Below are positions 1-64,000 of a stretch of DNA of 64,000 nt, piece by piece. A program made the translations under genes and the position numbers. Position 1 is the stretch's first letter. Every line of letters begins with the position of its first letter. Below the pieces are notes generated by a model. That model made no database searches. It worked only from the letters and a program-made list of their open reading frames with translations, and was not told the DNA's origin. This DNA comes from Pantoea agglomerans (GTDB lineage: Bacteria > Pseudomonadota > Gammaproteobacteria > Enterobacterales > Enterobacteriaceae), in the NCBI RefSeq assembly GCF_021397715.1, contig NZ_CP090207.1:2604001-2668000 (forward strand). The letters run 5' to 3'.

Positions 1-1571
1 TGGTATGCGGTGACGTGGGCTTTGGTAAAACCGAAGTGGCAATGCGCGCCGCGTTTTTGGCGGTTGAGAACAATAAGCAGGTGGCGGTGCTGGTGCCGAC
101 CACCCTGCTGGCGCAGCAGCACTACGATAATTTCCGCGATCGCTTCGCTAACTGGCCGGTGCGGATTGAAATGTTGTCGCGCTTTCGTACCGCCAAAGAG
201 CAGGCCCAGGTGCTGGAGCAGGCCAGCGAGGGCAAGATCGATATTCTGATCGGTACCCATAAGCTGCTGATGAGCGATCTCAAATGGCGCGATCTCGGCC
301 TGCTGATCGTCGATGAGGAGCACCGCTTTGGCGTGCGTCACAAAGAGCGGATTAAAGCGATGCGGGCCGATGTCGATATCCTGACCCTGACCGCAACGCC
401 GATCCCGCGGACCCTGAATATGGCGATGAGCGGCATGCGCGATCTGTCGATCATTGCCACCCCGCCGGCGCGCCGTCTGGCGGTGAAGACCTTTGTGCGT
501 GAGTTTGACGATCTGGTGATTCGTGAGGCGATCCTGCGCGAAATATTGCGCGGCGGGCAGGTCTACTACCTCTATAACGACGTCGAAAATATCGAGAAAG
601 CGGCACAGCGCTTAACCGACCTGGTGCCGGAAGCGCGTGTCGCCATTGGTCACGGTCAGATGCGTGAACGCGACCTGGAACGGGTGATGAATGATTTCCA
701 TCATCAACGGTTTAACGTGCTGGTGTGTACCACCATCATTGAGACCGGCATCGATATTCCAACCGCCAATACCATCATCATTGAGCGTGCGGATCACTTC
801 GGTCTGGCGCAGTTGCATCAGCTACGGGGACGCGTCGGCCGATCGCATCATCAGGCCTACGCCTGGCTGCTGACGCCGCATCCTAAAGCGATGACGGCTG
901 ATGCGCAGAAGCGGCTGGAAGCGATCGCGTCGCTGGAAGATCTGGGTGCCGGTTTTGCGCTGGCGACGCACGATCTGGAGATTCGCGGTGCCGGCGAGCT
1001 GTTGGGTGAGGAACAGAGCGGCCAGATGGAGACGCTGGGCTTTTCGCTCTATATGGAGCTGCTGGAAAATGCGGTGGATGCCCTGAAAGAGGGTCGCGAG
1101 CCGTCGCTTGAAGATCTCACCAGCAACCAGACCGAAGTCGAGCTGCGGATGCCCGCCCTGCTGCCGGAAGAGTTTATTCCGGATGTCAGTACGCGCCTCT
1201 CCCTCTATAAACGCATCGCCAGCGCGGAGAGTGAGGATGAATTGCAGGAGCTGAAGGTAGAGATGATCGACCGCTTTGGCCTGCTGCCCGATCCGGCACG
1301 CAACCTGCTGGACGTGGCAATTTTGCGGCTTAAAGCGCGGGCGGTGGGCGTACGCAAGATTGAAGCCAGCGACAAAGGTGGCTATTTCGATTTTGCGCCA
1401 GATAACAGCGTTGATCCGACCTGGCTGATTGGCCTGCTGCAGAAAGATCCTAAACAGTGGAAGCTGGAAGGTCCGACGCGCTTACGCTTTACCCGTGAAC
1501 TGTCGGAAAGGAAAGTCCGCATGGAATGGGTGCAGGGATTCGTATCACAACTGGCTGAAAATCGGGCCTAG
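1..1571 (+). CDS. mfd: Transcription-repair coupling factor Mfd, C-terminal part (5' end outside window)
   Basis: Mfd is the ATP-driven DNA translocase that pushes stalled RNA polymerase off damaged templates and recruits UvrA. The window opens inside the gene, with the reading frame starting at base 3. The first residues visible are the Walker A motif (GDVGFGKTE), followed by the DEEH box (IVDEEHRFG), the motif III-type TATPIPRT segment, and the RecG-like helicase second lobe ending in HQLRGRVGRS. The tail is the C-terminal TRCF domain. 522 residues are present of the roughly 1150 usual for the family, and the stop is TAG at 1569-1571. A strong stem-loop follows. Identity is secure; only the N-terminal UvrB-like and RNAP-binding domains are out of sight. 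Confidence 0.97.
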   Translation, partial: VCGDVGFGKTEVAMRAAFLAVENNKQVAVLVPTTLLAQQHYDNFRDRFANWPVRIEMLSRFRTAKEQAQVLEQASEGKIDILIGTHKLLMSDLKWRDLGLLIVDEEHRFGVRHKERIKAMRADVDILTLTATPIPRTLNMAMSGMRDLSIIATPPARRLAVKTFVREFDDLVIREAILREILRGGQVYYLYNDVENIEKAAQRLTDLVPEARVAIGHGQMRERDLERVMNDFHHQRFNVLVCTTIIETGIDIPTANTIIIERADHFGLAQLHQLRGRVGRSHHQAYAWLLTPHPKAMTADAQKRLEAIASLEDLGAGFALATHDLEIRGAGELLGEEQSGQMETLGFSLYMELLENAVDALKEGREPSLEDLTSNQTEVELRMPALLPEEFIPDVSTRLSLYKRIASAESEDELQELKVEMIDRFGLLPDPARNLLDVAILRLKARAVGVRKIEASDKGGYFDFAPDNSVDPTWLIGLLQKDPKQWKLEGPTRLRFTRELSERKVRMEWVQGFVSQLAENRA

Positions 1572-1612
1572 CGCCCTTTCATTGCGGTGTTCGGCAAAGT
1601 GGAGTAAAAACA

Positions 1613-1644
1613 AAAAGGCGCATCTCAGGATGCGCCTTTTCTTT
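1613..1644 (+). terminator. Rho-independent terminator after mfd
   Basis: A perfect 12-bp stem (1613-1624 with 1629-1640), tetraloop TCAG, followed by a short T/C-rich stretch. A-rich sequence on the left side means it may also stop transcripts of ycfJ coming from the right. Confidence 0.8.
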
Positions 1645-1688
1645 ACTACTGTGCTGTGTGGCCGCTAATGCGGCAAAGCTTTGCCCAA

Positions 1689-2231
1689 TTACGCCTGGTC
1701 GCTATTAAGAATCAGCTGACCATTGCGGTCCAGTGGGATACGTGTGCCAGGGTCATTTTCCATGCGGATTTTGCCCTGCTGGTCGCCTATTTTATAGGTC
1801 ACGTCATATCCCAGCATTTTCTCTTGTTTATCATATACCGTTTTGCAGCGCTGCTCGGTTGTGGTGTAGGTATCACGGTTCTGCATACCGGCCTGGACCT
1901 GATTACCGGCATAACCACCGGCAACGGCACCTGCCACCGTCGCTACATCTTTACCGCGACCGCCACCAAACTGATGACCTAATACTCCACCCGCTACTGC
2001 ACCTAATACCGAGCCAGCCAGACGGTTTTCATCCTGTACCGCACGACGATGCGTCAGCGTCACATTACGACACTCCTGACGCGGCTGCTTAATGCTCTCT
2101 TTGATGGGCGTTGCAGCCAGCACCTGTGCGTATTGTGGACCGCGATCAAACACATTCATGCCTGCCACGGCGGCAACACCTAACGCCGCTGCCACACCAA
2201 TACCGATACCCGCTAACATTGATTTATTCAC
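1689..2231 (-). CDS. ycfJ: YcfJ-like glycine-zipper membrane protein
   Basis: A 180-residue protein with an N-terminal hydrophobic segment (about residues 5-25) and a central glycine-zipper stretch (about 70-110: SVLGAVAGGVLGHQFGG, then VAGAVAGGYAGNQ). This is the glycine zipper 2TM pattern seen in YcfJ and related envelope-stress proteins. The function is not established. The start chosen is GTG at 2229-2231, because a clear AGGAGG lies 8 bases upstream; an in-frame ATG four codons later (2217-2219) is poorer placed. In E. coli ycfJ sits close to ndh; here an island separates them. Confidence 0.9.
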   Translation of the reverse strand: MNKSMLAGIGIGVAAALGVAAVAGMNVFDRGPQYAQVLAATPIKESIKQPRQECRNVTLTHRRAVQDENRLAGSVLGAVAGGVLGHQFGGGRGKDVATVAGAVAGGYAGNQVQAGMQNRDTYTTTEQRCKTVYDKQEKMLGYDVTYKIGDQQGKIRMENDPGTRIPLDRNGQLILNSDQA

Positions 2232-2500
2232 AGGAAGTTCCTCCTGAAAGTGTTACCGCGCATTCCTGCCGCTGAAGCATCCTCTTCAACTGAGGCAGAT
2301 CGGCGTGCGCGACTCGCCGTGTTTCATGGGATTAAGTTTTACAGATGGACCGAAATTGCAACATCAGATAAATGGAGGAAAACGGTCACTCTGGCAACAG
2401 TGCCAGCTTTTAGGAGAGTTCCGAGGCGGAAAAAGCAGCAGCAATAACGGGTGAAAGAGAGGAGTCAGACCTGAAAAATCAGTGGGATAGCCGCTGCGCT

Positions 2501-2604
2501 AGCTGAAATTTAAGCGTGACGCCGCAGGGTGCTTGACGTTGCCTTAGTCAGGCTCCGTAACGGCACTTTACCGTAGCCCGTGTCACGCTTGCGGTAAATT
2601 AGCT
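2501..2604. repeat. Inverted repeat, possible structured RNA or small repeat element
   Basis: The left arm 2501-2520 pairs with the right arm 2582-2604: nine bases AAGCGTGAC/GTCACGCTT pair perfectly, then after a four-base bulge AATTT/AAATT and AGCT/AGCT continue the stem. Inside are smaller hairpins such as ACGG/CCGT near 2560-2573. No T-tract follows. It could be a small RNA or a miniature repeat; nothing in the sequence decides between them. Confidence 0.35.
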
Positions 2605-2640
2605 GAGAGTGGCGGGCAGCTACACTGTTTTGTGGTGAAC

Positions 2641-2679
2641 AGGATAAGCATTCCGGTTCCGTACCGTAATGCTTATCCT
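2641..2679 (-). terminator. Stem-loop after the ail-like gene, possible terminator
   Basis: A perfect 12-bp stem, 2641-2652 with 2668-2679, and a 15-base loop, located 10 bases past the stop codon of the ail-like gene. The minus-strand sequence after it has no T-run, so it may be a 3'-end stabiliser rather than an intrinsic terminator. Confidence 0.5.
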
Positions 2680-2688
2680 CTCGGCGAT

Positions 2689-3252
2689 TTAGAAACGGTA
2701 GCCAACGGCGATATTAAAGCCATTGATGGCGACATCATCGTTATATTTGACCCTGGTACCTTCATAGCCAACACTGATGGACAGTGCGCTTATCGGGTTA
2801 ACCACTACGCCTGCACCGTAAGCAAAGGAGGTTTTGCTTTCGTTATACTCTTCAGAGTATTGCGTCAGATAAGTGGTTTTATCTTCAACTTTGGTATGAG
2901 CCAGACCGATCAGACCATACAAGCTGACATAGTCATTGATACGATAGGCCGGACCCGCCATCAGTGAATAATATTTCAGCTCTGTTTTGCTGTCATACCC
3001 ACCAATTTCATTAAAATAATCATTACGCTCGGAATAGGTGTCATCGCCTTTCATGTAGCTGAATGACCCGATAACGCTTAATGGGGAATCCCATTCATAA
3101 CGATACTGAACATTCACCCCACGGATATTTTTAAAATCGTCCACCTTACTTTGCGCATAACCGACCGAGACGGTATGGTTATCCGCCAGCGCAGCGCTAC
3201 CGGTAAACAGGCCACCACAAAGTAATGCCATTAACGCAATTTTGCTTTTCAT
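2689..3252 (-). CDS. Ail/Lom/OmpX-family outer-membrane beta-barrel protein
   Basis: 187 residues with a signal peptide (residues 1-23, cleavage after ...GSAALA) and then eight amphipathic strands typical of the Ail/PagC/OmpX family. Examples are HTVSVGYAQSK, GVNVQYRYEWD, YYSLMAGPAYRIND and, at the end, FNIAVGYRF with the terminal phenylalanine recognised by the BAM machinery. Family members act in adhesion, serum resistance or envelope stability; which of these applies here cannot be read from sequence. The gene is monocistronic and lies in the island left of the CDI locus. An AAGGA lies upstream of the ATG, a little far (about 12 bases). Confidence 0.88.
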   Translation of the reverse strand: MKSKIALMALLCGGLFTGSAALADNHTVSVGYAQSKVDDFKNIRGVNVQYRYEWDSPLSVIGSFSYMKGDDTYSERNDYFNEIGGYDSKTELKYYSLMAGPAYRINDYVSLYGLIGLAHTKVEDKTTYLTQYSEEYNESKTSFAYGAGVVVNPISALSISVGYEGTRVKYNDDVAINGFNIAVGYRF

Positions 3253-3956
3253 TCCCGGATTATTCCTTTCAATAATTTAAAATTATTCCCCTGCGCTTCA
3301 CGCAGGACTTCGTTCCCTGAATCACCAATATCCGACGGAAAGAGAATGTCGACTATCCATCCGCCTATACCGGACAGGAATTTCTTAGCGCACGCCGCGA
3401 TTCGCTATCAGTGCGGAATCACCAGGTGCGCTGTTTAAGCACGTTAAGACTTCATGTACAAAAGACCGCTGCATTTTAAATTTTGTGACGCGACTACGCT
3501 TTTAAATTACTGGCATATGATATCAGTTGACAACCGCTAATTAATCAAAAAACCAGACCTTGAATCTGAACTCTATAGGCGATCTGCATTAATAAAATAT
3601 GAAGTTAGCTCTTTTCAACTCTCATATAATTCGTGCCATCATTAAATCAAAAGCCGACCAGCGCATCAAGACCGGATATCGGTAAAATAAGCATTTTGGG
3701 AATATTATTAATGCACTTCTTACCTGTCTATTTGATTCTCAGACACGTTCAGCTTACCGATTCATTTAAATGCCTTATCGCGCTAACAACAGCTTCTGCG
3801 TTTCAGTAACAGAGATGTGTAACCCCGCCTTCGCTTGCTGACAGATAATCTGACACTCTTGCTATAAAGCATGACTTCGATAGCCTGGTTATTTGTGCAG
3901 AAACGCCGGTGAACATATTTTATAAAGCCGGTTTCGTAGCGTTGCAGAGTTTTTAG

Positions 3957-4033
3957 TAGTCGCTGCTCAGCCACTGCTTCTGATTAACGAAACGCGGATC
4001 GGTCTCCACCAGACAGTGACTGTCGCTGGAGGG
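3957..4033 (-). pseudogene. Displaced 77-bp fragment of cdiA
   Basis: These 77 bases match 11018-11094 inside cdiA at 75 positions; the two differences are A/G after the first TCTG and C/T after CCACCAGA. The matching part of CdiA encodes residues around DSHYLVETDPRFVNQKQWLS. Orientation is the same as cdiA. On both sides similarity stops abruptly, so this is an isolated fragment, about 7 kb from its source, probably left by a rearrangement or loss of another cdiA-type gene. Confidence 0.85.
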
Positions 4034-4306
4034 TTTTCGCTGCCGGTCGCCTTCAGTAAGCCGCTGTATTTACCCGCAGGAAAATCCCTTCGTTACCGGT
4101 TTCGGCGGCGATACAGGCGTAATCCGGAAGACTGGCTCAAGGCGGGTTAACGCGGATTTACAGCATGAAAGGCTGCCTGCAACTGATATTCCAGATGGCG
4201 ACACGACGAAGGGATAAGCGAATTGCAGACCGGAAAAAAACAGTCCATTTTTCAGAGGTGCCTCGCAATTTATGTCTTAGCTATCAGCGAGTTCACCCGG
4301 AAGAAG

Positions 4307-4322
4307 GTGTATATTTGAACAG
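4307..4322 (+). promoter_or_regulatory. LexA-like box upstream of symE-like gene
   Basis: GTGTATATTTGAACAG fits the SOS box CTGT-N8-ACAG with one core mismatch (the first base) and an AT-rich centre beginning ATAT. E. coli symE is a LexA-repressed SOS gene, which makes a site 105 bases before this start codon plausible. A one-mismatch match can arise by chance. Confidence 0.4.
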
Positions 4323-4427
4323 GATAAAACAGGAAAGGAAGAGCATAACGAGAGATTATTAGCGCGGGCTGAAGGTGTCTCACCACCGACAGCCCGCTGA
4401 CCACAACCAACTATCAAGGAGTTGATT

Positions 4428-4658
4428 ATGGCTGAGACACATCATAAGCCAGGCACCACCACATCCACAACCGCCGCCAGCAGATCGCAGGCACATTATT
4501 ACAGAGTGGGGTACCGGCCTAACAGAGGCCAGCCGAGCCCGCTGCCACAGCTCACCATCAACGGCCGCTGGCTGGAAGCGCTGGGTTTTATGACCGGGCA
4601 GAAGATTGAGGTGATCACCGGGCCAGGACAGCTGATTATCCGGCTGGCTGAAGAGTGA
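4428..4658 (+). CDS. SymE-like type I toxin-family protein
   Basis: 76 residues. The C-terminal half (about residues 30-75: LTINGRWLEALGFMTGQKIEV...GQLIIR) matches the core of SymE, an SOS-induced E. coli protein with an AbrB-like fold that binds nucleic acid and is silenced by the antisense RNA SymR. The N-terminal part is Ser/Thr/Ala-rich and not conserved, and the long C-terminal tail of E. coli SymE is missing. Start ATG 4428 has AAGGA seven bases upstream. A hairpin (AGCGGGCTG-type arms near 4361-4369 and 4389-4397) lies in the leader. SymR itself could not be identified. SymE-like genes often lie close to CDI and Rhs loci. Confidence 0.78.
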   Translation: MAETHHKPGTTTSTTAASRSQAHYYRVGYRPNRGQPSPLPQLTINGRWLEALGFMTGQKIEVITGPGQLIIRLAEE

Positions 4659-4673
4659 TCGGCAGGTAAAAAT

Positions 4674-4700
4674 ATCCCGGCCTGATTGGGCCGGGATCGC
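4674..4700 (+). terminator. Stem-loop between convergent symE-like gene and orphan immunity gene
   Basis: Nine perfect pairs, 4674-4682 with 4689-4697, six-base loop, sitting between two convergent genes. Only a weak T-stretch follows on plus, so terminator function is moderate. Confidence 0.5.
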
Positions 4701-4703
4701 TGT

Positions 4704-4967
4704 TTACTGCGGATCGGATGGGGGAGATTTTCGGGCTTTACGTTCATCTATTTTGGCGAAGATCCATGATCTTATGGCAGCCGCTGTTCCTGCTATAGTA
4801 CTAGCAACCAAAATGTGTTTGATATCTGATTGTTCAATATGCACGTTATGGTTAATGATAAGTTTTACAGTTACCAAGGCTAGAGAAAAAAATATTAAAC
4901 AGCAGAAAACCATATATGCAACACTCAGAAATAATAAACCTATAGTAGGACTATTTTTTCTTTTCAT
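4704..4967 (-). CDS. Putative orphan CDI immunity protein, two-helix membrane protein
   Basis: 87 residues, AT-rich, with two predicted membrane helices (about 9-34, GLLFLSVAYMVFCCLIFFSLALV, and about 50-68, HILVASTIAGTAAAIRSWI) and a basic C-terminus. The ATG at 4965-4967 overlaps the end of the orphan toxin frame by 17 bases and is preceded by a GGATGGG-type ribosome-binding site. Position directly after a VENN-type toxin tail is the standard place for cdiI. A membrane-embedded immunity protein suits a toxin that acts on the inner membrane. No family was recognised; the role is inferred from context. Confidence 0.65.
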   Translation of the reverse strand: MKRKNSPTIGLLFLSVAYMVFCCLIFFSLALVTVKLIINHNVHIEQSDIKHILVASTIAGTAAAIRSWIFAKIDERKARKSPPSDPQ

Positions 4968-6186
4968 TTATCCCATCCTTTACAGCGTTACCAATAAACT
5001 CTCCTCCTATCGAACCGATTATATCGCCAACAGGAGCTGAGCCTGTACCTAAAACAGGGTCAAATAAAGGTGGCGCAATAAGGCCAACTGCTGTACCAAA
5101 TGCCCAGCCAGCTCCTGCGCCAGTTAAAGCACCTTTATCAGGCCCATCAGTAAATAGGGTTCCACCCGCCGCGATACCAGCATTTGCCCACACGCCCCGC
5201 CCCGGTGCCAGCGCACCAGTCACAGCCGCAGAAGCGCTTCCCCAGTAATCCCATGTTTTCTGCTGATTTTCAGGCAAGCTCTGATTCTTCTCACTGTTTA
5301 TATCAAACCACTGGTAAGTTCCATTCGCTATTTCAGCGATGGTTGCACCTGCCACAACTTTACCCACCGAGGCCGCCGGACCTAAATAAGCCGCCCCTGC
5401 TATCAACACACCATCTTTATATCCATTCACGATGACTTTGGTGATATTAGCGCCTTCCGGTAAGTCTCCCTTCGCCAGTTTGTCCAGACCCGCCTGTTTC
5501 TGCTCCGGCGTCAGACCATTAGCTTCCGCATACTGGTTCCAGGATTTTACTGCCGCACCGTAGCTGTTCATCCCCGTACCAAAGCTCAGCGCATTATTCT
5601 CAACCGCGTTCTTACCCGCCTGCGCACCCGCCACAACATCCGCCGTGCTGTCTCCGGCCACGCCGCCCGCAAGGCCCGCCGCCAGCGTCCCCAGCGCGCT
5701 GATGGTCTGCCGCTGCTCCTCACTCAGGTCTTCGCGCTTAACTCCCGGATACATCTGCTGCGCGATGTACTCGCCCATCGCCGCACCCGAGGCACCCGCA
5801 AGTGCAGGATTACCCGACGCGTATGACGTCACCGCGCCTACCACCGCGTGCGCAATCAGGTTTGCCTGAACGTTCACCACCTCTTTGCCGTCCGGGCCTT
5901 TTGTGGTCGTCAGCGTATGTATCTGCTCCGCCAGATAAGGTGCGGCCGCCCCGCTCACCGCCTGGGCAATGTTGCCCCCCGCCAGCCCCTGAATCGCTGC
6001 CGTCGCCGCCTGGATACCCTGCTGCACCGGCCCGCCGGTTCCCATTCCGCCAGCCAGCATCTCCCGGTTGTACAGCGTCTGATAGACCTGTCCGGTGATG
6101 TCGGCCACGGACGGCTCCTGACCCGGGTTCGCTTTCCGCCACTGCGCCTCGGCGTCCTTCTTCTGGTCCGGTGAGATGTTCTTCAT
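4951..6186 (-). CDS. Orphan CdiA C-terminal module (pretoxin-VENN plus alternative toxin), no own start
   Basis: The open frame continues upstream to about 6349 and starts resembling CdiA at 6306 (IFDKEKEQ...AAQLLAEIGSQAGDIARTQGEIA), where a stop codon and a hairpin precede it; the ATG at 6184-6186 is internal and weakly placed. From about residue 95 to VENN the protein is almost the same as CdiA (91 of 97 residues). After VENN (5593-5604) come 217 residues unrelated to the CdiA tail: a Lys/Asn/Gln-rich linker and then long Gly/Ala-rich hydrophobic stretches (VLIAGAAYLGPAASVGKVVAG; GAGAGWAFGTAVGLIAPPLFD; GDIIGSIGGEFIGNAV). This looks like a pore-forming or membrane-depolarising toxin. Such orphan cdiA-CT modules are known downstream of cdiA genes and are thought to be silent until recombined in. 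Confidence 0.75.
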   Translation of the reverse strand: MKNISPDQKKDAEAQWRKANPGQEPSVADITGQVYQTLYNREMLAGGMGTGGPVQQGIQAATAAIQGLAGGNIAQAVSGAAAPYLAEQIHTLTTTKGPDGKEVVNVQANLIAHAVVGAVTSYASGNPALAGASGAAMGEYIAQQMYPGVKREDLSEEQRQTISALGTLAAGLAGGVAGDSTADVVAGAQAGKNAVENNALSFGTGMNSYGAAVKSWNQYAEANGLTPEQKQAGLDKLAKGDLPEGANITKVIVNGYKDGVLIAGAAYLGPAASVGKVVAGATIAEIANGTYQWFDINSEKNQSLPENQQKTWDYWGSASAAVTGALAPGRGVWANAGIAAGGTLFTDGPDKGALTGAGAGWAFGTAVGLIAPPLFDPVLGTGSAPVGDIIGSIGGEFIGNAVKDGINEKKK

Positions 6187-6318
6187 CTTCTCCGTGGCCG
6201 CTCTGGTAGCCGCTATCTCACCCTGCGTCCGCGCAATATCCCCCGCCTGGCTGCCGATTTCCGCCAGCAGCTGCGCCGCCTTCAGCCGGTTCTGCTCCTT
6301 CTCTTTATCAAAGATAAC

Positions 6319-6345
6319 TCCCAGCCGGGTGGCTGGGATTAATTT
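6319..6345 (+). terminator. Stem-loop between cdiI and orphan module
   Basis: Eight perfect pairs, 6319-6326 with 6331-6338, GGGT loop. On plus it is followed by TTAATTTTT, on minus by GTTATCTTT. It separates cdiI from the orphan module (both minus), but the better T-run is on the plus strand, where no gene is seen. Confidence 0.5.
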
Positions 6346-6358
6346 TTCGGATTATCTT

Positions 6359-6736
6359 TTATTTAGATCTTATTCCCAAACGGAACATTTCTGTTGGAAA
6401 TAAAGGTTGCAGTATGATTTCATTATTAAAAATAAATAATCTCGGTGATAAGGCTGTAACATCATAAATATTTTCAGCAATCAAACTCAAGTTTGACCTG
6501 AAAATAGGAATGCTGGCATCATCTACAAGAACGAATACATCCGCATTTTTCATGCAATCTATATTCAATAAATCATCAATATTTTCATAATCAGAATATT
6601 CAATTTCCGGCCATGAAACACCCCCACTTACAAAAGGATATTTATTTAAAATATCAATAGCTTCTTTCTTTTCTTGGCCTTCAACAATTCCGAAATCAGC
6701 ACTAAGCGCTTCTTGACACTCTTCAAATAAAGTCAT
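6359..6736 (-). CDS. cdiI: CdiI immunity protein for the main CdiA toxin
   Basis: 125 residues, acidic, soluble, without signal peptide, directly after cdiA (5 bases between the cdiA stop and this ATG) with GGTAGAGAAC as ribosome-binding region. Base composition is clearly more AT-rich than cdiA, typical of swapped CDI immunity genes. Position is the main evidence: cdiI follows cdiA in all cdiBAI loci and its product neutralises only the matching toxin by direct binding in the cytoplasm. A soluble acidic partner suits a cytoplasm-acting nuclease-type toxin. Sequence family not recognised. Confidence 0.8.
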   Translation of the reverse strand: MTLFEECQEALSADFGIVEGQEKKEAIDILNKYPFVSGGVSWPEIEYSDYENIDDLLNIDCMKNADVFVLVDDASIPIFRSNLSLIAENIYDVTALSPRLFIFNNEIILQPLFPTEMFRLGIRSK

Positions 6737-6741
6737 GTTCT

Positions 6742-9700
6742 CTACCTGTTTAGCTGCTTCAATATCGTTTCAAAAGCTTTTTCGTTACCCTCAAATGGTA
6801 TGACCTGCTTAACCGCTTTTCCTGGCCCCTTACCTTGAGAATAATCCCATATATTGATATGAGTGCCTTTGTCTGGATCATAATCAACACGCCAACCAAC
6901 TTTACCGTCGCTGGATTGCCGCCCAATAACTTTCCCATTTCCAGCACTTACTTCCAGCCGTCCAATCACAGGTTTAGAATCAGCACCTAAATTACCGACA
7001 ATATCCAATGCTTTATTTCGGGCGCTTTCCCAATTTTTCTCAGGGGAAAGTATTTGTTCAATTCGATTTCCTGGTTGTGTACCAGGTTTAATTTTCCCGA
7101 TTCCAGTAGCGATCCCTGCCGCACTGGTTCCTACCACCTGAGCCAGAGAGTTTATCACGAGCTGCTTCGCTTCAGGTGAGTCACCGGACATCAGCGCATT
7201 ATGAATCGCCGCATTTCTGTCCGCCTCAAGCTGGATCGTCGTTACCTGAAGGATTGAAAGCTCGCTCTGTTCTGCCGAACTCAGACCGCCATCAGCACGG
7301 GCTTTTTCCAGCAACTCACTGGTACGGTTAGCATAATCAGTCTGTAACCTGCTAACTTCATTCGCTTTATCAACACAGTCCTGAGCGCCTGTACACTCCA
7401 CCACACGCTTTTGTTGTGCCGCTGAGATCTGCTTGTACTTCTCGGTGACTGCTCCTTCACAGGATTTGCTGCCCTGACACTGCGACATTTCATGAACGCG
7501 AGACTGGTTTTCCTGCACACTCAGCGCATTATTCTCAACCGCATTTTTACCCGCCTGCGCGCCCGCCACAACATCCGCCGTGCTGTCACCCGCTACGCCG
7601 CCCGCAAGACCCGCAGCTAACGTCCCCAGCGCACTTATCGTCTGCCGCTGCTCCTCAGACAGGTCTTTACGTTTAACGCCCGGATACAGCTGCTGCGCGA
7701 TGTACTCGCCCATCGCCGCGCCCGATGCGCCCGCCAGCGCCGCATTGCCCGCTGCATATGAGGTTACCGCACCCAGCACTGCGTGCGCCATCAGGTTCGC
7801 CTGGACATTAACCTTACCGTTCGAGTCCGTGGTCCGCTTATGTATTTCCTCCGCCAGGTACGGTGCCGACGCACCGCTTACCGCCTGCGCCAGGTTCCCG
7901 CCCGACAGGCCCTGCACTGCCGCCGTCACCGCGCTGATGCCCTGCTGCAGCGACGAACCCGTGCCGAACGGCTTCATCGCCGTGTCGTAGGCCTGCTTCG
8001 CCACATCCGCATCCGTGAACGGCTTGCCGGACGCGGCGAGTTGTTCTCTGGCCGCCTTCAGCGCCGCCGGGTCCTGCTGCGCCTGTATGCCCGCTATCTC
8101 ACCCTGCGTCCGCGCAATATCCCCCGCCTGGCTGCCGATTTCCGCCAGCAGCTGCGCCGTCTCCATCCGCCGCTGCTCTTTCTCCTTATCGAAGATTTTA
8201 TCCAGCCCCGGATTCGCACCAGCCACGTCGCGGCTCAGCGCTGCAACGTCCTGCGCCTGTTTTTCCTTATCGCGGATAACGATAGTGCCGTCGCTCACCG
8301 CCGACTTCGTCACCGAGTCCGCGCTGCCGCTGTCGTTCAGCCCCGCCAGCAGCCCGTTCGCCATGTTGCCGGCAAACTGTCCGCCGATGCTGCCGCCGGT
8401 GCTGATGCCCGCGCTCTGGTGCTCTGTTTTGTAATCCGCGTGGTTCGCGATGTCGCCGAAGCCCAGCGTGCCGGTGTCGAGCCGGTTTTTATCCGCCGTC
8501 GCCGTCGAGCTGATGACCGCACCGTTCAGCTGGGTGTGCTCACCCGCCGTCACGTCAAAGCCGCCCTTCCCGGCAAAGATGCCGGTCTGTTCCGCCACGC
8601 TCTGCCAGTTGCTGTGCATCTTATCCCGGCTCAGGTTGAGGCTTGCGGAGCCGGTCATTGAGCCGAAGGTGACGCTGCCGCCCGCGCTGGCGCTCTGCTG
8701 CTGACTGTCGTAGCGGTCGCTGTCCTGCTCTGAGGTCAGCGTCAGGGTGCGTCCGCTCTCCACCGTCACGCGTTCGCCGCGCGCCTGCGCGCCGGTCAGC
8801 GTGGTGTCGCGTCCGGCGTTCAGGCTGAGGTCCCTGCCCGCCTCCAGCATGGTTTCGGTGTGGGTCAGCCCGTTGCCGTTCTCTCGGCCTTTGCCCGCGT
8901 TGACGCTGGCCGACACGCTGATGCCGTAGCCGCCCGAACCCGCGCCGACGCCGACGCCGAGGCTGCCGCCTTTGCTGCTGTTTTTGCTGTCGGTGCGTTC
9001 GCTGTTCTGCGCCGACAGCAGGCTGATGTCGTTTTTCGCCGCCAGCGCCAGGTCGCCGCCCGCCGTCAGCCGGCTGCCCTGCACGAGGATGTTGCCCGCG
9101 CTGCCCGGCTGTGCGCCGGTGGCGGTAATGGCCAGGTTACCGCCCGCGCCCAGCGCACTGCCCTGCGCTTCACGGCTTTCGGTGCGGGTCTCGCTTTTCG
9201 ACGACTGGCTGCCGTACGAGGCGCTGACGCCGATGGTGTTGGTTGCGCCTTCATCGTAGCCTTTGTCGCCCGGCTTCAGGCCCGCGGCGGCGTTTCTGGC
9301 GTTCGCCGCGTCGGTCTGTGCGCCGTCCATCTGAGCCGCCTGCGCCGCCTGCGTCGCGGTCAGCGCGGCTTTGGTGGCCTGCAGCGCCTTCAGCCGGTCA
9401 TCACCGGTCTCGCTGGCCGTCCGGGCGGTCTGCACCGCCGTGTTCAGCGCCGCGCCGGCGGTGCCGGACAGCGCCAGCGTCAGGCCGCTCTGCTTCTGTT
9501 CTGTCTTCGTCAGGGCGGTATGGCTGTTTTCTGCCGCACTGATGTTCACGTCGCTGCCGCTCAGCGTCAGGTCTTTTCCGGCGATCAGATCGCTGCCGTG
9601 CACCTTCAGCTGATTGCCTGTGCTGAGGGTAACGCTGCCGTCGCTGCTGCCAAGGGTGCTGCCCCTGCTGAGCGTGCCGGTGCTGTCGGTGGTGCTCTTC

Positions 9701-12700
9701 TGCATCGCCTTACCGGCGGTAAAACCGATGCCGCCGGTGCCCATCAGGCCCGATTTTTTCTCCTCGCGCTGGTGCGTTTCCTCACGGGTTTCGCTGGCGG
9801 TGGTGACGGTCAGATCGCGCCCCGCGCTCAGCCCGACGTCCCGGGTACCGGCGACGTTGCTGCCGGTGATGCCGATATCGCGGCCCGCCTCAAGCAGCAC
9901 GCTGTCGCCGCTCAGGGTGGTGCTGAGCGCCTGGCGATCGTGCAGCTCGTCGTGGGTTTCCAGACTGCTGCCCGACAGCAGCCCTTTGCTGCTCTGTCTG
10001 CTGTGTTCGGTAAGATCGGTACGGCTGTTGCCCGCGCTGAGCACGATATCGCGCCCGGCACTGACGCTGAGCGCGCCGCCCGCCGTGACGTCCGCTGCCG
10101 TAGCGCGGATATCCTGTCCGGCACTCAGCTGCAGCGCGCCGCCGGTGGTGATGCGGGTGCCGGTATCGCTCTGCTGAGTCAGGCGACGGTAGTTATCGCT
10201 TCCCCAGCTCTCATTTTCGCTGTGCTGCGTGCTGACCGTGGAGAGCGTCAGATCGTTGCCGGCCTGAATGCGGGTGGTGCCGTTCTCTCCGGCGTTGCCG
10301 ATGTCGCTGGCGGCCAGCGTGATGTTGTTCAGGGCGCTCAGCGTCAGCGCGCCGTCACTGCCCTGTACGTAAATACCGGCAGGACGATCGACCCGGCGGT
10401 CGGTGCCGTTATCGCGCAGCATCGACTGGCTGGTGATATCCCGTCCGGCCAGCAGCGACACCTGCCTGTCACCGCTGATGATGCCGCCCAGGTTAGTGAT
10501 ATCCTGACGGGTGGTGAGATTCACCGTATTGCCGCTGATGTAGCCGCTGCTGGTCAGCGACTCTGCCGTCAGCTGCGTCACGTCGCGCCCGCGGATCGTG
10601 CCGCTGTTGGTGATGTCGTCACGCGCTGTCAGCGCCACGCTACCGCCCCCGAGCAACGCGCCGTCGCCGGTTAAATCTCCCTCCTTCAGCTTCGCATAGA
10701 CCTGTGGCACCAGCACGGTCTGCTGCGTGCCGTCCGGCAGCGTCACCGTCTGATTAACCAGCCAGACGATGTCGCTGGTCAGCCGCGCCATCTGCGCCGG
10801 GGTCAGCGCCACGCCCGGCTCCAGCTGATACGCCTGGGCGAAGGCTACCCCATTATTCATCAGCCCGCGATACTGTTCTTCGTCGCTGGCGTAGCCGCTG
10901 AGATAGCGGCTGCCGGTCAGCTGAATAATCTGATCGCGCACCAGACGCTGTTCATAGTAGCCGTCGCCCAGCCGCTTCAGCATCTGGCTGCCATCGGCTG
11001 TCAGCGCGTTCTGCATGTAGTCGCTGCTCAGCCACTGCTTCTGGTTAACGAAACGCGGATCGGTCTCCACCAGATAGTGACTGTCGCTGGAGGGCTGCAG
11101 ACGATAGAGGCTGTTATCTGGCAGCCGGATATCCGGGGAGACGGCGCGGATCACCGGCGTAACGCTTTGTCCATCGACCAGGGTTGCGGGCAGCGTCAAA
11201 GAGAATTTCTGGCCCAACGGAAGCAATAACGGACGATCTTTCAGGCTACCCAGCTTATCGAGCGTTAATGCGCTGTCGTAGCGCTGGCCCGCGGGAAGCA
11301 ACGGGCTGCCTTGATCCGCCGCGCCGAGCGCGACCGTGGCAGAGTCCAGCTGGCCGCTTACCGCGCCCACCGCAGCGGCCTGGGTCGTCACGGCCTGCAA
11401 CTGACGGTTGCCGGTCTGATAACCGTTACCCTGTGGCGCGGCGTTCGCCTGCCAGCTCAGGGTCTGCAGATCGATGGTTTCGGTTATCGGTGCCGGACGA
11501 TAGTCGCTGCGGCTTTTGCCCTGCGACGTCTTGGTTCCGCCCAGTTTCTTTTTCTTTTTCTTCGCGTACCAGCGCATCACGGTACCCTGGTCGGTGGTCA
11601 CCCGGGTGCCTTGGGTCGCCAGGTTATTCAGCTCACCAATCTCGCCAGCCAGCAGCGCACCGGCCACTATCTGGCTATCCTGGTTGGTCAGGCGATCCGC
11701 GCTGAAGGTCATGTTACCGCCCGACAGGATCTTGCCCGGATCGCTCTCTTTAATCTGGGTTTCTTCCACCACCCGCTGATAGGTGTATTCATAAAACTCA
11801 CTGCCGCTGGTGCCATCCGGCATCTTCGCGGTGTGTACGTTATATTTATTTTTTTTGCTGTTATCCACCTGATCCCAGTCGAAGCGATCGGTATGGCCTT
11901 TCAGCACCGCGTCATGATGCTGGCTGTTTTCCGTGATGACCGTGGTGGTGACAAGATTGCGGTTGCTGTTGTTGATTTCCGCCATCGCAATCGTCGCGTC
12001 ATGCCCGGCCTCAATAGTGGCACCCTCATTATTGAGCTGCCGTCCCTGTCCGGTGGCCTGATTATTCGCATCCAGCTCTCCGCCAAGATGCAGATCGCCA
12101 TCGCTGTAAATCAGCGCATGATCGAGGTTGTTTATCGTTTCAGCCGCCACGTCAAGCCGCTGCCGTGCCGCAATCACCGCGGCTTTGCCTGCCTCGCTAA
12201 GGTTGTTCAGCAGCGTGGCGGCAATGGCGATATGATCGCCAAAAATGCGGCCGCTACCGGCGTTATTGACCACGCGGGCCACAAGGTGGGTCAGTTCACC
12301 ATCGATCAGCCCACGGTTCTCCAGCGTATCGGCGGCGGTGATGTGGGTCTGCTGCGCACTGATTTCCCCGCTGGCCTGGTTACTGACGTTCTGAGCGGTC
12401 AGGAACAGTGCCTGCTGAGCAGTGATCGCCCCGTCGTTAGTGACAGTGCCGCCGGATGTCAGACGCAGCGTGCCATTCGCGCTGACCTCGCCCTGGTTGT
12501 AGAAATCGTCTGCCAGGATGATGCCAAGATTCCCCTGCGATGCGACCTGCCCGTCGCCACTCAGAGAGGCAGCGATGATCTGCGCCTCTTTATCGGCGAC
12601 CAGCGTGCCCTGGCGGTTATTCAGCGCCAGCGTCTGGCCCTGAGCGCTATCCTGAATCGTCAGGGTATCGGCTGAAGAGATCAGCCCGCTGACATTATCC

Positions 12701-15700
12701 AGCGCCTGCTGGATGGTCAGCGCCAGTCGGGTGTTAGCCCGCAAGGCGCCCTGACTGTTGTCCAGCGAGCTGGCCTGAACGCTCAGCTGGTCCGCTTCAA
12801 TTCCTTTGCCGCTCTGCTGCGTATCGCGGTTAATCAGCAGTGGCGTCGTGATATCCAGCCCCCGATCGCTTTTTAGCAGCCCGCCACTATTATCAAGCTG
12901 TTGGGTCAGCGCCAGGCTGGCTGTTCCGATGCTCTGAAGCTGACCGGATGTGTTAATCATCTGGCCTGCCATCAGCGTCGTGGTGCCGGCTGAAAAGAGT
13001 TTACCGTTCTGGTTCTGCAGCAGGTTCTGGCCGAGGTTAAGCGTTAACTCTTTACCGCCCTGAATCTGCCCCTGCTGGTTGTCCAGACTGCCGCTGTCGA
13101 TGCGGGTATTGCCCGATGCGGCAATCAGTCCCTGCTGATTTGTCAGTGCCTGACCGGCGGTATTAATCGTTACATCGCCCGCCGATTGAAGTTTGCCCGC
13201 GCTGTTATTCAGCGCCTGGCCGTTAATGCTGAGCCCGCCGTTACCCGCTATCTGCCCCTGGCTGTTATTCAGTTCAGCGCCGATCAGCGTCGCCTGATTG
13301 CCCGCGGCGATAAAGCCGGTCTGGTTGTTTATCCCGCCGCTGCGCAGCGTCAGATCGTTAAGTGCAATGATGCCGCGCTGGTTACCACTGTCGCTGTTGA
13401 TCAAGGCATGACCCTGAGTATCCAGCGTCAGGTCGCTGCCCGCCTGCAATAATCCGCCCTGATTCTGCAGTTCACCGGTGGTCATCGACAGCAAATCGCG
13501 GCCGCCGGTCAGCGTACCTTCACGGTTGTTGACGTCACCGGCCTGAATCAGGCTACCCTGACTGCCGGTAATAAAGCCCCGCTGGTTATCGATCTGACCA
13601 GTGTATAACGTCAGCACTCCGCCGCTGTAGAGGCCGCCGGTGGTGCCACTGTCGCGGTTTACAAGGCTATTACCGTGGCTATCCAGTTTCAGATCGCCAG
13701 CCGACTCGATTCTGCCCGCCTGGTTATTCACTAATCCGCTATCGAGTTGCAGCGTTCCCTTCGCGCCTAACTGCCCCTGCTGATTACTGAAGGCCTGCTG
13801 CCGGGTATCAACAGTAATATTTTTTCCGAGGATCACCCCGCCGTTGCTGGTGATCTGCCCGGTCGCCAGACGCAGATCGCCCCCCGAGACGATGCCCGCA
13901 CGCTGACCACTGTCGTTATTGATCAGCGCTGCGCCCTGGGTGTTAAGCGATAGTGCCTCGCCCGCCTGCAGCAGACCGCGCTGATTGTCCACGCCCGCGG
14001 TTTCCAGCGTCAGTGAACCCTCGGCGGAGAGGATGCCGTCGATATTGCTGAGCGCACCGCTATTAAGTTGCGCATTTCCAGCCGACGCCATCACACCGCT
14101 GTCGTTGTCGGTCTCGCCACTGTGCAGCGTCAGATTGCCGCCAGCAATCACGCCGCCGGAGTCGCCGCTTTGCTGATTGATCAGCGCCTTTCCGTGAGTA
14201 TCCAGCAACATATCGCCGCCGGACTGCAGCCGCCCGGCACGGTTGTTCAGCGCGCCGCTCGCCAGTTGCAGCGTTCCCTTTGCACTCAGCAAACCGCCCT
14301 GCTGATTAAGCTCCTGCTGATGCGTATCAATGATGACGTTCTGGCCCTGAATAACGCCCCTGTTGCCGTTAACCTGCCCGGTCGACAGTTGCAGATCGCC
14401 GCGCGCTACGATGCCGCCACGCTCGCCACTGTCGCTATTGGTCAACAGTGCGCCCTGCGTATCCAGTGAAAGCGTCTCAGCGGACTGTAACAGACCGCGC
14501 TGGTTGTCGAGCGCGCCGCTATTCAGCACCAGCGGACCTTCTGACATCAGCGTGCCGTCGGCGTTGTTCAGCGTCCCGCTATTGATGGTCGTCGCAGACG
14601 CCGCGGCAATCATGCCGTGCTGGTTATTGGTCTCGCCACTGAACAGCGAGAGCGAACCACCGCTGAGTATGCCGCCCTGACCGCTGTCACTGTTGATCAG
14701 CGCCTGTCCGTGGGTATCAATCAACATCTCGCTGCCGGACTGGATCACGCCGGCGTGATTATTCAGCTCGCCGGTGGTGAGATTAAGACCACGTTGCGCC
14801 ACCAGATTACCGCGGCTGTTATCCAGCCCGCCCAGTTGCGTATCCGCCACGATCTGATGACCGAGCAGAACGCCATCCCTGTTGTTGATGCCCTGACTGT
14901 CACTGTTCAGCTGCTGTGCGGCTTCGATGCGGCCCTGGGTATTATCTATGCCCTGCCCGATTGCCAGCGTGGCGTCACCGCCCACCGCAGCAATCCGGCC
15001 CTGCTGATTTTCCAGGCGACTACCGTTGAGATGCAGGTTCTGACCGGCCAGCAGCGACCCCTGGCTATTAGTCAGCGCCCCCTGAACGGTGACCCGCAGA
15101 TCGCCCTGATCAGCCGCCAGCAGCGTACCGCCGCGGTTATCCAGCTCGCCGGAGGAGAGGCGCAGCGTGCCACCGCTCTCTATCCGTCCAGCCTGATTAT
15201 CTGTGGTGCCCGCAACGGCGATCGTCATCTCGCCCGCTGCCCGCTGCGAGAGCAGGCCCTGCCGATGATTCAGCGAGTCCGCCGTCAGCGTCACCGTCTG
15301 GGCCTGGGTCTCTCCCTGAGAGAGGTCGAGCTGTCCGCCGCTCAGATTCAGCGCGCCCGCCGACAGCACGCTGCCCTGGTTGCCCGCCAGCTGGGTGGTG
15401 TTGAGCGTCAGCGCACCGTCACCTGCCAGCTGTATCGTGCCCTGCTGGTTATCGAGATAAGGCGTATCCAGCTGCAGAGAAGGCCCGTTGCCGGCGATCA
15501 GGCCGCTGCGGTTTTCAATCCGTTGCGCCTGCAGATGGGTATCGCCTTCATTGATAATGGTGCCCTGATTGTTGAGCAGTGAACCGGTCCTGAGCGTCAG
15601 CGCATCCCGGTTTTGCTGACGCAGCAGGCCGCGATTGTTACTGATGTTTTGTGCCGTGACGGCGAGATTGCCCGCTGCCAGTTTGCCATCATCGTTGGTT

Positions 15701-17136
15701 AACCCGGTGGCGGCCTCTACCCGCAACGTCCTGCCCGCAACCGTAGCGCGTGCGGTGGAGATATCCGCCTGGGTCGCGGTCAGGGCGATCGCGTCCGCCG
15801 CCGTCTGGCTGTCGGCCAGATCGACCCGGCTGCCCTGCGCCTGGATCTGATTGTGTGCCAGATTTTTTCCCTGCGCGATCAGTTCGCCCTGGCTGGTGAG
15901 CACCAGATTACCGGGCTGGCTCAGCGTCCCGCTGCTGTCTGCACCCGCAGCCAGGATACCGTCGTGGCTGCTTTCAATACGCTGAGCCGTCAGCGTGGCG
16001 TGGCTGCTCGCACTCACCACGCCGCTGTTGCGTAGCGTACCGCCCGCGCTCAGCGTGACCGCCTGCTGTGAAAGGATTTTTCCGCTGTTACTTTGATCGC
16101 CCTGGCTGGCTAACTCCATCGGCGCCTGGCTTTGCAGCGTACCGCTGTTTTCCAGCCGGCCATCAACAGAGAGGCGCAGCTCACCCGCACTGGCGCCCAG
16201 TTCGCCCGCGTTACGGACTCCGACGCCTTTTTCCGTACCGGTCAGGGTGATTTTATTGGCATACATCCCGCCAATGGCCGCCACGTCGAGCGCAAAGTCA
16301 GGACGGGTTGTCTCGTCACCCGGTTTGACGCTGGTGACGTTTCCCTCTGCTGCTACCTGATTTTTACCGGTCACCACGTTCAGTTCGCGGGCATGAATTT
16401 TCGCGTTAACGGCCACCGACTGGGCGATGATCTGGGTGTAGTCGGCATCCGTCCCGTTAAAGCCGTTACCTTCGATATTGACCCGACCGCCGTTAACGTC
16501 AAAGCCTTTCAGCTGACCGTTTTCCATCAGCACCTGGCCGGTGGTCAGCGTATTGCGACTGGCATTGATGAAACCGCAGCCGTTACAGGTGATGCCGGAG
16601 GGATTAGCGATCACCACCGCCGCCCGCTTACCGGCCACCTCTATAAAACCATTGAGCTGGCTGGGATTGCGGCTGTTAACCTCGTTGAGGATCACGCTGG
16701 CTTCCTGCTTTGAAAGCCACGGGTTAGCCGCGACCATGCCGCCGATCTGAGTCTGGGTGTTCTGATGACTGTTGTTCAGGATGGCGCCGCGCCCGTCGAC
16801 ATCCAGCTGGCTAAACTGGTTGCGGGATACGCCCTGGCTGTTCGGAGTCTGGATATTGATCTGCGGCAGTCCGTTAGCCGTCGCCATGACCGTTGGCTGC
16901 TGGTTAGCCGGTGCCCGGCCGTCAGCCACGATATTCGCCTGCACCGGCAGGCTGATGACGCCCGCAGCCAGCCACAGTGAGAAGCTGATCGGTGTAATAC
17001 GCAACCGCGCTTCTGCACGCGTGGCGCGCTGGCGACAACGGGCCATGCGAGAGTAACCGCTGCGGGCAATATCGGGCACCACCATGAGCATGCCGCGAAC
17101 CCGGTTAAAGATGATGCGATAGCAAAGTTTATTCAT
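6742..17136 (-). CDS. cdiA: CdiA: contact-dependent inhibition effector, filamentous two-partner-secretion toxin
   Basis: About 3464 residues from ATG 17134-17136, chosen because MNKLCYRIIFNRVRG is the start of an extended signal peptide; a GTG three codons upstream is less likely. Order of parts: extended signal peptide (1-70); TPS secretion domain (about 70-320, with NPSGITCNGCGFINASRNTL); FHA-1 repeats (about 350-1420); a middle region that should contain the receptor-binding part; a Tyr/Pro-rich region (about 1750-2170) with a hexalysine run; FHA-2 repeats (about 2170-2850); pretoxin region ending in VENN (encoded at 7528-7539); and a 265-residue toxin tail. CdiA is exported by CdiB as a cell-surface filament and delivers its tail into neighbouring bacteria. 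The tail begins with a cysteine-containing entry part (CQGSKSC, CTGAQDC) and ends with a small domain containing WRVDYDPDKGTHINIWDY. Confidence 0.95.
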   Translation of the reverse strand: MNKLCYRIIFNRVRGMLMVVPDIARSGYSRMARCRQRATRAEARLRITPISFSLWLAAGVISLPVQANIVADGRAPANQQPTVMATANGLPQINIQTPNSQGVSRNQFSQLDVDGRGAILNNSHQNTQTQIGGMVAANPWLSKQEASVILNEVNSRNPSQLNGFIEVAGKRAAVVIANPSGITCNGCGFINASRNTLTTGQVLMENGQLKGFDVNGGRVNIEGNGFNGTDADYTQIIAQSVAVNAKIHARELNVVTGKNQVAAEGNVTSVKPGDETTRPDFALDVAAIGGMYANKITLTGTEKGVGVRNAGELGASAGELRLSVDGRLENSGTLQSQAPMELASQGDQSNSGKILSQQAVTLSAGGTLRNSGVVSASSHATLTAQRIESSHDGILAAGADSSGTLSQPGNLVLTSQGELIAQGKNLAHNQIQAQGSRVDLADSQTAADAIALTATQADISTARATVAGRTLRVEAATGLTNDDGKLAAGNLAVTAQNISNNRGLLRQQNRDALTLRTGSLLNNQGTIINEGDTHLQAQRIENRSGLIAGNGPSLQLDTPYLDNQQGTIQLAGDGALTLNTTQLAGNQGSVLSAGALNLSGGQLDLSQGETQAQTVTLTADSLNHRQGLLSQRAAGEMTIAVAGTTDNQAGRIESGGTLRLSSGELDNRGGTLLAADQGDLRVTVQGALTNSQGSLLAGQNLHLNGSRLENQQGRIAAVGGDATLAIGQGIDNTQGRIEAAQQLNSDSQGINNRDGVLLGHQIVADTQLGGLDNSRGNLVAQRGLNLTTGELNNHAGVIQSGSEMLIDTHGQALINSDSGQGGILSGGSLSLFSGETNNQHGMIAAASATTINSGTLNNADGTLMSEGPLVLNSGALDNQRGLLQSAETLSLDTQGALLTNSDSGERGGIVARGDLQLSTGQVNGNRGVIQGQNVIIDTHQQELNQQGGLLSAKGTLQLASGALNNRAGRLQSGGDMLLDTHGKALINQQSGDSGGVIAGGNLTLHSGETDNDSGVMASAGNAQLNSGALSNIDGILSAEGSLTLETAGVDNQRGLLQAGEALSLNTQGAALINNDSGQRAGIVSGGDLRLATGQITSNGGVILGKNITVDTRQQAFSNQQGQLGAKGTLQLDSGLVNNQAGRIESAGDLKLDSHGNSLVNRDSGTTGGLYSGGVLTLYTGQIDNQRGFITGSQGSLIQAGDVNNREGTLTGGRDLLSMTTGELQNQGGLLQAGSDLTLDTQGHALINSDSGNQRGIIALNDLTLRSGGINNQTGFIAAGNQATLIGAELNNSQGQIAGNGGLSINGQALNNSAGKLQSAGDVTINTAGQALTNQQGLIAASGNTRIDSGSLDNQQGQIQGGKELTLNLGQNLLQNQNGKLFSAGTTTLMAGQMINTSGQLQSIGTASLALTQQLDNSGGLLKSDRGLDITTPLLINRDTQQSGKGIEADQLSVQASSLDNSQGALRANTRLALTIQQALDNVSGLISSADTLTIQDSAQGQTLALNNRQGTLVADKEAQIIAASLSGDGQVASQGNLGIILADDFYNQGEVSANGTLRLTSGGTVTNDGAITAQQALFLTAQNVSNQASGEISAQQTHITAADTLENRGLIDGELTHLVARVVNNAGSGRIFGDHIAIAATLLNNLSEAGKAAVIAARQRLDVAAETINNLDHALIYSDGDLHLGGELDANNQATGQGRQLNNEGATIEAGHDATIAMAEINNSNRNLVTTTVITENSQHHDAVLKGHTDRFDWDQVDNSKKNKYNVHTAKMPDGTSGSEFYEYTYQRVVEETQIKESDPGKILSGGNMTFSADRLTNQDSQIVAGALLAGEIGELNNLATQGTRVTTDQGTVMRWYAKKKKKKLGGTKTSQGKSRSDYRPAPITETIDLQTLSWQANAAPQGNGYQTGNRQLQAVTTQAAAVGAVSGQLDSATVALGAADQGSPLLPAGQRYDSALTLDKLGSLKDRPLLLPLGQKFSLTLPATLVDGQSVTPVIRAVSPDIRLPDNSLYRLQPSSDSHYLVETDPRFVNQKQWLSSDYMQNALTADGSQMLKRLGDGYYEQRLVRDQIIQLTGSRYLSGYASDEEQYRGLMNNGVAFAQAYQLEPGVALTPAQMARLTSDIVWLVNQTVTLPDGTQQTVLVPQVYAKLKEGDLTGDGALLGGGSVALTARDDITNSGTIRGRDVTQLTAESLTSSGYISGNTVNLTTRQDITNLGGIISGDRQVSLLAGRDITSQSMLRDNGTDRRVDRPAGIYVQGSDGALTLSALNNITLAASDIGNAGENGTTRIQAGNDLTLSTVSTQHSENESWGSDNYRRLTQQSDTGTRITTGGALQLSAGQDIRATAADVTAGGALSVSAGRDIVLSAGNSRTDLTEHSRQSSKGLLSGSSLETHDELHDRQALSTTLSGDSVLLEAGRDIGITGSNVAGTRDVGLSAGRDLTVTTASETREETHQREEKKSGLMGTGGIGFTAGKAMQKSTTDSTGTLSRGSTLGSSDGSVTLSTGNQLKVHGSDLIAGKDLTLSGSDVNISAAENSHTALTKTEQKQSGLTLALSGTAGAALNTAVQTARTASETGDDRLKALQATKAALTATQAAQAAQMDGAQTDAANARNAAAGLKPGDKGYDEGATNTIGVSASYGSQSSKSETRTESREAQGSALGAGGNLAITATGAQPGSAGNILVQGSRLTAGGDLALAAKNDISLLSAQNSERTDSKNSSKGGSLGVGVGAGSGGYGISVSASVNAGKGRENGNGLTHTETMLEAGRDLSLNAGRDTTLTGAQARGERVTVESGRTLTLTSEQDSDRYDSQQQSASAGGSVTFGSMTGSASLNLSRDKMHSNWQSVAEQTGIFAGKGGFDVTAGEHTQLNGAVISSTATADKNRLDTGTLGFGDIANHADYKTEHQSAGISTGGSIGGQFAGNMANGLLAGLNDSGSADSVTKSAVSDGTIVIRDKEKQAQDVAALSRDVAGANPGLDKIFDKEKEQRRMETAQLLAEIGSQAGDIARTQGEIAGIQAQQDPAALKAAREQLAASGKPFTDADVAKQAYDTAMKPFGTGSSLQQGISAVTAAVQGLSGGNLAQAVSGASAPYLAEEIHKRTTDSNGKVNVQANLMAHAVLGAVTSYAAGNAALAGASGAAMGEYIAQQLYPGVKRKDLSEEQRQTISALGTLAAGLAGGVAGDSTADVVAGAQAGKNAVENNALSVQENQSRVHEMSQCQGSKSCEGAVTEKYKQISAAQQKRVVECTGAQDCVDKANEVSRLQTDYANRTSELLEKARADGGLSSAEQSELSILQVTTIQLEADRNAAIHNALMSGDSPEAKQLVINSLAQVVGTSAAGIATGIGKIKPGTQPGNRIEQILSPEKNWESARNKALDIVGNLGADSKPVIGRLEVSAGNGKVIGRQSSDGKVGWRVDYDPDKGTHINIWDYSQGKGPGKAVKQVIPFEGNEKAFETILKQLNR
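6745..7539 (-). other. CdiA-CT: toxin tail of CdiA from VENN to the end
   Basis: 265 residues, the variable, exchangeable part. First about 150 residues: probable cytoplasm-entry domain with two CxGxxxC-like pairs and a hydrophobic stretch near its end (LVINSLAQVVGTSAAGIATGIG). Last about 100 residues: toxin domain with conserved-looking polar clusters (GRQSSDGKVGWRVDYDP, GTHINIWDY, KQVIPFEGNE). Small size, charge and a single conserved-looking His suggest a nuclease of the kind found at the ends of Rhs/WapA/CdiA proteins, but no named family could be assigned. Confidence 0.55.
12900..16100 (-). repeat. FHA-1 repeat array inside cdiA
   Basis: Dozens of degenerate units of about 20 residues following the pattern LxNxxGxLxSxGxLxLxxxxLxN (for example LDNQRGLLQSAETLSLDTQG and the near copy LDNQRGLLQAGEALSLNTQG), encoding a beta-helical filament. 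Some units are near-identical at DNA level, as in segments around 13900-14000 and 14450-14520, which gives scope for unequal recombination and filament-length change. Confidence 0.85.
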
Positions 17137-17176
17137 AATGCGCACAGTCCATTGTCAGCAATAGGGATGAATAGGG

Positions 17177-18880
17177 TTAATAGTTCCAGTTGACGCTGAA
17201 GCCAAAAGTGACCGGATCGGTTTTAAAGCCATCGGGTTTCGACAGTGGCGTACCGGCAAAAAAGTCGTAGCTGAGACTGGCAGGCGTGATCGCACCGCGC
17301 AGTCCGACCACGCCACCCGCCAGATGACGGCCAACGGGTCCGCCCTGAGTAGCGCTGTGACCGCCCACTTCGCCGTAATCAACGCCCAGATAGAGCTCCT
17401 GGGCAGGCAGCGGCGTCTGCCAGGCCAGGGTGTTCTGCAGCGTCCAGCCGCGACTGGCGCTGAGGGTGCGTTCACCATCAAATCCACGCACCGTCCAGCG
17501 GTTGCCAATCGAAAACTCATCCTGCGGTGTCAGCGGGGTGTTACTCATCTGCCGACGATATTGGATGTTGTAACTTAAATGCTGCTTACCCAGCGTAAAG
17601 GGTGTTGTCAGCCCGGCCTGCCAGCTGAGAATTTTTGATAGCGCCGTGGCGTACGTGGAATCCTGCCAGGACTCCTCCCAGGCGGGCATGGCGCCAAACC
17701 AGCGCGTACCGCGCTGATAGCTGACACCGGCATCCAGCGTCGCCGGACCGATGTAGTGACGATGTGACAGACCGAGTCGCCAGGCGCTGGTGCGCCGCTT
17801 CTGACTTTCAATTTCGGTGTCATCGATAAAATTGCGCGACTCTCTGACCAACACATCCGCGCTGACGGTGGTTTTGGATGACGCGTTGCGGTGTAAAACC
17901 CGGCTGGCCTGCAGATCCAGTGAGCGGCTTTTACCGGCGTAGAGGAAATCACGGCTGTAGCCCGCCACCGTCTGGTGGTAGTCGTAATCGCTGGCGGTAA
18001 CGCCCAGCAGCCAGTAGCCCAGCGGTACCGAGTAGTGGCCTGACAGACTTTTGCTGCTTTTTCGCCCGGCGAAGCCGAGGTCACGACTGGCGGTGAGATA
18101 AAAAAGATCGCTGAGCGAGGTAGGGTTATCCAGCGCCAGCATCAACCCGCTCTGGTAACGTCCGGTGCTTTCGGTACCGGAATCATCCAGCCAGGCACCA
18201 AGCCGCCAGAAACGATGCTGTGTACGCTCGATCACAATGTCGCTTTCACCCGGCTTCTCACCCGGCCGCAGCGTCATATGCGCTTCGACACTGGGCAGTC
18301 GTTGCAGGTTCTCCAGCCCCTGCTCGATGTCACGCAGATCCAGCAGATTGCCCGAATGCGCCGGTAGCGCAGACCACAGGTTCACATAGTGAGACGATGA
18401 AGGTGTCAGCATCACATGACGCACTTTGCCAGGCACAATCAGGAAGCGCAGTTCGCCCTGCCGCAGATCCTGCTGCGGTGCCAGTACCCGTGTTGTGACC
18501 CAGCCGTGGTTAATCAGCCGGTTCTGCAGAATCGACATCAGCTGACTGATGCCTTTTACGCCCAGGCATTGACCATTGGCCTGGCTGGCAAGGCGCTGCA
18601 ACGGCACCCAGTGCGGCAGCGCCTCCTGCCCGGAAAGCGTAACCTGATGGATGACAAAACAGGGCGTTTCGTGCGGAAAAGTGAGATGTGAAGGCGACGG
18701 AACCGGTTCGGATAAGCGGATATCCGGGGCCTGAGGTTGCAGGCGTTCCTGCTGCGCTTTTTGTTGCTCCTGCTGATGCTGTAACTGCGCGTCGCCCGGC
18801 GCAGCCTGAGCCATGCCCGGGATCATTGCGCACAGCAGAATCGCGGTTGCTGAAAATCGTCCTTTATTTTCTGGCTGCAT
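17177..18880 (-). CDS. cdiB: CdiB: TpsB/Omp85-family outer-membrane exporter of CdiA
   Basis: 567 residues: signal peptide (1-26), Gln-rich linker, two POTRA domains (about 70-215, including [11 protein letters not shown] and [12 protein letters not shown]), then a 16-strand barrel ending in FGFSVNWNY with terminal aromatic residue. The TpsB hallmark VRGF (in [13 protein letters not shown]) of the substrate-gating loop and the DYGEV segment are present. CdiB threads CdiA through the outer membrane after recognising its TPS domain. cdiA starts 40 bases downstream, so both are probably on one transcript in the E. coli-type order B-A-I. Ribosome-binding site before ATG 18880 is weak. Confidence 0.95.
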
Positions 18881-18935
18881 AATAGGTCCATTTATTAAAT
18901 GTAACAGAATATATCACTCCGTATATTCCGCGTAC

Positions 18936-18963
18936 ATTATGCGCCCGGGCAATAAAATCTCAA
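18936..18963 (-). promoter_or_regulatory. Candidate sigma-70 promoter for cdiBAI
   Basis: On minus: TTGAGA (18958-18963), 16-base spacer, CATAAT (18936-18941), about 56 bases ahead of the cdiB ATG. The upstream A/T tract could act as an UP element. Predicted by eye only. Confidence 0.4.
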
Positions 18964-19326
18964 GAAAAAAAAGCAGAAAACTTACACAAAACTTACAATA
19001 CTTAACGGAAGCCCTTACTGATAAAAGTACCGATAATTACCAGTAATTCCACCCGAGTCGCGATGTGAGTGGGTAATTTTTCGCGGACACTCATGAACAG
19101 GCAACACCACAGACGTAGCGGGTTTCCGATAAAATGGCTCAATATTTATTTCAAAGCCTTCCACCTTTTATTTTACTTACCATCGGATCTGTAAATTTCT
19201 TTTTAACCTGATTTGTCATTCTGGAACGACTGTTAACTGAATAATCAAGCAGAATTTTCGGCGCGGGTGTTAAAGCGGCTACCCTGACCCATCATCCGCC
19301 TGAAAGGCCTGCCCTCCCTTTTTGGG

Positions 19327-19357
19327 TAAAAAAAAGCCTCCTCACGAATGAGGAGGC
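19327..19357 (-). terminator. Rho-independent terminator of ndh
   Basis: Perfect 9-bp stem 19336-19344 with 19349-19357, loop of four, followed on minus by an eight-base T-run. Fifty bases after the ndh stop. Confidence 0.9.
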
Positions 19358-19407
19358 CGGATAACAACAGCAGCCAGCCGCGATCGCGATCGCGTCAGGC
19401 GTGGGGG

Positions 19408-20712
19408 TTAGTGCAGCTTGAGCCGCGGGCGGATTACCCTATTGATACTGCCGACCAGCATCATCAGCCCGGTTTTGAAATAGCCATGCAGTGCAATCTG
19501 GTGCATACGGTAGAGCGAGATGTACACAAAGCGCGCAATGCGCCCTTCAACCATCATCGATCCGCGCATCAGGTTACCCATCAGGCTGCCGACGGTACTG
19601 AAGCGTGACAGTGAGACCAGCGAGCCGTGATCTTTATAGACGTAGGCTTTCAGGGGCTTACCCTGACGCTGCGCCAGAATATTTTCCATGGCGCGTGATG
19701 CCATCTGGTGTGCCGATTGCGCACGCGGCGGAACAAAGCCGCCACCTGGCAAGGCGCAGGAGGCGCAATCGCCAATCGCATAGATGTCTTCATCCAGCGT
19801 GGTTTGCAGCGTCTCTTTCACCACCAGCTGATTGATACGGTTGGTCTCCAGCCCGCCAATCTCTTTCAGAAAGTCAGGGGCTTTGATGCCGGCGGCCCAT
19901 ACCATCAGGTCAGCCTCAATAAACTCACCGTTTTTAGTATTCAGGCCGTGGCGCTCGGCGCTGGTCACCATGGTCTGCGTCAACACCCGCACGCCCAGCT
20001 TGGTCAGCTCCTGATGGGCGGCCGCTGAGATGCGCGGCGGTAGCGCGGGCAGAATGCGCTCGCCCGCCTCAACCAGCGTGACGTTCAGCGCTTCGCGTCC
20101 CAGTCCTTTAAAGCCATAACTGTGCAGCTGTTTTACCGCATTGTGCAGTTCCGCCGACAGCTCGACGCCGGTTGCGCCGCCGCCGACAATTGCGATGTTT
20201 ACCTTCTCCACTTTGCCTTCGCTGGCCGAGAACTTCAGGAACAGGTTGAGCATTTCATTGTGAAAACGGCGCGCCTGATGCGGGTTGTCGAGGAAAATGC
20301 AGTGATCTTTGACGCCGGGGGTACCGAAGTCATTGGACGTGCTGCCCAGCGCCATCACCAGCTGGTCATACGCCACTTCGCGTTGTGGCACCAGCACCTC
20401 GCCGTTGGCATCCAGCACTTCTGCCAGCTGGATCACTTTGCGGGTGCGATCGATATCGGTCAGCGAGCCAAGCTGAAATTCAAATCCGTGGTTGCGGGCG
20501 TGCGCCAGATAGCTTAACGCATCAATCCCTTCATCCATTGAGCCGGTAGCCACTTCATGCAGCAGCGGTTTCCACAGGTGGCTGTGGTTACGATCTACCA
20601 GAATGATTTCGGCTTTCTTTTTACGACCGAGTTTATGACCCAGCTGCGTCGCCATTTCCAGGCCGCCAGCGCCCCCTCCAACGATAACAATTTTCTTAAC
20701 AGACGTAGTCAA
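19408..20712 (-). CDS. ndh: NADH:quinone oxidoreductase II (NDH-2)
   Basis: 434 residues, the same length as the E. coli enzyme. A single-subunit, non-proton-pumping FAD enzyme on the inner face of the membrane that passes electrons from NADH to ubiquinone. Two dinucleotide-binding folds: [16 protein letters not shown] at the N-terminus (FAD) and [19 protein letters not shown] near residue 170 (NADH); the DIYAIGDCA flavin motif and the amphipathic C-terminus [23 protein letters not shown] are also seen. Start is the second of two TTG codons (20710-20712): AGGGGG lies six bases upstream and the N-terminus [10 protein letters not shown] then aligns with E. coli. A perfect FNR site lies upstream. 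Confidence 0.96.
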
Positions 20713-20846
20713 CAAGGACCCCCTCAAATTGTGAACCAAAAGTTAATCAATGGTTAAATTAAACCTTAATAAACATAGGGTTGGCGAAGTTAAAATCGCA
20801 ATCTGAGGGCAGAATAGCATGGCGCAGACAGGAGAACATAAGAAAA

Positions 20847-20860
20847 TTGATATACATCAA
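20847..20860 (-). promoter_or_regulatory. FNR binding site upstream of ndh
   Basis: TTGATATACATCAA is an exact palindromic match to the FNR consensus TTGAT-N4-ATCAA, 135 bases before the ndh start. FNR represses ndh in E. coli under anaerobic conditions, so the site is expected here. Confidence 0.8.
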
Positions 20861-20893
20861 AGCAGGCAGATAAAACTCAGAAAATTACGCAGC

Positions 20894-20918
20894 GAAAACA
20901 GGCACCTCGCGGTGCCCT
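20894..20918 (-). terminator. Terminator of the hinT-ycfP operon
   Basis: Six-bp GC stem (GGCACC 20901-20906 with GGTGCC 20911-20916), tight TCGC loop, followed on minus by TGTTTT. Six bases after the ycfP stop. Confidence 0.7.
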
Positions 20919-20923
20919 TTTGC

Positions 20924-21466
20924 TTAACCCAATGTTTTGAAAGCTTTTATCCGCTGAAGATGTGGGGAGATATTTTTGAATTTGTGCCCTTCGGACTCGT
21001 CCCAGACAATTTCATAAAAAGGATGGAGTTGATCGGCGATACGCTGGCTGTCGAGTGCCTCATCCTGTCGCGAAAGAAAGGTCAGGCAGCGGTCACGATT
21101 GCGTTCGCGAAAATCGCTGACGCATTTGGTCGCGATATCCTGATACTCCTCCGGGCGGTCAATTTTTCCTTCCATGTTCTCAAACGGATAGAGGTTAGGA
21201 TTAAAAATCGCCTGGCGGATGCCGCACAAAAACCCGATGCGCTCTGACCAGTAACCGCCCAGCCCTACGCCACAAATCAGCGGCCGATCGTCGTCGCTCA
21301 GGCTCAGCATTTTATCGGTCTCTTTCAGCAGAAACTGCATGTCATGTTTGGGATGACGGGTGCTGTAACTGATCAACCTGACGTCAGGATCGATAAACTG
21401 CAGTTGCAGCACCTTTTCGTGATTACCCGGACTGGTGGAATCAAAACCGTGCAGATAGATGATCAT
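20924..21466 (-). CDS. ycfP: YcfP, alpha/beta-hydrolase-fold protein of unknown function
   Basis: 180 residues, UPF0227 family. N-terminus [19 protein letters not shown] has the HG motif of alpha/beta hydrolases, and GVGLGG occupies the nucleophile-elbow place, but the usual Ser is replaced in the Gly-Val-Gly-Leu-Gly turn, as in other YcfP proteins, so hydrolase activity is doubtful. Start ATG 21464-21466, with GAGG six bases upstream and exact agreement with the E. coli N-terminus; an in-frame TTG further up is not favoured. Last gene of the hinT-ycfL-lpoB-thiK-nagZ-ycfP group. Confidence 0.93.
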
Positions 21467-21506
21467 GATAATCCTCAAGGTAGAGATAGCGCCGGGCAGT
21501 CACTGC

Positions 21507-22547
21507 TTACCGCGACGCTTTATAAGCCAGCCAGCGTTCCTGAAGTGAACTCAGTTGCTGCGCATTGCTTTTCCAGCGACGGCTTGCCTGCAGGCTGTCG
21601 CGGGTAAAAGTGCCTCGATGATACAACTGCGTGACCCGCTCTGCCCCGATCAAGGTCAGGTTATCTAACACACTGATAGCCCCCTGACGCTGATTGCAGA
21701 CCAGAATCATGTCACAGCCGGCAGCAAGCGATTGTTGCGCACGCTCCGGATAGCTCCCCATCACGGCAGCCCCTTCCATCGACAGATCGTCGGAGAAGAT
21801 GACGCCGTTAAAGCCCAGCTGCTGGCGTAACACCGTTTTGAGCCAGTAAGGCGAACCGCTGGCGGGTAGCGGATCGATGTCAGTGTAGATCACGTGCGCC
21901 GGCATAATGGCGTCCAGCGCCTGTTCTTCGATCAGCGTGCTGAAGATCGCCATATCATGCTCGCGCAGCGTGGCTTCATCGCGCGGATCGCGTGGCGTCT
22001 CTTTGTGTGAATCGGCGCTGACTGCCCCGTGGCCGGGGAAATGTTTCCCAGTGGTTTTCATGCCGGCTTCGTGCATTCCGGCAATAAAGCGGCGGGCGAC
22101 CGCCAGCGCAATCGCCGGATCGGCATGAAACGACCGGTCGCCGATCGCTGCGCTGATGTGGCCGATGTCGAGCACCGGTGCGAAGCTGATGTCGATATCC
22201 ATCGCGATCATCTCGGCAGCCATCTGCCATCCCGCCTGTTGCGCCAGCTCGCCTGCGGTCGTTTGATCGTGGAGCGCGGCAAACGACTGCATTGCCGGCA
22301 ACTGGGTGAAGCCGTCCCGGAAACGCTGGACCCGTCCGCCCTCCTGATCCACTGCCACCACCAGCCGGGTGTGCGATGCCGCGCGGATCTGCCGCACCAA
22401 CTCCGCCAGCTGCGCCGGATCGTGATAATTACGGGCAAACAGTATCAGCCCGCCAACCAGCGGATGCTGCAAAATTTCGCGCTCTTCGCCGTCCAGCTCA
22501 TAGCCTTCGACGTCGAGCATCAATGGGCCGGGTAAATGTGATGTCAT
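21507..22547 (-). CDS. nagZ: Beta-N-acetylglucosaminidase NagZ
   Basis: 346-residue GH3 cytoplasmic enzyme that removes GlcNAc from 1,6-anhydroMurNAc-peptides during cell-wall recycling; its products can induce AmpC beta-lactamase through AmpR in species that have it. Motifs: [11 protein letters not shown] (substrate binding), the catalytic loop [16 protein letters not shown] with its Asp/His pair, and SDDLSMEGA with the nucleophile Asp. Five residues longer at the N-terminus (MTSHL) than the E. coli protein. Follows thiK by 40 bases. Confidence 0.96.
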
Positions 22548-22586
22548 AACCTGAATCCTGTCGCATTGCGTCGCTGCGCAACGCCG

Positions 22587-23399
22587 TTAAATCTGTTCCC
22601 AGCTCTGTCGAGCCATCTGTTGCAAAGTTTCATCGCCACTTTGCTCGGCGCGCAGCTGATACCAGCTGGCCATCAATAGCCGCAGCCACGGTTGCCAGCA
22701 TGCCACCTGCCGCTGAAGCGTGCTCAACGGCAGTCGTGCCGCGTCAGCGTACTCTCTCAGCCAGTCAGCCTGATGCTGCGGATCGGCCGCGCAGACCGCA
22801 GCCAGTTCCAGTGCCACATCGCCATCCGCCGCATATTCCCAGTCGATTAAACGCAGCTGCCGGGCATCCTGGATCAGATTGCCGCCGTGGACATCCATAT
22901 GCAGCGGTGCCAGCCTCAGCGGTCGGGGCTCGCCCTGCCGGGTGAGGCTCTGCAGCGCGGCCAGCCAGCGGTGATGTCGCTGCTGACACGCCTGCCAGTA
23001 GTGCCACAGCAGCGGCCGCAGCAGCAGGCGATAGCCGGTCAGCGGCTGCTGATGCAGCTGTCGCAGCAGTGCGACAACTGCCGGACGTTGCTGACTGAAC
23101 GCCGCGCTGTCGAGCGGTTCGCCAGCCGACCATGTCAGCAGCACGCCGTGACGGTTGCCCGCGATCGGTGGTGCCGCCAGGCCAGCCGGCTGCAGTTTGC
23201 TTAACAGACGAAACTCACGCTGCCGATCGACAAACGGAATAGCGGGTTGCGGTGCGGGCCGCGCGATAAAAGTCCCGCGCGGCGTGACAATTTTCTGGCT
23301 CTGGCCGGTCAGGCCGGCCAGCGGCGTGACGGTCATTGAAGCGGTCTCACCGATGGCCTGCTGAATAATCCGCTGGAAAGCCGGATTAATTCTGTGCAA
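22587..23399 (-). CDS. thiK: Thiamine kinase ThiK
   Basis: 270 residues, aminoglycoside-phosphotransferase-like fold. It phosphorylates salvaged thiamine to thiamine monophosphate. Catalytic loop LHMDVHGGNLI and metal-binding RLIDWEYAADGDVALELA are intact. The best frame starts at TTG 23397-23399, overlapping the end of lpoB by 14 bases, and no strong ribosome-binding site is visible, so translation may depend on coupling to lpoB. The next ATG (23336) would remove residues that align with the NP-containing N-terminus of E. coli ThiK. The N-terminal half is divergent from E. coli. Confidence 0.88.
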   Translation of the reverse strand: MHRINPAFQRIIQQAIGETASMTVTPLAGLTGQSQKIVTPRGTFIARPAPQPAIPFVDRQREFRLLSKLQPAGLAAPPIAGNRHGVLLTWSAGEPLDSAAFSQQRPAVVALLRQLHQQPLTGYRLLLRPLLWHYWQACQQRHHRWLAALQSLTRQGEPRPLRLAPLHMDVHGGNLIQDARQLRLIDWEYAADGDVALELAAVCAADPQHQADWLREYADAARLPLSTLQRQVACWQPWLRLLMASWYQLRAEQSGDETLQQMARQSWEQI

Positions 23400-23979
23400 C
23401 GCCGTTACCGGACCAGATGATCTCGCCGGTCTGCACCAGCATCAGCTGCATCTGCAGCGTCGGCGCTTTCACATCGCCCTGCGCGTTGCTGTAGAGCACA
23501 TACTGGGCATTAACGTTGCGCGCCAGACCGATGGCTTTACTGCGCGAATTGAGGCTGTCATCCGGCGATAAACCCAGCGTTTGCTTGGCCTGATTCAGCT
23601 GTTCAGTGGAGACCAGCGTGAACTTGCCATTGTTGTTCAGGGCGTTCTGAATCGCGGCGGTCGCTTTCTCGCTTTGCAGCGCGCCGTTAGTGCTGTTTTT
23701 AATCCGGTCCACCAGCAGAACGCTGCCCGGCTCGGCGCTGGCGGCGCTGAGCATCTGCGCCACTAATGGCTGAACGCTGGCATCCCAGTTAATGGTTTTC
23801 AGCTTCGGCGGCTGAGGAATCGGCTGCGGTTGCGGTACCGGCTCAGGTTGCGGCACCGGCTGCACCGGCTCAGTCGGCTGTGTCGGTTCGACCGGCGCTG
23901 GCTGCTGCTGTTTCACCACACAACCGGTCAGAATGAGCGCCATCAGAAGCGCTCCAGTACGATTAACACTGCGTATCAC
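23386..23979 (-). CDS. lpoB: Penicillin-binding protein activator LpoB
   Basis: 197-residue outer-membrane lipoprotein that reaches through the periplasm to activate PBP1B. Lipobox LTGC (Cys at residue 20), then a Pro/Gln-rich flexible linker (about 24-60, with PVPQPEPVPQPQP-type repeats), then the globular domain (about 65-197: SVLLVDRIKNSTNGAL, ALNNNGKFTLVS, LQMQLMLVQTGEIIWSG). Start is GTG 23977-23979 with AAGGA eight bases upstream. The linker repeat units could vary in number between strains. Confidence 0.94.
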   Translation of the reverse strand: MIRSVNRTGALLMALILTGCVVKQQQPAPVEPTQPTEPVQPVPQPEPVPQPQPIPQPPKLKTINWDASVQPLVAQMLSAASAEPGSVLLVDRIKNSTNGALQSEKATAAIQNALNNNGKFTLVSTEQLNQAKQTLGLSPDDSLNSRSKAIGLARNVNAQYVLYSNAQGDVKAPTLQMQLMLVQTGEIIWSGNGVAQN

Positions 23980-23990
23980 GTAAACAATCC

Positions 23991-24359
23991 TTAAAGATAG
24001 AGATAAAGGCGAACCTTGCTGGCGCTCAGGTTACCCAGTTGCGAAATCACGACAATGCTCCCCTGTGCCGGAACGCTGACGGTTTGTGCCGGTTCCTGCG
24101 GGGTGATTTCCAGCCCCTTGTCGTCGTACCAGTAATAACGATAGTGCACAATCACCGGCGTTTCGCGTTGATTATAGAGCACGCTGGCGGCACGCTTCTG
24201 TCCATCGTGCTCATCCAGCGTCGGTTCATCGGTGATGATGCCCGCGGATAAGACAGACGACTCCATCACCAGTGACTGCGAGGTGTTGATCATCGGTTTA
24301 TCACTGCTGCAGCCAGCCAGGCTGAGCAGGAACGGCAGGCCAATCAGCCAGGATCGCAT
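23991..24359 (-). CDS. ycfL: YcfL family lipoprotein
   Basis: 122 residues; lipoprotein signal with lipobox LAGC (Cys at 17). The C-terminal beta-rich domain (VLYNQRETPVIVHYRYYWYDDKGLEI) is the DUF1425 pattern of E. coli YcfL, whose function is unknown. Eleven bases before lpoB, so probably co-transcribed and possibly part of envelope biology. Confidence 0.92.
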   Translation of the reverse strand: MRSWLIGLPFLLSLAGCSSDKPMINTSQSLVMESSVLSAGIITDEPTLDEHDGQKRAASVLYNQRETPVIVHYRYYWYDDKGLEITPQEPAQTVSVPAQGSIVVISQLGNLSASKVRLYLYL

Positions 24360-24379
24360 AGCACGTTTCCGTTAGAGGT

Positions 24380-24730
24380 TCAGTTTGACAACATCGGGCC
24401 AAGCGGCTCGCCGCCCAGCAGATGCATATGGATGTGATACACCTCCTGACCACCATGTTTGTTGCAGTTCACAATCAAACGATAGCCATCCTGATCGATC
24501 CCTTCCTGACGGGCAATCTTCGCGGCAGTGGTAAACATGCGGCCCAGCGCATGTTCATGCGCCGCTTCAACCTCATTCACCGTTGGGATCAGCACATTCG
24601 GCACGATCAAAATATGGGTTGGCGCTTTTGGCGAGATATCGCGGAACGCGGTGACCAGTTCATCCTGATAAACCACATCAGCGGGGATTTCGCGGCGGAT
24701 AATTTTACTAAAAATGGTTTCTTCAGCCAT
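24380..24730 (-). CDS. hinT: Purine nucleoside phosphoramidase HinT
   Basis: 116-residue HIT-family hydrolase cleaving adenosine 5'-phosphoramidates. The histidine triad HIHMHLL lies at about residues 99-105 near the C-terminus, preceded by the conserved [10 protein letters not shown] and HILIVPN segments. First gene of a minus-strand group leading to ycfP. In E. coli fhuE lies between hinT and ptsG; here a pectin-type operon does. Confidence 0.96.
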
Positions 24731-25094
24731 GGTGCAATTCCTTGAGCCTGAGTCGTAATCAAGCAGTATGCGGGAGAAATTTGTTTTCTTTCAACCTCAG
24801 GTCCACTTTTCTTACATTGTTCGCCTCTCTTTACAGCCTCGCTTCTCAGCCCCGGTTAAACCTCGCTCCGGATCGTGCATATTGATGCGCGCTACAGCAC
24901 AAAAATGAAACGCCGTTTTATAAATTAGATTTTAGCCGCCCTTTTCTTTGTATGATTGCCACTTCACCCCGGACGTTTGCCAAATCACGAAGGTTAAGCC
25001 GTCGTTGCAGTTCTACTTTGCTTACCAGTCCGGGTGAAAAGCCCGGCGTCGTCATGAGGGATTTACCGACATTCACCATCAAGGAGCACTCACC
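24731..25094. other. Divergent intergenic region between hinT and the rhiT-like gene
   Basis: Carries the hinT upstream region, a KdgR-like operator (24904-24922), a possible -10 TATGAT (24951-24956) and a CCGGG/CCCGG hairpin (25031-25047) in the leader of the rhiT-like gene. No coding sequence seen. Confidence 0.6.
24904..24922 (+). promoter_or_regulatory. KdgR-like operator upstream of the rhiTN-like operon
   Basis: AATGAAACGCCGTTTTATA resembles the KdgR palindrome (AATGAAAC-N3-GTTTCATT) with two mismatches in the right half. KdgR is the IclR-family repressor of pectin catabolism in soft-rot and other enterobacteria. A TATGAT -10-like hexamer lies 28 bases downstream, so binding would block the promoter. 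Confidence 0.6.
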
Positions 25095-26684
25095 ATGCGC
25101 TCACGTAAGATTGGTCTTGGCCATTATCTGGCTTACGGTTCCGGGGATTTTCTGGGAGCAGGTACTACGGCGCTGACCGCCGCCTGGCTGCTCTATTTCT
25201 ACACCACCTTTTGTGGGCTGACGCCGATTGAGGCGACCCTGATCTTTGCTGCTGCCCGCGTACTGGATGCCGTCGTCAGCCCGCTAATGGGCTTCCTGAC
25301 CGATAACTTCGGCTCGACCTGGCTGGGCAAGCGCTTTGGCCGGCGCAAATTCTTTATCCTGTTAGGCATACCCTGCGTCTTCAGTTATAGCCTGATGTGG
25401 ATCAGTGACATGAATTTCTGGTGGTATCTCTGCACCTATCTGCTGTTCGATATGGTCTACACCATGATTCTGGTGCCTTATGAAACGCTGGTTCCTGAGA
25501 TGACCGACGATTTCAAACAGAAAACCCGCTTCTCGGGTGCCCGCATCGGCCTGGCCCAGCTTTCCGCTATTCTGGCGGCGTTTTTACCCGGTATCCTGCT
25601 GGGCGCGCTCGGCAAAGACAATCCGCACTCCTTTTTCTATGCCAGCCTGGTTTTCTCCATCATCTGCGCCCTGGTGCTGACGCTGGTGTGGTTCTTTACC
25701 TGGGAGCGGCATCCGGATGATTTTTCTGCCGAGTCACGCCGTGCTGAGCAGGAAAAACAGCAGCTGACGCTGATGCAGAACCTCAAGCGGCTGCATGTCG
25801 AACTGACCTCAACCTTACGCATTCGTATCTTCCGCCAGCACCTTGGCATGTATCTTGGCGGTTATATCGCGCAGGACGTGTTTAACGCCGTCTTTACCTG
25901 GTATGTGGTGTTTGTCCTGATGCAGAGCGCCCAGGTTGCCTCGAATCTGATGGGCACCATGGCGGTATTACAGTTTATTGCGGTGATGGGGATGATTCCG
26001 CTCTGTATCCGCATGGGACCAGCGCCCGCCTATCGTCTGGTGGCGGTGCTGTTCGGGCTGGCGGCACTCTCATATGCCCTGCTGTGGTATGCCGGAATGA
26101 ACGATAACCTCGCGCTACTGTTACTGATTTCCGCAGTGGCTGGTCTGGGACGCGGCGGCATTAACTATGTGCCGTGGAACACCTATACCTACATCGCCGA
26201 TGTGGATGAGGTGATCACCGGCCAGCGTCGTGAAGGTATTTTCGCCGGTATCATGACCTTAACCCGCAAGGCGTCGCAGGCCGGGGCGGTGATGCTGGTT
26301 GGCATCGTGCTGCAGCTGTCAGGCTTTGTCTCCGGCCAGGCGACTCAGGTGCCGGGCGTCAGCCACACGATTCTGGCGATCCTCAGCCTGGGCACGGTGG
26401 CAGTCCTCACCTGCGGCTTCCTGGTATCACTGCGCTTCAAGCTGAATCTGCAGACCCACACCGTGCTGCGTGAAGAGACGCTGAAGATGCGGGAAGCGGG
26501 ACGTATCGTGCCAGAAAAAATCACTCCCGAAGCGCGACAGATTGTCGAAACGCTGGCGGGCATGCCCTATGAAAATCTGTGGGGCAACAACAACATTGGC
26601 TTCCTGAATCGCATGAAGCCTGCTGCGCCAAAGTTAGCGTCGCAGTCCCCTTTACTCTCATCTATAAATCCGACCTTAAAGTGA
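25095..26684 (+). CDS. rhiT: MFS transporter of the GPH type, probable rhamnogalacturonide/oligogalacturonide importer (RhiT-like)
   Basis: 529 residues with about twelve membrane helices; the motif DFLGAGTTALTAAWLLYFYTTFCGL, followed by RVLDAVVSPLMGFLTD and GKRFGRRKFFI, marks the glycoside-pentoside-hexuronide cation symporter group. A long C-terminal cytoplasmic tail follows the last helix (about 460-529). The ATG has AAGGAG eight bases upstream. It is followed after 12 bases by a GH105 hydrolase gene, the same pairing as rhiT-rhiN of Dickeya, which imports and cleaves unsaturated rhamnogalacturonides from plant pectin. The symbol rests on this pairing and the KdgR-like site; substrate is not proven. 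Confidence 0.75.
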   Translation: MRSRKIGLGHYLAYGSGDFLGAGTTALTAAWLLYFYTTFCGLTPIEATLIFAAARVLDAVVSPLMGFLTDNFGSTWLGKRFGRRKFFILLGIPCVFSYSLMWISDMNFWWYLCTYLLFDMVYTMILVPYETLVPEMTDDFKQKTRFSGARIGLAQLSAILAAFLPGILLGALGKDNPHSFFYASLVFSIICALVLTLVWFFTWERHPDDFSAESRRAEQEKQQLTLMQNLKRLHVELTSTLRIRIFRQHLGMYLGGYIAQDVFNAVFTWYVVFVLMQSAQVASNLMGTMAVLQFIAVMGMIPLCIRMGPAPAYRLVAVLFGLAALSYALLWYAGMNDNLALLLLISAVAGLGRGGINYVPWNTYTYIADVDEVITGQRREGIFAGIMTLTRKASQAGAVMLVGIVLQLSGFVSGQATQVPGVSHTILAILSLGTVAVLTCGFLVSLRFKLNLQTHTVLREETLKMREAGRIVPEKITPEARQIVETLAGMPYENLWGNNNIGFLNRMKPAAPKLASQSPLLSSINPTLK

Positions 26685-26696
26685 CAGGAATAAACC

Positions 26697-27836
26697 ATGA
26701 CTGTATTTCCCGTTAAACACAGCGCGTTATTGTGCCAACCTGAACATCTGCTGCCACGCAGCGAACTGGTACAGCTGATTCAAAAGCTGACACAAAATCT
26801 GGTCAATATCACCGATGAAACCGGCGAGTTTCTGCTGCGGCTGGACGATGGCCGGGTGATTGATACCAAAGGCTGGGCGGGTTGGGAATGGACACACGGC
26901 ATTGGCCTGTATGGCATGCTGCACTACTATCAGCAAACCGGCGACCAGCAGACGCTGGCGATCATTGATGACTGGTTTGCTGAGCGGCTGGCGGAGGGAA
27001 CGCCAACCAAAAATGTGAATACCGTTTGCCCGTTTCTTACCCTGGCTTACCGCTACGAAGAGACTGGCAACGCCGCATGGCTGCCGGTGCTGGAGCGCTG
27101 GGCAGAATGGGTGATGTACGAAATGCCGCGTACCGAACAGGGCGGTCTGCAACACATCGTGTATAACAATGAAAACACCCAGCAACTGTGGGACGACACG
27201 CTGATGATGAGCGTGATGGCGCTGGCAAAAATCGGCCAGTTGCTGAAACGTGACGAGTGGGTCGAAGAAGCCAGTTACCAGTTCCTGCTGCATACCCAGT
27301 ACCTGATGGATCGGGAAACGGGTCTGTGGTTCCACGGCTGGAACTTTGATGGTCGCCATAATTTTGCCAACGCACGCTGGGCGCGCGGTAATAGCTGGCT
27401 GACCATCGTTATTCCTGATTTTCTGGAGATGATGAACTGGCCTGAGCATCATGCAACCCGCCGCTTCCTGCAGCAGGTGCTGGCCTCTCAGGTGAAGGCC
27501 CTGCAGGCGTGTCAGCACAGCAGCGGCCTCTGGCATACCCTGCTTGACGACCCACAGAGCTATCCGGAAGCCTCGGCCACCGCGGGTTTTGCCTATGGCA
27601 TTCTGAAAGCGGTACGCAAGCGTTATCTGCCAGCGGAATACCGTGAGATGGCGGAAAAGGCGCTGCGTGGTGTGATTGCCAACATCGATGACGACGGCGA
27701 ACTGAAGCAGGTATCGTTTGGTACCGCGATGGGCAGCGATCTGGACTACTATCGCAACGTGCCGCTGACCTCGATGCCCTATGGCCAGGCGATGGCGCTG
27801 CTCTGCCTGACCGAGTATCTGCGCGTTTACCTGTAA
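26697..27836 (+). CDS. rhiN: GH105 unsaturated rhamnogalacturonyl hydrolase (RhiN/YteR-like)
   Basis: 379 residues, no signal peptide, alpha/alpha-barrel family GH105. It would remove the unsaturated uronic acid from the end of pectin fragments made by lyases. The catalytic Asp motif QLWDDTLMM is present at about residue 160; WEWTHGIGLYGM, GRHNFANARWARGNSW and SATAGFAYG are further conserved barrel segments. Being cytoplasmic it must act on imported disaccharides, which explains the transporter gene directly upstream. Ends before a strong bidirectional terminator. Absent from the E. coli version of this region, so probably gained here. Confidence 0.88.
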   Translation: MTVFPVKHSALLCQPEHLLPRSELVQLIQKLTQNLVNITDETGEFLLRLDDGRVIDTKGWAGWEWTHGIGLYGMLHYYQQTGDQQTLAIIDDWFAERLAEGTPTKNVNTVCPFLTLAYRYEETGNAAWLPVLERWAEWVMYEMPRTEQGGLQHIVYNNENTQQLWDDTLMMSVMALAKIGQLLKRDEWVEEASYQFLLHTQYLMDRETGLWFHGWNFDGRHNFANARWARGNSWLTIVIPDFLEMMNWPEHHATRRFLQQVLASQVKALQACQHSSGLWHTLLDDPQSYPEASATAGFAYGILKAVRKRYLPAEYREMAEKALRGVIANIDDDGELKQVSFGTAMGSDLDYYRNVPLTSMPYGQAMALLCLTEYLRVYL

Positions 27837-27847
27837 ACCCTGGCCAT

Positions 27848-27878
27848 AAAAAAAGCCCCGCTCAGCGGGGCTTTTTTG
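27848..27878 (+). terminator. Bidirectional terminator between rhiN-like gene and ptsG
   Basis: Perfect 8-bp stem 27854-27861 with 27865-27872 (AGCCCCGC/GCGGGGCT), three-base loop, T-run on plus and A-run on the left that becomes a T-run on minus. It serves both convergent genes. Confidence 0.92.
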
Positions 27879-27892
27879 TTACTCAGCAACCA

Positions 27893-29326
27893 TTACATGC
27901 TGCGGATGTAATCATCCATATCGGTTTTCAGGTTATCGGACTTGGTACCGAAAATCGCCTGAACGCCTGAACCGGCTACCACGACGCCACGCGCGCCAAG
28001 GTTTTTCAGTTCGGTCTGGTCCACTTTCGCCACGTCAGCCACGCTGACACGTAAGCGGGTGATACAGGCATCAAGGTTAGTGATGTTCTCTTTACCACCA
28101 AATGCTGCAACCAGTTTGCCCGCCATTTCGGTGCCGGTCGCCGTGGACTGCTCGGTGCTGGTCTCTTCACGGCCTGGGGTTTTCAGGTCCAGTTTAGCGA
28201 TCAGCACGCGGAAGATGGTGTAATAAATCAGACCGTAGATGATACCGATAATCGGGAACAGCCAGATTTTGCTGCTGTTACCGCTCAGTACGATAAAGTC
28301 GATCAGACCGTGCGAGAAGCTGGTACCGTCACGCATTCCGAGCAGAATACAGATTGGGAAAGCCAGACCAGCCAGCAGCGCATGGATTACGTACAGAATC
28401 GGCGCAACGAACATGAATGAAAATTCAATCGGTTCGGTGATACCGGTCAGGAACGCAGTCAGCGCAGCGGAGATCATGATACCGCCCACTTTGGCACGGT
28501 TTTCAGGCTTCGCGGAGTGCCAGATAGCAATCGCTGCGGCTGGCAGACCATACATTTTGAACAGGAAGCCACCGGAGAGTTTGCCTGCGGTCGGGTCACC
28601 TGCCATGTAACGTGGGATATCGCCGTGGAACACCTGACCGGCCGCATTGGTGTATTCACCGATCTGCATCTGGAAAGGAACGTTCCAGATGTGATGCAGA
28701 CCAAATGGCACCAACGCGCGTTCAATTACGCCATAAATACCAAAGGCGACAACCGGGTTTTGATAGGCAGCCCACTGCGAGAATTCCTGAATCGCGGAAC
28801 CTATCGGTGGCCAGATAAAGGAGAGCAGCACGCCGAGAATGATAGCTGCCAGTCCGGAAATAATCGGCACAAAACGCTTACCGGCAAAGAAGCCCAGATA
28901 TTCTGGCAGCTTGATGCGGTAAAAACGATTAAACATGTACGCGGCGATGGAACCGGCGATAATTCCGCCCAGTACCCCGGTATCCGCCAGGTGTTTCGCC
29001 TCAATTTCTGCCGCAGGCAGATGCAGCACCAGCGGTGCGACAACCGCCATGGTTTTCACCATGATGCCGTATGCAACCACGGCAGCCAGCGCCGATACAC
29101 CGTCGTTATTGGTAAAGCCCAGCGCCACACCGATGGCGAAAATCAGCGGCATATTGGCAAACACCGATCCGCCCGCTTCTGCCATCACATGCGAAACCAC
29201 TGCAGGCAACCAGCTGAAGTTGGCCGAACCGACACCTAACAAAATCCCGGCAATCGGCAGAACCGATACCGGTAGCATGAGCGATTTACCGACCTTTTGC
29301 AGGTTGGCAAAAGCATTTTTGAACAT
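27893..29326 (-). CDS. ptsG: PTS glucose transporter EIICB(Glc)
   Basis: 477 residues, same length as in E. coli. N-terminal EIIC membrane domain (about 1-385) with the glucose-family signature [15 protein letters not shown], a short linker rich in Thr/Glu (390-405), then cytosolic EIIB with the phosphorylated cysteine Cys421 in [16 protein letters not shown]. It imports and phosphorylates glucose with phosphate from EIIA. The leader keeps the enteric regulatory elements for CRP, Mlc and the small RNA SgrS. Confidence 0.97.
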
Positions 29327-29330
29327 AGCG

Positions 29331-29352
29331 TGAAGCTCCTGAGTATGAGTGC
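29331..29352 (-). promoter_or_regulatory. ptsG leader segment matching the SgrS target
   Basis: On minus the ribosome-binding region reads CATACTCAGGAGC, the same core as in E. coli ptsG mRNA, where SgrS pairs under glucose-phosphate stress to stop translation and trigger RNase E decay. The sgrS gene itself is not in the window. Confidence 0.5.
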
Positions 29353-29418
29353 ATATTTCGCGCAGTGCGCGTGGTAAAGAGGGAGGATTCTTTACCGGTT
29401 GGCGGTATCCGCCTTTTG

Positions 29419-29443
29419 ATTTATTACGAAGGGTAAAATAAAT
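29419..29443 (-). promoter_or_regulatory. Mlc-type operator of ptsG
   Basis: On minus ATTTATTTTACCCTTCGTAA is followed by TAAAT: the TTATTTTAC...GTAATAAA palindrome seen in the E. coli ptsG P1 Mlc site. Mlc represses ptsG when EIICB is idle. Confidence 0.6.
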
Positions 29444-29453
29444 CGCTGTTTGT

Positions 29454-29475
29454 TACTTTGACGGTTATCACGTTT
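29454..29475 (-). promoter_or_regulatory. CRP binding site of ptsG
   Basis: On minus AAACGTGATAACCGTCAAAG matches the CRP half-sites GTGA and TCA with correct spacing, and resembles the E. coli ptsG CRP site, just upstream of the Mlc-type operator. Confidence 0.6.
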
Positions 29476-29616
29476 CGACAATCGCAGCCGTGCACTTTAC
29501 GAAATATCTTACTGACCCGCACGAATTATCAGCAATAAAACGCTGGCCTTGTCAGGAAAACAAGGCCATATGCGCATATTACAGATTAATTACAGAGTCT
29601 GAAATAAACCGCGGAC

Positions 29617-30408
29617 TCAGGCGCCCAGCCGACTCATCGGGATATGGAACAGCTCAGAAAAGTTACGGGTGGTGGTGGCCGCCAGCGTGTCGATATCCAC
29701 GCCTTTTAGCACCGCCAGATAATCTGCCACATCACGAGTATAGGCGGGCTGATTTTCTTTGCCACGGTAGGGGACCGGCGCCAGATAAGGCGAATCGGTT
29801 TCAACCAGCATCCGATCCAGCGGCACATAGCGGGCCGCCTCACGCAACTGCTCCGCATTACGGAAGGTGACGATGCCGGAAAACGAAATGTAGAAACCCA
29901 TATCCAGCAGTTTAGCAGCGGTAGGCTGATCCTCAGTGAAGCAGTGCAGAACACCGCCGCAACGTTCAACCTGCTCTTCACGCAGGATGGCCAGCGTGTC
30001 TTCACGCGCATCCCGGGTATGCACAATGATCGGTTTATTCAGGGCAATACCGGTGCGGATATGCTCGCGGAAAGACGCCTGCTGTTGCGCTTTGGTCTCC
30101 TGCTGGTAGTAATAATCCAGACCGGTTTCGCCCAGCGCTACTACCTGTGGATCGGCGGCCAGACGGCGAAACTCCTCGACGTCATAAGCCTCTTCCTGAT
30201 TAAGTGGATGAACACCACAGGAGAGCGCAATATTCGACCGATCGCCAACCAGCGCTTTCAGAGTATGAAATCCGGGCAGCGTGGTGGCGATCGCCAGCAT
30301 AAATTTCACATCACGCGCCGCCGCTTTGGCGATCACATCGTCCAGGTCGTGATGGTTTTTCTCATAATCCAGGCCATCAAGATGGCAATGGGAATCAACA
30401 ATAAACAT
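29617..30408 (-). CDS. ycfH: TatD-family metal-dependent hydrolase YcfH
   Basis: 263 residues. Starts MFIVDSHCHLDGLDYE with the metal-binding HxH motif; further metal ligands are in LGETGLDYYY, IIVHTRDA, GVLHCFTED and VETDSPYLAP. The TIM-barrel enzyme belongs to the TatD DNase family; the physiological substrate of YcfH is uncertain. ATG 30406-30408 is chosen over a TTG four codons upstream because it gives the family N-terminus. Last gene of pabC-mltG-tmk-holB-ycfH. Confidence 0.94.
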   Translation of the reverse strand: MFIVDSHCHLDGLDYEKNHHDLDDVIAKAAARDVKFMLAIATTLPGFHTLKALVGDRSNIALSCGVHPLNQEEAYDVEEFRRLAADPQVVALGETGLDYYYQQETKAQQQASFREHIRTGIALNKPIIVHTRDAREDTLAILREEQVERCGGVLHCFTEDQPTAAKLLDMGFYISFSGIVTFRNAEQLREAARYVPLDRMLVETDSPYLAPVPYRGKENQPAYTRDVADYLAVLKGVDIDTLAATTTRNFSELFHIPMSRLGA

Positions 30409-30426
30409 AGTTACTCTCAAAAAGGG

Positions 30427-31416
30427 TTAGCCGATCAGCGCTGGCTTCATGTTATCAGCCCAGCTCAGCAGCTGGTCGGTCAGCAATAATTCGCGGTTAA
30501 CCGCCGCCACGTGCAGTAACTGCTCACGACAGCGCATCCAGCCCTGCGCGCTGCTGTTAAGCGCCGTAGGGCTAAAGTGTTCGGCCAGCAGCAGCACCAC
30601 GTCCTGACGGTCAACGTTACTGAGCCACTGACCCGCATTCTGCTGCCACTTCATCGCATCCAGCAGCAGGGAGAGCAGCCAGCCAATGCGTACCGCCGCG
30701 TCATCGGCGTTGAGCACCGGCAACAGCTGCAGAATATCCTGTTGCAGTGCCGCGGGCAGCGCATCGCACAGTTTCTGCCGCGCCTGCCACGGGCCTGCTG
30801 CCAGCAGATTCAGTGCTGCTTCAGGCGCACCGGCACTGAGTCGCAGCGCCGCCACCAGCATCGTTTCATCCTGATCTGACTGTTTTTTCAGCCAGTGCAG
30901 GCTCTGCTCTTCGTCCGGCGGCGACAGATGCAGCGTCATGCAGCGGCTGCGCAGCGTCGCCAGCAGGCGCGAAGGATCGCGGCTGCTGAGAAAGAACCAG
31001 CTATTGGCTGGCGGCTCTTCCAGCGTTTTCAGCAGAGCATTGGCGGCTGCTTCTGAGAGCTGAGCCGCATCGGGCAGCCAGACAACCTTGGCACCGCCCT
31101 GCTGACCAAAATGGTACATTTTTTCCGTGACCTGACGCACCGCATCGATGCCCAGAGTATTTTTACCTTTCTCCGCTTCCAGCCGATACCAGTCCGGATG
31201 GGTGTTAGCCTGCATCAGCTGACAACCGTGGCACTGACCACAACTTTTCAGTCCATCAGGCTGCTGGCACATCAGCCAGCGGCTTACGCCCCATACCAGC
31301 GCTTCATCGCCCATCCCGGCCATCGCCTGAATTAACAGCGCATGGTGACCGCGACCCTCCTGGTGCTGAGCAATCAGCTGGCGGTAGAGCTGATTCAGCC
31401 ACGGATACCAGTTCAT
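30427..31416 (-). CDS. holB: DNA polymerase III delta-prime subunit
   Basis: 329 residues. Clamp-loader subunit that acts as the stator for ATP-driven loading of the beta clamp. The AAA+ fold has no working Walker A Lys, as usual for delta-prime; the four-cysteine zinc module ([21 protein letters not shown], about residues 49-69) and the SRC sensor motif (LRSRC) are seen. The ATG overlaps the tmk stop by four bases (ATGA), pointing to coupled translation. Confidence 0.95.
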
Positions 31417-32048
31417 CCCGCCTGCTCCGCCAGCCAGCCCTTGAGAGCCGCCTGAAGTGACGCTGTCACTTGCTGCAGCGACTGGGTAGCATCGATGGTC
31501 AGAATGGCAGGATCTTCTGCCGCCAGCGCCAGATAACGATCGCGGGTACGTTCAAAAAAGCGCAGCGATTCCTGCTCAATGCGGTCCAGCGCGCCGCGCG
31601 CCCGGGCGCGTTGCAGACCGATATCTGGCGTGACATCAAGATAGAGCGTCAGATCGGGGCGAAAATCGCCGAGCACCGCATCGCGCAGAGTACGCATCAG
31701 CTCACTGTCGAGCCCGCGTCCGCCTCCCTGGTAAGCCTGTGAAGAGAGATCGTGACGATCGCCAATCACCCAGGCACCACGGGCCAGCGCCGGTTTGATC
31801 ACCGTTTCAACCAGCTGCACCCGTGCCGCATAGAGCATCAGCAGTTCCGCTTTATCGGTCACCTGCTCACCTTCAATGCCCTGCTTGACCAGCACCCGCA
31901 GCTGCTCCGCCAGCGGCGTTCCACCGGGTTCACGGGTGAAGACCATCTCTTCAATCCCGCGTTCACGCAGGGTGGCGACAATCGCCTCGCGCGCGGTGGT
32001 TTTACCAGCGCCTTCCAGGCCCTCAATGACGATAAACTTACTGTTCAT
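31413..32048 (-). CDS. tmk: Thymidylate kinase
   Basis: 211 residues. Converts dTMP to dTDP. P-loop GLEGAGKTT at residues 9-17, [15 protein letters not shown] (substrate loop), and [20 protein letters not shown] (DR motif plus LID arginines) are complete. Overlaps mltG by 11 bases and holB by four. Confidence 0.97.
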
Positions 32049-33057
32049 TTTTTTCCTTCAGCGTTTGCCGGTAAACCTGCACCGCCCGGTTATGGCTGGC
32101 CAGATTGGTGGTAAAGGTATGGCCGCCCTTTCCATCCGCCACAAAATAGAGGTAATTACTCTTTTCCGGGTGAGCCGCCGCCTGCAGCGACGCTTTGCCC
32201 GGCATCGCAATCGGACCTGGCGGCAGACCATTAATGATATAGGTATTGTAATCGGTTGCCGTCTCCAGGTCTTTACGCGTCAGGGTGCCGTTGTAGGCCT
32301 GGCCCATGCCATAAATCACCGTAGGATCGGTTTGCAGCCGCATTCCGGTACGCAGCCGGTTGATAAATACCGAAGCGACACGGGCGCGCTCTTCACTGAC
32401 GGCGGTCTCTTTTTCAATGATCGAGGCCATCGTCACCAGATCCTGTGGTGTTTTATAGGGCAGGTTATCCGCCCTTTCCTGCCAGACCTGATCGATGGTT
32501 TTCTTCATCCGCTCGTGGGCGCGCTGCAGAATCGACAGATCGCTGGTGTTGGCGGTATAGAGATAGGTGTCCGGGAAGAAGTTTCCTTCCAGCTGCTGCG
32601 GTTCGACCTTCAGCTCACTGGCAAGCGTAGCAAACTGATCATCCTTCAGCGTATGACGGATATAGGGCGCCTTACGCAGCTCACTCAGCCACTCAGTCAG
32701 GCGCTGACCCTCGACAAAGCGCAACGGAAACTGCGCCTCTTTGCCACTGGCCAGCAGCTGTAGCAGCGAACGCACCGTCATGGTCGGCTCCAGGCGGTAG
32801 GTACCGGCTTTAAAGGTCGCCAGTTCCGGCTCAACCTTGAGTAACGCGCCAAACCAGATGCTGTGCGGAATAATGTGCTGACTTTCTAACTGGGCTTCCA
32901 GCGCTACCCGGCCGGTACCGGCAGGCAGCGTATAGATCGTTTCCTGGTGCAGGGTTAACGGAGTGGACGCGAACTGTTTTATCTGCCAGTAACTCAAGGC
33001 AGCCGCGACAACCACTATCGCCAGCAGGCTGGCGAGAATTTTTTTACTTCGGCTCAT
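32038..33057 (-). CDS. mltG: Endolytic peptidoglycan transglycosylase MltG
   Basis: 339 residues. Single N-terminal membrane anchor (about 7-24), a LysM-like subdomain, then the YceG catalytic domain with the key Glu in [11 protein letters not shown] (about residue 217), followed by [13 protein letters not shown] and [18 protein letters not shown]. It cuts nascent glycan strands at the inner membrane and so sets chain length. The start overlaps the pabC stop (ATGA). Confidence 0.95.
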
Positions 33058-33869
33058 GATGCATCCATTATCTTTTTACAGCTTGCGTACAACTGCTTAA
33101 ACAGCGCACGTTCAGTAAAGTTCACCGACTCCAGCTGTCGTACCGGCAGAACCGGCATCAGGGCGTTACATATCACGATTTCATCGGCAGCCAGCAACGC
33201 GTCAGGCTCACACTGGACAATCCGGCAAGCCTGCCCTGCTGCGGCAAGCTGCGCCATCAGACACCGCCGCATAATGCCATCGACGCCCGCCCAGCGCAGG
33301 TCCGGGGTGAAAATCTCCGCGCCCTGTCGCCAGAATAAATTGGCCGCACAGCATTCCACCACCCAACCTTCAGTGTCAAGCACCAGCGCTTCGTCGGCGT
33401 CTGTCTGGTCAAGATGAGTGCGGATCATCACCTGCTCCAGCCGGTTGAGATGCTTCAGCCCGGCAAACTGCGGATTGCGTGCCAGCCGAATCGGGCTGAT
33501 AGCCAGCGAGACGCCCAGCTGCTGTAGATCCGCATAGTGTTGAGGCCAGGGCGCCAGAGAGACGATGCGCGTCGGTTCACCACACCCTTTCCGGCTGTAA
33601 CCGCGCCCGCCGCTGCCGGCGCTGAGTATCACTTTCAGCACCACCTGCGTCTGCTGCTGTGCCGCCTGGCGCATCTCATTTTCCAGCTGCAGCCAGTCGA
33701 TCCCGCTGATCAATAGCCGCTCACAGCTCTCTTGCAGACGCTGCATATGACGTTCCAGCAACAGGATTTTGCCGTGCTGCACCGCTGCGGTGGTAAAGCA
33801 GCCATCACCAAACTGTAAGCCACGATCGCTGGCCGCCAGCGTTGATTGTTCGATGCCGTTAATCCACAT
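33054..33869 (-). CDS. pabC: Aminodeoxychorismate lyase
   Basis: 271 residues, fold-type IV PLP enzyme that releases pyruvate from aminodeoxychorismate to give p-aminobenzoate for folate. N-terminus [25 protein letters not shown] and the PLP lysine in [13 protein letters not shown] are conserved, as is [16 protein letters not shown]. First gene of the pabC-mltG-tmk-holB-ycfH operon; separated from fabF by a terminator. Confidence 0.95.
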
Positions 33870-33924
33870 GGTTTTCTCCTGTCGCGGCCGTGACTGACCT
33901 CAGCCCTGGCTGAGGGATAATCAG

Positions 33925-33955
33925 GATAAAAAAAGGCCCGCATCGCGGGCCTTTT
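33925..33955 (-). terminator. Rho-independent terminator of the fab cluster
   Basis: Perfect 11-bp stem 33931-33941 with 33945-33955, three-base loop, T-run on minus, 17 bases after the fabF stop. Confidence 0.9.
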
Positions 33956-33971
33956 CAGTAATCTGAAGCGA

Positions 33972-35213
33972 TTACACTTTACGGAAAATCAATGAACCGT
34001 TGGTACCACCGAAGCCAAAGGAGTTACACAGGGTGTACTCCAGGCCGGAAACCTGACGCGCGGTGTGCGGCACGAAGTCGAGATCGCAGCCTTCATCCGG
34101 GTTGTCGAGGTTAATGGTAGGCGGTACGGCCTGGTCACGCAGCGCCAGAATCGAGTAGATCGATTCCACTGCGCCGGCGGCACCCAGCAGATGCCCGGTC
34201 ATCGATTTGGTTGAGCTCACCATTACCGTACTGGCGGCTGTCCCGAACACCGATTTCACTGCCCGTGTTTCCGCTTTGTCACCCGCGGGCGTCGACGTGC
34301 CGTGCGCGTTGACATAGCCAATCTGCTCTGGCGTCAGCTGAGCATCACGCAGCGCATTGATCATCGCTGCTGCGGCACCCGAGCCATCTTCCGGCGGCGA
34401 CGTCATATGATAGGCATCGCTGCTCATACCAAAGCCGACAATTTCCGCATAGATTTTTGCGCCGCGTTTCTTAGCATGTTCGTACTCTTCGAGTACCACA
34501 ATACCGGCACCGTCACCCAGTACGAAACCGTCACGATCTTTATCCCATGGGCGGCTGGCTGCCTGCGGGTTATCGTTACGGGTTGAGAGCGCACGCGCAG
34601 CCCCGAATCCGCCAACACCTAACGGCGTACTGGCTTTTTCAGCGCCACCTGCCAGCATCACATCAGCATCGTCATAGGCGATGATACGGGCCGCATGACC
34701 AATGTTATGCACGCCAGAGGTACAGGCAGTGGCAATAGAGATGCTGGGACCTTTCAGGCCATACATGATGGTAAGATGACCCGCCACCATGTTGACGATG
34801 GTTGAAGGCACAAAAAACGGGCTGATTTTACGCGGACCGCCGTTGACCAGTGAAGTATGATTATCTTCAATCAGACCTAAACCACCGATGCCGGAACCAA
34901 TCGCTGCGCCCATGCGGCCTGCATTTTCGTCGGTCACAACCAGACCGCTGTCCTGCATCGCCTGCATACCGGCAACAATGCCGTATTGGATGAAGTCATC
35001 CATCTTGCGCTGATCTTTGCGCGAGATGTAGTCATCACAATTAAAACCTCTTACCAGACCTGCAAAACGTGTTGCATACGCACTGGTATCAAAATGGTCG
35101 ATCAGGTTAATGCCGCTCTGACCGGCAAGGAGAGCACTCCAGGTAGACTCTACGGTATTGCCGACAGGAGACAACATGCCAAGACCGGTCACAACTACAC
35201 GACGCTTAGACAC
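33972..35213 (-). CDS. fabF: 3-oxoacyl-ACP synthase II
   Basis: 413 residues. Condensing enzyme for chain elongation and the temperature-dependent step 16:1 to 18:1. Cys-His-His triad: [12 protein letters not shown] (Cys about 164), [11 protein letters not shown] (His about 304) and [13 protein letters not shown] (His about 341). Start is GTG 35211-35213, as in E. coli, with GGAGG six bases upstream. Confidence 0.97.
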
Positions 35214-35298
35214 GTTCGTCCTCCAGGGAGGGGAAATAGGGAACTATGTGGGACAAACATAAAAATCAGGCGGTCGAGCGACCGCCTGAAGATATTCA

Positions 35299-35535
35299 TT
35301 AGCCTTTGTGGCTATTGATGTAGTCGATCGCTGCCTGAACGGTAGTGATTTTCTCAGCTTCTTCGTCTGGAATTTCAGTATCAAACTCTTCTTCCAGAGC
35401 CATTACCAGCTCAACGGTATCAAGAGAATCGGCACCCAGGTCTTCTACGAAAGATGCAGAGTTGGTCACTTCTTCCTCTTTCACACCCAGCTGCTCACTG
35501 ATGATTTTCTTAACGCGTTGTTCGATATCGCTCAT
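35299..35535 (-). CDS. acpP: Acyl carrier protein
   Basis: 78 residues, [17 protein letters not shown]..., acidic four-helix carrier. The serine that receives 4'-phosphopantetheine is in [10 protein letters not shown] (residue 37 counting Met). The open frame extends far upstream but the true start is ATG 35533-35535, where the sequence agrees with E. coli AcpP and an AGGA precedes. It delivers acyl chains to all fab enzymes encoded around it. Confidence 0.98.
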
Positions 35536-35689
35536 ACTATTTAATTTCCTATCAAAACTCGCTTTCGCGATGGTTTTCGTAGTGTATAAAATGGTGAAAA
35601 AGATGCAACAAAATCCCGGCTGGTCGAACCACGATTTTACGCTATTTTGCGGTTTTAACCGCAAATAATGCAAATGATTTCGTGATTTA

Positions 35690-36424
35690 TCAGACCATGT
35701 ACATGCCGCCATTGACGTGCAGCGTTTCACCTGTGATGTAGGCTGCTTCGTCAGAGGCTAAGAATGCCACAGCATTGGCGATTTCCTGCGCTTCGCCTAA
35801 ACGACCCGCAGGGACTTCCGCCAAAATTCCGGAACGTTGATCTTCGTTCAGTGCCCGCGTCATGTCTGTCTCAATAAAACCTGGAGCCACGACGTTGACG
35901 GTAATGCCACGTGACGCGATTTCGCGCGCCAGTGATTTGCTAAAGCCAATTAAACCCGCTTTTGCTGCCGCGTAGTTTGCCTGACCCGCGTTACCCATAG
36001 TTCCAACAACGGAACCGATGGTGATGATACGGCCCACGCGCTTTTTCATCATGGCACGCAATACCGCCTTAGAAAGGCGGAAGACAGAAGTGAGGTTGGT
36101 ATCGAGGATATCCTGCCACTCATCGTCCTTCATGCGCATGAGAAGATTATCACGCGTAATGCCTGCATTATTGACTAAAATATCCACTTCGCCAAATTCT
36201 GCGCGAATATTCTCTAAAACAGTCTCGATTGATGCAGCGTCAGTCACGTTCAGTAACAGGCCTTTGCCCTTGTCGCCAAGGTAAGCACTGATGGCGTCGG
36301 CGCCACTCTGGCTGGTCGCGGTGCCTACCACTTTAGCGCCTTTTGCCGCCAGCGTCTCTGCAATCGCACGACCAATGCCGCGACTCGCGCCGGTGACCAG
36401 CGCAACTTTACCTTCAAAGCTCAT
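35690..36424 (-). CDS. fabG: 3-oxoacyl-ACP reductase
   Basis: 244 residues, short-chain dehydrogenase. NADPH motif [10 protein letters not shown] at residues 12-21, NNAG at about 86, and the Ser-Tyr-Lys triad in [22 protein letters not shown]. First reduction in the elongation cycle. GAGG lies six bases upstream of the ATG; 10 bases separate it from fabD. Confidence 0.98.
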
Positions 36425-36434
36425 GATTTTCCTC

Positions 36435-37367
36435 TTATTCCTTTCCGAGTGCAGCCGTCAGTGATGCACTGTCGTTGACGGCAGCCGCTGTCAGGCTATC
36501 CACAATGCGTTTGGTCAGACCGGTCAGCACTTTGCCTGGACCGATCTCCAGCAGTTGAGTCACGCCCTGTGCCGCCATCGCTTCCACGCTTTCAGTCCAG
36601 CGAACCGGGCTGTAAAGCTGGCGAACCAGCGCATGACGAATCGCACCAGCGTCAGTTTCCGCTTTCACATCGACGTTATTAATCACCGGTACGGCAGGCG
36701 TATTGAAGGTGATGGACTCAAGCGCAACGGCCAGTTTGTCGGCTGCAGGCTTCATCAGCGCGCAGTGTGAAGGGACGCTGACCGGTAACGGCAGCGCACG
36801 TTTAGCACCGGCAGCTTTACAGGCCGCGCCAGCACGCTCTACCGCTTCTTTGTTACCGGCGATGACCACCTGACCTGGCGAGTTAAAGTTAACCGGCGAG
36901 ACCACCTGCCCTTGTGCACTCTCTTCACAGGCTTTGCGAATGGACGCATCATCCAGGCCGATAATCGCCTGCATCGCGCCCGTGCCTTCCGGCACCGCTT
37001 CCTGCATCAGTTTGCCACGCAGCTCAACCAGCTTGATCGCATCGGCAAAATCGAGCACACCCGCACAGACCAGCGCGGAATATTCACCCAGGCTGTGACC
37101 GGCCATCATTGACGGCTGTTCACCGCCCTGCTGCTGCCAGACACGATAGATAGCGACCGAAGCGGCTAACAGCGCAGGCTGAGTCTGCCACGTTTTATTC
37201 AACTCTTCAGCCGGACCCTGGCTGACTAACTGCCATAAGTCATATCCCAGTGCCGCAGAGGCTTCGCGGAAAGTCTCTTCCACCTGCGGCCAGGCAGCGG
37301 CTAAATCTGCCAGCATACCGACCGTCTGTGAACCCTGGCCTGGGAAAACAAAAGCAAATTTCGTCAT
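36435..37367 (-). CDS. fabD: Malonyl-CoA:ACP transacylase
   Basis: 310 residues. Transfers malonyl from CoA to ACP. Active-site serine in AGHSLGEYSAL (about residue 92), oxyanion loop FPGQGSQ at residues 8-14, catalytic His in VSVPSHCALM (about 201). Between fabH and fabG in the standard order. Confidence 0.97.
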   Translation of the reverse strand: MTKFAFVFPGQGSQTVGMLADLAAAWPQVEETFREASAALGYDLWQLVSQGPAEELNKTWQTQPALLAASVAIYRVWQQQGGEQPSMMAGHSLGEYSALVCAGVLDFADAIKLVELRGKLMQEAVPEGTGAMQAIIGLDDASIRKACEESAQGQVVSPVNFNSPGQVVIAGNKEAVERAGAACKAAGAKRALPLPVSVPSHCALMKPAADKLAVALESITFNTPAVPVINNVDVKAETDAGAIRHALVRQLYSPVRWTESVEAMAAQGVTQLLEIGPGKVLTGLTKRIVDSLTAAAVNDSASLTAALGKE

Positions 37368-37383
37368 CTTACGTTCCTGTCAA

Positions 37384-38337
37384 TCAAAAGCGAACCAGTG
37401 CAGAACCCCAGGTGAATCCACCACCAAAGGCTTCCAGCAAAATAAGGTGTCCGGGTTTGATGCGGCCATCACGGACCGCTTCATCCAGTGCGCTTGGCAC
37501 AGATGCGGCAGAAGTATTGCCGTGGCGATCCAGGGTAACCACGACTTTATCCATGGTCATCCCCAGTTTTTTCGCCGTCGCGCTGATAATGCGCAGGTTG
37601 GCCTGATGTGGCACCAGCCAGTCCAGCATTTCGCGATCGAGGTTGTTCGCCTGCAGGGTTTCATCAACGATGTGCGCCAGCTCGGTAACCGCCACTTTGA
37701 ACACTTCGTTGCCGGCCATTGTCACGTAGGCAGGTTTATCCTGATGGGCGCGATCCTGATAAGGCAGAGTCAGCAACTGAGCATAACGACCATCGGCGTG
37801 CAGATGGGTGGAGATAATCCCCTGCTCTTCGCTTGGGCCAAGCACTACCGCACCTGCGCCGTCACCAAACAGAATGATGGTGCCACGATCTTCGGGATCG
37901 AGCGCGCGCGCCAGCACGTCTGCGCCGATTACCAGGGCATGCTTCACCGCGCCATTTTTAATGTACTGATCGGCCACGCTCAGGGCGTAGGTAAAGCCCG
38001 CACAGGCGGCAGCAAGGTCAAACGCCGCGCAGTCTTTGATCTCCAGCATTTGCTGGATCATGCAGGCGGAGCTGGGGAAGGCATGACTGGAAGAAGTTGT
38101 GGCGACAATAATCAGCCCAACATCGTTCGCTTCAACGCCGGCCATTTCAAGGGCGCGTTGAGCCGCGCTGAATCCCATGGTGGCGACCGTCTCGTCAGGC
38201 GCAGCAATACGGCGCTCACGGATGCCGGTGCGGGTGACAATCCACTCGTCCGACGTCTCCACCATTTTTTCCAGATCGGCATTGGTGCGAACCTGGCTAG
38301 GCAAATAACTGCCCGTACCGATAATTTTGGTATACAT
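37384..38337 (-). CDS. fabH: 3-oxoacyl-ACP synthase III
   Basis: 317 residues. Starts fatty-acid synthesis by condensing acetyl-CoA with malonyl-ACP. Catalytic Cys112 in [11 protein letters not shown], His in VPHQANLRI, Asn in [11 protein letters not shown]. Its ATG directly abuts the plsX stop with no gap. Confidence 0.97.
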
Positions 38338-39378
38338 CTAGGCTTTGTCACTCCTGGCTAATACAGCATCAAGGCGCGCAGCAATTCGTTCGGGAACCTG
38401 CTGCCGCACCGCCTGCTCTGCCTGTTCGATCGCCACGGCAAAGGCATGTTGATTTGCTGCACCGTGGCTCTTGATCACTGTTCCGCGCAATCCTAACAGA
38501 CAAGCGCCATTGTACTGGTCTGGGTTGAGATGCCCGAAGCGCTTCGCCAGACGTTTCTGAATCCAGCGTCCCAGCAACCTCAGCCACCATGACCGTTTTT
38601 TGCCTTCCCCTGACGACTTCAGCAGGGAAAGAAACATTCTTACCACGCCTTCCATGGTCTTCAGCGTGACATTACCGACAAACCCGTCACAGACCATCAC
38701 ATCCGTTTTACCGGTGAGTAGCTCATTACCTTCAAGGTAACCAATATAGTTGATCTGCGGTGATTCTCGCAGGATTACCGCTGCGTCGCGAATGGTTTCC
38801 AGCCCTTTGGTCTCTTCGTGACCAATATTGAGCAGTGCGACACGCGGTCGGGCAATGCCGAGGACATGCTCCGCCATCACCGATCCCATCACCGCAAACT
38901 GAACCAGCATCGCGCTGTCTGAACCGACGTTGGCGCCCAGATCCAGCACCACCGTTTTACCCTGCTGCTGGTGCGGTAACACGGACATCAGCGCCGGGCG
39001 TTTAATACCGTCCAGCGGCCTGAGCATCAGCGTGGCCAGCCCCATCAGCGCGCCGGTATTTCCTGCGCTGACGCAGGCCTGCGCACGTCCCTCTTTCACC
39101 ATCTCCAGCGCCACACGCATTGAGCTGCCGCGACTGTTTCGGATGGCCTGAGCGGGCCGCGCATCACTTGCAATAACCGATTCGGCAGGAATCACCTGCA
39201 AACGCCCCAGTAAGGAGGAATCCGCTTTGGCAAGCAATGGCGTGAGGATGTCGGGATTACCGACCAGAAGAAGGAACAGCTGCGAATGAGAGGCCAGTGC
39301 CTGCAATGCTGCAGGCACTGTCACGCAAGGACCGAAGTCCCCGCCCATGGCATCAATAGCCAGGGTCAAACGTGTCAA
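38338..39378 (-). CDS. plsX: Phosphate acyltransferase PlsX
   Basis: 346 residues; makes acyl-phosphate from acyl-ACP for phosphatidic acid synthesis. N-terminus [26 protein letters not shown] and [15 protein letters not shown] are family signatures. Start is TTG 39376-39378 with AAGG seven bases upstream. About ten residues shorter at the C-terminus than E. coli PlsX. Confidence 0.96.
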
Positions 39379-39403
39379 GGTATCGCCTTGCTAAGCAAGA
39401 AAC

Positions 39404-39574
39404 TTACTTAACGATAACCTTGCGACCGCGGTAGTAACCATCCGCAGTAATGTGGTGACGCAGATGAGTTTCGCCAGAAACTTTATCTACTGACAGAGCA
39501 GCAGTGGTCAGCGCATCGTGCGAACGACGCATACCACGCTTAGAACGGGTGGGTTTATTCTGTTGTACGGCCAT
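39404..39574 (-). CDS. rpmF: 50S ribosomal protein L32
   Basis: 56 residues: [20 protein letters not shown]..., ending [11 protein letters not shown] at 39572-39574, stop TAA at 39404-39406. Basic ribosomal protein, recognisable along its full length, in its normal place between yceD and plsX, so ribosome and lipid synthesis genes share transcripts. Confidence 0.97.
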
Positions 39575-39588
39575 GGACCTTACTCCTA

Positions 39589-40110
39589 TTACTTACGCTT
39601 TAAACTGGCTAATACGGCAAATGGATTTGGTTTCTCCGCCTCTGCAGGCAGTTTGCCAAAGACCATGTCCGCCTCGGACACTTCACAGTGTTCAGAATCA
39701 TGTACCGGAACGACCGGCAGCGCGAGAATGATTTCATCCTCGACAACTGCCAGCAGATCGATCTCACCAAACTCGTTGACATCGACCGGCTCGTACGCTT
39801 CCGGCAATGCCTCGGCCTGCTCTTCAGAAGAGACAGGACTGAAGCAATAACTTACGTGTACATGATGAGGAAAGGTCTGGTTGCAGCGCTGACAACGCAA
39901 CGTCACTTGTACTTCAGCTGTACCCGTCAGTACCGCCAGACGTTGACTGTCAACTGCAAACGACATGGCACAATCCACATCACTGTCCACACTAACTACT
40001 GACTCGGCCACGCGCTCCACCTGTACAGATGTGTAGACACCTTGATAATCAAGGCGTTTTTGAGCGGTGCGGACCGGGTCCAGCGTCAGGGGTAATTTTA
40101 CCTTTTGCAT
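39589..40110 (-). CDS. yceD: YceD, DUF177 family, 23S rRNA accumulation protein
   Basis: 173 residues. The [14 protein letters not shown] segment contains the CxxC pair typical of the family; the C-terminal tail ([15 protein letters not shown]) is the conserved NPF/LK end. Linked to accumulation of 23S rRNA in bacteria and plastids. Fourteen bases before rpmF; the first gene of the rpmF-plsX-fab transcription unit. Confidence 0.94.
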
Positions 40111-40250
40111 AGGGCGCGCATATTAACTTTGTAATGTCATAGAGTCAAAGAAAAAGGCCGTTAAACAGCATCTTTCAACCACTATTCGCATCCAGTGCGG
40201 CGCACAGTTTAAAATGACTGTCACCAATTCGCTATCACTATTGAAAAAAA

Positions 40251-40838
40251 ATGACCACATCGATTCTTTTAGCTTCCACCTCGCCTTTTCGCAAGGCGTT
40301 ATTAGACAAGCTGGGCCTGCCCTTTATCACCGCCGCCCCCGAGGTGGATGAAACCCCGCAGCCCGGTGAAACCGCGGAAGTGCTGGTCTCACGCCTTGCC
40401 GTCGCGAAAGCAAAAGCGCTGGCTCAGGCCTACCCCGATCACTGGATCATCGGCTCCGATCAGGTCTGCGTGCTGAACGGGATGATTACCGGTAAACCGC
40501 ACACCGTGGAGAATGCCCGGGCGCAGCTACGCGCCGCCAGCGGCAACCGCATCACCTTCTATACCGGTCTGGCGCTTTTTCACCCCGCCAGTCAGCAACT
40601 GATGCAATGTTGTGAGCCTTTTGTGGTGCACTTTCGTGATCTTAGCGAAGCGGAGATCGCTGCCTATATAGAGAAGGAACAGCCGCTGTACTGTGCCGGC
40701 AGTTTCAAAAGTGAAGGCCTGGGGATTTGTCTGTTTGATCGGTTAGAGGGACGCGATCCCAATACGCTGGTGGGACTGCCGCTGATCGCGCTCAACGGCA
40801 TGTTACGGCAAGCCGGCATCAATCCGCTGTCGGCGTGA
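40251..40838 (+). CDS. yceF: 7-methyl-GTP pyrophosphatase, Maf-2/YceF
   Basis: 195 residues. Maf fold house-cleaning nucleotide pyrophosphatase that hydrolyses m7GTP. N-terminal [20 protein letters not shown], catalytic Asp in [10 protein letters not shown], and the [28 protein letters not shown] motif are complete. Divergent from yceD and convergent with rluC. Confidence 0.95.
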
Positions 40839-40851
40839 TGCCAGCGCGCAA

Positions 40852-41808
40852 TTACGCTTTTAGCTGACGTAGCCGGAGCAGGCACTGCTTCAGGCCGTCA
40901 TCCAGCGGTGCTTCCACCCGCATCACTTCGCCGGTGCCGGGATGAGTAAAGGTGAGCGCCGCAGCGTGCAGGAACAGCCGCTTTAAGCCGGTTGAGGCCA
41001 GCTGGCTGTCGAACTCACGCTCCCCGTAGCGATCGTCGAAAGCAATCGGGTGGCCAGCATGGAGAGTATGGACGCGGATCTGGTGCGTACGCCCGGTCAC
41101 CGGGCTGGCTTTAATCAGCGTGGCAAACTCAAAACGCTCTTCTACTTTAAAGCGGGTTTCTGACGGTTTCCCTTCGCTGCTGACGCGCACGATACGTTCG
41201 CCGCTCTGCAGAATATTTTTCAGTAGCGGCGCCTGCACTACTTTCAGGTGTGAAGGCCAGTTACCGCGCACCAGCGCCAGGTAATCTTTCTGCATCCCCT
41301 TTTCGCGCAGCTGTTCATGCAGAGAACGCAGCGCCGAGCGCTTCTTCGCCACCAGTAAAATGCCGGAGGTATCACGATCCAGCCGATGAACCAGCTCCAG
41401 GAAGCGCGCTTCGGGCCGCAAGGCACGTAATCCCTCGATGACCCCAAAGCTCAGCCCGCTACCGCCGTGCACTGCGGTGCCGGACGGCTTATTCATCACC
41501 AGCAGGGATTCATCTTCATACAGGATGGCATCGGCCAGCGAGGCGACTTTAGCCAGCTTCGGTGAGACGGCATCCTCATCGCGCTCGGCGACCCGCACCG
41601 GCGGAATACGGACCTCATCACCCGCCTCAAGCTTGTACTCCGGCTTGACGCGCTTTTTATTCACCCGCACCTCGCCTTTACGTACGATGCGATAAATCAT
41701 GCTTTTCGGCACACCTTTCAGTTGGGTGCGCAAAAAGTTATCAATGCGTTGTCCGGCATTTTCAGCCGTGATGGCGACAAATTGTACGCCCGGATTCTCT
41801 GTTTTCAT
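40852..41808 (-). CDS. rluC: 23S rRNA pseudouridine(955/2504/2580) synthase
   Basis: 318 residues. N-terminal S4 RNA-binding domain (about 19-80), then the RluA-type catalytic domain with Asp in [18 protein letters not shown] (about residue 144) and [10 protein letters not shown]. Divergent from rne, as in E. coli. Confidence 0.97.
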
Positions 41809-42380
41809 GGCGGCGATTCTAAATAGTGTCCCCTGATAGCGCCACCCCTTTTTCTGTGCTTAACTCTGGGGTTAGTGTCGCGATAAGCGGCCCGGCTGCT
41901 GGCTTTTTCAACAACCTGGCGCTTGACCCGATATATTATGGTGCTAAATGTAAAGAAACTTCACAAGCTGGCTAAAGTCGCCTTGCTATATGAAGGTTAG
42001 CAATGGAATAATGCTTAAGTTTCTTACCTGAAGGGTTTCAGGGCAGAAAAAGAGCGAAATTGTCATTTTGCCGGATCGAGCAGACACGCAGCAATGGCGT
42101 AAGACGTAATGCGAAATCAGGCACTTAGCGGGCTGCGGGTTGCGGCCTGGACAGCAGTATGGAGTGCACGGGTTTTTTATTTCTCTCAGGCATTTCCACT
42201 ATCTGGTGCTGTTTTCCCTTATGAAAAACAGGCCACCGACGTTATTTGCGCCCCTCGCGCGGTCGACAGCCGTGAGGCTGACGACATTGCACTAAGTCAC
42301 GGGGCCATCGGTTGATACTCGTCCAGGGTAACTATGCCCGCAGCTGTAATCACTCATGAAAGAATAACGAGTAAGTCACG
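41809..42380 (+). promoter_or_regulatory. rne upstream region with long 5' leader
   Basis: 572 bases without a gene between divergent rluC and rne. An AT-rich -10-like segment (ATATATTATG, 41931-41940) suggests transcription start near 41946, giving a leader of about 435 bases. In E. coli the rne leader contains hairpins through which RNase E shortens its own mRNA; a long leader here fits this, and an ACTCGT/ACGAGT pairing (about 42318-42323 with 42367-42372) closes near the start codon. No -35 is clear. Confidence 0.5.
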
Positions 42381-45300
42381 ATGAAAAGAATGTTAATAAA
42401 CGCAACTCAGCAGGAGGAGTTGCGCGTTGCCCTGGTTGACGGTCAGCGTCTGTACGATCTGGATATCGAAAGCCCAGGACACGAACAGAAAAAAGCCAAC
42501 ATTTACAAAGGTAAAATCACTCGCATTGAACCCAGCCTTGAAGCTGCGTTTGTCGATTATGGCGCAGAGCGTCACGGTTTCCTCCCTTTAAAAGAAATCT
42601 CCCGCGAATATTTCCCCTCCAGCTACAACGCGCATGGTCGTCCGAATATCAAAGACGTGCTGCGTGAAGGTCAGGAAGTCATTGTTCAGATCGATAAAGA
42701 AGAACGCGGCAATAAAGGCGCTGCGCTGACCACCTTTATCTCTCTGGCGGGCAGCTATCTGGTACTGATGCCGAACAACCCACGTGCAGGCGGTATCTCC
42801 CGTCGCATCGAAGGTGACGATCGTACCGAACTGAAAGAAGCCCTGTCGGCGCTGGAACTGCCGGAAGGCATGGGATTGATCGTCCGCACCGCCGGTGTCG
42901 GTAAATCTGCCGAATCGCTGCAGTGGGATCTGAGCTTCCGTCTGAAACACTGGGAAGCGATTAAAAAAGCCGCTGAAAACCGTCCGGCGCCGTTCCTGAT
43001 TCATCAGGAAAGCAACGTCATCGTTCGTGCATTCCGCGACTATCTGCGCCAGGACATCGGCGAAATCCTGATTGATAATCCGAAAGTACTGGAACTGGCG
43101 CGTCAGCATATCGCTGCGCTGGGCCGTCCGGATTTCAGCAGCAAAATTAAGCTCTACACCGGTGAAATCCCGCTGTTCAGCCACTATCAGATCGAATCGC
43201 AAATCGAATCCGCTTTCCAGCGTGAAGTCCGCCTGCCTTCCGGCGGCTCGATTGTGATCGATAGCACCGAAGCGTTAACCGCAATTGATATCAACTCAGC
43301 ACGCGCTACGCGCGGCGGCGATATCGAAGAGACAGCGTTTAACACTAACCTTGAAGCGGCAGACGAGATTGCCCGTCAGCTGCGTCTGCGTGACCTCGGC
43401 GGCCTGATCGTTATCGACTTTATCGATATGACGCCGGTCCGCCATCAGCGCGCGGTAGAAAATCGTCTGCGTGAAGCGGTGCGTCAGGACCGTGCGCGTA
43501 TCCAGATTAGCCACATTTCTCGCTTCGGCCTGCTGGAGATGTCACGCCAGCGTCTGAGCCCGTCGTTAGGTGAATCAAGCCATCACGTCTGCCCACGCTG
43601 TAGCGGCACCGGCACCATTCGTGATAACGAATCACTGGCGCTGTCGATCCTGCGCCTGATTGAAGAAGAAGCGCTGAAAGATAACACCAAAGAAGTGCAC
43701 GCCATCGTGCCAGTTCAGGTGGCCTCTTACCTGCTGAATGAGAAGCGTGAAGCGGTCAATGCCATTGAAAAACGCCAGGGCGGCGTGCGGGCCATCATTG
43801 TTCCAGATGACAAGATGCAAACCCCACACTATTCCGTGCTGCGCGTACGTAAAGGTGAAGAGACCCAGACGCTGAGCTACCATCTGCCGAAGCTGCATGA
43901 AGCTGAAATGGCGCTGCCATCGGAAGAGGAGCACGGCGAACGTCGTCGTCCTGAGCAGCCAGCGCTGGCGGCCTTTGTCATGCCTGATGCGCCTCCTGCA
44001 CCGGTTGAAGTTGCACCCGAAGCGCCACGCGCTGAAGCGCAACCGGCAGCGAAAGCGCCAACCGTCGCGGCACCAGCAACCGTCAGCACCGGCTTCCTTG
44101 GCCGCCTGTTCGGTGGGCTGAAGAAAATGTTCGGTGGCGAAGACGCCCCTGCGGCAACGCCAGCTACGCCTGAAGTTGCAGAACCGAAGAAAGCGCCGGA
44201 AAGCGAAGAAGAGAACGCAAATCAGCGCGGCGATCGTCGCAACAACAACCGTCGCAATAACAACCGTCGTGAGCGTACGCCGCGTAACGGTGAAAATGGT
44301 CAGGCACGTGAAAGCCGCGAACCGCGTGAGCCGCGTGAAAGCCGTGAACCACGCGAGAGCCGCGAGCCGCGCGAAAACCGTGAGCCACGTGAAGGCAATG
44401 ATAACCGTCGCAACAAGCGTCAGTCTCAGCCTAACGAGGTGCGTGAAGAGCGTCCGGCACTGAGCGAAGAAGCCCGTCAGCAGCGCGACGAGCAGCAGCA
44501 ACAGCGTCGTGAGCAACGTGCTGAACGTCAGCGTCGTCGTCAGGAAGAGAAACGCGCCCAGCAGGAAGCCGCGAAAGCTGCCGAGCAGCCAGTGGTTGCC
44601 GAGGCTGTAGCTGAAACCCCTGAAGCGCAGGATGACGAACGCGTGCAGGTGATGCCGCGTCGTAAGCCGCGTCAGCTGAGCCAGAAAGTCCGCGTTGATG
44701 ATAATCGTCAGCCACTGCCTGCAGAAGCCATGGATATTGCCGTGCCGACTGAAGCGCGTGTGGTACCGCAACCAGCGGCCGACGTACTGCCAACCGAAGC
44801 CCCACAGATCGAAGAGCAGGATGATAACGACAGCCGTGATAACGCCAATATGCCGCGTCGCTCACGCCGTTCGCCACGTCATCTGCGCGTCAGCGGTCAG
44901 CGTCGTCGTCGTTATCGTGATGAGCGTTACCCAACCCAGTCAGCCATGCCTCTGGCGGCTGCAGCCGCGTCGCCAGAAATGGCCTCCGGTAAAGTGTGGG
45001 TACGCTATCCGGTCAGCCAGACCAGCGAAGAGCAGGTAGTGCAGGATGCCGTTCAGGAAACGCCAGATTACAGCCGTGAAGAGACCGCAGGCGCCATTGC
45101 ACTGCCGGTTGCTGCTGCGGTTGAATCAGATGCGTCACAGGACGCCCCCGTGCAGCAGGCTGAACCGCAGGCCGAAACGCCGGTGCCGGTGGTGAACACT
45201 GACGATACCCGTGCGATCGATGCACCGGTTGATCATCAGCCGTCTGTGATCCCAGCCGCGGCTGAAGCGATCGCTGAAACCATCGCTGCTCAGGCACAGC

Positions 45301-45776
45301 CTGCTGAGCCGGTAAGCGAAATGCCCGATGCTGCACAGAGTGATGAAGCGGCACAGCCCGCAGAGATGGCTCAACAGGCCCCGGTCGAAGTCAGCCGTGA
45401 AACTGAAGCACAGGTAGAAGAAGTGCTGAATGCCCCGATCGCAGCCGACGCTGAGACGGTGTTAAGCACTGAGCCTCATGCGCCTGTCGCGGCACGTGAC
45501 GTTGAACCTGCACCGGTGGCAGCATCGCCAGCGCCGGTTGCTGCTGAGCCTGCCGCTGAACCGGTTGCCGCTGCTGAGCCTGCCGTCGCCGCAGATGTCA
45601 CCCGCTGGAAGCACTTCGCTTCTGCGCCAATGACCAAAGCGCCTGCGCCGGTCTGGCAGCCAGAACCGGCACGTCACAGCGACTGGGTACGTTCTCCGTA
45701 CCAGTTCGATGGACGTGGTTCTGCTGGCGGTCACGCGGCTACCCATCAGGCCACGGCACCAGCGACTAAGCCATAA
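42381..45776 (+). CDS. rne: Ribonuclease E
   Basis: 1131 residues. Essential endoribonuclease and scaffold of the RNA degradosome. Catalytic half (1-530): S1 domain (about 35-120, [19 protein letters not shown]), DNase I-like site with Asp in IDINSA and VIDFID, and zinc-link CPRCSGTG. Then the amphipathic membrane-binding helix ([16 protein letters not shown], about 570-587), Arg-rich RNA-binding segments with [12 protein letters not shown] repeats (about 645-672), the helicase/enolase-binding region (about 830-900), a Pro/Ala/Glu-rich spacer, and the PNPase-binding C-terminus. Domain order is the same as in E. coli; linker lengths differ. It processes rRNA, tRNA and most mRNA, and executes SgrS/ptsG decay. 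Confidence 0.97.
44307..44396 (+). repeat. Tandem REPRE-type repeat in rne
   Basis: Five to six tandem units of 12-18 bases encode (E/S/N)REPRE blocks within the Arg-rich RNA-binding part. Such in-frame short tandem repeats can change copy number without breaking the gene. Confidence 0.75.
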
Positions 45777-45798
45777 CGCTGACCTTGCTCTGAACCTG

Positions 45799-45826
45799 AC
45801 CCCGGCCTGCAAGCCGGGGTTTTTTT
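45799..45826 (+). terminator. Rho-independent terminator of rne
   Basis: Perfect 8-bp stem ACCCCGGC/GCCGGGGT (45799-45806 with 45813-45820) followed by T-run. Confidence 0.92.
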
Positions 45827-45861
45827 ATGCCTGTTTTCTGTGGCTCAGCTGGCATACAGGC

Positions 45862-45898
45862 AAAAAAAATCCCACCCTCTTTTATCAGGAGGATGGGA
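45862..45898 (-). terminator. Rho-independent terminator of flgKL
   Basis: Ten-bp stem with one mismatch or wobble, 45870-45879 with 45889-45898, followed on minus by eight T. Lies 48 bases past the flgL stop. Confidence 0.88.
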
Positions 45899-45945
45899 GA
45901 AACTAAGCGCACCCGGTTAAAGTACGCTCAAATTTTCAGGTCAGA

Positions 45946-46911
45946 TTATGAATTCAGCTGGAACAGGGACATCTTAGACATATCGGTAAAGGTCTTGTAC
46001 GACGCCTGCAGCGCCGTCTGCTGCATGGTGTAACTGGAAATCGCCTGGGTATAATCCACATCCACCAGGTCGCTCATCTGCGAGCTGTAAATCACGTTAC
46101 GATCGTCGCCCTGGGCATCCAGCGTATCGAGTTCCGACAGCTGAGTCCCGATTTCGGAGCGCACGGTTAAGACGTTGTTCAGCGAGTTGCCAAGACCGCG
46201 GTTGGTTTTATCCATCGCATCCTGGAACGTCTGTTTAGTGGCGGCATCCGCATCATCCTGCGGCACTTTCAGCGCGGCAATGGCGCTATCCAGCATGGCG
46301 AACAGGTTGGTTTCGCTGGCGCTGCCGTCCGGCTCTTTGGTGGCATTGCCGGTGATCGCCATGAAGATATCGTCACCGGTATGGCCGACGGTCATGCTGC
46401 GGCTGCTGTCCACTTTCTGAGTAATAGCATCGGTTCCGCCCGCATAGCTCACGCCAGTGCCGGCGCCATCTACAAACGGCGCGCTGTCAGTTTTGTAACC
46501 GGCAAAGATATAACGACCGTTGGCATCCTGGCTGTTAGCCTGGTTGAGTAACTGGGCGCGGATCCCTTCGAGCTGGGTCGCAATCGAGCCACGGTCATCG
46601 TCACTCAGCGTGCCGGTTGAACCATTGACGATCAGCGTTTGCGCATCCTGAATACTGCCGGTCACGCCTTTCAGCGCGTTTTCTTCCAGCGATAATCCCT
46701 GGTTAGCAAAAGTACGCGCCAGCGCGTACTGGCTGCTCTGCGACTGCGTCTGCGACAACACCACCGCGCGTGAGGCGGCAATCGGATCGTCCGATGGATT
46801 GGTGACGCGGCGGCCACTGGAGAGCTGTTCGCCCACTTTCAGCCAGGAGGCTTGCGAGTCGGTAATTCCACGCACCTGCTGGTTAAATATCATATTTGTA
46901 CTGATTCGCAT
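45946..46911 (-). CDS. flgL: Flagellar hook-filament junction protein FlgL
   Basis: 321 residues. Flagellin-like N-terminus MRISTNMIFNQQVRGITDSQ with coiled-coil helices at both ends and a variable middle. Joins hook to filament together with FlgK, exported through the flagellar type III system. 14 bases after flgK. Confidence 0.95.
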   Translation of the reverse strand: MRISTNMIFNQQVRGITDSQASWLKVGEQLSSGRRVTNPSDDPIAASRAVVLSQTQSQSSQYALARTFANQGLSLEENALKGVTGSIQDAQTLIVNGSTGTLSDDDRGSIATQLEGIRAQLLNQANSQDANGRYIFAGYKTDSAPFVDGAGTGVSYAGGTDAITQKVDSSRSMTVGHTGDDIFMAITGNATKEPDGSASETNLFAMLDSAIAALKVPQDDADAATKQTFQDAMDKTNRGLGNSLNNVLTVRSEIGTQLSELDTLDAQGDDRNVIYSSQMSDLVDVDYTQAISSYTMQQTALQASYKTFTDMSKMSLFQLNS

Positions 46912-46925
46912 GCTATCCCCTACCC

Positions 46926-48575
46926 TTAGCGAATATTGATCAATGCATCAAAGATGGTGCTGGCAGTCTGCAGTACCTGCGCATTTGCCATGTAATATTG
47001 CTGATATTTTGTCAGGTTGGCGTACTCTTCATCGAGGTTAACCCCGGAGACCGATTGCTGCCGTTCGGTGAGCTGACTGACCACACTTTCCTGCGTGGTG
47101 CTGGTGGTTTCCAGCGAGCTGGTTTTGTTGCCGACGGTGCTGACGATACTGGCGTAAGCCTGTGCCAGCGTGGCGTTGCCGCCCACCAGTTTACTGTCCT
47201 GCAGGTTCAGCAGTTTCTGCGCATTACGGTTATCGCTTTCGCCACCTGTTGCACCGGCAGCGGCGATTTGTGATTCGCTGGTGATAGCCACTGACATGTC
47301 GTTAATCGCGTTCTGTACCGGCTTCACCAGGAAACTGTCTTTGGCAGCCGGCGCAGGGGTGGAGCCGACGGTCAGCTTCAGACCGTCAAAACTCAGCGTG
47401 GTGTCGCCGTTGCTCTCGTTGATCCGGTTAATGGCGACGGAGACGCCGTCAGACGCACGGGTCGCGGTCCAGTTGCTGCCGTCATAGCTCAGGGTGTAGT
47501 TAGAGGCTTTCAGCGCACTGGTATCGGTCCACTCAGCGGTCACCGAGGCTGCGGTGCTGTTTTTGCTGTTACTCACCACGGTCGGCGTGCCGATATTAAA
47601 GAAATCGACGCCCTGATCCCCGTTGCTGTCAAAGCCCTGCTTATGCACGGTGTTAAAGCTGGTGGTAAAGGCAGCGGCCAGCTGGCCGAGCTGGTTCTGC
47701 GCCAGATCGAGATCCTGCGAGCGGAACGCCAGCAGGCCACCGAGCGAACCGGTAGTAATCAGTTTTTCCGGGATCTCAACATTACCGGCCTGTTTGTCCA
47801 CATAGCCAATGGTGGTGCGGGTCGGATCGCTGCTGGACGTCATGGCCACCAGCTGGTTTGATTTGGTGCCGTTGACCAGCGTCAGGCCGTTCGCCATTGA
47901 AACGCTATAGCTTCCATCCTGCTCCGACACGGTCACGCCGACCACATTGTTCAGGTCGCTGACCAGCTGATCGCGCTTGTCCAGCAGGTCATTCGGTGCG
48001 GTACCGGTGCCGGTCGTCAGTCTGGCGATCTGCTTGTTCAGATCCGCAATCTGCGTGGTGTAGGTATTGACCTTATCCACGCTGGAGCCGATGTCGCTGT
48101 TAACGCTGTTCTGCATGCTGGTCAGATACTGCGAAGTAGTCTGGAACTGGCTGACCAGCCCCTGGGCGTTGCTCAGCATTGACTGGCGCGCCGACGGATC
48201 GTTGGCGTTACTGACCACGTTCTGCAGGTTGGTAAAGAAGCTCTGAATCGAGGTCGACAGGCTGGTGGTCGAGGTCGATAACAGATCGTCGATGTTAGAA
48301 ATCTGGCTGTACTGGGTGCTTACCGCACTGTAGTTCGCGCTGGAGCCGCGCAGCTGGGCGGCGATAAACGCATCATATTCACGCTGAACGCCGGTCACGT
48401 TAACCCCGTTGCCATAGTAGCTGTTGCCCTGCAGGGTGCTGTTAGCCTGGGCAAGAATAGTGGTCTGGCGTGAATAGCCCGCCACGGTGTAGTTGGTAAT
48501 GTTGTTGCTGGTGGTGCTCAGGGCGGCCTGCGCGGCACTCAATCCGCTCATCGCGGAGTTAATTATGCTGGACAT
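46926..48575 (-). CDS. flgK: Flagellar hook-associated protein 1 FlgK
   Basis: 549 residues. N-terminal SSIINSAMSGLSAAQAALSTTSNNI and C-terminal VNLDEEYANLTKYQQYYMANAQVLQTA motifs of axial flagellar proteins. Forms the first junction zone on the hook. Transcribed with flgL from a sigma-28 promoter upstream. Confidence 0.96.
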   Translation of the reverse strand: MSSIINSAMSGLSAAQAALSTTSNNITNYTVAGYSRQTTILAQANSTLQGNSYYGNGVNVTGVQREYDAFIAAQLRGSSANYSAVSTQYSQISNIDDLLSTSTTSLSTSIQSFFTNLQNVVSNANDPSARQSMLSNAQGLVSQFQTTSQYLTSMQNSVNSDIGSSVDKVNTYTTQIADLNKQIARLTTGTGTAPNDLLDKRDQLVSDLNNVVGVTVSEQDGSYSVSMANGLTLVNGTKSNQLVAMTSSSDPTRTTIGYVDKQAGNVEIPEKLITTGSLGGLLAFRSQDLDLAQNQLGQLAAAFTTSFNTVHKQGFDSNGDQGVDFFNIGTPTVVSNSKNSTAASVTAEWTDTSALKASNYTLSYDGSNWTATRASDGVSVAINRINESNGDTTLSFDGLKLTVGSTPAPAAKDSFLVKPVQNAINDMSVAITSESQIAAAGATGGESDNRNAQKLLNLQDSKLVGGNATLAQAYASIVSTVGNKTSSLETTSTTQESVVSQLTERQQSVSGVNLDEEYANLTKYQQYYMANAQVLQTASTIFDALINIR

Positions 48576-48662
48576 CTCGGTTCCTTACATTCCCCGTCAA
48601 CCGGGCTGGCAGTCATCAAAGTGGGCGCCAGCAGGCGAAAACGCATCTGGCTTATGATGGTG

Positions 48663-48689
48663 TTATCGGCGTGCTTAAGTGAAACTTGA
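48663..48689 (-). promoter_or_regulatory. Sigma-28 (FliA) promoter of flgKL
   Basis: On minus TCAA (48686-48689), exactly 15 bases, then GCCGATAA (48663-48670), a perfect -10 for sigma-28. Located 88 bases before the flgK ATG and overlapping the region just before flgJ ends. Confidence 0.85.
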
Positions 48690-48699
48690 GGCTAAATGA

Positions 48700-49659
48700 T
48701 CAGAACAGGTCACCTAAATCCTGGCTGTAGGCTTTAACGACTTTTTCGCCCATGTTCTTGAATTGCTGAATCATTCCCACCAGCTTCTGTGCATATTTGG
48801 GATCGGTGGCGTAACCCGCCGCCTGCAGTGCCTGCGCGCCCTGCTCGGCGCTTGACGCGTTAGCCACGGCGGCATAGCGGGGATTATTGGTAATCAGTTT
48901 GACGTAATCCGTCAGCGCTTCGAAATAGGAGTTGTAAACCCGGAAGCTGGCGCGCACTTTCTTCGCTTCGCCCTGCTCATATTCGGTGGTCATGATGTCG
49001 GTGGTTTCGCCTTTCCAGTCACCGCTGGCTTTAATGCCGAATACGTTGTAGCTCGGCTTGCCATCGCGGGTCAGGATCTGGCGCTGGCCCCAGCCCGACT
49101 CCAGCGCCGCCTGCGCCAGAATCAGATGGTGCGGAATACCGCTCTGCTGACTGGCGGCCTGCGCCGGTTGTGTCAGCTGCGCAATAAACTCGCGGCTGTC
49201 GGTTGGCAGGCCGGTCGGTGACGAGACCGGCAGACGCGGCATGGCTTTGCGCACCATCTGCTCCAGCTGCTGCGCCGGTTGTTGCACCGCGCCGACGGTG
49301 CTGAGAATAAAGCTGTTATCCAGCTTCATCGGCACCGTGCCAGCTTTCTCATCCGGTGCGGTGGCGGGCTGCATCTGCTTAACGATGGTTTCCGCCAGTC
49401 CGAGGCCGCGTTTGCCCATCTCCTGCGCAATCTGCTGATCGTACATTGAGGTAAAAAGTTTGGTTTGTTCGTTGCTCATCATTCCATCCTGCGGCAACGC
49501 CTCACGCATGCTTTTCAGCATCATCTGTACAAACATCCCTTCGACCTGACGGGCGACCTGCAGCGCTTTCCCTTTCGGATCGCCGCTGGCCTGGTGTTTC
49601 AGTTCGTTCAGTGAGCGGCTGTCGTAAGCCGCACTCATCAGAGATTGCGTATCCGTCAT
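48700..49659 (-). CDS. flgJ: Flagellar rod cap / peptidoglycan hydrolase FlgJ
   Basis: 319 residues. N-terminal rod-capping half (about 1-130: VARQVEGMFVQMMLKSMREALP) and C-terminal glucosaminidase half (about 150-300: HHLILAQAALESGWGQRQI with the catalytic Glu). Opens the murein for rod growth. The start ATG 49657-49659 overlaps the flgI stop by one base; a longer frame 10 codons upstream would run into flgI. Confidence 0.95.
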   Translation of the reverse strand: MTDTQSLMSAAYDSRSLNELKHQASGDPKGKALQVARQVEGMFVQMMLKSMREALPQDGMMSNEQTKLFTSMYDQQIAQEMGKRGLGLAETIVKQMQPATAPDEKAGTVPMKLDNSFILSTVGAVQQPAQQLEQMVRKAMPRLPVSSPTGLPTDSREFIAQLTQPAQAASQQSGIPHHLILAQAALESGWGQRQILTRDGKPSYNVFGIKASGDWKGETTDIMTTEYEQGEAKKVRASFRVYNSYFEALTDYVKLITNNPRYAAVANASSAEQGAQALQAAGYATDPKYAQKLVGMIQQFKNMGEKVVKAYSQDLGDLF

Positions 49660-50768
49660 CAGATAATTTCCAGTTTGGCGCGCAGACAACCGGCGCTCTG
49701 CATCGATTGCAGAATCGACATCAGCTCAATAGGCGATGCGCCCAGCGCGTTCAGCGCACGCACCACGTTGTTCAGGTTGGCACTGGCATTAACACGCTGC
49801 AGCGCGCCACCGGTCTGACGCAGATCGATCTGGGTCTGGGTGGTCGCTACCGTCTGACCACCGGCCAGCGGCGTATCTGGCTGACTGACGTTCTGCTGCT
49901 GATTGACGGTCACCGACAGGTTACCCTGCGCCACCGCACACTGATTCAGCGTCACTTCGCGGTTCATCACCACGGAACCGGTACGGGAGTTGATGATCAC
50001 TTTCGCATCCTCAACCGGTATCGAAACGTTGATGTTCTGGATATCCGCCAGCAGACGCACCTGGGCACCGTTATTCGGTGAGACGCGGATCTGAACGGTT
50101 CGGGCATCCAGCGGCTGGGCGGCACCGTAACCGCCACGCGCGTTAATCGCATCGGCAATCCGCTGCGCCATTGAGAAGTCTTCGCTGTTCAGCTGCAGGT
50201 TGATGGTGTTCTGCGAGCCAAAGTTGCTTTGCAGTTCCCGCTCAACCGTTGCCCCGCCGGTAATCCGGCCGCCGTTCAGCTGGTTAACCTGCACGCTGCT
50301 GCCGCCTGCCGACGCGCCCGCACCGCCGACCAGGATGTTACCCTGCGCCAGTGCATAAACCTGGTTATCGACCCCTTTCATCGGGGTCATCAGCAGCGTA
50401 CCGCCGCGCAGGCTTTTGGCGTTACCCAGTGACGACACCACCACGTCCAGCGTCTGTCCCTGACGGGCAAACGCCGGCAGTTTGGCGGTCACCATCACTG
50501 CCGCCACGTTTTTCAGCTGCATGTTAGTGCCGGTCGGCACGGTAATGCCGAGCTGTGACAGCATGTTGCTCACCGTCTGGGTGGTGAACGGCGTCTGGGT
50601 GGTCTGGTCACCGGTTCCGTCCAGCCCGACCACCAGGCCATAGCCAAGCAACTGGTTTTCACGCACGCCCTGTACGGTGGTCAGATCGCGAATTAAATCG
50701 GCCTTTGCCAGCAGGCTGACGCCCAGCAGCAGCGCCACTCCGATTCGCAACAGCGTTAACTTTTTCAT
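49659..50768 (-). CDS. flgI: Flagellar P-ring protein FlgI
   Basis: 369 residues with Sec signal peptide (1-23, ending LLAKA). Mature start [31 protein letters not shown] is the family signature. Forms the periplasmic bushing around the rod in the peptidoglycan layer. Confidence 0.97.
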
Positions 50769-50777
50769 TGAAACCTC

Positions 50778-51488
50778 TTACATCGGCGAGATGTTCAGGA
50801 AGAAACGCTGCAACCAACCCATGGTCTGCGCCTCATTGATATAACCGTTTCCGACGTACTCAATACGCGCATCGGCGACGGCGGTAGATAACACGGCGTT
50901 GCTGGCGCTGATGGTGCGTGGGTTAACCACGCCCGAGAAGCGAATGAACTCCGTGCCCTGATTAATGGCGATCTGTTTCTCGCCCACCACGTGCAGGTTG
51001 CCGTTCGACAACACCTGATCCACGGTGACGGTAATGGTGCCGGTAAAGGTGTTGTTGGCGGAGGCGCCGCCTTTACCTGCGAAATCATTTTTGCCTTCGG
51101 CGCCAAAGTTGGCTTTCTCGCCACCGGCACCCACCAGTCCTGCCAGCCCGGTCGGAACCGCGCTTAAACCGAAGCTGTTGCTGCCATCGCGGCTGGCATT
51201 CGCCGAGGAGCTTTTGCTGGCACTGACGTTTTCCTGCAGCGTAATCGTCAGAGTGTCGCCAATGTTGCGTGGGCGGCGATCTTCAAACAGCGGCTGATAG
51301 CCGTAGTTGAGCGGCGCAACGCCCTGGAAAATTGAGCCGTTTACCACCGGTGGCGCGGACGGCATCGGCTGCGCCGTGGTCGCCCCTTCTACCAGCGGTG
51401 TACGCGGTACCAGTGCACAACCGTTAAGGGTTAGCAGCAACGAGGCGACTAACCAATGTCCAGGCTTGAGAATCTGTTGCTTCGCCAC
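50778..51488 (-). CDS. flgH: Flagellar L-ring lipoprotein FlgH
   Basis: 236 residues. Lipoprotein signal with lipobox LNGC (Cys about 24); conserved [21 protein letters not shown] and [12 protein letters not shown]; ends [12 protein letters not shown]. Outer-membrane ring of the basal body. Start is GTG 51486-51488; ribosome-binding site is weak. Confidence 0.95.
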
Positions 51489-51548
51489 GGAGTCACGACC
51501 TTATCAATATCTGTTCTTCAGGCCAGCCGGAGCTGGCCCTGCTGTGGA

Positions 51549-52331
51549 TTAAATCTGAGTCAGTTTCGCCAGCATCTGATCGGAGGTGCTGATCGCTTTG
51601 CTGTTGATTTCATAGGCGCGCTGGGTCTGGATCATGCTGACCAGCTCTTCCGCCACGTTGACGTTCGACGTTTCGGTATAGCCCTGGTAGAGCAGACCCG
51701 CGCCATTCTGGCCAGGGGTGCTGTCGGTGGGGGCGCCCGATGCCTGCGTTTCCTGATAGAGGTTTTCACCCACGCTATCGAGACCGGCATCGTTCATAAA
51801 GGTGCTCAGGGTTAACTGGCCGACCTGGGTCGCCTGGGTCTGTCCCTGCTGCGTCACGCTCACTACCCCGTCACGCGCCACGGTGATGCTGGTGGCGTTG
51901 GCCGGAATGGTGATGCCTGGCTGCACCGGGAAACCGGAGTTGGTCACCAGCTGGCCGTTCTGATCGACCTGGAAAGCGCCGTCACGGGTATAAGCCGAGG
52001 TGCCATCCGGCATCTGAATCTGGAAATAGCCCTGACCATTAATCGCGATATCTTTCGAGTTGCTGGTCTGCGACAGGTTGCCCTGGGTATGCAGACGTTC
52101 AGTGGTCACCGGACGGACACCGGTACCAATCTGCAGGCCAGAAGGCAGCGTCGTCTGTTCTGACGACTGGGTGCCCGGCTGACGCATGGTCTGATACATC
52201 AGATCTTCGAACACCGCACGCGAACGTTTAAAGCCGTTGGTGCTGACGTTTGCCAGGTTGTTGGCAATCACGTCCATGTTCATCTGCTGTGCATCAAGAC
52301 CGGTTTTCGCGATCCATAAAGAACGAATCAT
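51549..52331 (-). CDS. flgG: Flagellar distal rod protein FlgG
   Basis: 260 residues. Axial-family ends: [34 protein letters not shown] at the N-terminus and [24 protein letters not shown] at the C-terminus. Makes up the distal rod. Confidence 0.97.
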
Positions 52332-52348
52332 GTTGTTATCCTCGCGCC

Positions 52349-53107
52349 TTAGCTGCTCATGTTCAGCAGCTGGTTGGCTTTTTGTTCGTTTTCATCGACG
52401 TTAGTGATGACTTTCATCTGCATCTCAAAACGTCGGGCGTTGGCGATCATGTCGACCATGGTTTCCACCGGTTTCACGTTGCTGCCTTCCAGTACGCCAG
52501 GCATCACCTGCATGGTAGGGTCAGCCTGCAACGCCGCACCGCGCGTGGCCTGCGTGGCCGCTGTCGGACGGAACATGCCGTCGTCGCTGCGCTGCACCTC
52601 TTTGCCGGTGGCGCGCACCAGCTTGAGCTTACCGAGCTGGACAGTGGCATTCGGCGCATCGCCGGCATTCAGGCCGGTGATGGAACCGTCGGCGGCAATG
52701 GTGATTTCCGATCCCTGCGGGATCACAATCGGACCGCCATCACCCATCACAGGATTGCCCTGAATCGTCAGCGTACCGTTCGGGCTGATTTGCATGTTGC
52801 CGTTGCGGGTATAGGCTTCGCTGCCGTCAGCGGTACGCACCGCCAGCCAGCCATCCTGCTGCACCGCCACGTCGAGTGGGCGCTCGGTGTAATCCATGGT
52901 GCCCTGACTCATATCGGCGCCTGGCGTTGACGCCGTCACCAGCGTGCGGGTCGGCAGGGACCAGCCATTGACCGGCACCGCACGCAGCGCATTAAGCTGC
53001 GCACGGAAGCCTGGCGTTGAGGCGTTGGCGAGGTTGCTGGCGGTAACCGCCTGCTGATCCAGCGTCTGGCTGGCCGCGCCCATCGCGGTATATATCGCGT
53101 GATCCAT
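52349..53107 (-). CDS. flgF: Flagellar proximal rod protein FlgF
   Basis: 252 residues. [34 protein letters not shown], and C-terminal [24 protein letters not shown]. Proximal rod, 17 bases from flgG. Confidence 0.96.
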
Positions 53108-53127
53108 AAAGCAATCCTGTTAGCGAA

Positions 53128-54402
53128 TTAACGTAAGTTAACCAGCGTGTTAAGAATCTGGTCCTGAGTTTTGATGGTCTGCGCGTTCGCCTGATAGTTA
53201 CGCTGCGCCACGATCATGTTCACCAGCTCTTTACTCATGTCGACGTTAGAGGCTTCCAGCGCGCCGGCAGTCAGTGAGCCGAAGGTGCCGGTGTTCGCCA
53301 GACCAATCGCCGCCTGACCTGAAGCGTTAGAGGCAGACCAGACGTTATCGCCCTGTGACTGCAGGCCTTCCGGGTTAGAGAAGCTTGCCAGGACGATCTG
53401 ACCCAGCAGCTGGGTTTTCTGGTTGGAGTAGGTGCCGGTGATGGTGCCGTCATCGTTGATGGCGTAGCTGGTCAGATCGCCAGGCGCATAACCATCCTGA
53501 GTCGGGCTGCCAAAGGTGGTGCTGCCGGTGTTCTGCTGCAGGCTGCCCAGCATGCTCAGGGTGATCGGCTGATTGGCCACCGCGCCGTTAGCGGCGGCAG
53601 TCTGGCCTGGTGCCGGTACGTTAAGGGTTAAGCCTACGGTGCCATCGGTGCTGCTGCTGACCACGGCGCCATTGGCGTCCAGCTTGTCCATGCTGGTCAG
53701 TTTGCCGCTGGTGTCGAATGCCATTTTGAAGTCACCCGCGGAGTAGCCGGTGTTGGCGTCGATAGCGTGCACGGTCCAGCTGTTGCTGGCGGTGTCTTTG
53801 ACAAAGTACATGTCGAGCGCATGGTCGTTACCCTGCGAGTCGAACACGGTCGCCGTGGTCTTTTTGTTATAGCTGTCGGCGTTGGCGGTCGAGAAAGTCG
53901 TGACCGTCGGGGCAGTGTCAGTGGAGTTCAGGTTCGCAACCAGGCCGGTGGTGGTGGTCGCGCGTGCCGGCATCTGCTCGGTCGGAATGCTGATCGCAAC
54001 CGGGTTTGCGCCCGCCTGGATGGTGGCCGGTGAGCCGCTGGCCGGATAACCGGTCACGTTCAGACCCTGGGTGTTGATCAGGTTACGGTTGGCATCCAGT
54101 GTGAACTGACCGTTACGCGAATAGTAAACCGCGCCGCTGGTGTCCGTCATACGGAAGAAACCGTTGCCGCTCAGCGCGACGTCGAGGCCACGGCTGGTGG
54201 TGGTGGTCGAACCGTCGTTAAAGTTCTGAATCACCGCAGCAACTTTGGTGCCGAGGCCGACGTTAGAACCGGCAAACATATCGGCAAAGGCGATGGTGCT
54301 TGATTTAAAACCCGCTGTCGCGGAGTTGGCGATGTTGTTACCGATGACATCAAGGTTACTTGAGGCAGCGCCAAGGCCGCTGACCGCTTGGGAAAATGAC
54401 AT
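53128..54402 (-). CDS. flgE: Flagellar hook protein FlgE
   Basis: 424 residues, about 20 longer than E. coli FlgE, the extra being in the surface-exposed middle. N-terminal FSQAVSGLGAASSNLDVIGNNIANSATAGFKSS and C-terminal VDMSKELVNMIVAQRNYQANAQTIKTQDQIL are conserved. Builds the universal joint. Confidence 0.97.
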   Translation of the reverse strand: MSFSQAVSGLGAASSNLDVIGNNIANSATAGFKSSTIAFADMFAGSNVGLGTKVAAVIQNFNDGSTTTTSRGLDVALSGNGFFRMTDTSGAVYYSRNGQFTLDANRNLINTQGLNVTGYPASGSPATIQAGANPVAISIPTEQMPARATTTTGLVANLNSTDTAPTVTTFSTANADSYNKKTTATVFDSQGNDHALDMYFVKDTASNSWTVHAIDANTGYSAGDFKMAFDTSGKLTSMDKLDANGAVVSSSTDGTVGLTLNVPAPGQTAAANGAVANQPITLSMLGSLQQNTGSTTFGSPTQDGYAPGDLTSYAINDDGTITGTYSNQKTQLLGQIVLASFSNPEGLQSQGDNVWSASNASGQAAIGLANTGTFGSLTAGALEASNVDMSKELVNMIVAQRNYQANAQTIKTQDQILNTLVNLR

Positions 54403-54428
54403 GTGTGTGTCTCCTGTCTACAGGTTAA

Positions 54429-55103
54429 TCAGAGAATCTGACGTACTTCGTCAAGGGAAGCGGAGCCCATGGTGCCGAGATCCAGTTTTGTGGTGTCGTT
54501 CGCGGTACTTACCCCATTGACGTAGGCGTAGTTAAGCGGTTGTGCCACCAGTTGTGTGCTGCCATTGCTTGCCGCAATCGCAACGCTGTATTTACCGTCT
54601 GGCGCGGTGGAGCCGTCGCTCAGTTTGCCGTCCCACGAGAAGGTATGAACGCCAGCGCTGAGTGCGCCGAGGTCAACGGTATCGATCACCGAGCCGTTAG
54701 CATCTTTAATCGTGGCGGCGGTTGCGGTTGAGGCCGACGCCAGCTCAACACCAAACGGCGTGGTGGTGCCGCTGCCGACCAGTACCTGCGAGCCGTTGAC
54801 CATTACGCCATGCCCAATCAGCGTGGAGCTTTGCAGCGACTGGCTGGTGCTGATCTGGCCGGAGATCGATCCCAGCGTGGTGTTCAGTTTTTCAATTCCG
54901 CTCAGGGTGTTGATCTGCGCCAGCTGAGTGGTCAGCTGGCTGTTGTCCATCGGATTGGTGGGATCCTGGTTCTGTAACTGGGTCACCAGCATGGTGAGGA
55001 ACTGATTCTGCAGATCCTGCGCGCTGTTGCCGGTGCCACTGGTGCTGGAAGAGCTGAGGACCGTGGGGTCCAGCTTCTCGTTAACGCCTACCGCGATAGC
55101 CAT
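54429..55103 (-). CDS. flgD: Flagellar hook capping protein FlgD
   Basis: 224 residues. The FLTMLVTQLQNQDPTNPMDNSQLTTQLAQI motif near residue 35-65 is the FlgD signature, followed by a Tudor/FnIII-like C-terminal part. Scaffold at the hook tip, discarded after hook completion. Confidence 0.96.
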   Translation of the reverse strand: MAIAVGVNEKLDPTVLSSSSTSGTGNSAQDLQNQFLTMLVTQLQNQDPTNPMDNSQLTTQLAQINTLSGIEKLNTTLGSISGQISTSQSLQSSTLIGHGVMVNGSQVLVGSGTTTPFGVELASASTATAATIKDANGSVIDTVDLGALSAGVHTFSWDGKLSDGSTAPDGKYSVAIAASNGSTQLVAQPLNYAYVNGVSTANDTTKLDLGTMGSASLDEVRQIL

Positions 55104-55115
55104 AATTTTTCTCCG

Positions 55116-55520
55116 TTATTGCCCGATCGTCAGGGTTTTCATCATCATCGACTTCACGGTGTTGAGCACTTCGACGTTAGCCTGGTAACTGCGCGACGCT
55201 GACATGGTGTTGACGGTCTCAGACACCACATCCACGTTCGGCATCTTCACGTAGCCTTTGGCATCTGCCATCGGGTTACCTGGGTCATACACCAGTTTTG
55301 CCGGGGTCGGATCGTCGACCACCTTCGCCACTTTTACGCCGCCGGTGGCCGCGCCAGGTGCCGCATCGGTCTGAAACACCACCTGTTTAGCGACGTAGGG
55401 TTGCCCATCCGGGCCGGTAACGCTGTCGGCGTTGGCCAGGTTACTGGCACTGACGTTTAATCGCTGTGATTGCGCGGTCATCGCTGAGCCGGCAATGTCA
55501 AAAATGTTCAGCAAGGCCAT
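55116..55520 (-). CDS. flgC: Flagellar proximal rod protein FlgC
   Basis: 134 residues. Short axial protein; [28 protein letters not shown] and C-terminal [28 protein letters not shown]. Two bases from flgB. Confidence 0.96.
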
Positions 55521-55522
55521 AA

Positions 55523-55936
55523 TTATTGCCCTTGTAACACGCTCATCATGCCTTTGATCTGGCTACTGATAAGGGTGAGGTCGGTTTGATATTTCAGGCT
55601 GTTATCCGCGAACTGGGTACGTTCACGGTCCATATCTACTGTGTTGCCGTCGGCGGCTGGCTGATCGGGAATGCGATAGAGCATATCCATCGACGGTGCC
55701 GAGTTGGTCTGTGCTTCAATGTGGCGAGCTGACGTGACTTTTAACGCCATGCTGCTGCCTTCCGCACGACCATTGGCCATCACCCGACTCAGCTCGCTGG
55801 CAAAGTCGATATCCCGGGCCTGATAACCAGGGGTATCGGCGTTGGCAATGTTTGACGCCAGGATCTCCTGACGTTGAGCACGCAGGTTGAGGGCTTCCGT
55901 ACCAAATTTCAGCGCCGCATCCAGTTTGTCGAGCAT
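55523..55936 (-). CDS. flgB: Flagellar proximal rod protein FlgB
   Basis: 137 residues starting [45 protein letters not shown]. The frame is open further upstream, but ATG 55934-55936 with GGAGG five bases before it gives the family start. First gene of flgBCDEFGHIJ, divergent from flgA. Confidence 0.96.
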
Positions 55937-55993
55937 GGTTCCTCCGCAAATGAGAATTTCGAGCTGGCAGCTTAATTTGGAAAAGCAAGAGGT

Positions 55994-56037
55994 GATCGTC
56001 TGAATAAGGCCAAAAACCCATGCTATTTTGACTCTTG
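55994..56037. promoter_or_regulatory. Candidate FlhD4C2 box between flgA and flgB
   Basis: On plus ATCGTCTGAATAAGG (55995-56009), about 11 bases, then TGCTATTTTGACTCTT (56021-56036) resembles the inverted FlhDC half-sites (AAYGSN3AAATARCG). It lies between the divergent class II genes, exactly where FlhDC acts in enterics. Confidence 0.5.
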
Positions 56038-56089
56038 AATAATTTTTGCTGCGCGTAGACTCGTTGCCATCATCAGTGAGGAAAAGCAC

Positions 56090-56749
56090 ATGCGTGGATA
56101 TCAAACCCTGCTGGCCAGCCTGCTGGTCCTGATCGCCCTGCCGGTGACGGCCGGGGATTTCAGTGCGCAACTGGAACAATTTTTTAAAGCCCGTGATGCG
56201 CAGCATGCCGCAGGCATGAAGGTGGTGGTCCGCACGCCGCAGGCCCAGTGGCCCGACTGCGACACGCCAGCATTTACGCTGCCAGGCAATAGCCGCCTGT
56301 GGGGCAATATGAGCGTGGCGGCAAACTGCGGTGAGAACCGCCGCTACATTCAGGTCCAGGTGCAGGTCACCGGGTCTTACCTGGTGGCTAACCGGCTGTT
56401 AACGCGGGGCAGCAGCGTCAGCACGGCTGATTTCAGCCTGCAGACCGGCCGGCTGGACGTTCTGCCAGCGCGTTCGCTGCTCAACGATGAGGCGGTAGCG
56501 GATGCGGTGGTACTGCGCGATATCCAGCCAGGCCAGCCGATTAACCCGTCGATGCTGCGTCAGCCGTGGCGGGTCAAGGCGGGTCAGAATGTGATGGTGA
56601 TTGCCAGTGGCGACGGATTTGACGCCAGCGGTGAGGGTAAGGCGCTGAACAATGCCACCCAGTCACAATGGGTACGGGTACGGATGGGAAACGGGCAGAT
56701 CGTTAGCGGTCGGGTGCGGGATGATGGGAATATTCTTATAACACTATAA
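56090..56749 (+). CDS. flgA: Flagellar P-ring assembly chaperone FlgA
   Basis: 219 residues with signal peptide (1-22, ending PVTAG). C-terminal SAF domain (about 100-219: [52 protein letters not shown]). Periplasmic chaperone for FlgI. Confidence 0.95.
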
Positions 56750-56754
56750 AGCGT

Positions 56755-56781
56755 TAAAGAAGCCAGTTGTTCTGCCGATAG
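56755..56781 (+). promoter_or_regulatory. Sigma-28 promoter of flgMN
   Basis: TAAA (56755-56758), exactly 15 bases, GCCGATAG (56774-56781): one mismatch to the sigma-28 consensus. 71 bases before the flgM start, giving FliA-dependent feedback on its own anti-sigma factor. Confidence 0.85.
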
Positions 56782-56852
56782 AAGAATCAACTAAGCAATT
56801 ACGCTATTCTGATTCAGGTGGCAGACTCCCCTGACCGTACAGGAGCTTGAAT

Positions 56853-57158
56853 ATGAGCATCGACAGAACGCAACCGCTGAAACCCGCCAGCACCGTACAG
56901 AGCCGCGATACCAGCGAGCCCGCCACGCCTAAAGTGCGTCAAAGTACCACGCCGGCGGCCAGCACCACACCCGCCGCCGCGCAGGTCAGCCTGAGCAGCG
57001 CTCAGTCACAGCTGATGCAGCCGGGCAGCCAGGACATTAACGTCCAGCGGGTTGAACAACTGAAAACCGCCATTCGTAATGGCGAACTGAAAATGGATAC
57101 CGGCAAGATCGCCGACGCGCTGATTGCCGACACTAAGGCGTATTTAGAGGGTAACTAG
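56853..57158 (+). CDS. flgM: Anti-sigma-28 factor FlgM
   Basis: 101 residues. N-terminal [19 protein letters not shown], a low-complexity Thr/Ala/Pro part (about 22-45), and a C-terminal sigma-binding helix region ([30 protein letters not shown]). Holds FliA inactive until exported through the finished hook. ATG 56853 has AGGAG upstream; a TTG two codons before is not used. Confidence 0.95.
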
Positions 57159-57163
57159 TCCCC

Positions 57164-57595
57164 ATGAGTAACTTGCTGACCACATTAGATAAGATGCAGG
57201 ATGTGCTGGCATCGCTGTCGACCCTGCTGGACGAAGAACAGCAGCAGCTGTCGGCCGGAAACATTAACAGCAACCTGTTGCAGCGCATTACCGAAGATAA
57301 AGGCGCGCTGCTCAGTACGCTGAACTATCTGGATGAGATGCGCCGGACTGCCGAGCAAAGTCTGGCAACCCAGGCACCTTATCGTGGTCAGAACGAGATG
57401 GCGAGCCGCTGGCAGCGCATTGAGCAGCATACCCGTCGCCTGCAGGATGCCAACGTGCATAATGGCATGTTGCTGCAACATCAGATTCGTTTTACCCAGG
57501 ATGCCCTGCAGGTGCTGAAACCGCACCAGACTCAGGCTTTCTATGGCCCGGATGGGATGGGTAAAGGTCAGGCGACGCTCAGCCGCAAAGCCTGA
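57164..57595 (+). CDS. flgN: Flagellar export chaperone FlgN
   Basis: 143 residues, nearly all helical (SNLLTTLDKMQDVLASLSTLLDEEQQQL; HNGMLLQHQIRFTQDALQVLK). Chaperone for FlgK and FlgL. Five bases after flgM. Confidence 0.94.
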   Translation: MSNLLTTLDKMQDVLASLSTLLDEEQQQLSAGNINSNLLQRITEDKGALLSTLNYLDEMRRTAEQSLATQAPYRGQNEMASRWQRIEQHTRRLQDANVHNGMLLQHQIRFTQDALQVLKPHQTQAFYGPDGMGKGQATLSRKA

Positions 57596-57661
57596 CGGCT
57601 GACTGAGCAAAAAATCCTGCCAGGTGCCTGATGCTCGTCAGTTAAGGTTACCTTTGCAAAG

Positions 57662-57694
57662 GCTGTCACGATCAAACGTGGCAGCTTTTTTTTT
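57662..57694 (+). terminator. Rho-independent terminator of flgMN
   Basis: Nine-bp stem with one G-T pair, 57662-57670 with 57677-57685, followed by nine T. Confidence 0.9.
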
Positions 57695-57736
57695 GGGCAG
57701 GAGTGCGGGCCTGCGCACCGCTGCTGCTGCCGGGCC

Positions 57737-57763
57737 GTCCTCGCGCCGCTGCGCGGTACCTTC
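57737..57763 (+). repeat. 27-bp inverted repeat, left copy
   Basis: Exact reverse complement of 58090-58116. Similarity ends abruptly on both sides. Copies are 326 bases apart. Confidence 0.9.
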
Positions 57764-58089
57764 GGCTTTGACGTCGTGCCGACGAACCGTTCGGGGATCG
57801 GCCCTCCCTGGCCGGCCCCGAACTCTCCACGCTTCCCGGCGTGGCGTTCTGGCCCAACGTCACGCCTCAGCGCTGCGGATAGCCCTTTCAGCAGCAGAGG
57901 CGCCCAGGCCTCCACTATCGTGCCCTTTTTAACAGCACGCACTGAAGTTTCAGAGCAGGCTGGGGCCGATCAGGGGCAGGCAATCCGCAGCGCTGAACAT
58001 TAGCCAGGAGAGCCCGCAGGACGCGGGCGAAAGGCGGGGCGGCACAGGATGTGCCATCCCCGGCGGTCCGTCAGGCAGAGGAATGACGT

Positions 58090-58116
58090 GAAGGTACCGC
58101 GCAGCGGCGCGAGGAC
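58090..58116 (-). repeat. 27-bp inverted repeat, right copy
   Basis: Exact reverse complement of 57737-57763, including the GGTACC core and the GCGCAGCGGCGCG palindromic part. Confidence 0.9.
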
Positions 58117-58225
58117 CGCCAGCCCCTGAGCGGCACCAGACTGCGTTCTCACCCGTCGCTTAACTGATCAGCATTACGCAAGTGCGGGATTTTTCGCATC
58201 CGGACTGTATATCCGGACGTTGCTG

Positions 58226-59764
58226 TTACACCGCAGTGCGTCGCGCATAGTCGCGCAAGCGGAAGCCCAGCAGCCCGAGCGTCAGGAAGTACGCCCCACC
58301 GCCGACCGCACAGACCGCCGCCAGACGCAGCAGCCGCCACAGCATCACGCCCTGTTCCCACGCTGGCATCCATTGCAGCATCGCAAACAGCGCCGCCGCC
58401 ATCGCCAGTACCGCGATCACCAGACGGATCAGAAAACTGGCCCAGCCGGGCTGCGGCATAAAGATCTGCTTTTTACGCAGTTGCCAGTAGAGCAGCGCCG
58501 CGTTGAGACAGGCAGCCAGGCCAATCGACAGTGACAAGCCCGCGTGCTTCAGCGGACCGATAAATGCCAGGTTCATCAGTTGCGTCATAATCAGGGTCAC
58601 TATCGCAATCTTCACCGGGGTTTTGATGTCCTGCCGCGAATAGAAACCCGGTGCCAGCACTTTTACCACAATCAGCCCCATCAGTCCGACTGAGTAAGCA
58701 ATCAGCGCGCGCTGGGTCATCGCCGCATCAAAGGCGGTGAACTTGCCGTACTGAAACAGCGCAATGGTCAGCGGTCCGGAGAGCATCCCCAGCGCCACGG
58801 CACTGGGCAGCGCCAGCAAAAAGCAAAGACGCAAACCCCAGTCCATCAGCCGCGAATATTCATCGTGATTGCCGCTGGCAAAACTTTTCGCCAGCGACGG
58901 CAGCAGGATCGTTCCCAGCGCCACGCCGAGTACGCCGGACGGGAACTCCATCAGCCGATCAGCGTAATACATCCACGAGACCGATCCCGAAACCAGAAAA
59001 GAGGCGAAAATGGTATTGATGATCAGGGAAATCTGGCTGACCGAGACGCCAAGAATCGCCGGCCCCATCTGACGCATCACCCGCCAGACGCCTGCATCGC
59101 GCAGGTTCAGCCGTGGCAGCACCAGCATCCCGAGCTTCTTCAGGTGCGGCAGCTGGTAGCCAAGCTGCAGCACGCCGCCTGCCACTACCGCCCATGCCAG
59201 CGCCATCACCGGAGGATGGAAATGCGGCGCGGCAAACAGCGCGAAACCAATCATGCTGACGTTAAGCAGCGTCGGCGCAAAGGCCGGGACCGAAAAACGG
59301 TTCCAGGTATTCAGCACCGCGCCCGCCAGCGAGGCGAGTGAAATCAGCATGATATAGGGAAAGGTGACGCGCAGCAGCGAACTGGTCAGGGCAAACTTGT
59401 CTGCGCTGTCGGCAAAACCCGGCGCAGTGATCATAATCACCCACGGCGCGGCGATCATCCCCGCCACGGTGACCAGCGCCAGTGCCAGCGTCAGCAGGCC
59501 AGAGACGTAAGCGAGGAACAGGCGCGTTGCCTCTTCGCCCTGCTTGCTTTTATATTCCGCCAGGATCGGCACAAACGCCTGTGAGAAGGCCCCTTCAGCA
59601 AAAATTCGCCGCAGCAGATTAGGGAGTTTAAAAGCGACAAAGAACGCATCGGTCGCCATTCCGGCGCCAAACACCCGCGCCACAATGGCATCACGGGCAA
59701 AGCCCAAGACGCGGGAAAACAGGGTCATGGAACTGACCGCTGCCAGCGATTTCAACAAATTCAT
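58226..59764 (-). CDS. murJ: Lipid II flippase MurJ
   Basis: 512 residues, about 14 membrane helices. [35 protein letters not shown] is the conserved first part with the key Arg residues; [16 protein letters not shown] follows. MOP-superfamily exporter that flips lipid II for peptidoglycan synthesis. Essential. A stem-loop lies upstream (59814-59832) between it and yceM. Confidence 0.97.
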
Positions 59765-59886
59765 AATTGACGGCGCATCCTGAAAAGAATCGGCAAAATG
59801 AGAGACTTAGCGCGGGCATCCTGATGATGCCCGGCGATAGTCTACTGCCACGGCGGGAAATGACCAGCACGGAGTGTTACAAGGCA

Positions 59887-60807
59887 TTATGACGGCGTTG
59901 CGTCACGCCACAGTTTTTCCACCACCCGCTGCGCCATTAGGGCCTGTTCGCCGCTGGTTTCAGGCATCGTCTGATTTTGTACGCACTGGATAAAATGGTG
60001 CGCCGCGCCGCTGAACCCGCGCTGCACCAGATGGCTCTGCCAGGCTGGCGGTGGCGCAATCAGCAGGCCGGCTGCCGTTTCTTCCTGCCAGTCACGCATT
60101 TCGCTGATATCGATACATTTACTGTCGCACACCGCACTGACCCGCTCGCGCTGACTGCCTGCGCGCCGGTGCATACTGGTGGTGACTGGCACGCCGCCCA
60201 GGTTGAAATGGTGCTCGGCGTAAAGCATCTCTCCCTGAGGAGTGGTGGTAATCCGCCCCTGAACCTCACTAAACGGCTGACCGCCAAGCCACAGCGCGGT
60301 ATCCACCACGTGCAGATAGTCATCAAGCAGGGTGAAACGCAGATCGTGCGGCCCGACGCTGTCGCTACGGTGCTTTTCGATGCGCAGTGAGGCGACCCTA
60401 TTCATCTCCGCCCGGAGTTGCAGATAGCGCGGGGCAAAGCGGCGATTAAAGCCCACCATCAGTTTGCGCTGCTGCTTTTCAGCAAGCTCAACCAGCGCTT
60501 CCGCCTGATCGAGCGTTTCCGCCAGCGGCTTATCGACGCAGACATCTTTCCCCGCCAGCAACAGCGCTCTGACCACCTGATAGTGGCTCGCGGTGCTGCT
60601 GTGAACAAACACCGCGTCGCAGGCCGCCGCTAAATCGTCGAGCGAGCTGAAACAGCGCATCCGGAAACTGTCGCAAATCGGCTGGGCTTTGGCCTGATTT
60701 GGCGAAAACGCCCCGACCAGCGACCAGCTGGACGCGGTTGATAACACGGGCAACCAGGCTTTCTGCGCGATCCCGCCCAGTCCCACCACGCCAATGCGTA
60801 ACGTCAT
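59887..60807 (-). CDS. yceM: Gfo/Idh/MocA-family oxidoreductase YceM
   Basis: 306 residues. N-terminal Rossmann fold (RIGVVGLGGIAQKAWLPVL) and conserved DKPLAETLDQAEALVELAE (EKP-type Lys), then an alpha/beta C-terminal domain with FNRRFAPRY. Putative NAD(P)-dependent dehydrogenase of unknown substrate; also known as MviM from its place next to murJ. One base after yceH. Confidence 0.93.
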   Translation of the reverse strand: MTLRIGVVGLGGIAQKAWLPVLSTASSWSLVGAFSPNQAKAQPICDSFRMRCFSSLDDLAAACDAVFVHSSTASHYQVVRALLLAGKDVCVDKPLAETLDQAEALVELAEKQQRKLMVGFNRRFAPRYLQLRAEMNRVASLRIEKHRSDSVGPHDLRFTLLDDYLHVVDTALWLGGQPFSEVQGRITTTPQGEMLYAEHHFNLGGVPVTTSMHRRAGSQRERVSAVCDSKCIDISEMRDWQEETAAGLLIAPPPAWQSHLVQRGFSGAAHHFIQCVQNQTMPETSGEQALMAQRVVEKLWRDATPS

Positions 60808-60808
60808 T

Positions 60809-61444
60809 TTAGCTCTCCGGTTGCAGCAGTTGAGTAAGTTGCGCCTGCAGTTGCGCTACCTGATGTTCCAGCGCCGCGACGCGGGTCGAAAGGTCGTCCT
60901 GATCCGCGCCCGATATCGGTTCTGGCACCTCAGCGTCATCGTTAAGCAGATGAATAAAACGGTGTTCGCGCTTGCCCGGCTCGCGAGCCAGACGCATCAC
61001 CCTGGCGCTATCCTCACGCTGCAACAAGGCGTCGAGCGTCTGCTCCACTTCGCTGACATCGCTGAACTCATGCAGACGTCCGCTACGGGTGCGCAATTCA
61101 CCCGGCGTCTGTGCGCCGCGCAGCAGCAGCAGAGTCAGCACGGCCACTTCTGCGCTGCTGAGCTTCAGCGCGCCAAAGGCAGAGTTGCAGAAGCGCTGTT
61201 CATACTTCATCACCCGCTGGCCCGATCCACTGCTGACGGTCACCAGATGCCGTTTTTCCAGCTGATCGAGCTGATCCTGCACCTCCGTCTCGCTGAGATT
61301 CATCACCGGTTCACGGTTCGATTTCTGATTACAGGCGCTGACCACGCCATTGAGAGAGAGCGGATACTGTTCCGGCGTGGTGACCTGCTTCTCCAGCAGG
61401 CAGCCCAGCACACGCAACGCCTGCGCCGACAACGTCAATTTCAT
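60809..61444 (-). CDS. yceH: YceH, DUF480 winged-helix family protein
   Basis: 211 residues. [23 protein letters not shown]...[16 protein letters not shown] is the family signature; [22 protein letters not shown] follows in the second winged helix, and a coiled-coil tail ends it ([21 protein letters not shown]). ATG 61442-61444 has AAGGA seven bases upstream. Function unknown; also proposed as a virulence-linked regulator in Salmonella. Confidence 0.93.
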
Positions 61445-61460
61445 TCCCGATTCCTTATGA

Positions 61461-62051
61461 TTATCCACGCCGATCCGACGTCCATTCCCGCCAGGTTAAT
61501 GCTGTCAGGACGTGATCCTGCCAGCGGCCGTCGATCAACAGATAATCTTTGGCGTAACCCTCTTTTTCGAATCCTAGCCGCGCCAGCAGATCGCCGCTGC
61601 GCTGGTTGTGTGGCATGTAGTTGGCCATGATGCGGTGAATATGCTGCTGACGCTGCATATAGCGAATAGCGGACTGCAGCGCTTCGAACATCATGCCCTG
61701 GCCCTGCCATTTCTCACCCAGTGAGTAGCCCAGGTAACAGGCGTGAAACGACCCACGCAGCACGTTGCTGAAGTTCGCCACGCCGCGCACTTCGGTTTCT
61801 TCGCTGTCCATCAGAATGAAGTAGAATGCCGATCCCTGCTTATGCATATCGGTAATCAGCCCCAGCCGCGCCTGCCAGCCAGAGGGATAGCAGTGGCTTT
61901 CATCGCGCACCGGTTCCCACGGTTTTAAAAACAGGCGGTTTTCCGCGTAGTAATCTGCCAGCCGCCAGGCATCACGCTCGTGAACCAGACGGACCACCAG
62001 CCGGTCGGTGGTTAATCGCACCCTGGGCGCGGCAGAACGATAGCCAAACAT
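61461..62051 (-). CDS. rimJ: Ribosomal protein S5 N-terminal alanine N-acetyltransferase
   Basis: 196 residues, GNAT fold. [23 protein letters not shown] start agrees with E. coli RimJ, AGGAG five bases upstream, so a longer frame is rejected. Acetyl-CoA loop in [38 protein letters not shown] is conserved. Besides S5 acetylation it helps small-subunit assembly. Confidence 0.96.
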
Positions 62052-62345
62052 CCTGACTCCTGAAATCAATGGCTGATAAAGATGAGCCGTCATTACCCTG
62101 TATTCACTATAACCGCCGCCTGGGCTGCGGTAAAATGTTACCCGCGATTGCGCTGCAAAGGCCTTGATTTTGCGCGGTTATCACCCTTCCTCAGCGGGCT
62201 GAGCCACGCCCATGATCCCCGTGGTAGCGGCGAGCAGGCCACCTGCTGCCAGCCGGTTTGCCCTGCTGCTTAATCTCTTCCATACTTTTTGGCGAGCCCG
62301 AAAACAGAATGAATTGATGCATTCTGCCAAACAGAGGAGATCAGG

Positions 62346-62993
62346 ATGAAGCTGTATATCTACGAACACTGCCCTTTCTGCGTGAAGGCGCGGATGATTT
62401 TCGGCCTGAAAAATCTGCCGGTTGAGCTGGTGGTGATGCTGAATGATGACGAAGAGACGCCAAAACGACTGATCGGCCAGAAGATGGCGCCCATTCTGCA
62501 GAAGCAGGATGGCAGCGCGATGCCGGAGAGCATGGATATCGTGCATTATGTCGATCGACTGGAGGGCGAGCCGCTGATCACCGGCGCGCTTAATCCTGCC
62601 ATTGCCGACTGGCTGCGTCACATGAACAGTTACGTTAACAAACTGCTGTTGCCGCGCATCGCAGAGGCGCCGTTTGCCGAATTTGCCACGCCGGAAGCAC
62701 GCGACTATTTCCGTAATAAAAAGCAGGCCAGCATCGGCGATTTTACCGAGCTAAAAAGCCATGCGGCCGGTTTGATCAAAAACGTCAGTGGCGACCTGCG
62801 CCAGCTCGACAAGTTAATTGTTCAGCCAAATGCAGTGAACGGCGAACTCTCTGAAGATGACTTTAATCTGTTCCCGCTGCTGCGCTCCCTGACGCTGGTT
62901 GCGGGCATCGACTGGCCCGCCAGAGTGGCGGAATACCGCGATAACATGGCCAAACAAACTCAGGTCAACCTGCTCTCCTCCATCGCCCAGTAA
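62346..62993 (+). CDS. grxB: Glutaredoxin 2
   Basis: 215 residues, GST-like. MKLYIYEHCPFCVKARMIFG with the CPFC redox pair at residues 9-12; N-terminal thioredoxin fold (1-75) and helical C-terminal domain. Major glutathione-dependent disulfide reductase. In E. coli mdtH lies between grxB and rimJ; here only 294 bases without a gene remain. Confidence 0.96.
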   Translation: MKLYIYEHCPFCVKARMIFGLKNLPVELVVMLNDDEETPKRLIGQKMAPILQKQDGSAMPESMDIVHYVDRLEGEPLITGALNPAIADWLRHMNSYVNKLLLPRIAEAPFAEFATPEARDYFRNKKQASIGDFTELKSHAAGLIKNVSGDLRQLDKLIVQPNAVNGELSEDDFNLFPLLRSLTLVAGIDWPARVAEYRDNMAKQTQVNLLSSIAQ

Positions 62994-63001
62994 CGGCTGC
63001 C

Positions 63002-63036
63002 GGATGAGAAACCGCTCGCGTTTCTCATCCCTTTCC
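63002..63036 (+). terminator. Terminator-like stem-loop after grxB
   Basis: Perfect 11-bp stem 63002-63012 with 63020-63030, seven-base loop, followed by CTTTCC. Confidence 0.65.
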
Positions 63037-63107
63037 TGATGACACCTGTAACGCATTCAGGCACGCTATGCCCTGTTCAATAGCTCCGTCATTCAGGATA
63101 AAAATCG

Positions 63108-63671
63108 ATGAAAAAGGGTTTTTCCGGCCTTGCCGCTCTGTTACTGGTGCTGCTGGTTAGCGGCTGTAATCAACTGACGCAGTACACCATAAGCGAACAG
63201 GAAGTGAACCAGGCGCTGCAGAAACATAACAACTACGAGAAGGACATCGGGGTTTCCGGCCTGGTTAACGCGCACATCGTGCTCAGCAACCTCACCAGCC
63301 AGATTGGCCGGGAAGAGCCAGGCAAAGTCACGCTCGCAGGCAATGCGAAGATCAATGTCACCTCCCTGTTCGGCCCGCAACAGGCCGATATGCAGCTGAA
63401 GATGCGTGCCCAGCCGGTGTTTGATCAGCAGCAGGGCGCGATCTATCTGCGCGATATGGAGATTGTCGATGCGCAGGTGACGCCTGATAAAATGGCCTCG
63501 ATCATGAAGACGCTGACGCCCTATCTCAATCAATCCCTGAAAAGCTATTTCGATCAGCAACCCGCTTACGTGCTGAGTACCGATCGCAGTAAAGGTGAGT
63601 CGCTGGCGAAAAAATTTGCCAAAGGGCTGGAAGTGAAACCGGGTGAACTGGTGATCCCGTTTACTGACTGA
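63108..63671 (+). CDS. yceB: YceB, DUF1439 lipoprotein
   Basis: 187 residues. Lipoprotein signal with lipobox VSGC (Cys at 20); the rest (NQLTQYTISEQEVNQALQKHN, NLTSQIGREEPGKVTLAG, ending VKPGELVIPFTD) follows E. coli YceB along its length. Tubular lipid-binding type fold is proposed for the family; function unknown. Confidence 0.94.
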   Translation: MKKGFSGLAALLLVLLVSGCNQLTQYTISEQEVNQALQKHNNYEKDIGVSGLVNAHIVLSNLTSQIGREEPGKVTLAGNAKINVTSLFGPQQADMQLKMRAQPVFDQQQGAIYLRDMEIVDAQVTPDKMASIMKTLTPYLNQSLKSYFDQQPAYVLSTDRSKGESLAKKFAKGLEVKPGELVIPFTD

Positions 63672-63679
63672 CGATCTGC

Positions 63680-63703
63680 CGCGCCATCCGGCGCGGATTT
63701 TCG
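63680..63703 (+). terminator. Rho-independent terminator of yceB
   Basis: Seven-bp GC stem CCGCGCC/GGCGCGG (63680-63686 with 63691-63697) followed by ATTTTCG. Confidence 0.75.
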
Positions 63704-63721
63704 TCCGACGGCAAAAAGCAG

Positions 63722-63737
63722 GTGCAAACGGTTGCCT
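63722..63737 (+). promoter_or_regulatory. PurR box of pyrC
   Basis: GTGCAAACGGTTGCCT agrees with the PurR consensus ACGCAAACGTTTGCGT at 12 of 16 positions including the central GCAAACG and TTGC. PurR represses pyrC in E. coli. It overlaps the -35 region of the pyrC promoter (TATGCT at 63745-63750). Confidence 0.65.
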
Positions 63738-63744
63738 GAATCCT

Positions 63745-63795
63745 TATGCTTAGACCCCGGCCTAAACGTGCCTTTCGTTTCCACTCTGCCGGAGC
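63745..63795 (+). promoter_or_regulatory. pyrC -10 and switchable leader hairpin
   Basis: TATGCT (-10) is followed by ACCCCGG, the C-run where enteric pyrC starts transcription at different bases depending on CTP/GTP. CCGGC (63757-63761) can pair with GCCGG (63788-63792), which runs into the GGAG ribosome-binding site. Transcripts starting at C could fold and hide it; those starting a base or two later could not. Confidence 0.6.
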
Positions 63796-63802
63796 CTCAT
63801 TG

Positions 63803-64000
63803 ATGACTGCACAACCTCAGCAACTTACCATCCGCCGCCCTGACGACTGGCATATTCATCTGCGTGATGATGCGATGCTTGAAACGGTCCTGCCCTATAC
63901 CAGCGCGGTCAATGGTCGTGCCATCGTGATGCCCAATCTGGTGCCGCCGGTAACCAGCGTAGCGGCAGGTGAAGCCTATCGCGATCGGATACTCGCGGCG
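63803..64000 (+). CDS. pyrC: Dihydroorotase, N-terminal part (3' end outside window)
   Basis: The first 66 residues of the pyrimidine-pathway enzyme that closes carbamoyl-aspartate to dihydroorotate. Start ATG 63803 has GGAG eight bases upstream. [23 protein letters not shown] contains the metal-binding HxH and conserved Arg; [11 protein letters not shown] follows. The gene is cut by the window end. Confidence 0.96.

Follow-up and report, generated by a model that had tools for sequence, protein, structure and literature searches.

A complete cdiBAI locus of Pantoea agglomerans is followed by a second, start-less cdiA tail with a small gene of its own, which raises the question of where such a module comes from and why it is kept. 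Both lie in the window, that is the whole 64,000-nucleotide stretch analysed here, to which all coordinates refer. In contact-dependent growth inhibition (CDI), CdiB exports CdiA, the C-terminal toxin of CdiA is passed to a neighbouring cell on contact, and cdiI guards the producer. By analogy with the family, the CdiB of the window strain would export its CdiA and the toxin would reach a neighbour on contact, with cdiI protecting the producer. The resident genes and domains are these:

17177..18880, minus strand: cdiB, outer-membrane transporter of the two-partner system, 567 aa (Pfam POTRA_2, POTRA_3, ShlB)
6742..17136, minus strand: cdiA, full-length effector, 3,464 aa from its ATG (Pfam ESPR, TPS, Fil_haemagg, Fil_haemagg_2, PT-VENN; translation)
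7519..7665, minus strand: PT-VENN pretoxin domain of cdiA, residues 3158-3206 (Pfam PT-VENN, E 5e-22)
6745..7062, minus strand: resident toxin domain, last 106 aa of CdiA (PDB 5t86 chain A, E 7e-65)
6359..6736, minus strand: cdiI, immunity gene of the resident toxin, 125 aa (Pfam CdiI_ImmP, PF24172, E 2e-35; PDB 5t86 chain I, E 3e-56)

The features of an E. coli-type CDI system are present: cdiB, which bears POTRA and ShlB domains and immediately precedes cdiA; a large CdiA with a TPS domain, haemagglutinin repeats and a pretoxin-VENN domain (all by Pfam); and a toxin tail followed by its immunity gene, both matching by sequence the E. coli CdiA toxin/CdiI complex in PDB 5t86 (chains A and I). 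The matched chain lacks the remainder of CdiA, and the activity of the window pair is predicted from sequence. PADLOC, run on six proteins, returned nothing. There is no second cdiI: 6359-6736 is the sole match genome-wide at E ≤ 0.01. Behind these genes lies the additional module:

4951..6351, minus strand: orphan cdiA tail, 466 codons, open frame lacking its own start (frame analysis)
5584..5733, minus strand: PT-VENN domain of the orphan tail (Pfam PT-VENN, E 9e-24)
4954..5583, minus strand: orphan toxin, 210 aa after VENN, glycine-rich, possibly membrane-acting, without a database name
4704..4967, minus strand: orphan immunity gene, 87 aa, hydrophobic segments at residues 20-38 and 52-70 (Kyte-Doolittle hydropathy)
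6319..6338, minus strand: terminator-like hairpin between cdiI and the orphan tail, at the gene end (consensus scan)
4674..4697, minus strand: terminator-like hairpin after the orphan immunity gene (consensus scan)

The layout given in an earlier note on this DNA, a cdiB-cdiA-cdiI order with a CdiA of about 3464 residues and then a start-less second cdiA tail with its own small gene, was recovered in full on the minus strand, reading frames and Pfam domains agreeing: the frame at 4951-6351 is open, a TAA closes it upstream, its first in-frame ATG (6186) lies within the pretoxin, and the immunity ORF overlaps the tail by 17 nt. A VENN-bearing, cdiA-like tail on the same strand downstream of cdiBAI, devoid of initiation and export signals (the internal ATG aside) and backed by an intact small immunity gene (4704-4967 is open), is the arrangement of the known orphan cdiA-CT/cdiI modules, now in a Pantoea genome. 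Such modules have been described in E. coli EC93 and Y. pseudotuberculosis PB1 (Poole et al., 2011; PMC3150448); as that paper presents them, they share with the window the start-less VENN tail, the separate immunity gene, the orientation, the place downstream of cdiBAI and the existence, in other species, of relatives joined to a full-length cdiA, whereas the toxin is different and the window has one module only. The orphan toxin is probably silent, because it is without a start and an export signal, and the intact immunity gene probably still shields the cell. Divergence is mostly synonymous in both orphan genes, with dN/dS of 0.09-0.17 for the toxin (three pairs) and 0.07-0.15 for the immunity gene (three pairs, three relatives), values that carry a near-saturated dS and average over resident and orphan periods. 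Terminator-like sites in the region are near chance (6 found, 4.3 expected), as are the site numbers of a promoter scan.

Searches with the orphan toxin gave no noteworthy Pfam match beyond PT-VENN and no NCBIfam or PDB sequence match, and the structural route was given up, since the all-helical model was too poor (pLDDT 45) for a fold search. A comparison is offered by the CDI ionophore toxins (Halvorsen et al., 2024; PMC11630599), described as having a five-helix ionophore domain and very hydrophobic immunity proteins of 72-100 residues that form a two-helix membrane hairpin; the orphan likewise pairs a nameless toxin, with a candidate glycine-zipper motif, with a small immunity protein that has two hydrophobic segments. 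The motif, GxxxGxxxG, is present in 20 of 22 aligned orphan-toxin sequences, yet also in 56% of shuffled sequences, and the likeness is one of motif and hydropathy.

The earlier note proposed that this strain can switch toxin by crossing over within shared pretoxin DNA (about 5593-6310 with 7528-8210). Its protein-level observations are accurate: 91 of the last 97 pretoxin residues are identical between resident and orphan, exactly as counted, and beyond VENN the two tails show no relationship (E 0.2 for the best local match). The shared DNA, on the other hand, is not one continuous repeat of ~700 bp; it falls into two blocks separated by a non-alignable middle:

5585..6029, minus strand: pretoxin repeat, orphan copy (80%, gapped, to 7520-7952)
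7520..7952, minus strand: pretoxin repeat, resident copy (partner of 5585-6029)
6210..6315, minus strand: second pretoxin repeat, orphan copy (91.5% to 8091-8196; 69-bp exact run at 6210-6278)
8091..8196, minus strand: second pretoxin repeat, resident copy (exact run at 8091-8159)

Across the shared pretoxin the orphan tail and cdiA keep the same reading frame, and a crossover there could in principle return the orphan toxin to the effector; cdiI would be lost unless the locus had first been duplicated. As cdiI has no second copy, a simple crossover would expose the cell to its own kin; a model in which an orphan replaces a resident tail, with this same drawback, is already published (PMC3150448). 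Exact runs of at least 18 bp between the two pretoxins measure 69, 30, 26, 23 and 18 bp. The longest was rejected as proof of recent exchange, the block being 60-67/69 identical in six of seven syntenic relatives; it was not found in the seventh, G044 (G numbers denote genomes). Over the last 97 codons pS is 0.44 and dS 0.67, and the sequences make no recent exchange between the window's own two pretoxins apparent.

One could suppose that the module is a reserve and owes its persistence to subpopulations in which it is regularly reloaded onto cdiA through pretoxin crossover. The in-frame pretoxin with its 69-bp run, an open toxin frame diverging mostly synonymously and the reversed resident and orphan roles among relatives (below) speak for it, as does precedent: reload of an Rhs orphan was selected in the laboratory in Salmonella (PMC3967940), and a deletion in a cdi locus of Yersinia led to the inference of such an event there (PMC3150448). 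We nevertheless hold this explanation to be doubtful, given the diverged pretoxins, the loss of the sole cdiI, and a homology that is short and patchy beside the repeats of 97% over 2,072 bp in G019 and 96.6% over 678 bp in G034; nor has a recombinant junction been seen.

The comparison covered 61 Pantoea genomes, the window's own included. Orphan-toxin relatives occur in 14 of these genomes (17 matches, many partial or weak, the weakest at E 2e-5) and orphan-immunity relatives in eight, the window's own counted in each case; a further search found relatives of the toxin at 31 loci. Full-length CdiA proteins ending in an orphan-toxin relative occupy this very locus in G013 and G019, while the one in G042 is encoded elsewhere (63-67% aa); outside Pantoea they occur in Raoultella planticola (62%), Cedecea neteri (55%) and Rahnella victoriana (45%). 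The expectation that relatives would carry the orphan tail on a full cdiA therefore holds at family level (45-67% aa); among the relatives, no full-length cdiA was seen to carry the exact variant of the window. The resident toxin of the window is in turn the orphan of another Pantoea, G028, at 92% identity. The Pantoea comparison thus yields reciprocal resident and orphan roles for both window toxin families.

The same comparison narrows one resident/orphan join to 30 bp. Between the close relatives G013 and G042b, the join falls in a 30-bp zone within the pretoxin, 6,492 bp apart, with 281/284 bases resident-like to its left and 486/487 orphan-3-like to its right; it lies ~400 bp before VENN, whereas the borders reported by Poole et al. 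(PMC3150448) are at VENN. The outgroup G019 has the same toxin in the resident place, which makes displacement, with a new toxin coming in and the old one pushed downstream, somewhat simpler here than reloading, in an argument built on three species. Exchange may also have affected the toxin end of G013 and G019, since it is more alike (90-100% per 100-bp window) than the locus overall (90.0% over 12.6 kb). In G059 and G001 the 3' third of the resident is foreign (pS 0.57 and ~0.6, respectively) and the orphan retains the locus-type arm (pS 0.26 and 0.23).

In the window, the last 300 nt of the orphan pretoxin are 93.7% identical to the orphan of G001 and 85-90% to six other copies (five orphan, one resident), which makes them of the type that this locus has in other species, and the resident pretoxin has its nearest match in the second cdi locus of the genome (88.9%). 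A locus-type orphan beside a resident closest to the second locus is what displacement would be expected to leave behind; the typing lacks sharpness, because the window's own two pretoxins, 85.7% alike over the same 300 nt, are no less similar than some copies from different species. The pretoxin tree has 15 of 22 inner branches unsupported, and we used only its well-supported groups and the identity table.

We put at about three in four the probability that the locus is an ordinary E. coli-type CDI system with one orphan toxin/immunity module behind it, and that this orphan is, most likely, an older resident tail displaced downstream. A new pretoxin-toxin-cdiI segment would have recombined into cdiA, pushing the old tail and its immunity gene downstream; we infer this order of events, as we do expression and function in the window strain. 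The displaced pairs of E. coli FCH1 and KTE178 are alike in that the old resident pair stands downstream after replacement (Ruhe et al., 2016; PMC4927057), a comparison made within one species in that account and between Pantoea species here. The proposal of switching by pretoxin crossover is partly supported: swaps are indeed seen among relatives (G028; the G013/G042 join), but with a pS of 0.44, patchy homology and an outgroup that leans to displacement, its taking place in this strain is not supported.

The flanks of the module carry three further features:

4422..4658, plus strand: symE-like toxin gene facing the cdi locus (Pfam SymE_toxin, E 2e-17; 63.2 bits against a curated cut-off of 29)
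4361..4433, minus strand: candidate symR-like antisense RNA over the 5' end of symE (Rfam RF01809, 45 bits against a gathering score of 61, E 3e-6)
3956..4033, minus strand: 78-bp scrap of cdiA (97% to cdiA DNA 11017-11094)

The last of these, a third piece of cdiA overlooked by the earlier note, is probably the relic of a further rearrangement.

Given this comparison, why orphan modules persist, as reserve weapon, shield or fossil, becomes testable within one genus. That immunity genes can outlive their toxins is a further result: G013 and G042 keep an intact window-type immunity gene (71%) next to a toxin of which the last 37 codons are left, and in G006 an immunity relative (38%) occurs with the toxin giving no match at E ≤ 1e-4. 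These cases favour a module kept for its immunity gene alone, the toxin tail being a decaying passenger, which we regard as possible if short of probable, since the 210-codon toxin of the window is fully open with mostly synonymous divergence and in G044 the immunity gene has decayed too. It is unlikely that the module is a neutral fossil of a past replacement with no present function; the scrap at 3956-4033, the collapsed locus of G044 and a stop within the toxin match in at least six of the 31 related loci (L056, L060, L064, L066, L070, L075) would suit such an origin, but both window orphan genes are open and diverge mostly synonymously.

Across Pantoea, synonymous divergence is about halved over the ~900 cdiA codons that precede the pretoxin, mostly falling below that of flanking genes, and GC3 is raised there. 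The ratio of observed to expected codon mismatch, with the expectation computed from each segment's codon usage, goes from 0.77-0.85 to 0.40-0.58 in the dip and to 0.85-1.03 in the pretoxin; because this ratio still falls, codon bias alone is ruled out as the cause, and selection on codons may contribute. Orphan modules of four relatives contain parts of this arm. We tentatively suggest that these ~900 codons could serve as a recombination arm common to the species, through which toxin/immunity ends would enter and leave, with recurrent joins in the pretoxin and at VENN and an array often bounded by symE, so that the module would belong to a genus-wide exchange of cassettes and not to a private reserve; the dip would then be a signature, measurable and open to refutation, of exchange by way of this arm. 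Among the matches listed by a literature search on this subject, none dealt with CdiA. In the 61 genomes, symE lies in opposite orientation downstream of 24 of the 68 CdiB-type genes; the CDI cluster of P. mirabilis BL95, the one case in the account concerned, likewise has symE in opposite orientation, within or behind its cdi orphan modules (PMC11278526).

The cdi locus of the window consists of a complete cdiBAI set, all on the minus strand, followed on the same strand by an orphan module, that is, a start-less cdiA tail with an immunity gene of its own, and is closed by symE:

17177-18880, minus strand: cdiB
6742-17136, minus strand: cdiA, 3,464 aa, bearing the resident toxin tail
6359-6736, minus strand: cdiI
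4951-6351, minus strand: orphan cdiA tail, an open frame behind cdiI bounded at its upstream end by a stop codon
4704-4967, minus strand: orphan immunity ORF of 87 aa, overlapping the end of the orphan tail frame
4422-4658, plus strand: symE

In domain content, cdiB, cdiA and cdiI fit an E. coli-type CDI locus. The orphan frame holds a copy of the cdiA pretoxin with VENN, which leads into an unrelated tail of 210 aa; the frame starts no earlier than about codon 2978 of cdiA, and so carries almost nothing of the arm, the ~900 cdiA codons before the pretoxin. An earlier note had counted 91 of 97 pretoxin residues as identical between resident and orphan and had called the tails after VENN unrelated: the count is exact, and only a chance local match (E 0.2) is found between the tails. 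The pretoxin DNA is indeed shared, not as the single run then described but as two blocks with a non-alignable middle. Terminator-like hairpins lie directly 3' of cdiI and of the orphan immunity gene, although the number in the region is near chance (6 versus 4.3 expected, sd 1.9). Beyond symE, a 78-bp scrap of cdiA (3956-4033, 97% identical to 11017-11094) is probably the relic of a further rearrangement. An Ail/OmpX-type outer-membrane protein gene (2689-3252) lies 3' of the array in six of seven syntenic relatives and is absent there in G013, one of the same-genus Pantoea genomes (G numbers).

Published work already describes orphan modules and how they exchange with cdiA, and covers the reserve model as well as the displacement model, in which a new toxin enters and the old resident is pushed downstream (PMC3150448, PMC4927057, PMC9086364). 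Reloading, which at a cdi locus puts an orphan back on cdiA, has been obtained by laboratory selection at an Rhs locus (PMC3967940). The window locus is another instance of this known arrangement; PMC3150448 mentions Pantoea twice, for Rhs-like Ucp proteins and in a reference.

Matches to the orphan toxin occur in 14 of 61 same-genus genomes, the window's own included, and at 31 loci of the collection searched. At four of these 31 the match forms the end of a frame in which 2,500 or more codons come before it (Ca. P. gossypiicola, 66% identity; Raoultella planticola, 62%; Cedecea neteri, 55%; Rahnella victoriana, 45%), and in Enterobacter vonholyi at least 905 codons precede it in a frame running off the stretch; two further loci are edge-cut, and the other 24 are broken copies or short frames, with no more than 413 codons ahead of the match. 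Three of 17 matches from the genus search sit in frames of 3,374-3,469 aa (G019, G042 and G013), those of G019 and G013 being at the window's own syntenic locus. The resident toxin domain is matched in six of 61 genomes, own included, and its best match (G028, 92%) belongs to an orphan frame of 706 codons that has its own cdiI (54%) and follows a 2,994-aa cdiA frame carrying a different tail. Both toxin families of the window therefore take the opposite role in some relative. On plasmids, the orphan toxin family is matched on 49 records (36 from Escherichia), 34 of them predicted conjugative. A collapsed locus in G044 (contig C26, oriented 2758-4997) retains cdiB matches over ~447 of 567 residues and then a pretoxin-VENN tail, with nearly all of cdiA gone.

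Over its last 300 nt, the window's orphan pretoxin shares 93.7% identity with the G001 orphan and 85-90% with six further copies at the same locus, the remaining copies reaching 70-84%, often over short alignments. The resident pretoxin has its nearest match in the second cdi locus of its own genome (88.9%), followed by the window orphan (85.7%); with small margins, this is the pattern that displacement would leave. As 44% of synonymous sites differ between the two window pretoxins over the last 97 codons, no recent exchange between them is visible, and far better recombination substrates are present in G019 (97% over 2,072 bp) and G034 (96.6% over 678 bp). The earlier note had proposed that the orphan could replace the main tail by a crossover in the shared pretoxin, deleting cdiI. 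No second cdiI match was found in the window's genome, so a plain crossover would cost the cell its immunity to kin, an argument already made in PMC3150448.

A join of the form predicted for such a crossover is seen between G013 and G042, which share 97.5% identity across 14.9 kb of the cdi locus. G013 equals the G042 resident at 281 of 284 bases to the left (15100-15383) and the third G042 orphan at 486 of 487 bases to the right (15414-15900); in the 30 bp in between both G042 copies are alike and one base is private to G013. The join lies within the pretoxin, ~400 bp before VENN, and 6,492 bp of G042 are missing from G013. The polarity of the event matters, however: in the outgroup G019, too, the resident toxin is that of G013 (90-100% identity per 100-bp window, 13001-16800), so the simpler history is one in which G042 gained a new toxin by insertion. 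Counting against this polarity, the toxin ends of G013 and G019 may have been exchanged too, since the locus as a whole is only 90.0% alike over 12.6 kb. The resident toxin and immunity regions of G042 and G001 are 92-98% identical (windows 15201-16500) with unrelated pretoxins, a join of another type, close to VENN. At the place of the array end and ail-like gene of G042, G013 (oriented 17731-20548) has two 772-bp copies, 99.6% identical and resembling an IS element, possibly IS1-like.

Mosaic joins were scanned in 190 pairs from 20 modules, six of 26 modules being left out as too short or without an anchor. Identity switches from high to low in 34 pairs and in the opposite sense in another 16. 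Relative to the anchor before VENN, the 34 switches fall at -596 to -574 (5), -546 to -543 (11), -303 to -278 (8) and -4 to +48 (10), the pairs being non-independent and the second group coming from two modules only. Against G034, G019, G013 and the G042 copy of the window-type locus, cdiA shows 0.53-0.66 synonymous differences per site in codons 1-2100, falling by about half, to 0.23-0.36, in codons 2101-3000 (~8137-10836), just upstream of the pretoxin; three flanking genes give 0.39-0.56 and cdiB 0.54-0.62. In G059 and G001 the dip is confined to codons 2101-2400, past which the residents are foreign for their 3' third, and one orphan in each retains the low-divergence, locus-type arm (pS 0.26 and 0.23, respectively). 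We read the dip as inter-species recombination through the arm. Codon constraint is a possible alternative. The dip persists in a codon-usage control. GC3 of the window cdiA rises from 0.71-0.73 to 0.82-0.86 in codons 2101-3000.

Of the two chains of PDB 5t86, a CdiA toxin/CdiI complex, one is matched by the resident toxin domain (E 7e-65) and the other by cdiI (E 3e-56). For the orphan toxin, no match was found in NCBIfam or among PDB sequences, and in Pfam nothing past the PT-VENN domain except weak unrelated matches (E 0.07 and above). With a glycine-rich toxin and a small immunity protein that has two hydrophobic segments, the pair resembles the CDI ionophore toxins described in PMC11630599. 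A glycine-zipper is present in 20 of 22 aligned sequences but also in 56% of shuffles, so the motif does not discriminate, and the structure model (pLDDT 45) is too poor for use. In three pairs with relatives each, dN/dS is 0.09-0.17 for the toxin and 0.07-0.15 for the immunity gene, divergence being mostly synonymous and dS nearly saturated.

The symE gene has a symR-like antisense RNA match (joint span 4361-4658). SymE matches number 85 in the 61 Pantoea genomes, 80 of them above the curated cut-off, and 30 lie at most 35 kb downstream of a CdiB-type match, at 24 of 68 CdiB-type matches, which take in distant transporters of the same family. All 30 are oriented opposite to the CdiB-type gene, and the 35 kb upstream of the 68 yielded none; a rough genome-size estimate ignoring contig ends predicts about 1.1 by chance. 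Single cases of symE are published beside CDI (PMC11278526) and T6SS genes (PMC7764402, PMC3942780). In G006 (contig C25, 143004-143415), with no toxin match at E <= 1e-4, a relative of the orphan immunity gene (38%) adjoins symE. The second cdi locus of the window's genome (contig C1, 4145001-4172000) has a 3,566-aa CdiA frame with a 153-aa ORF behind it, and also contains symE and a decayed orphan.
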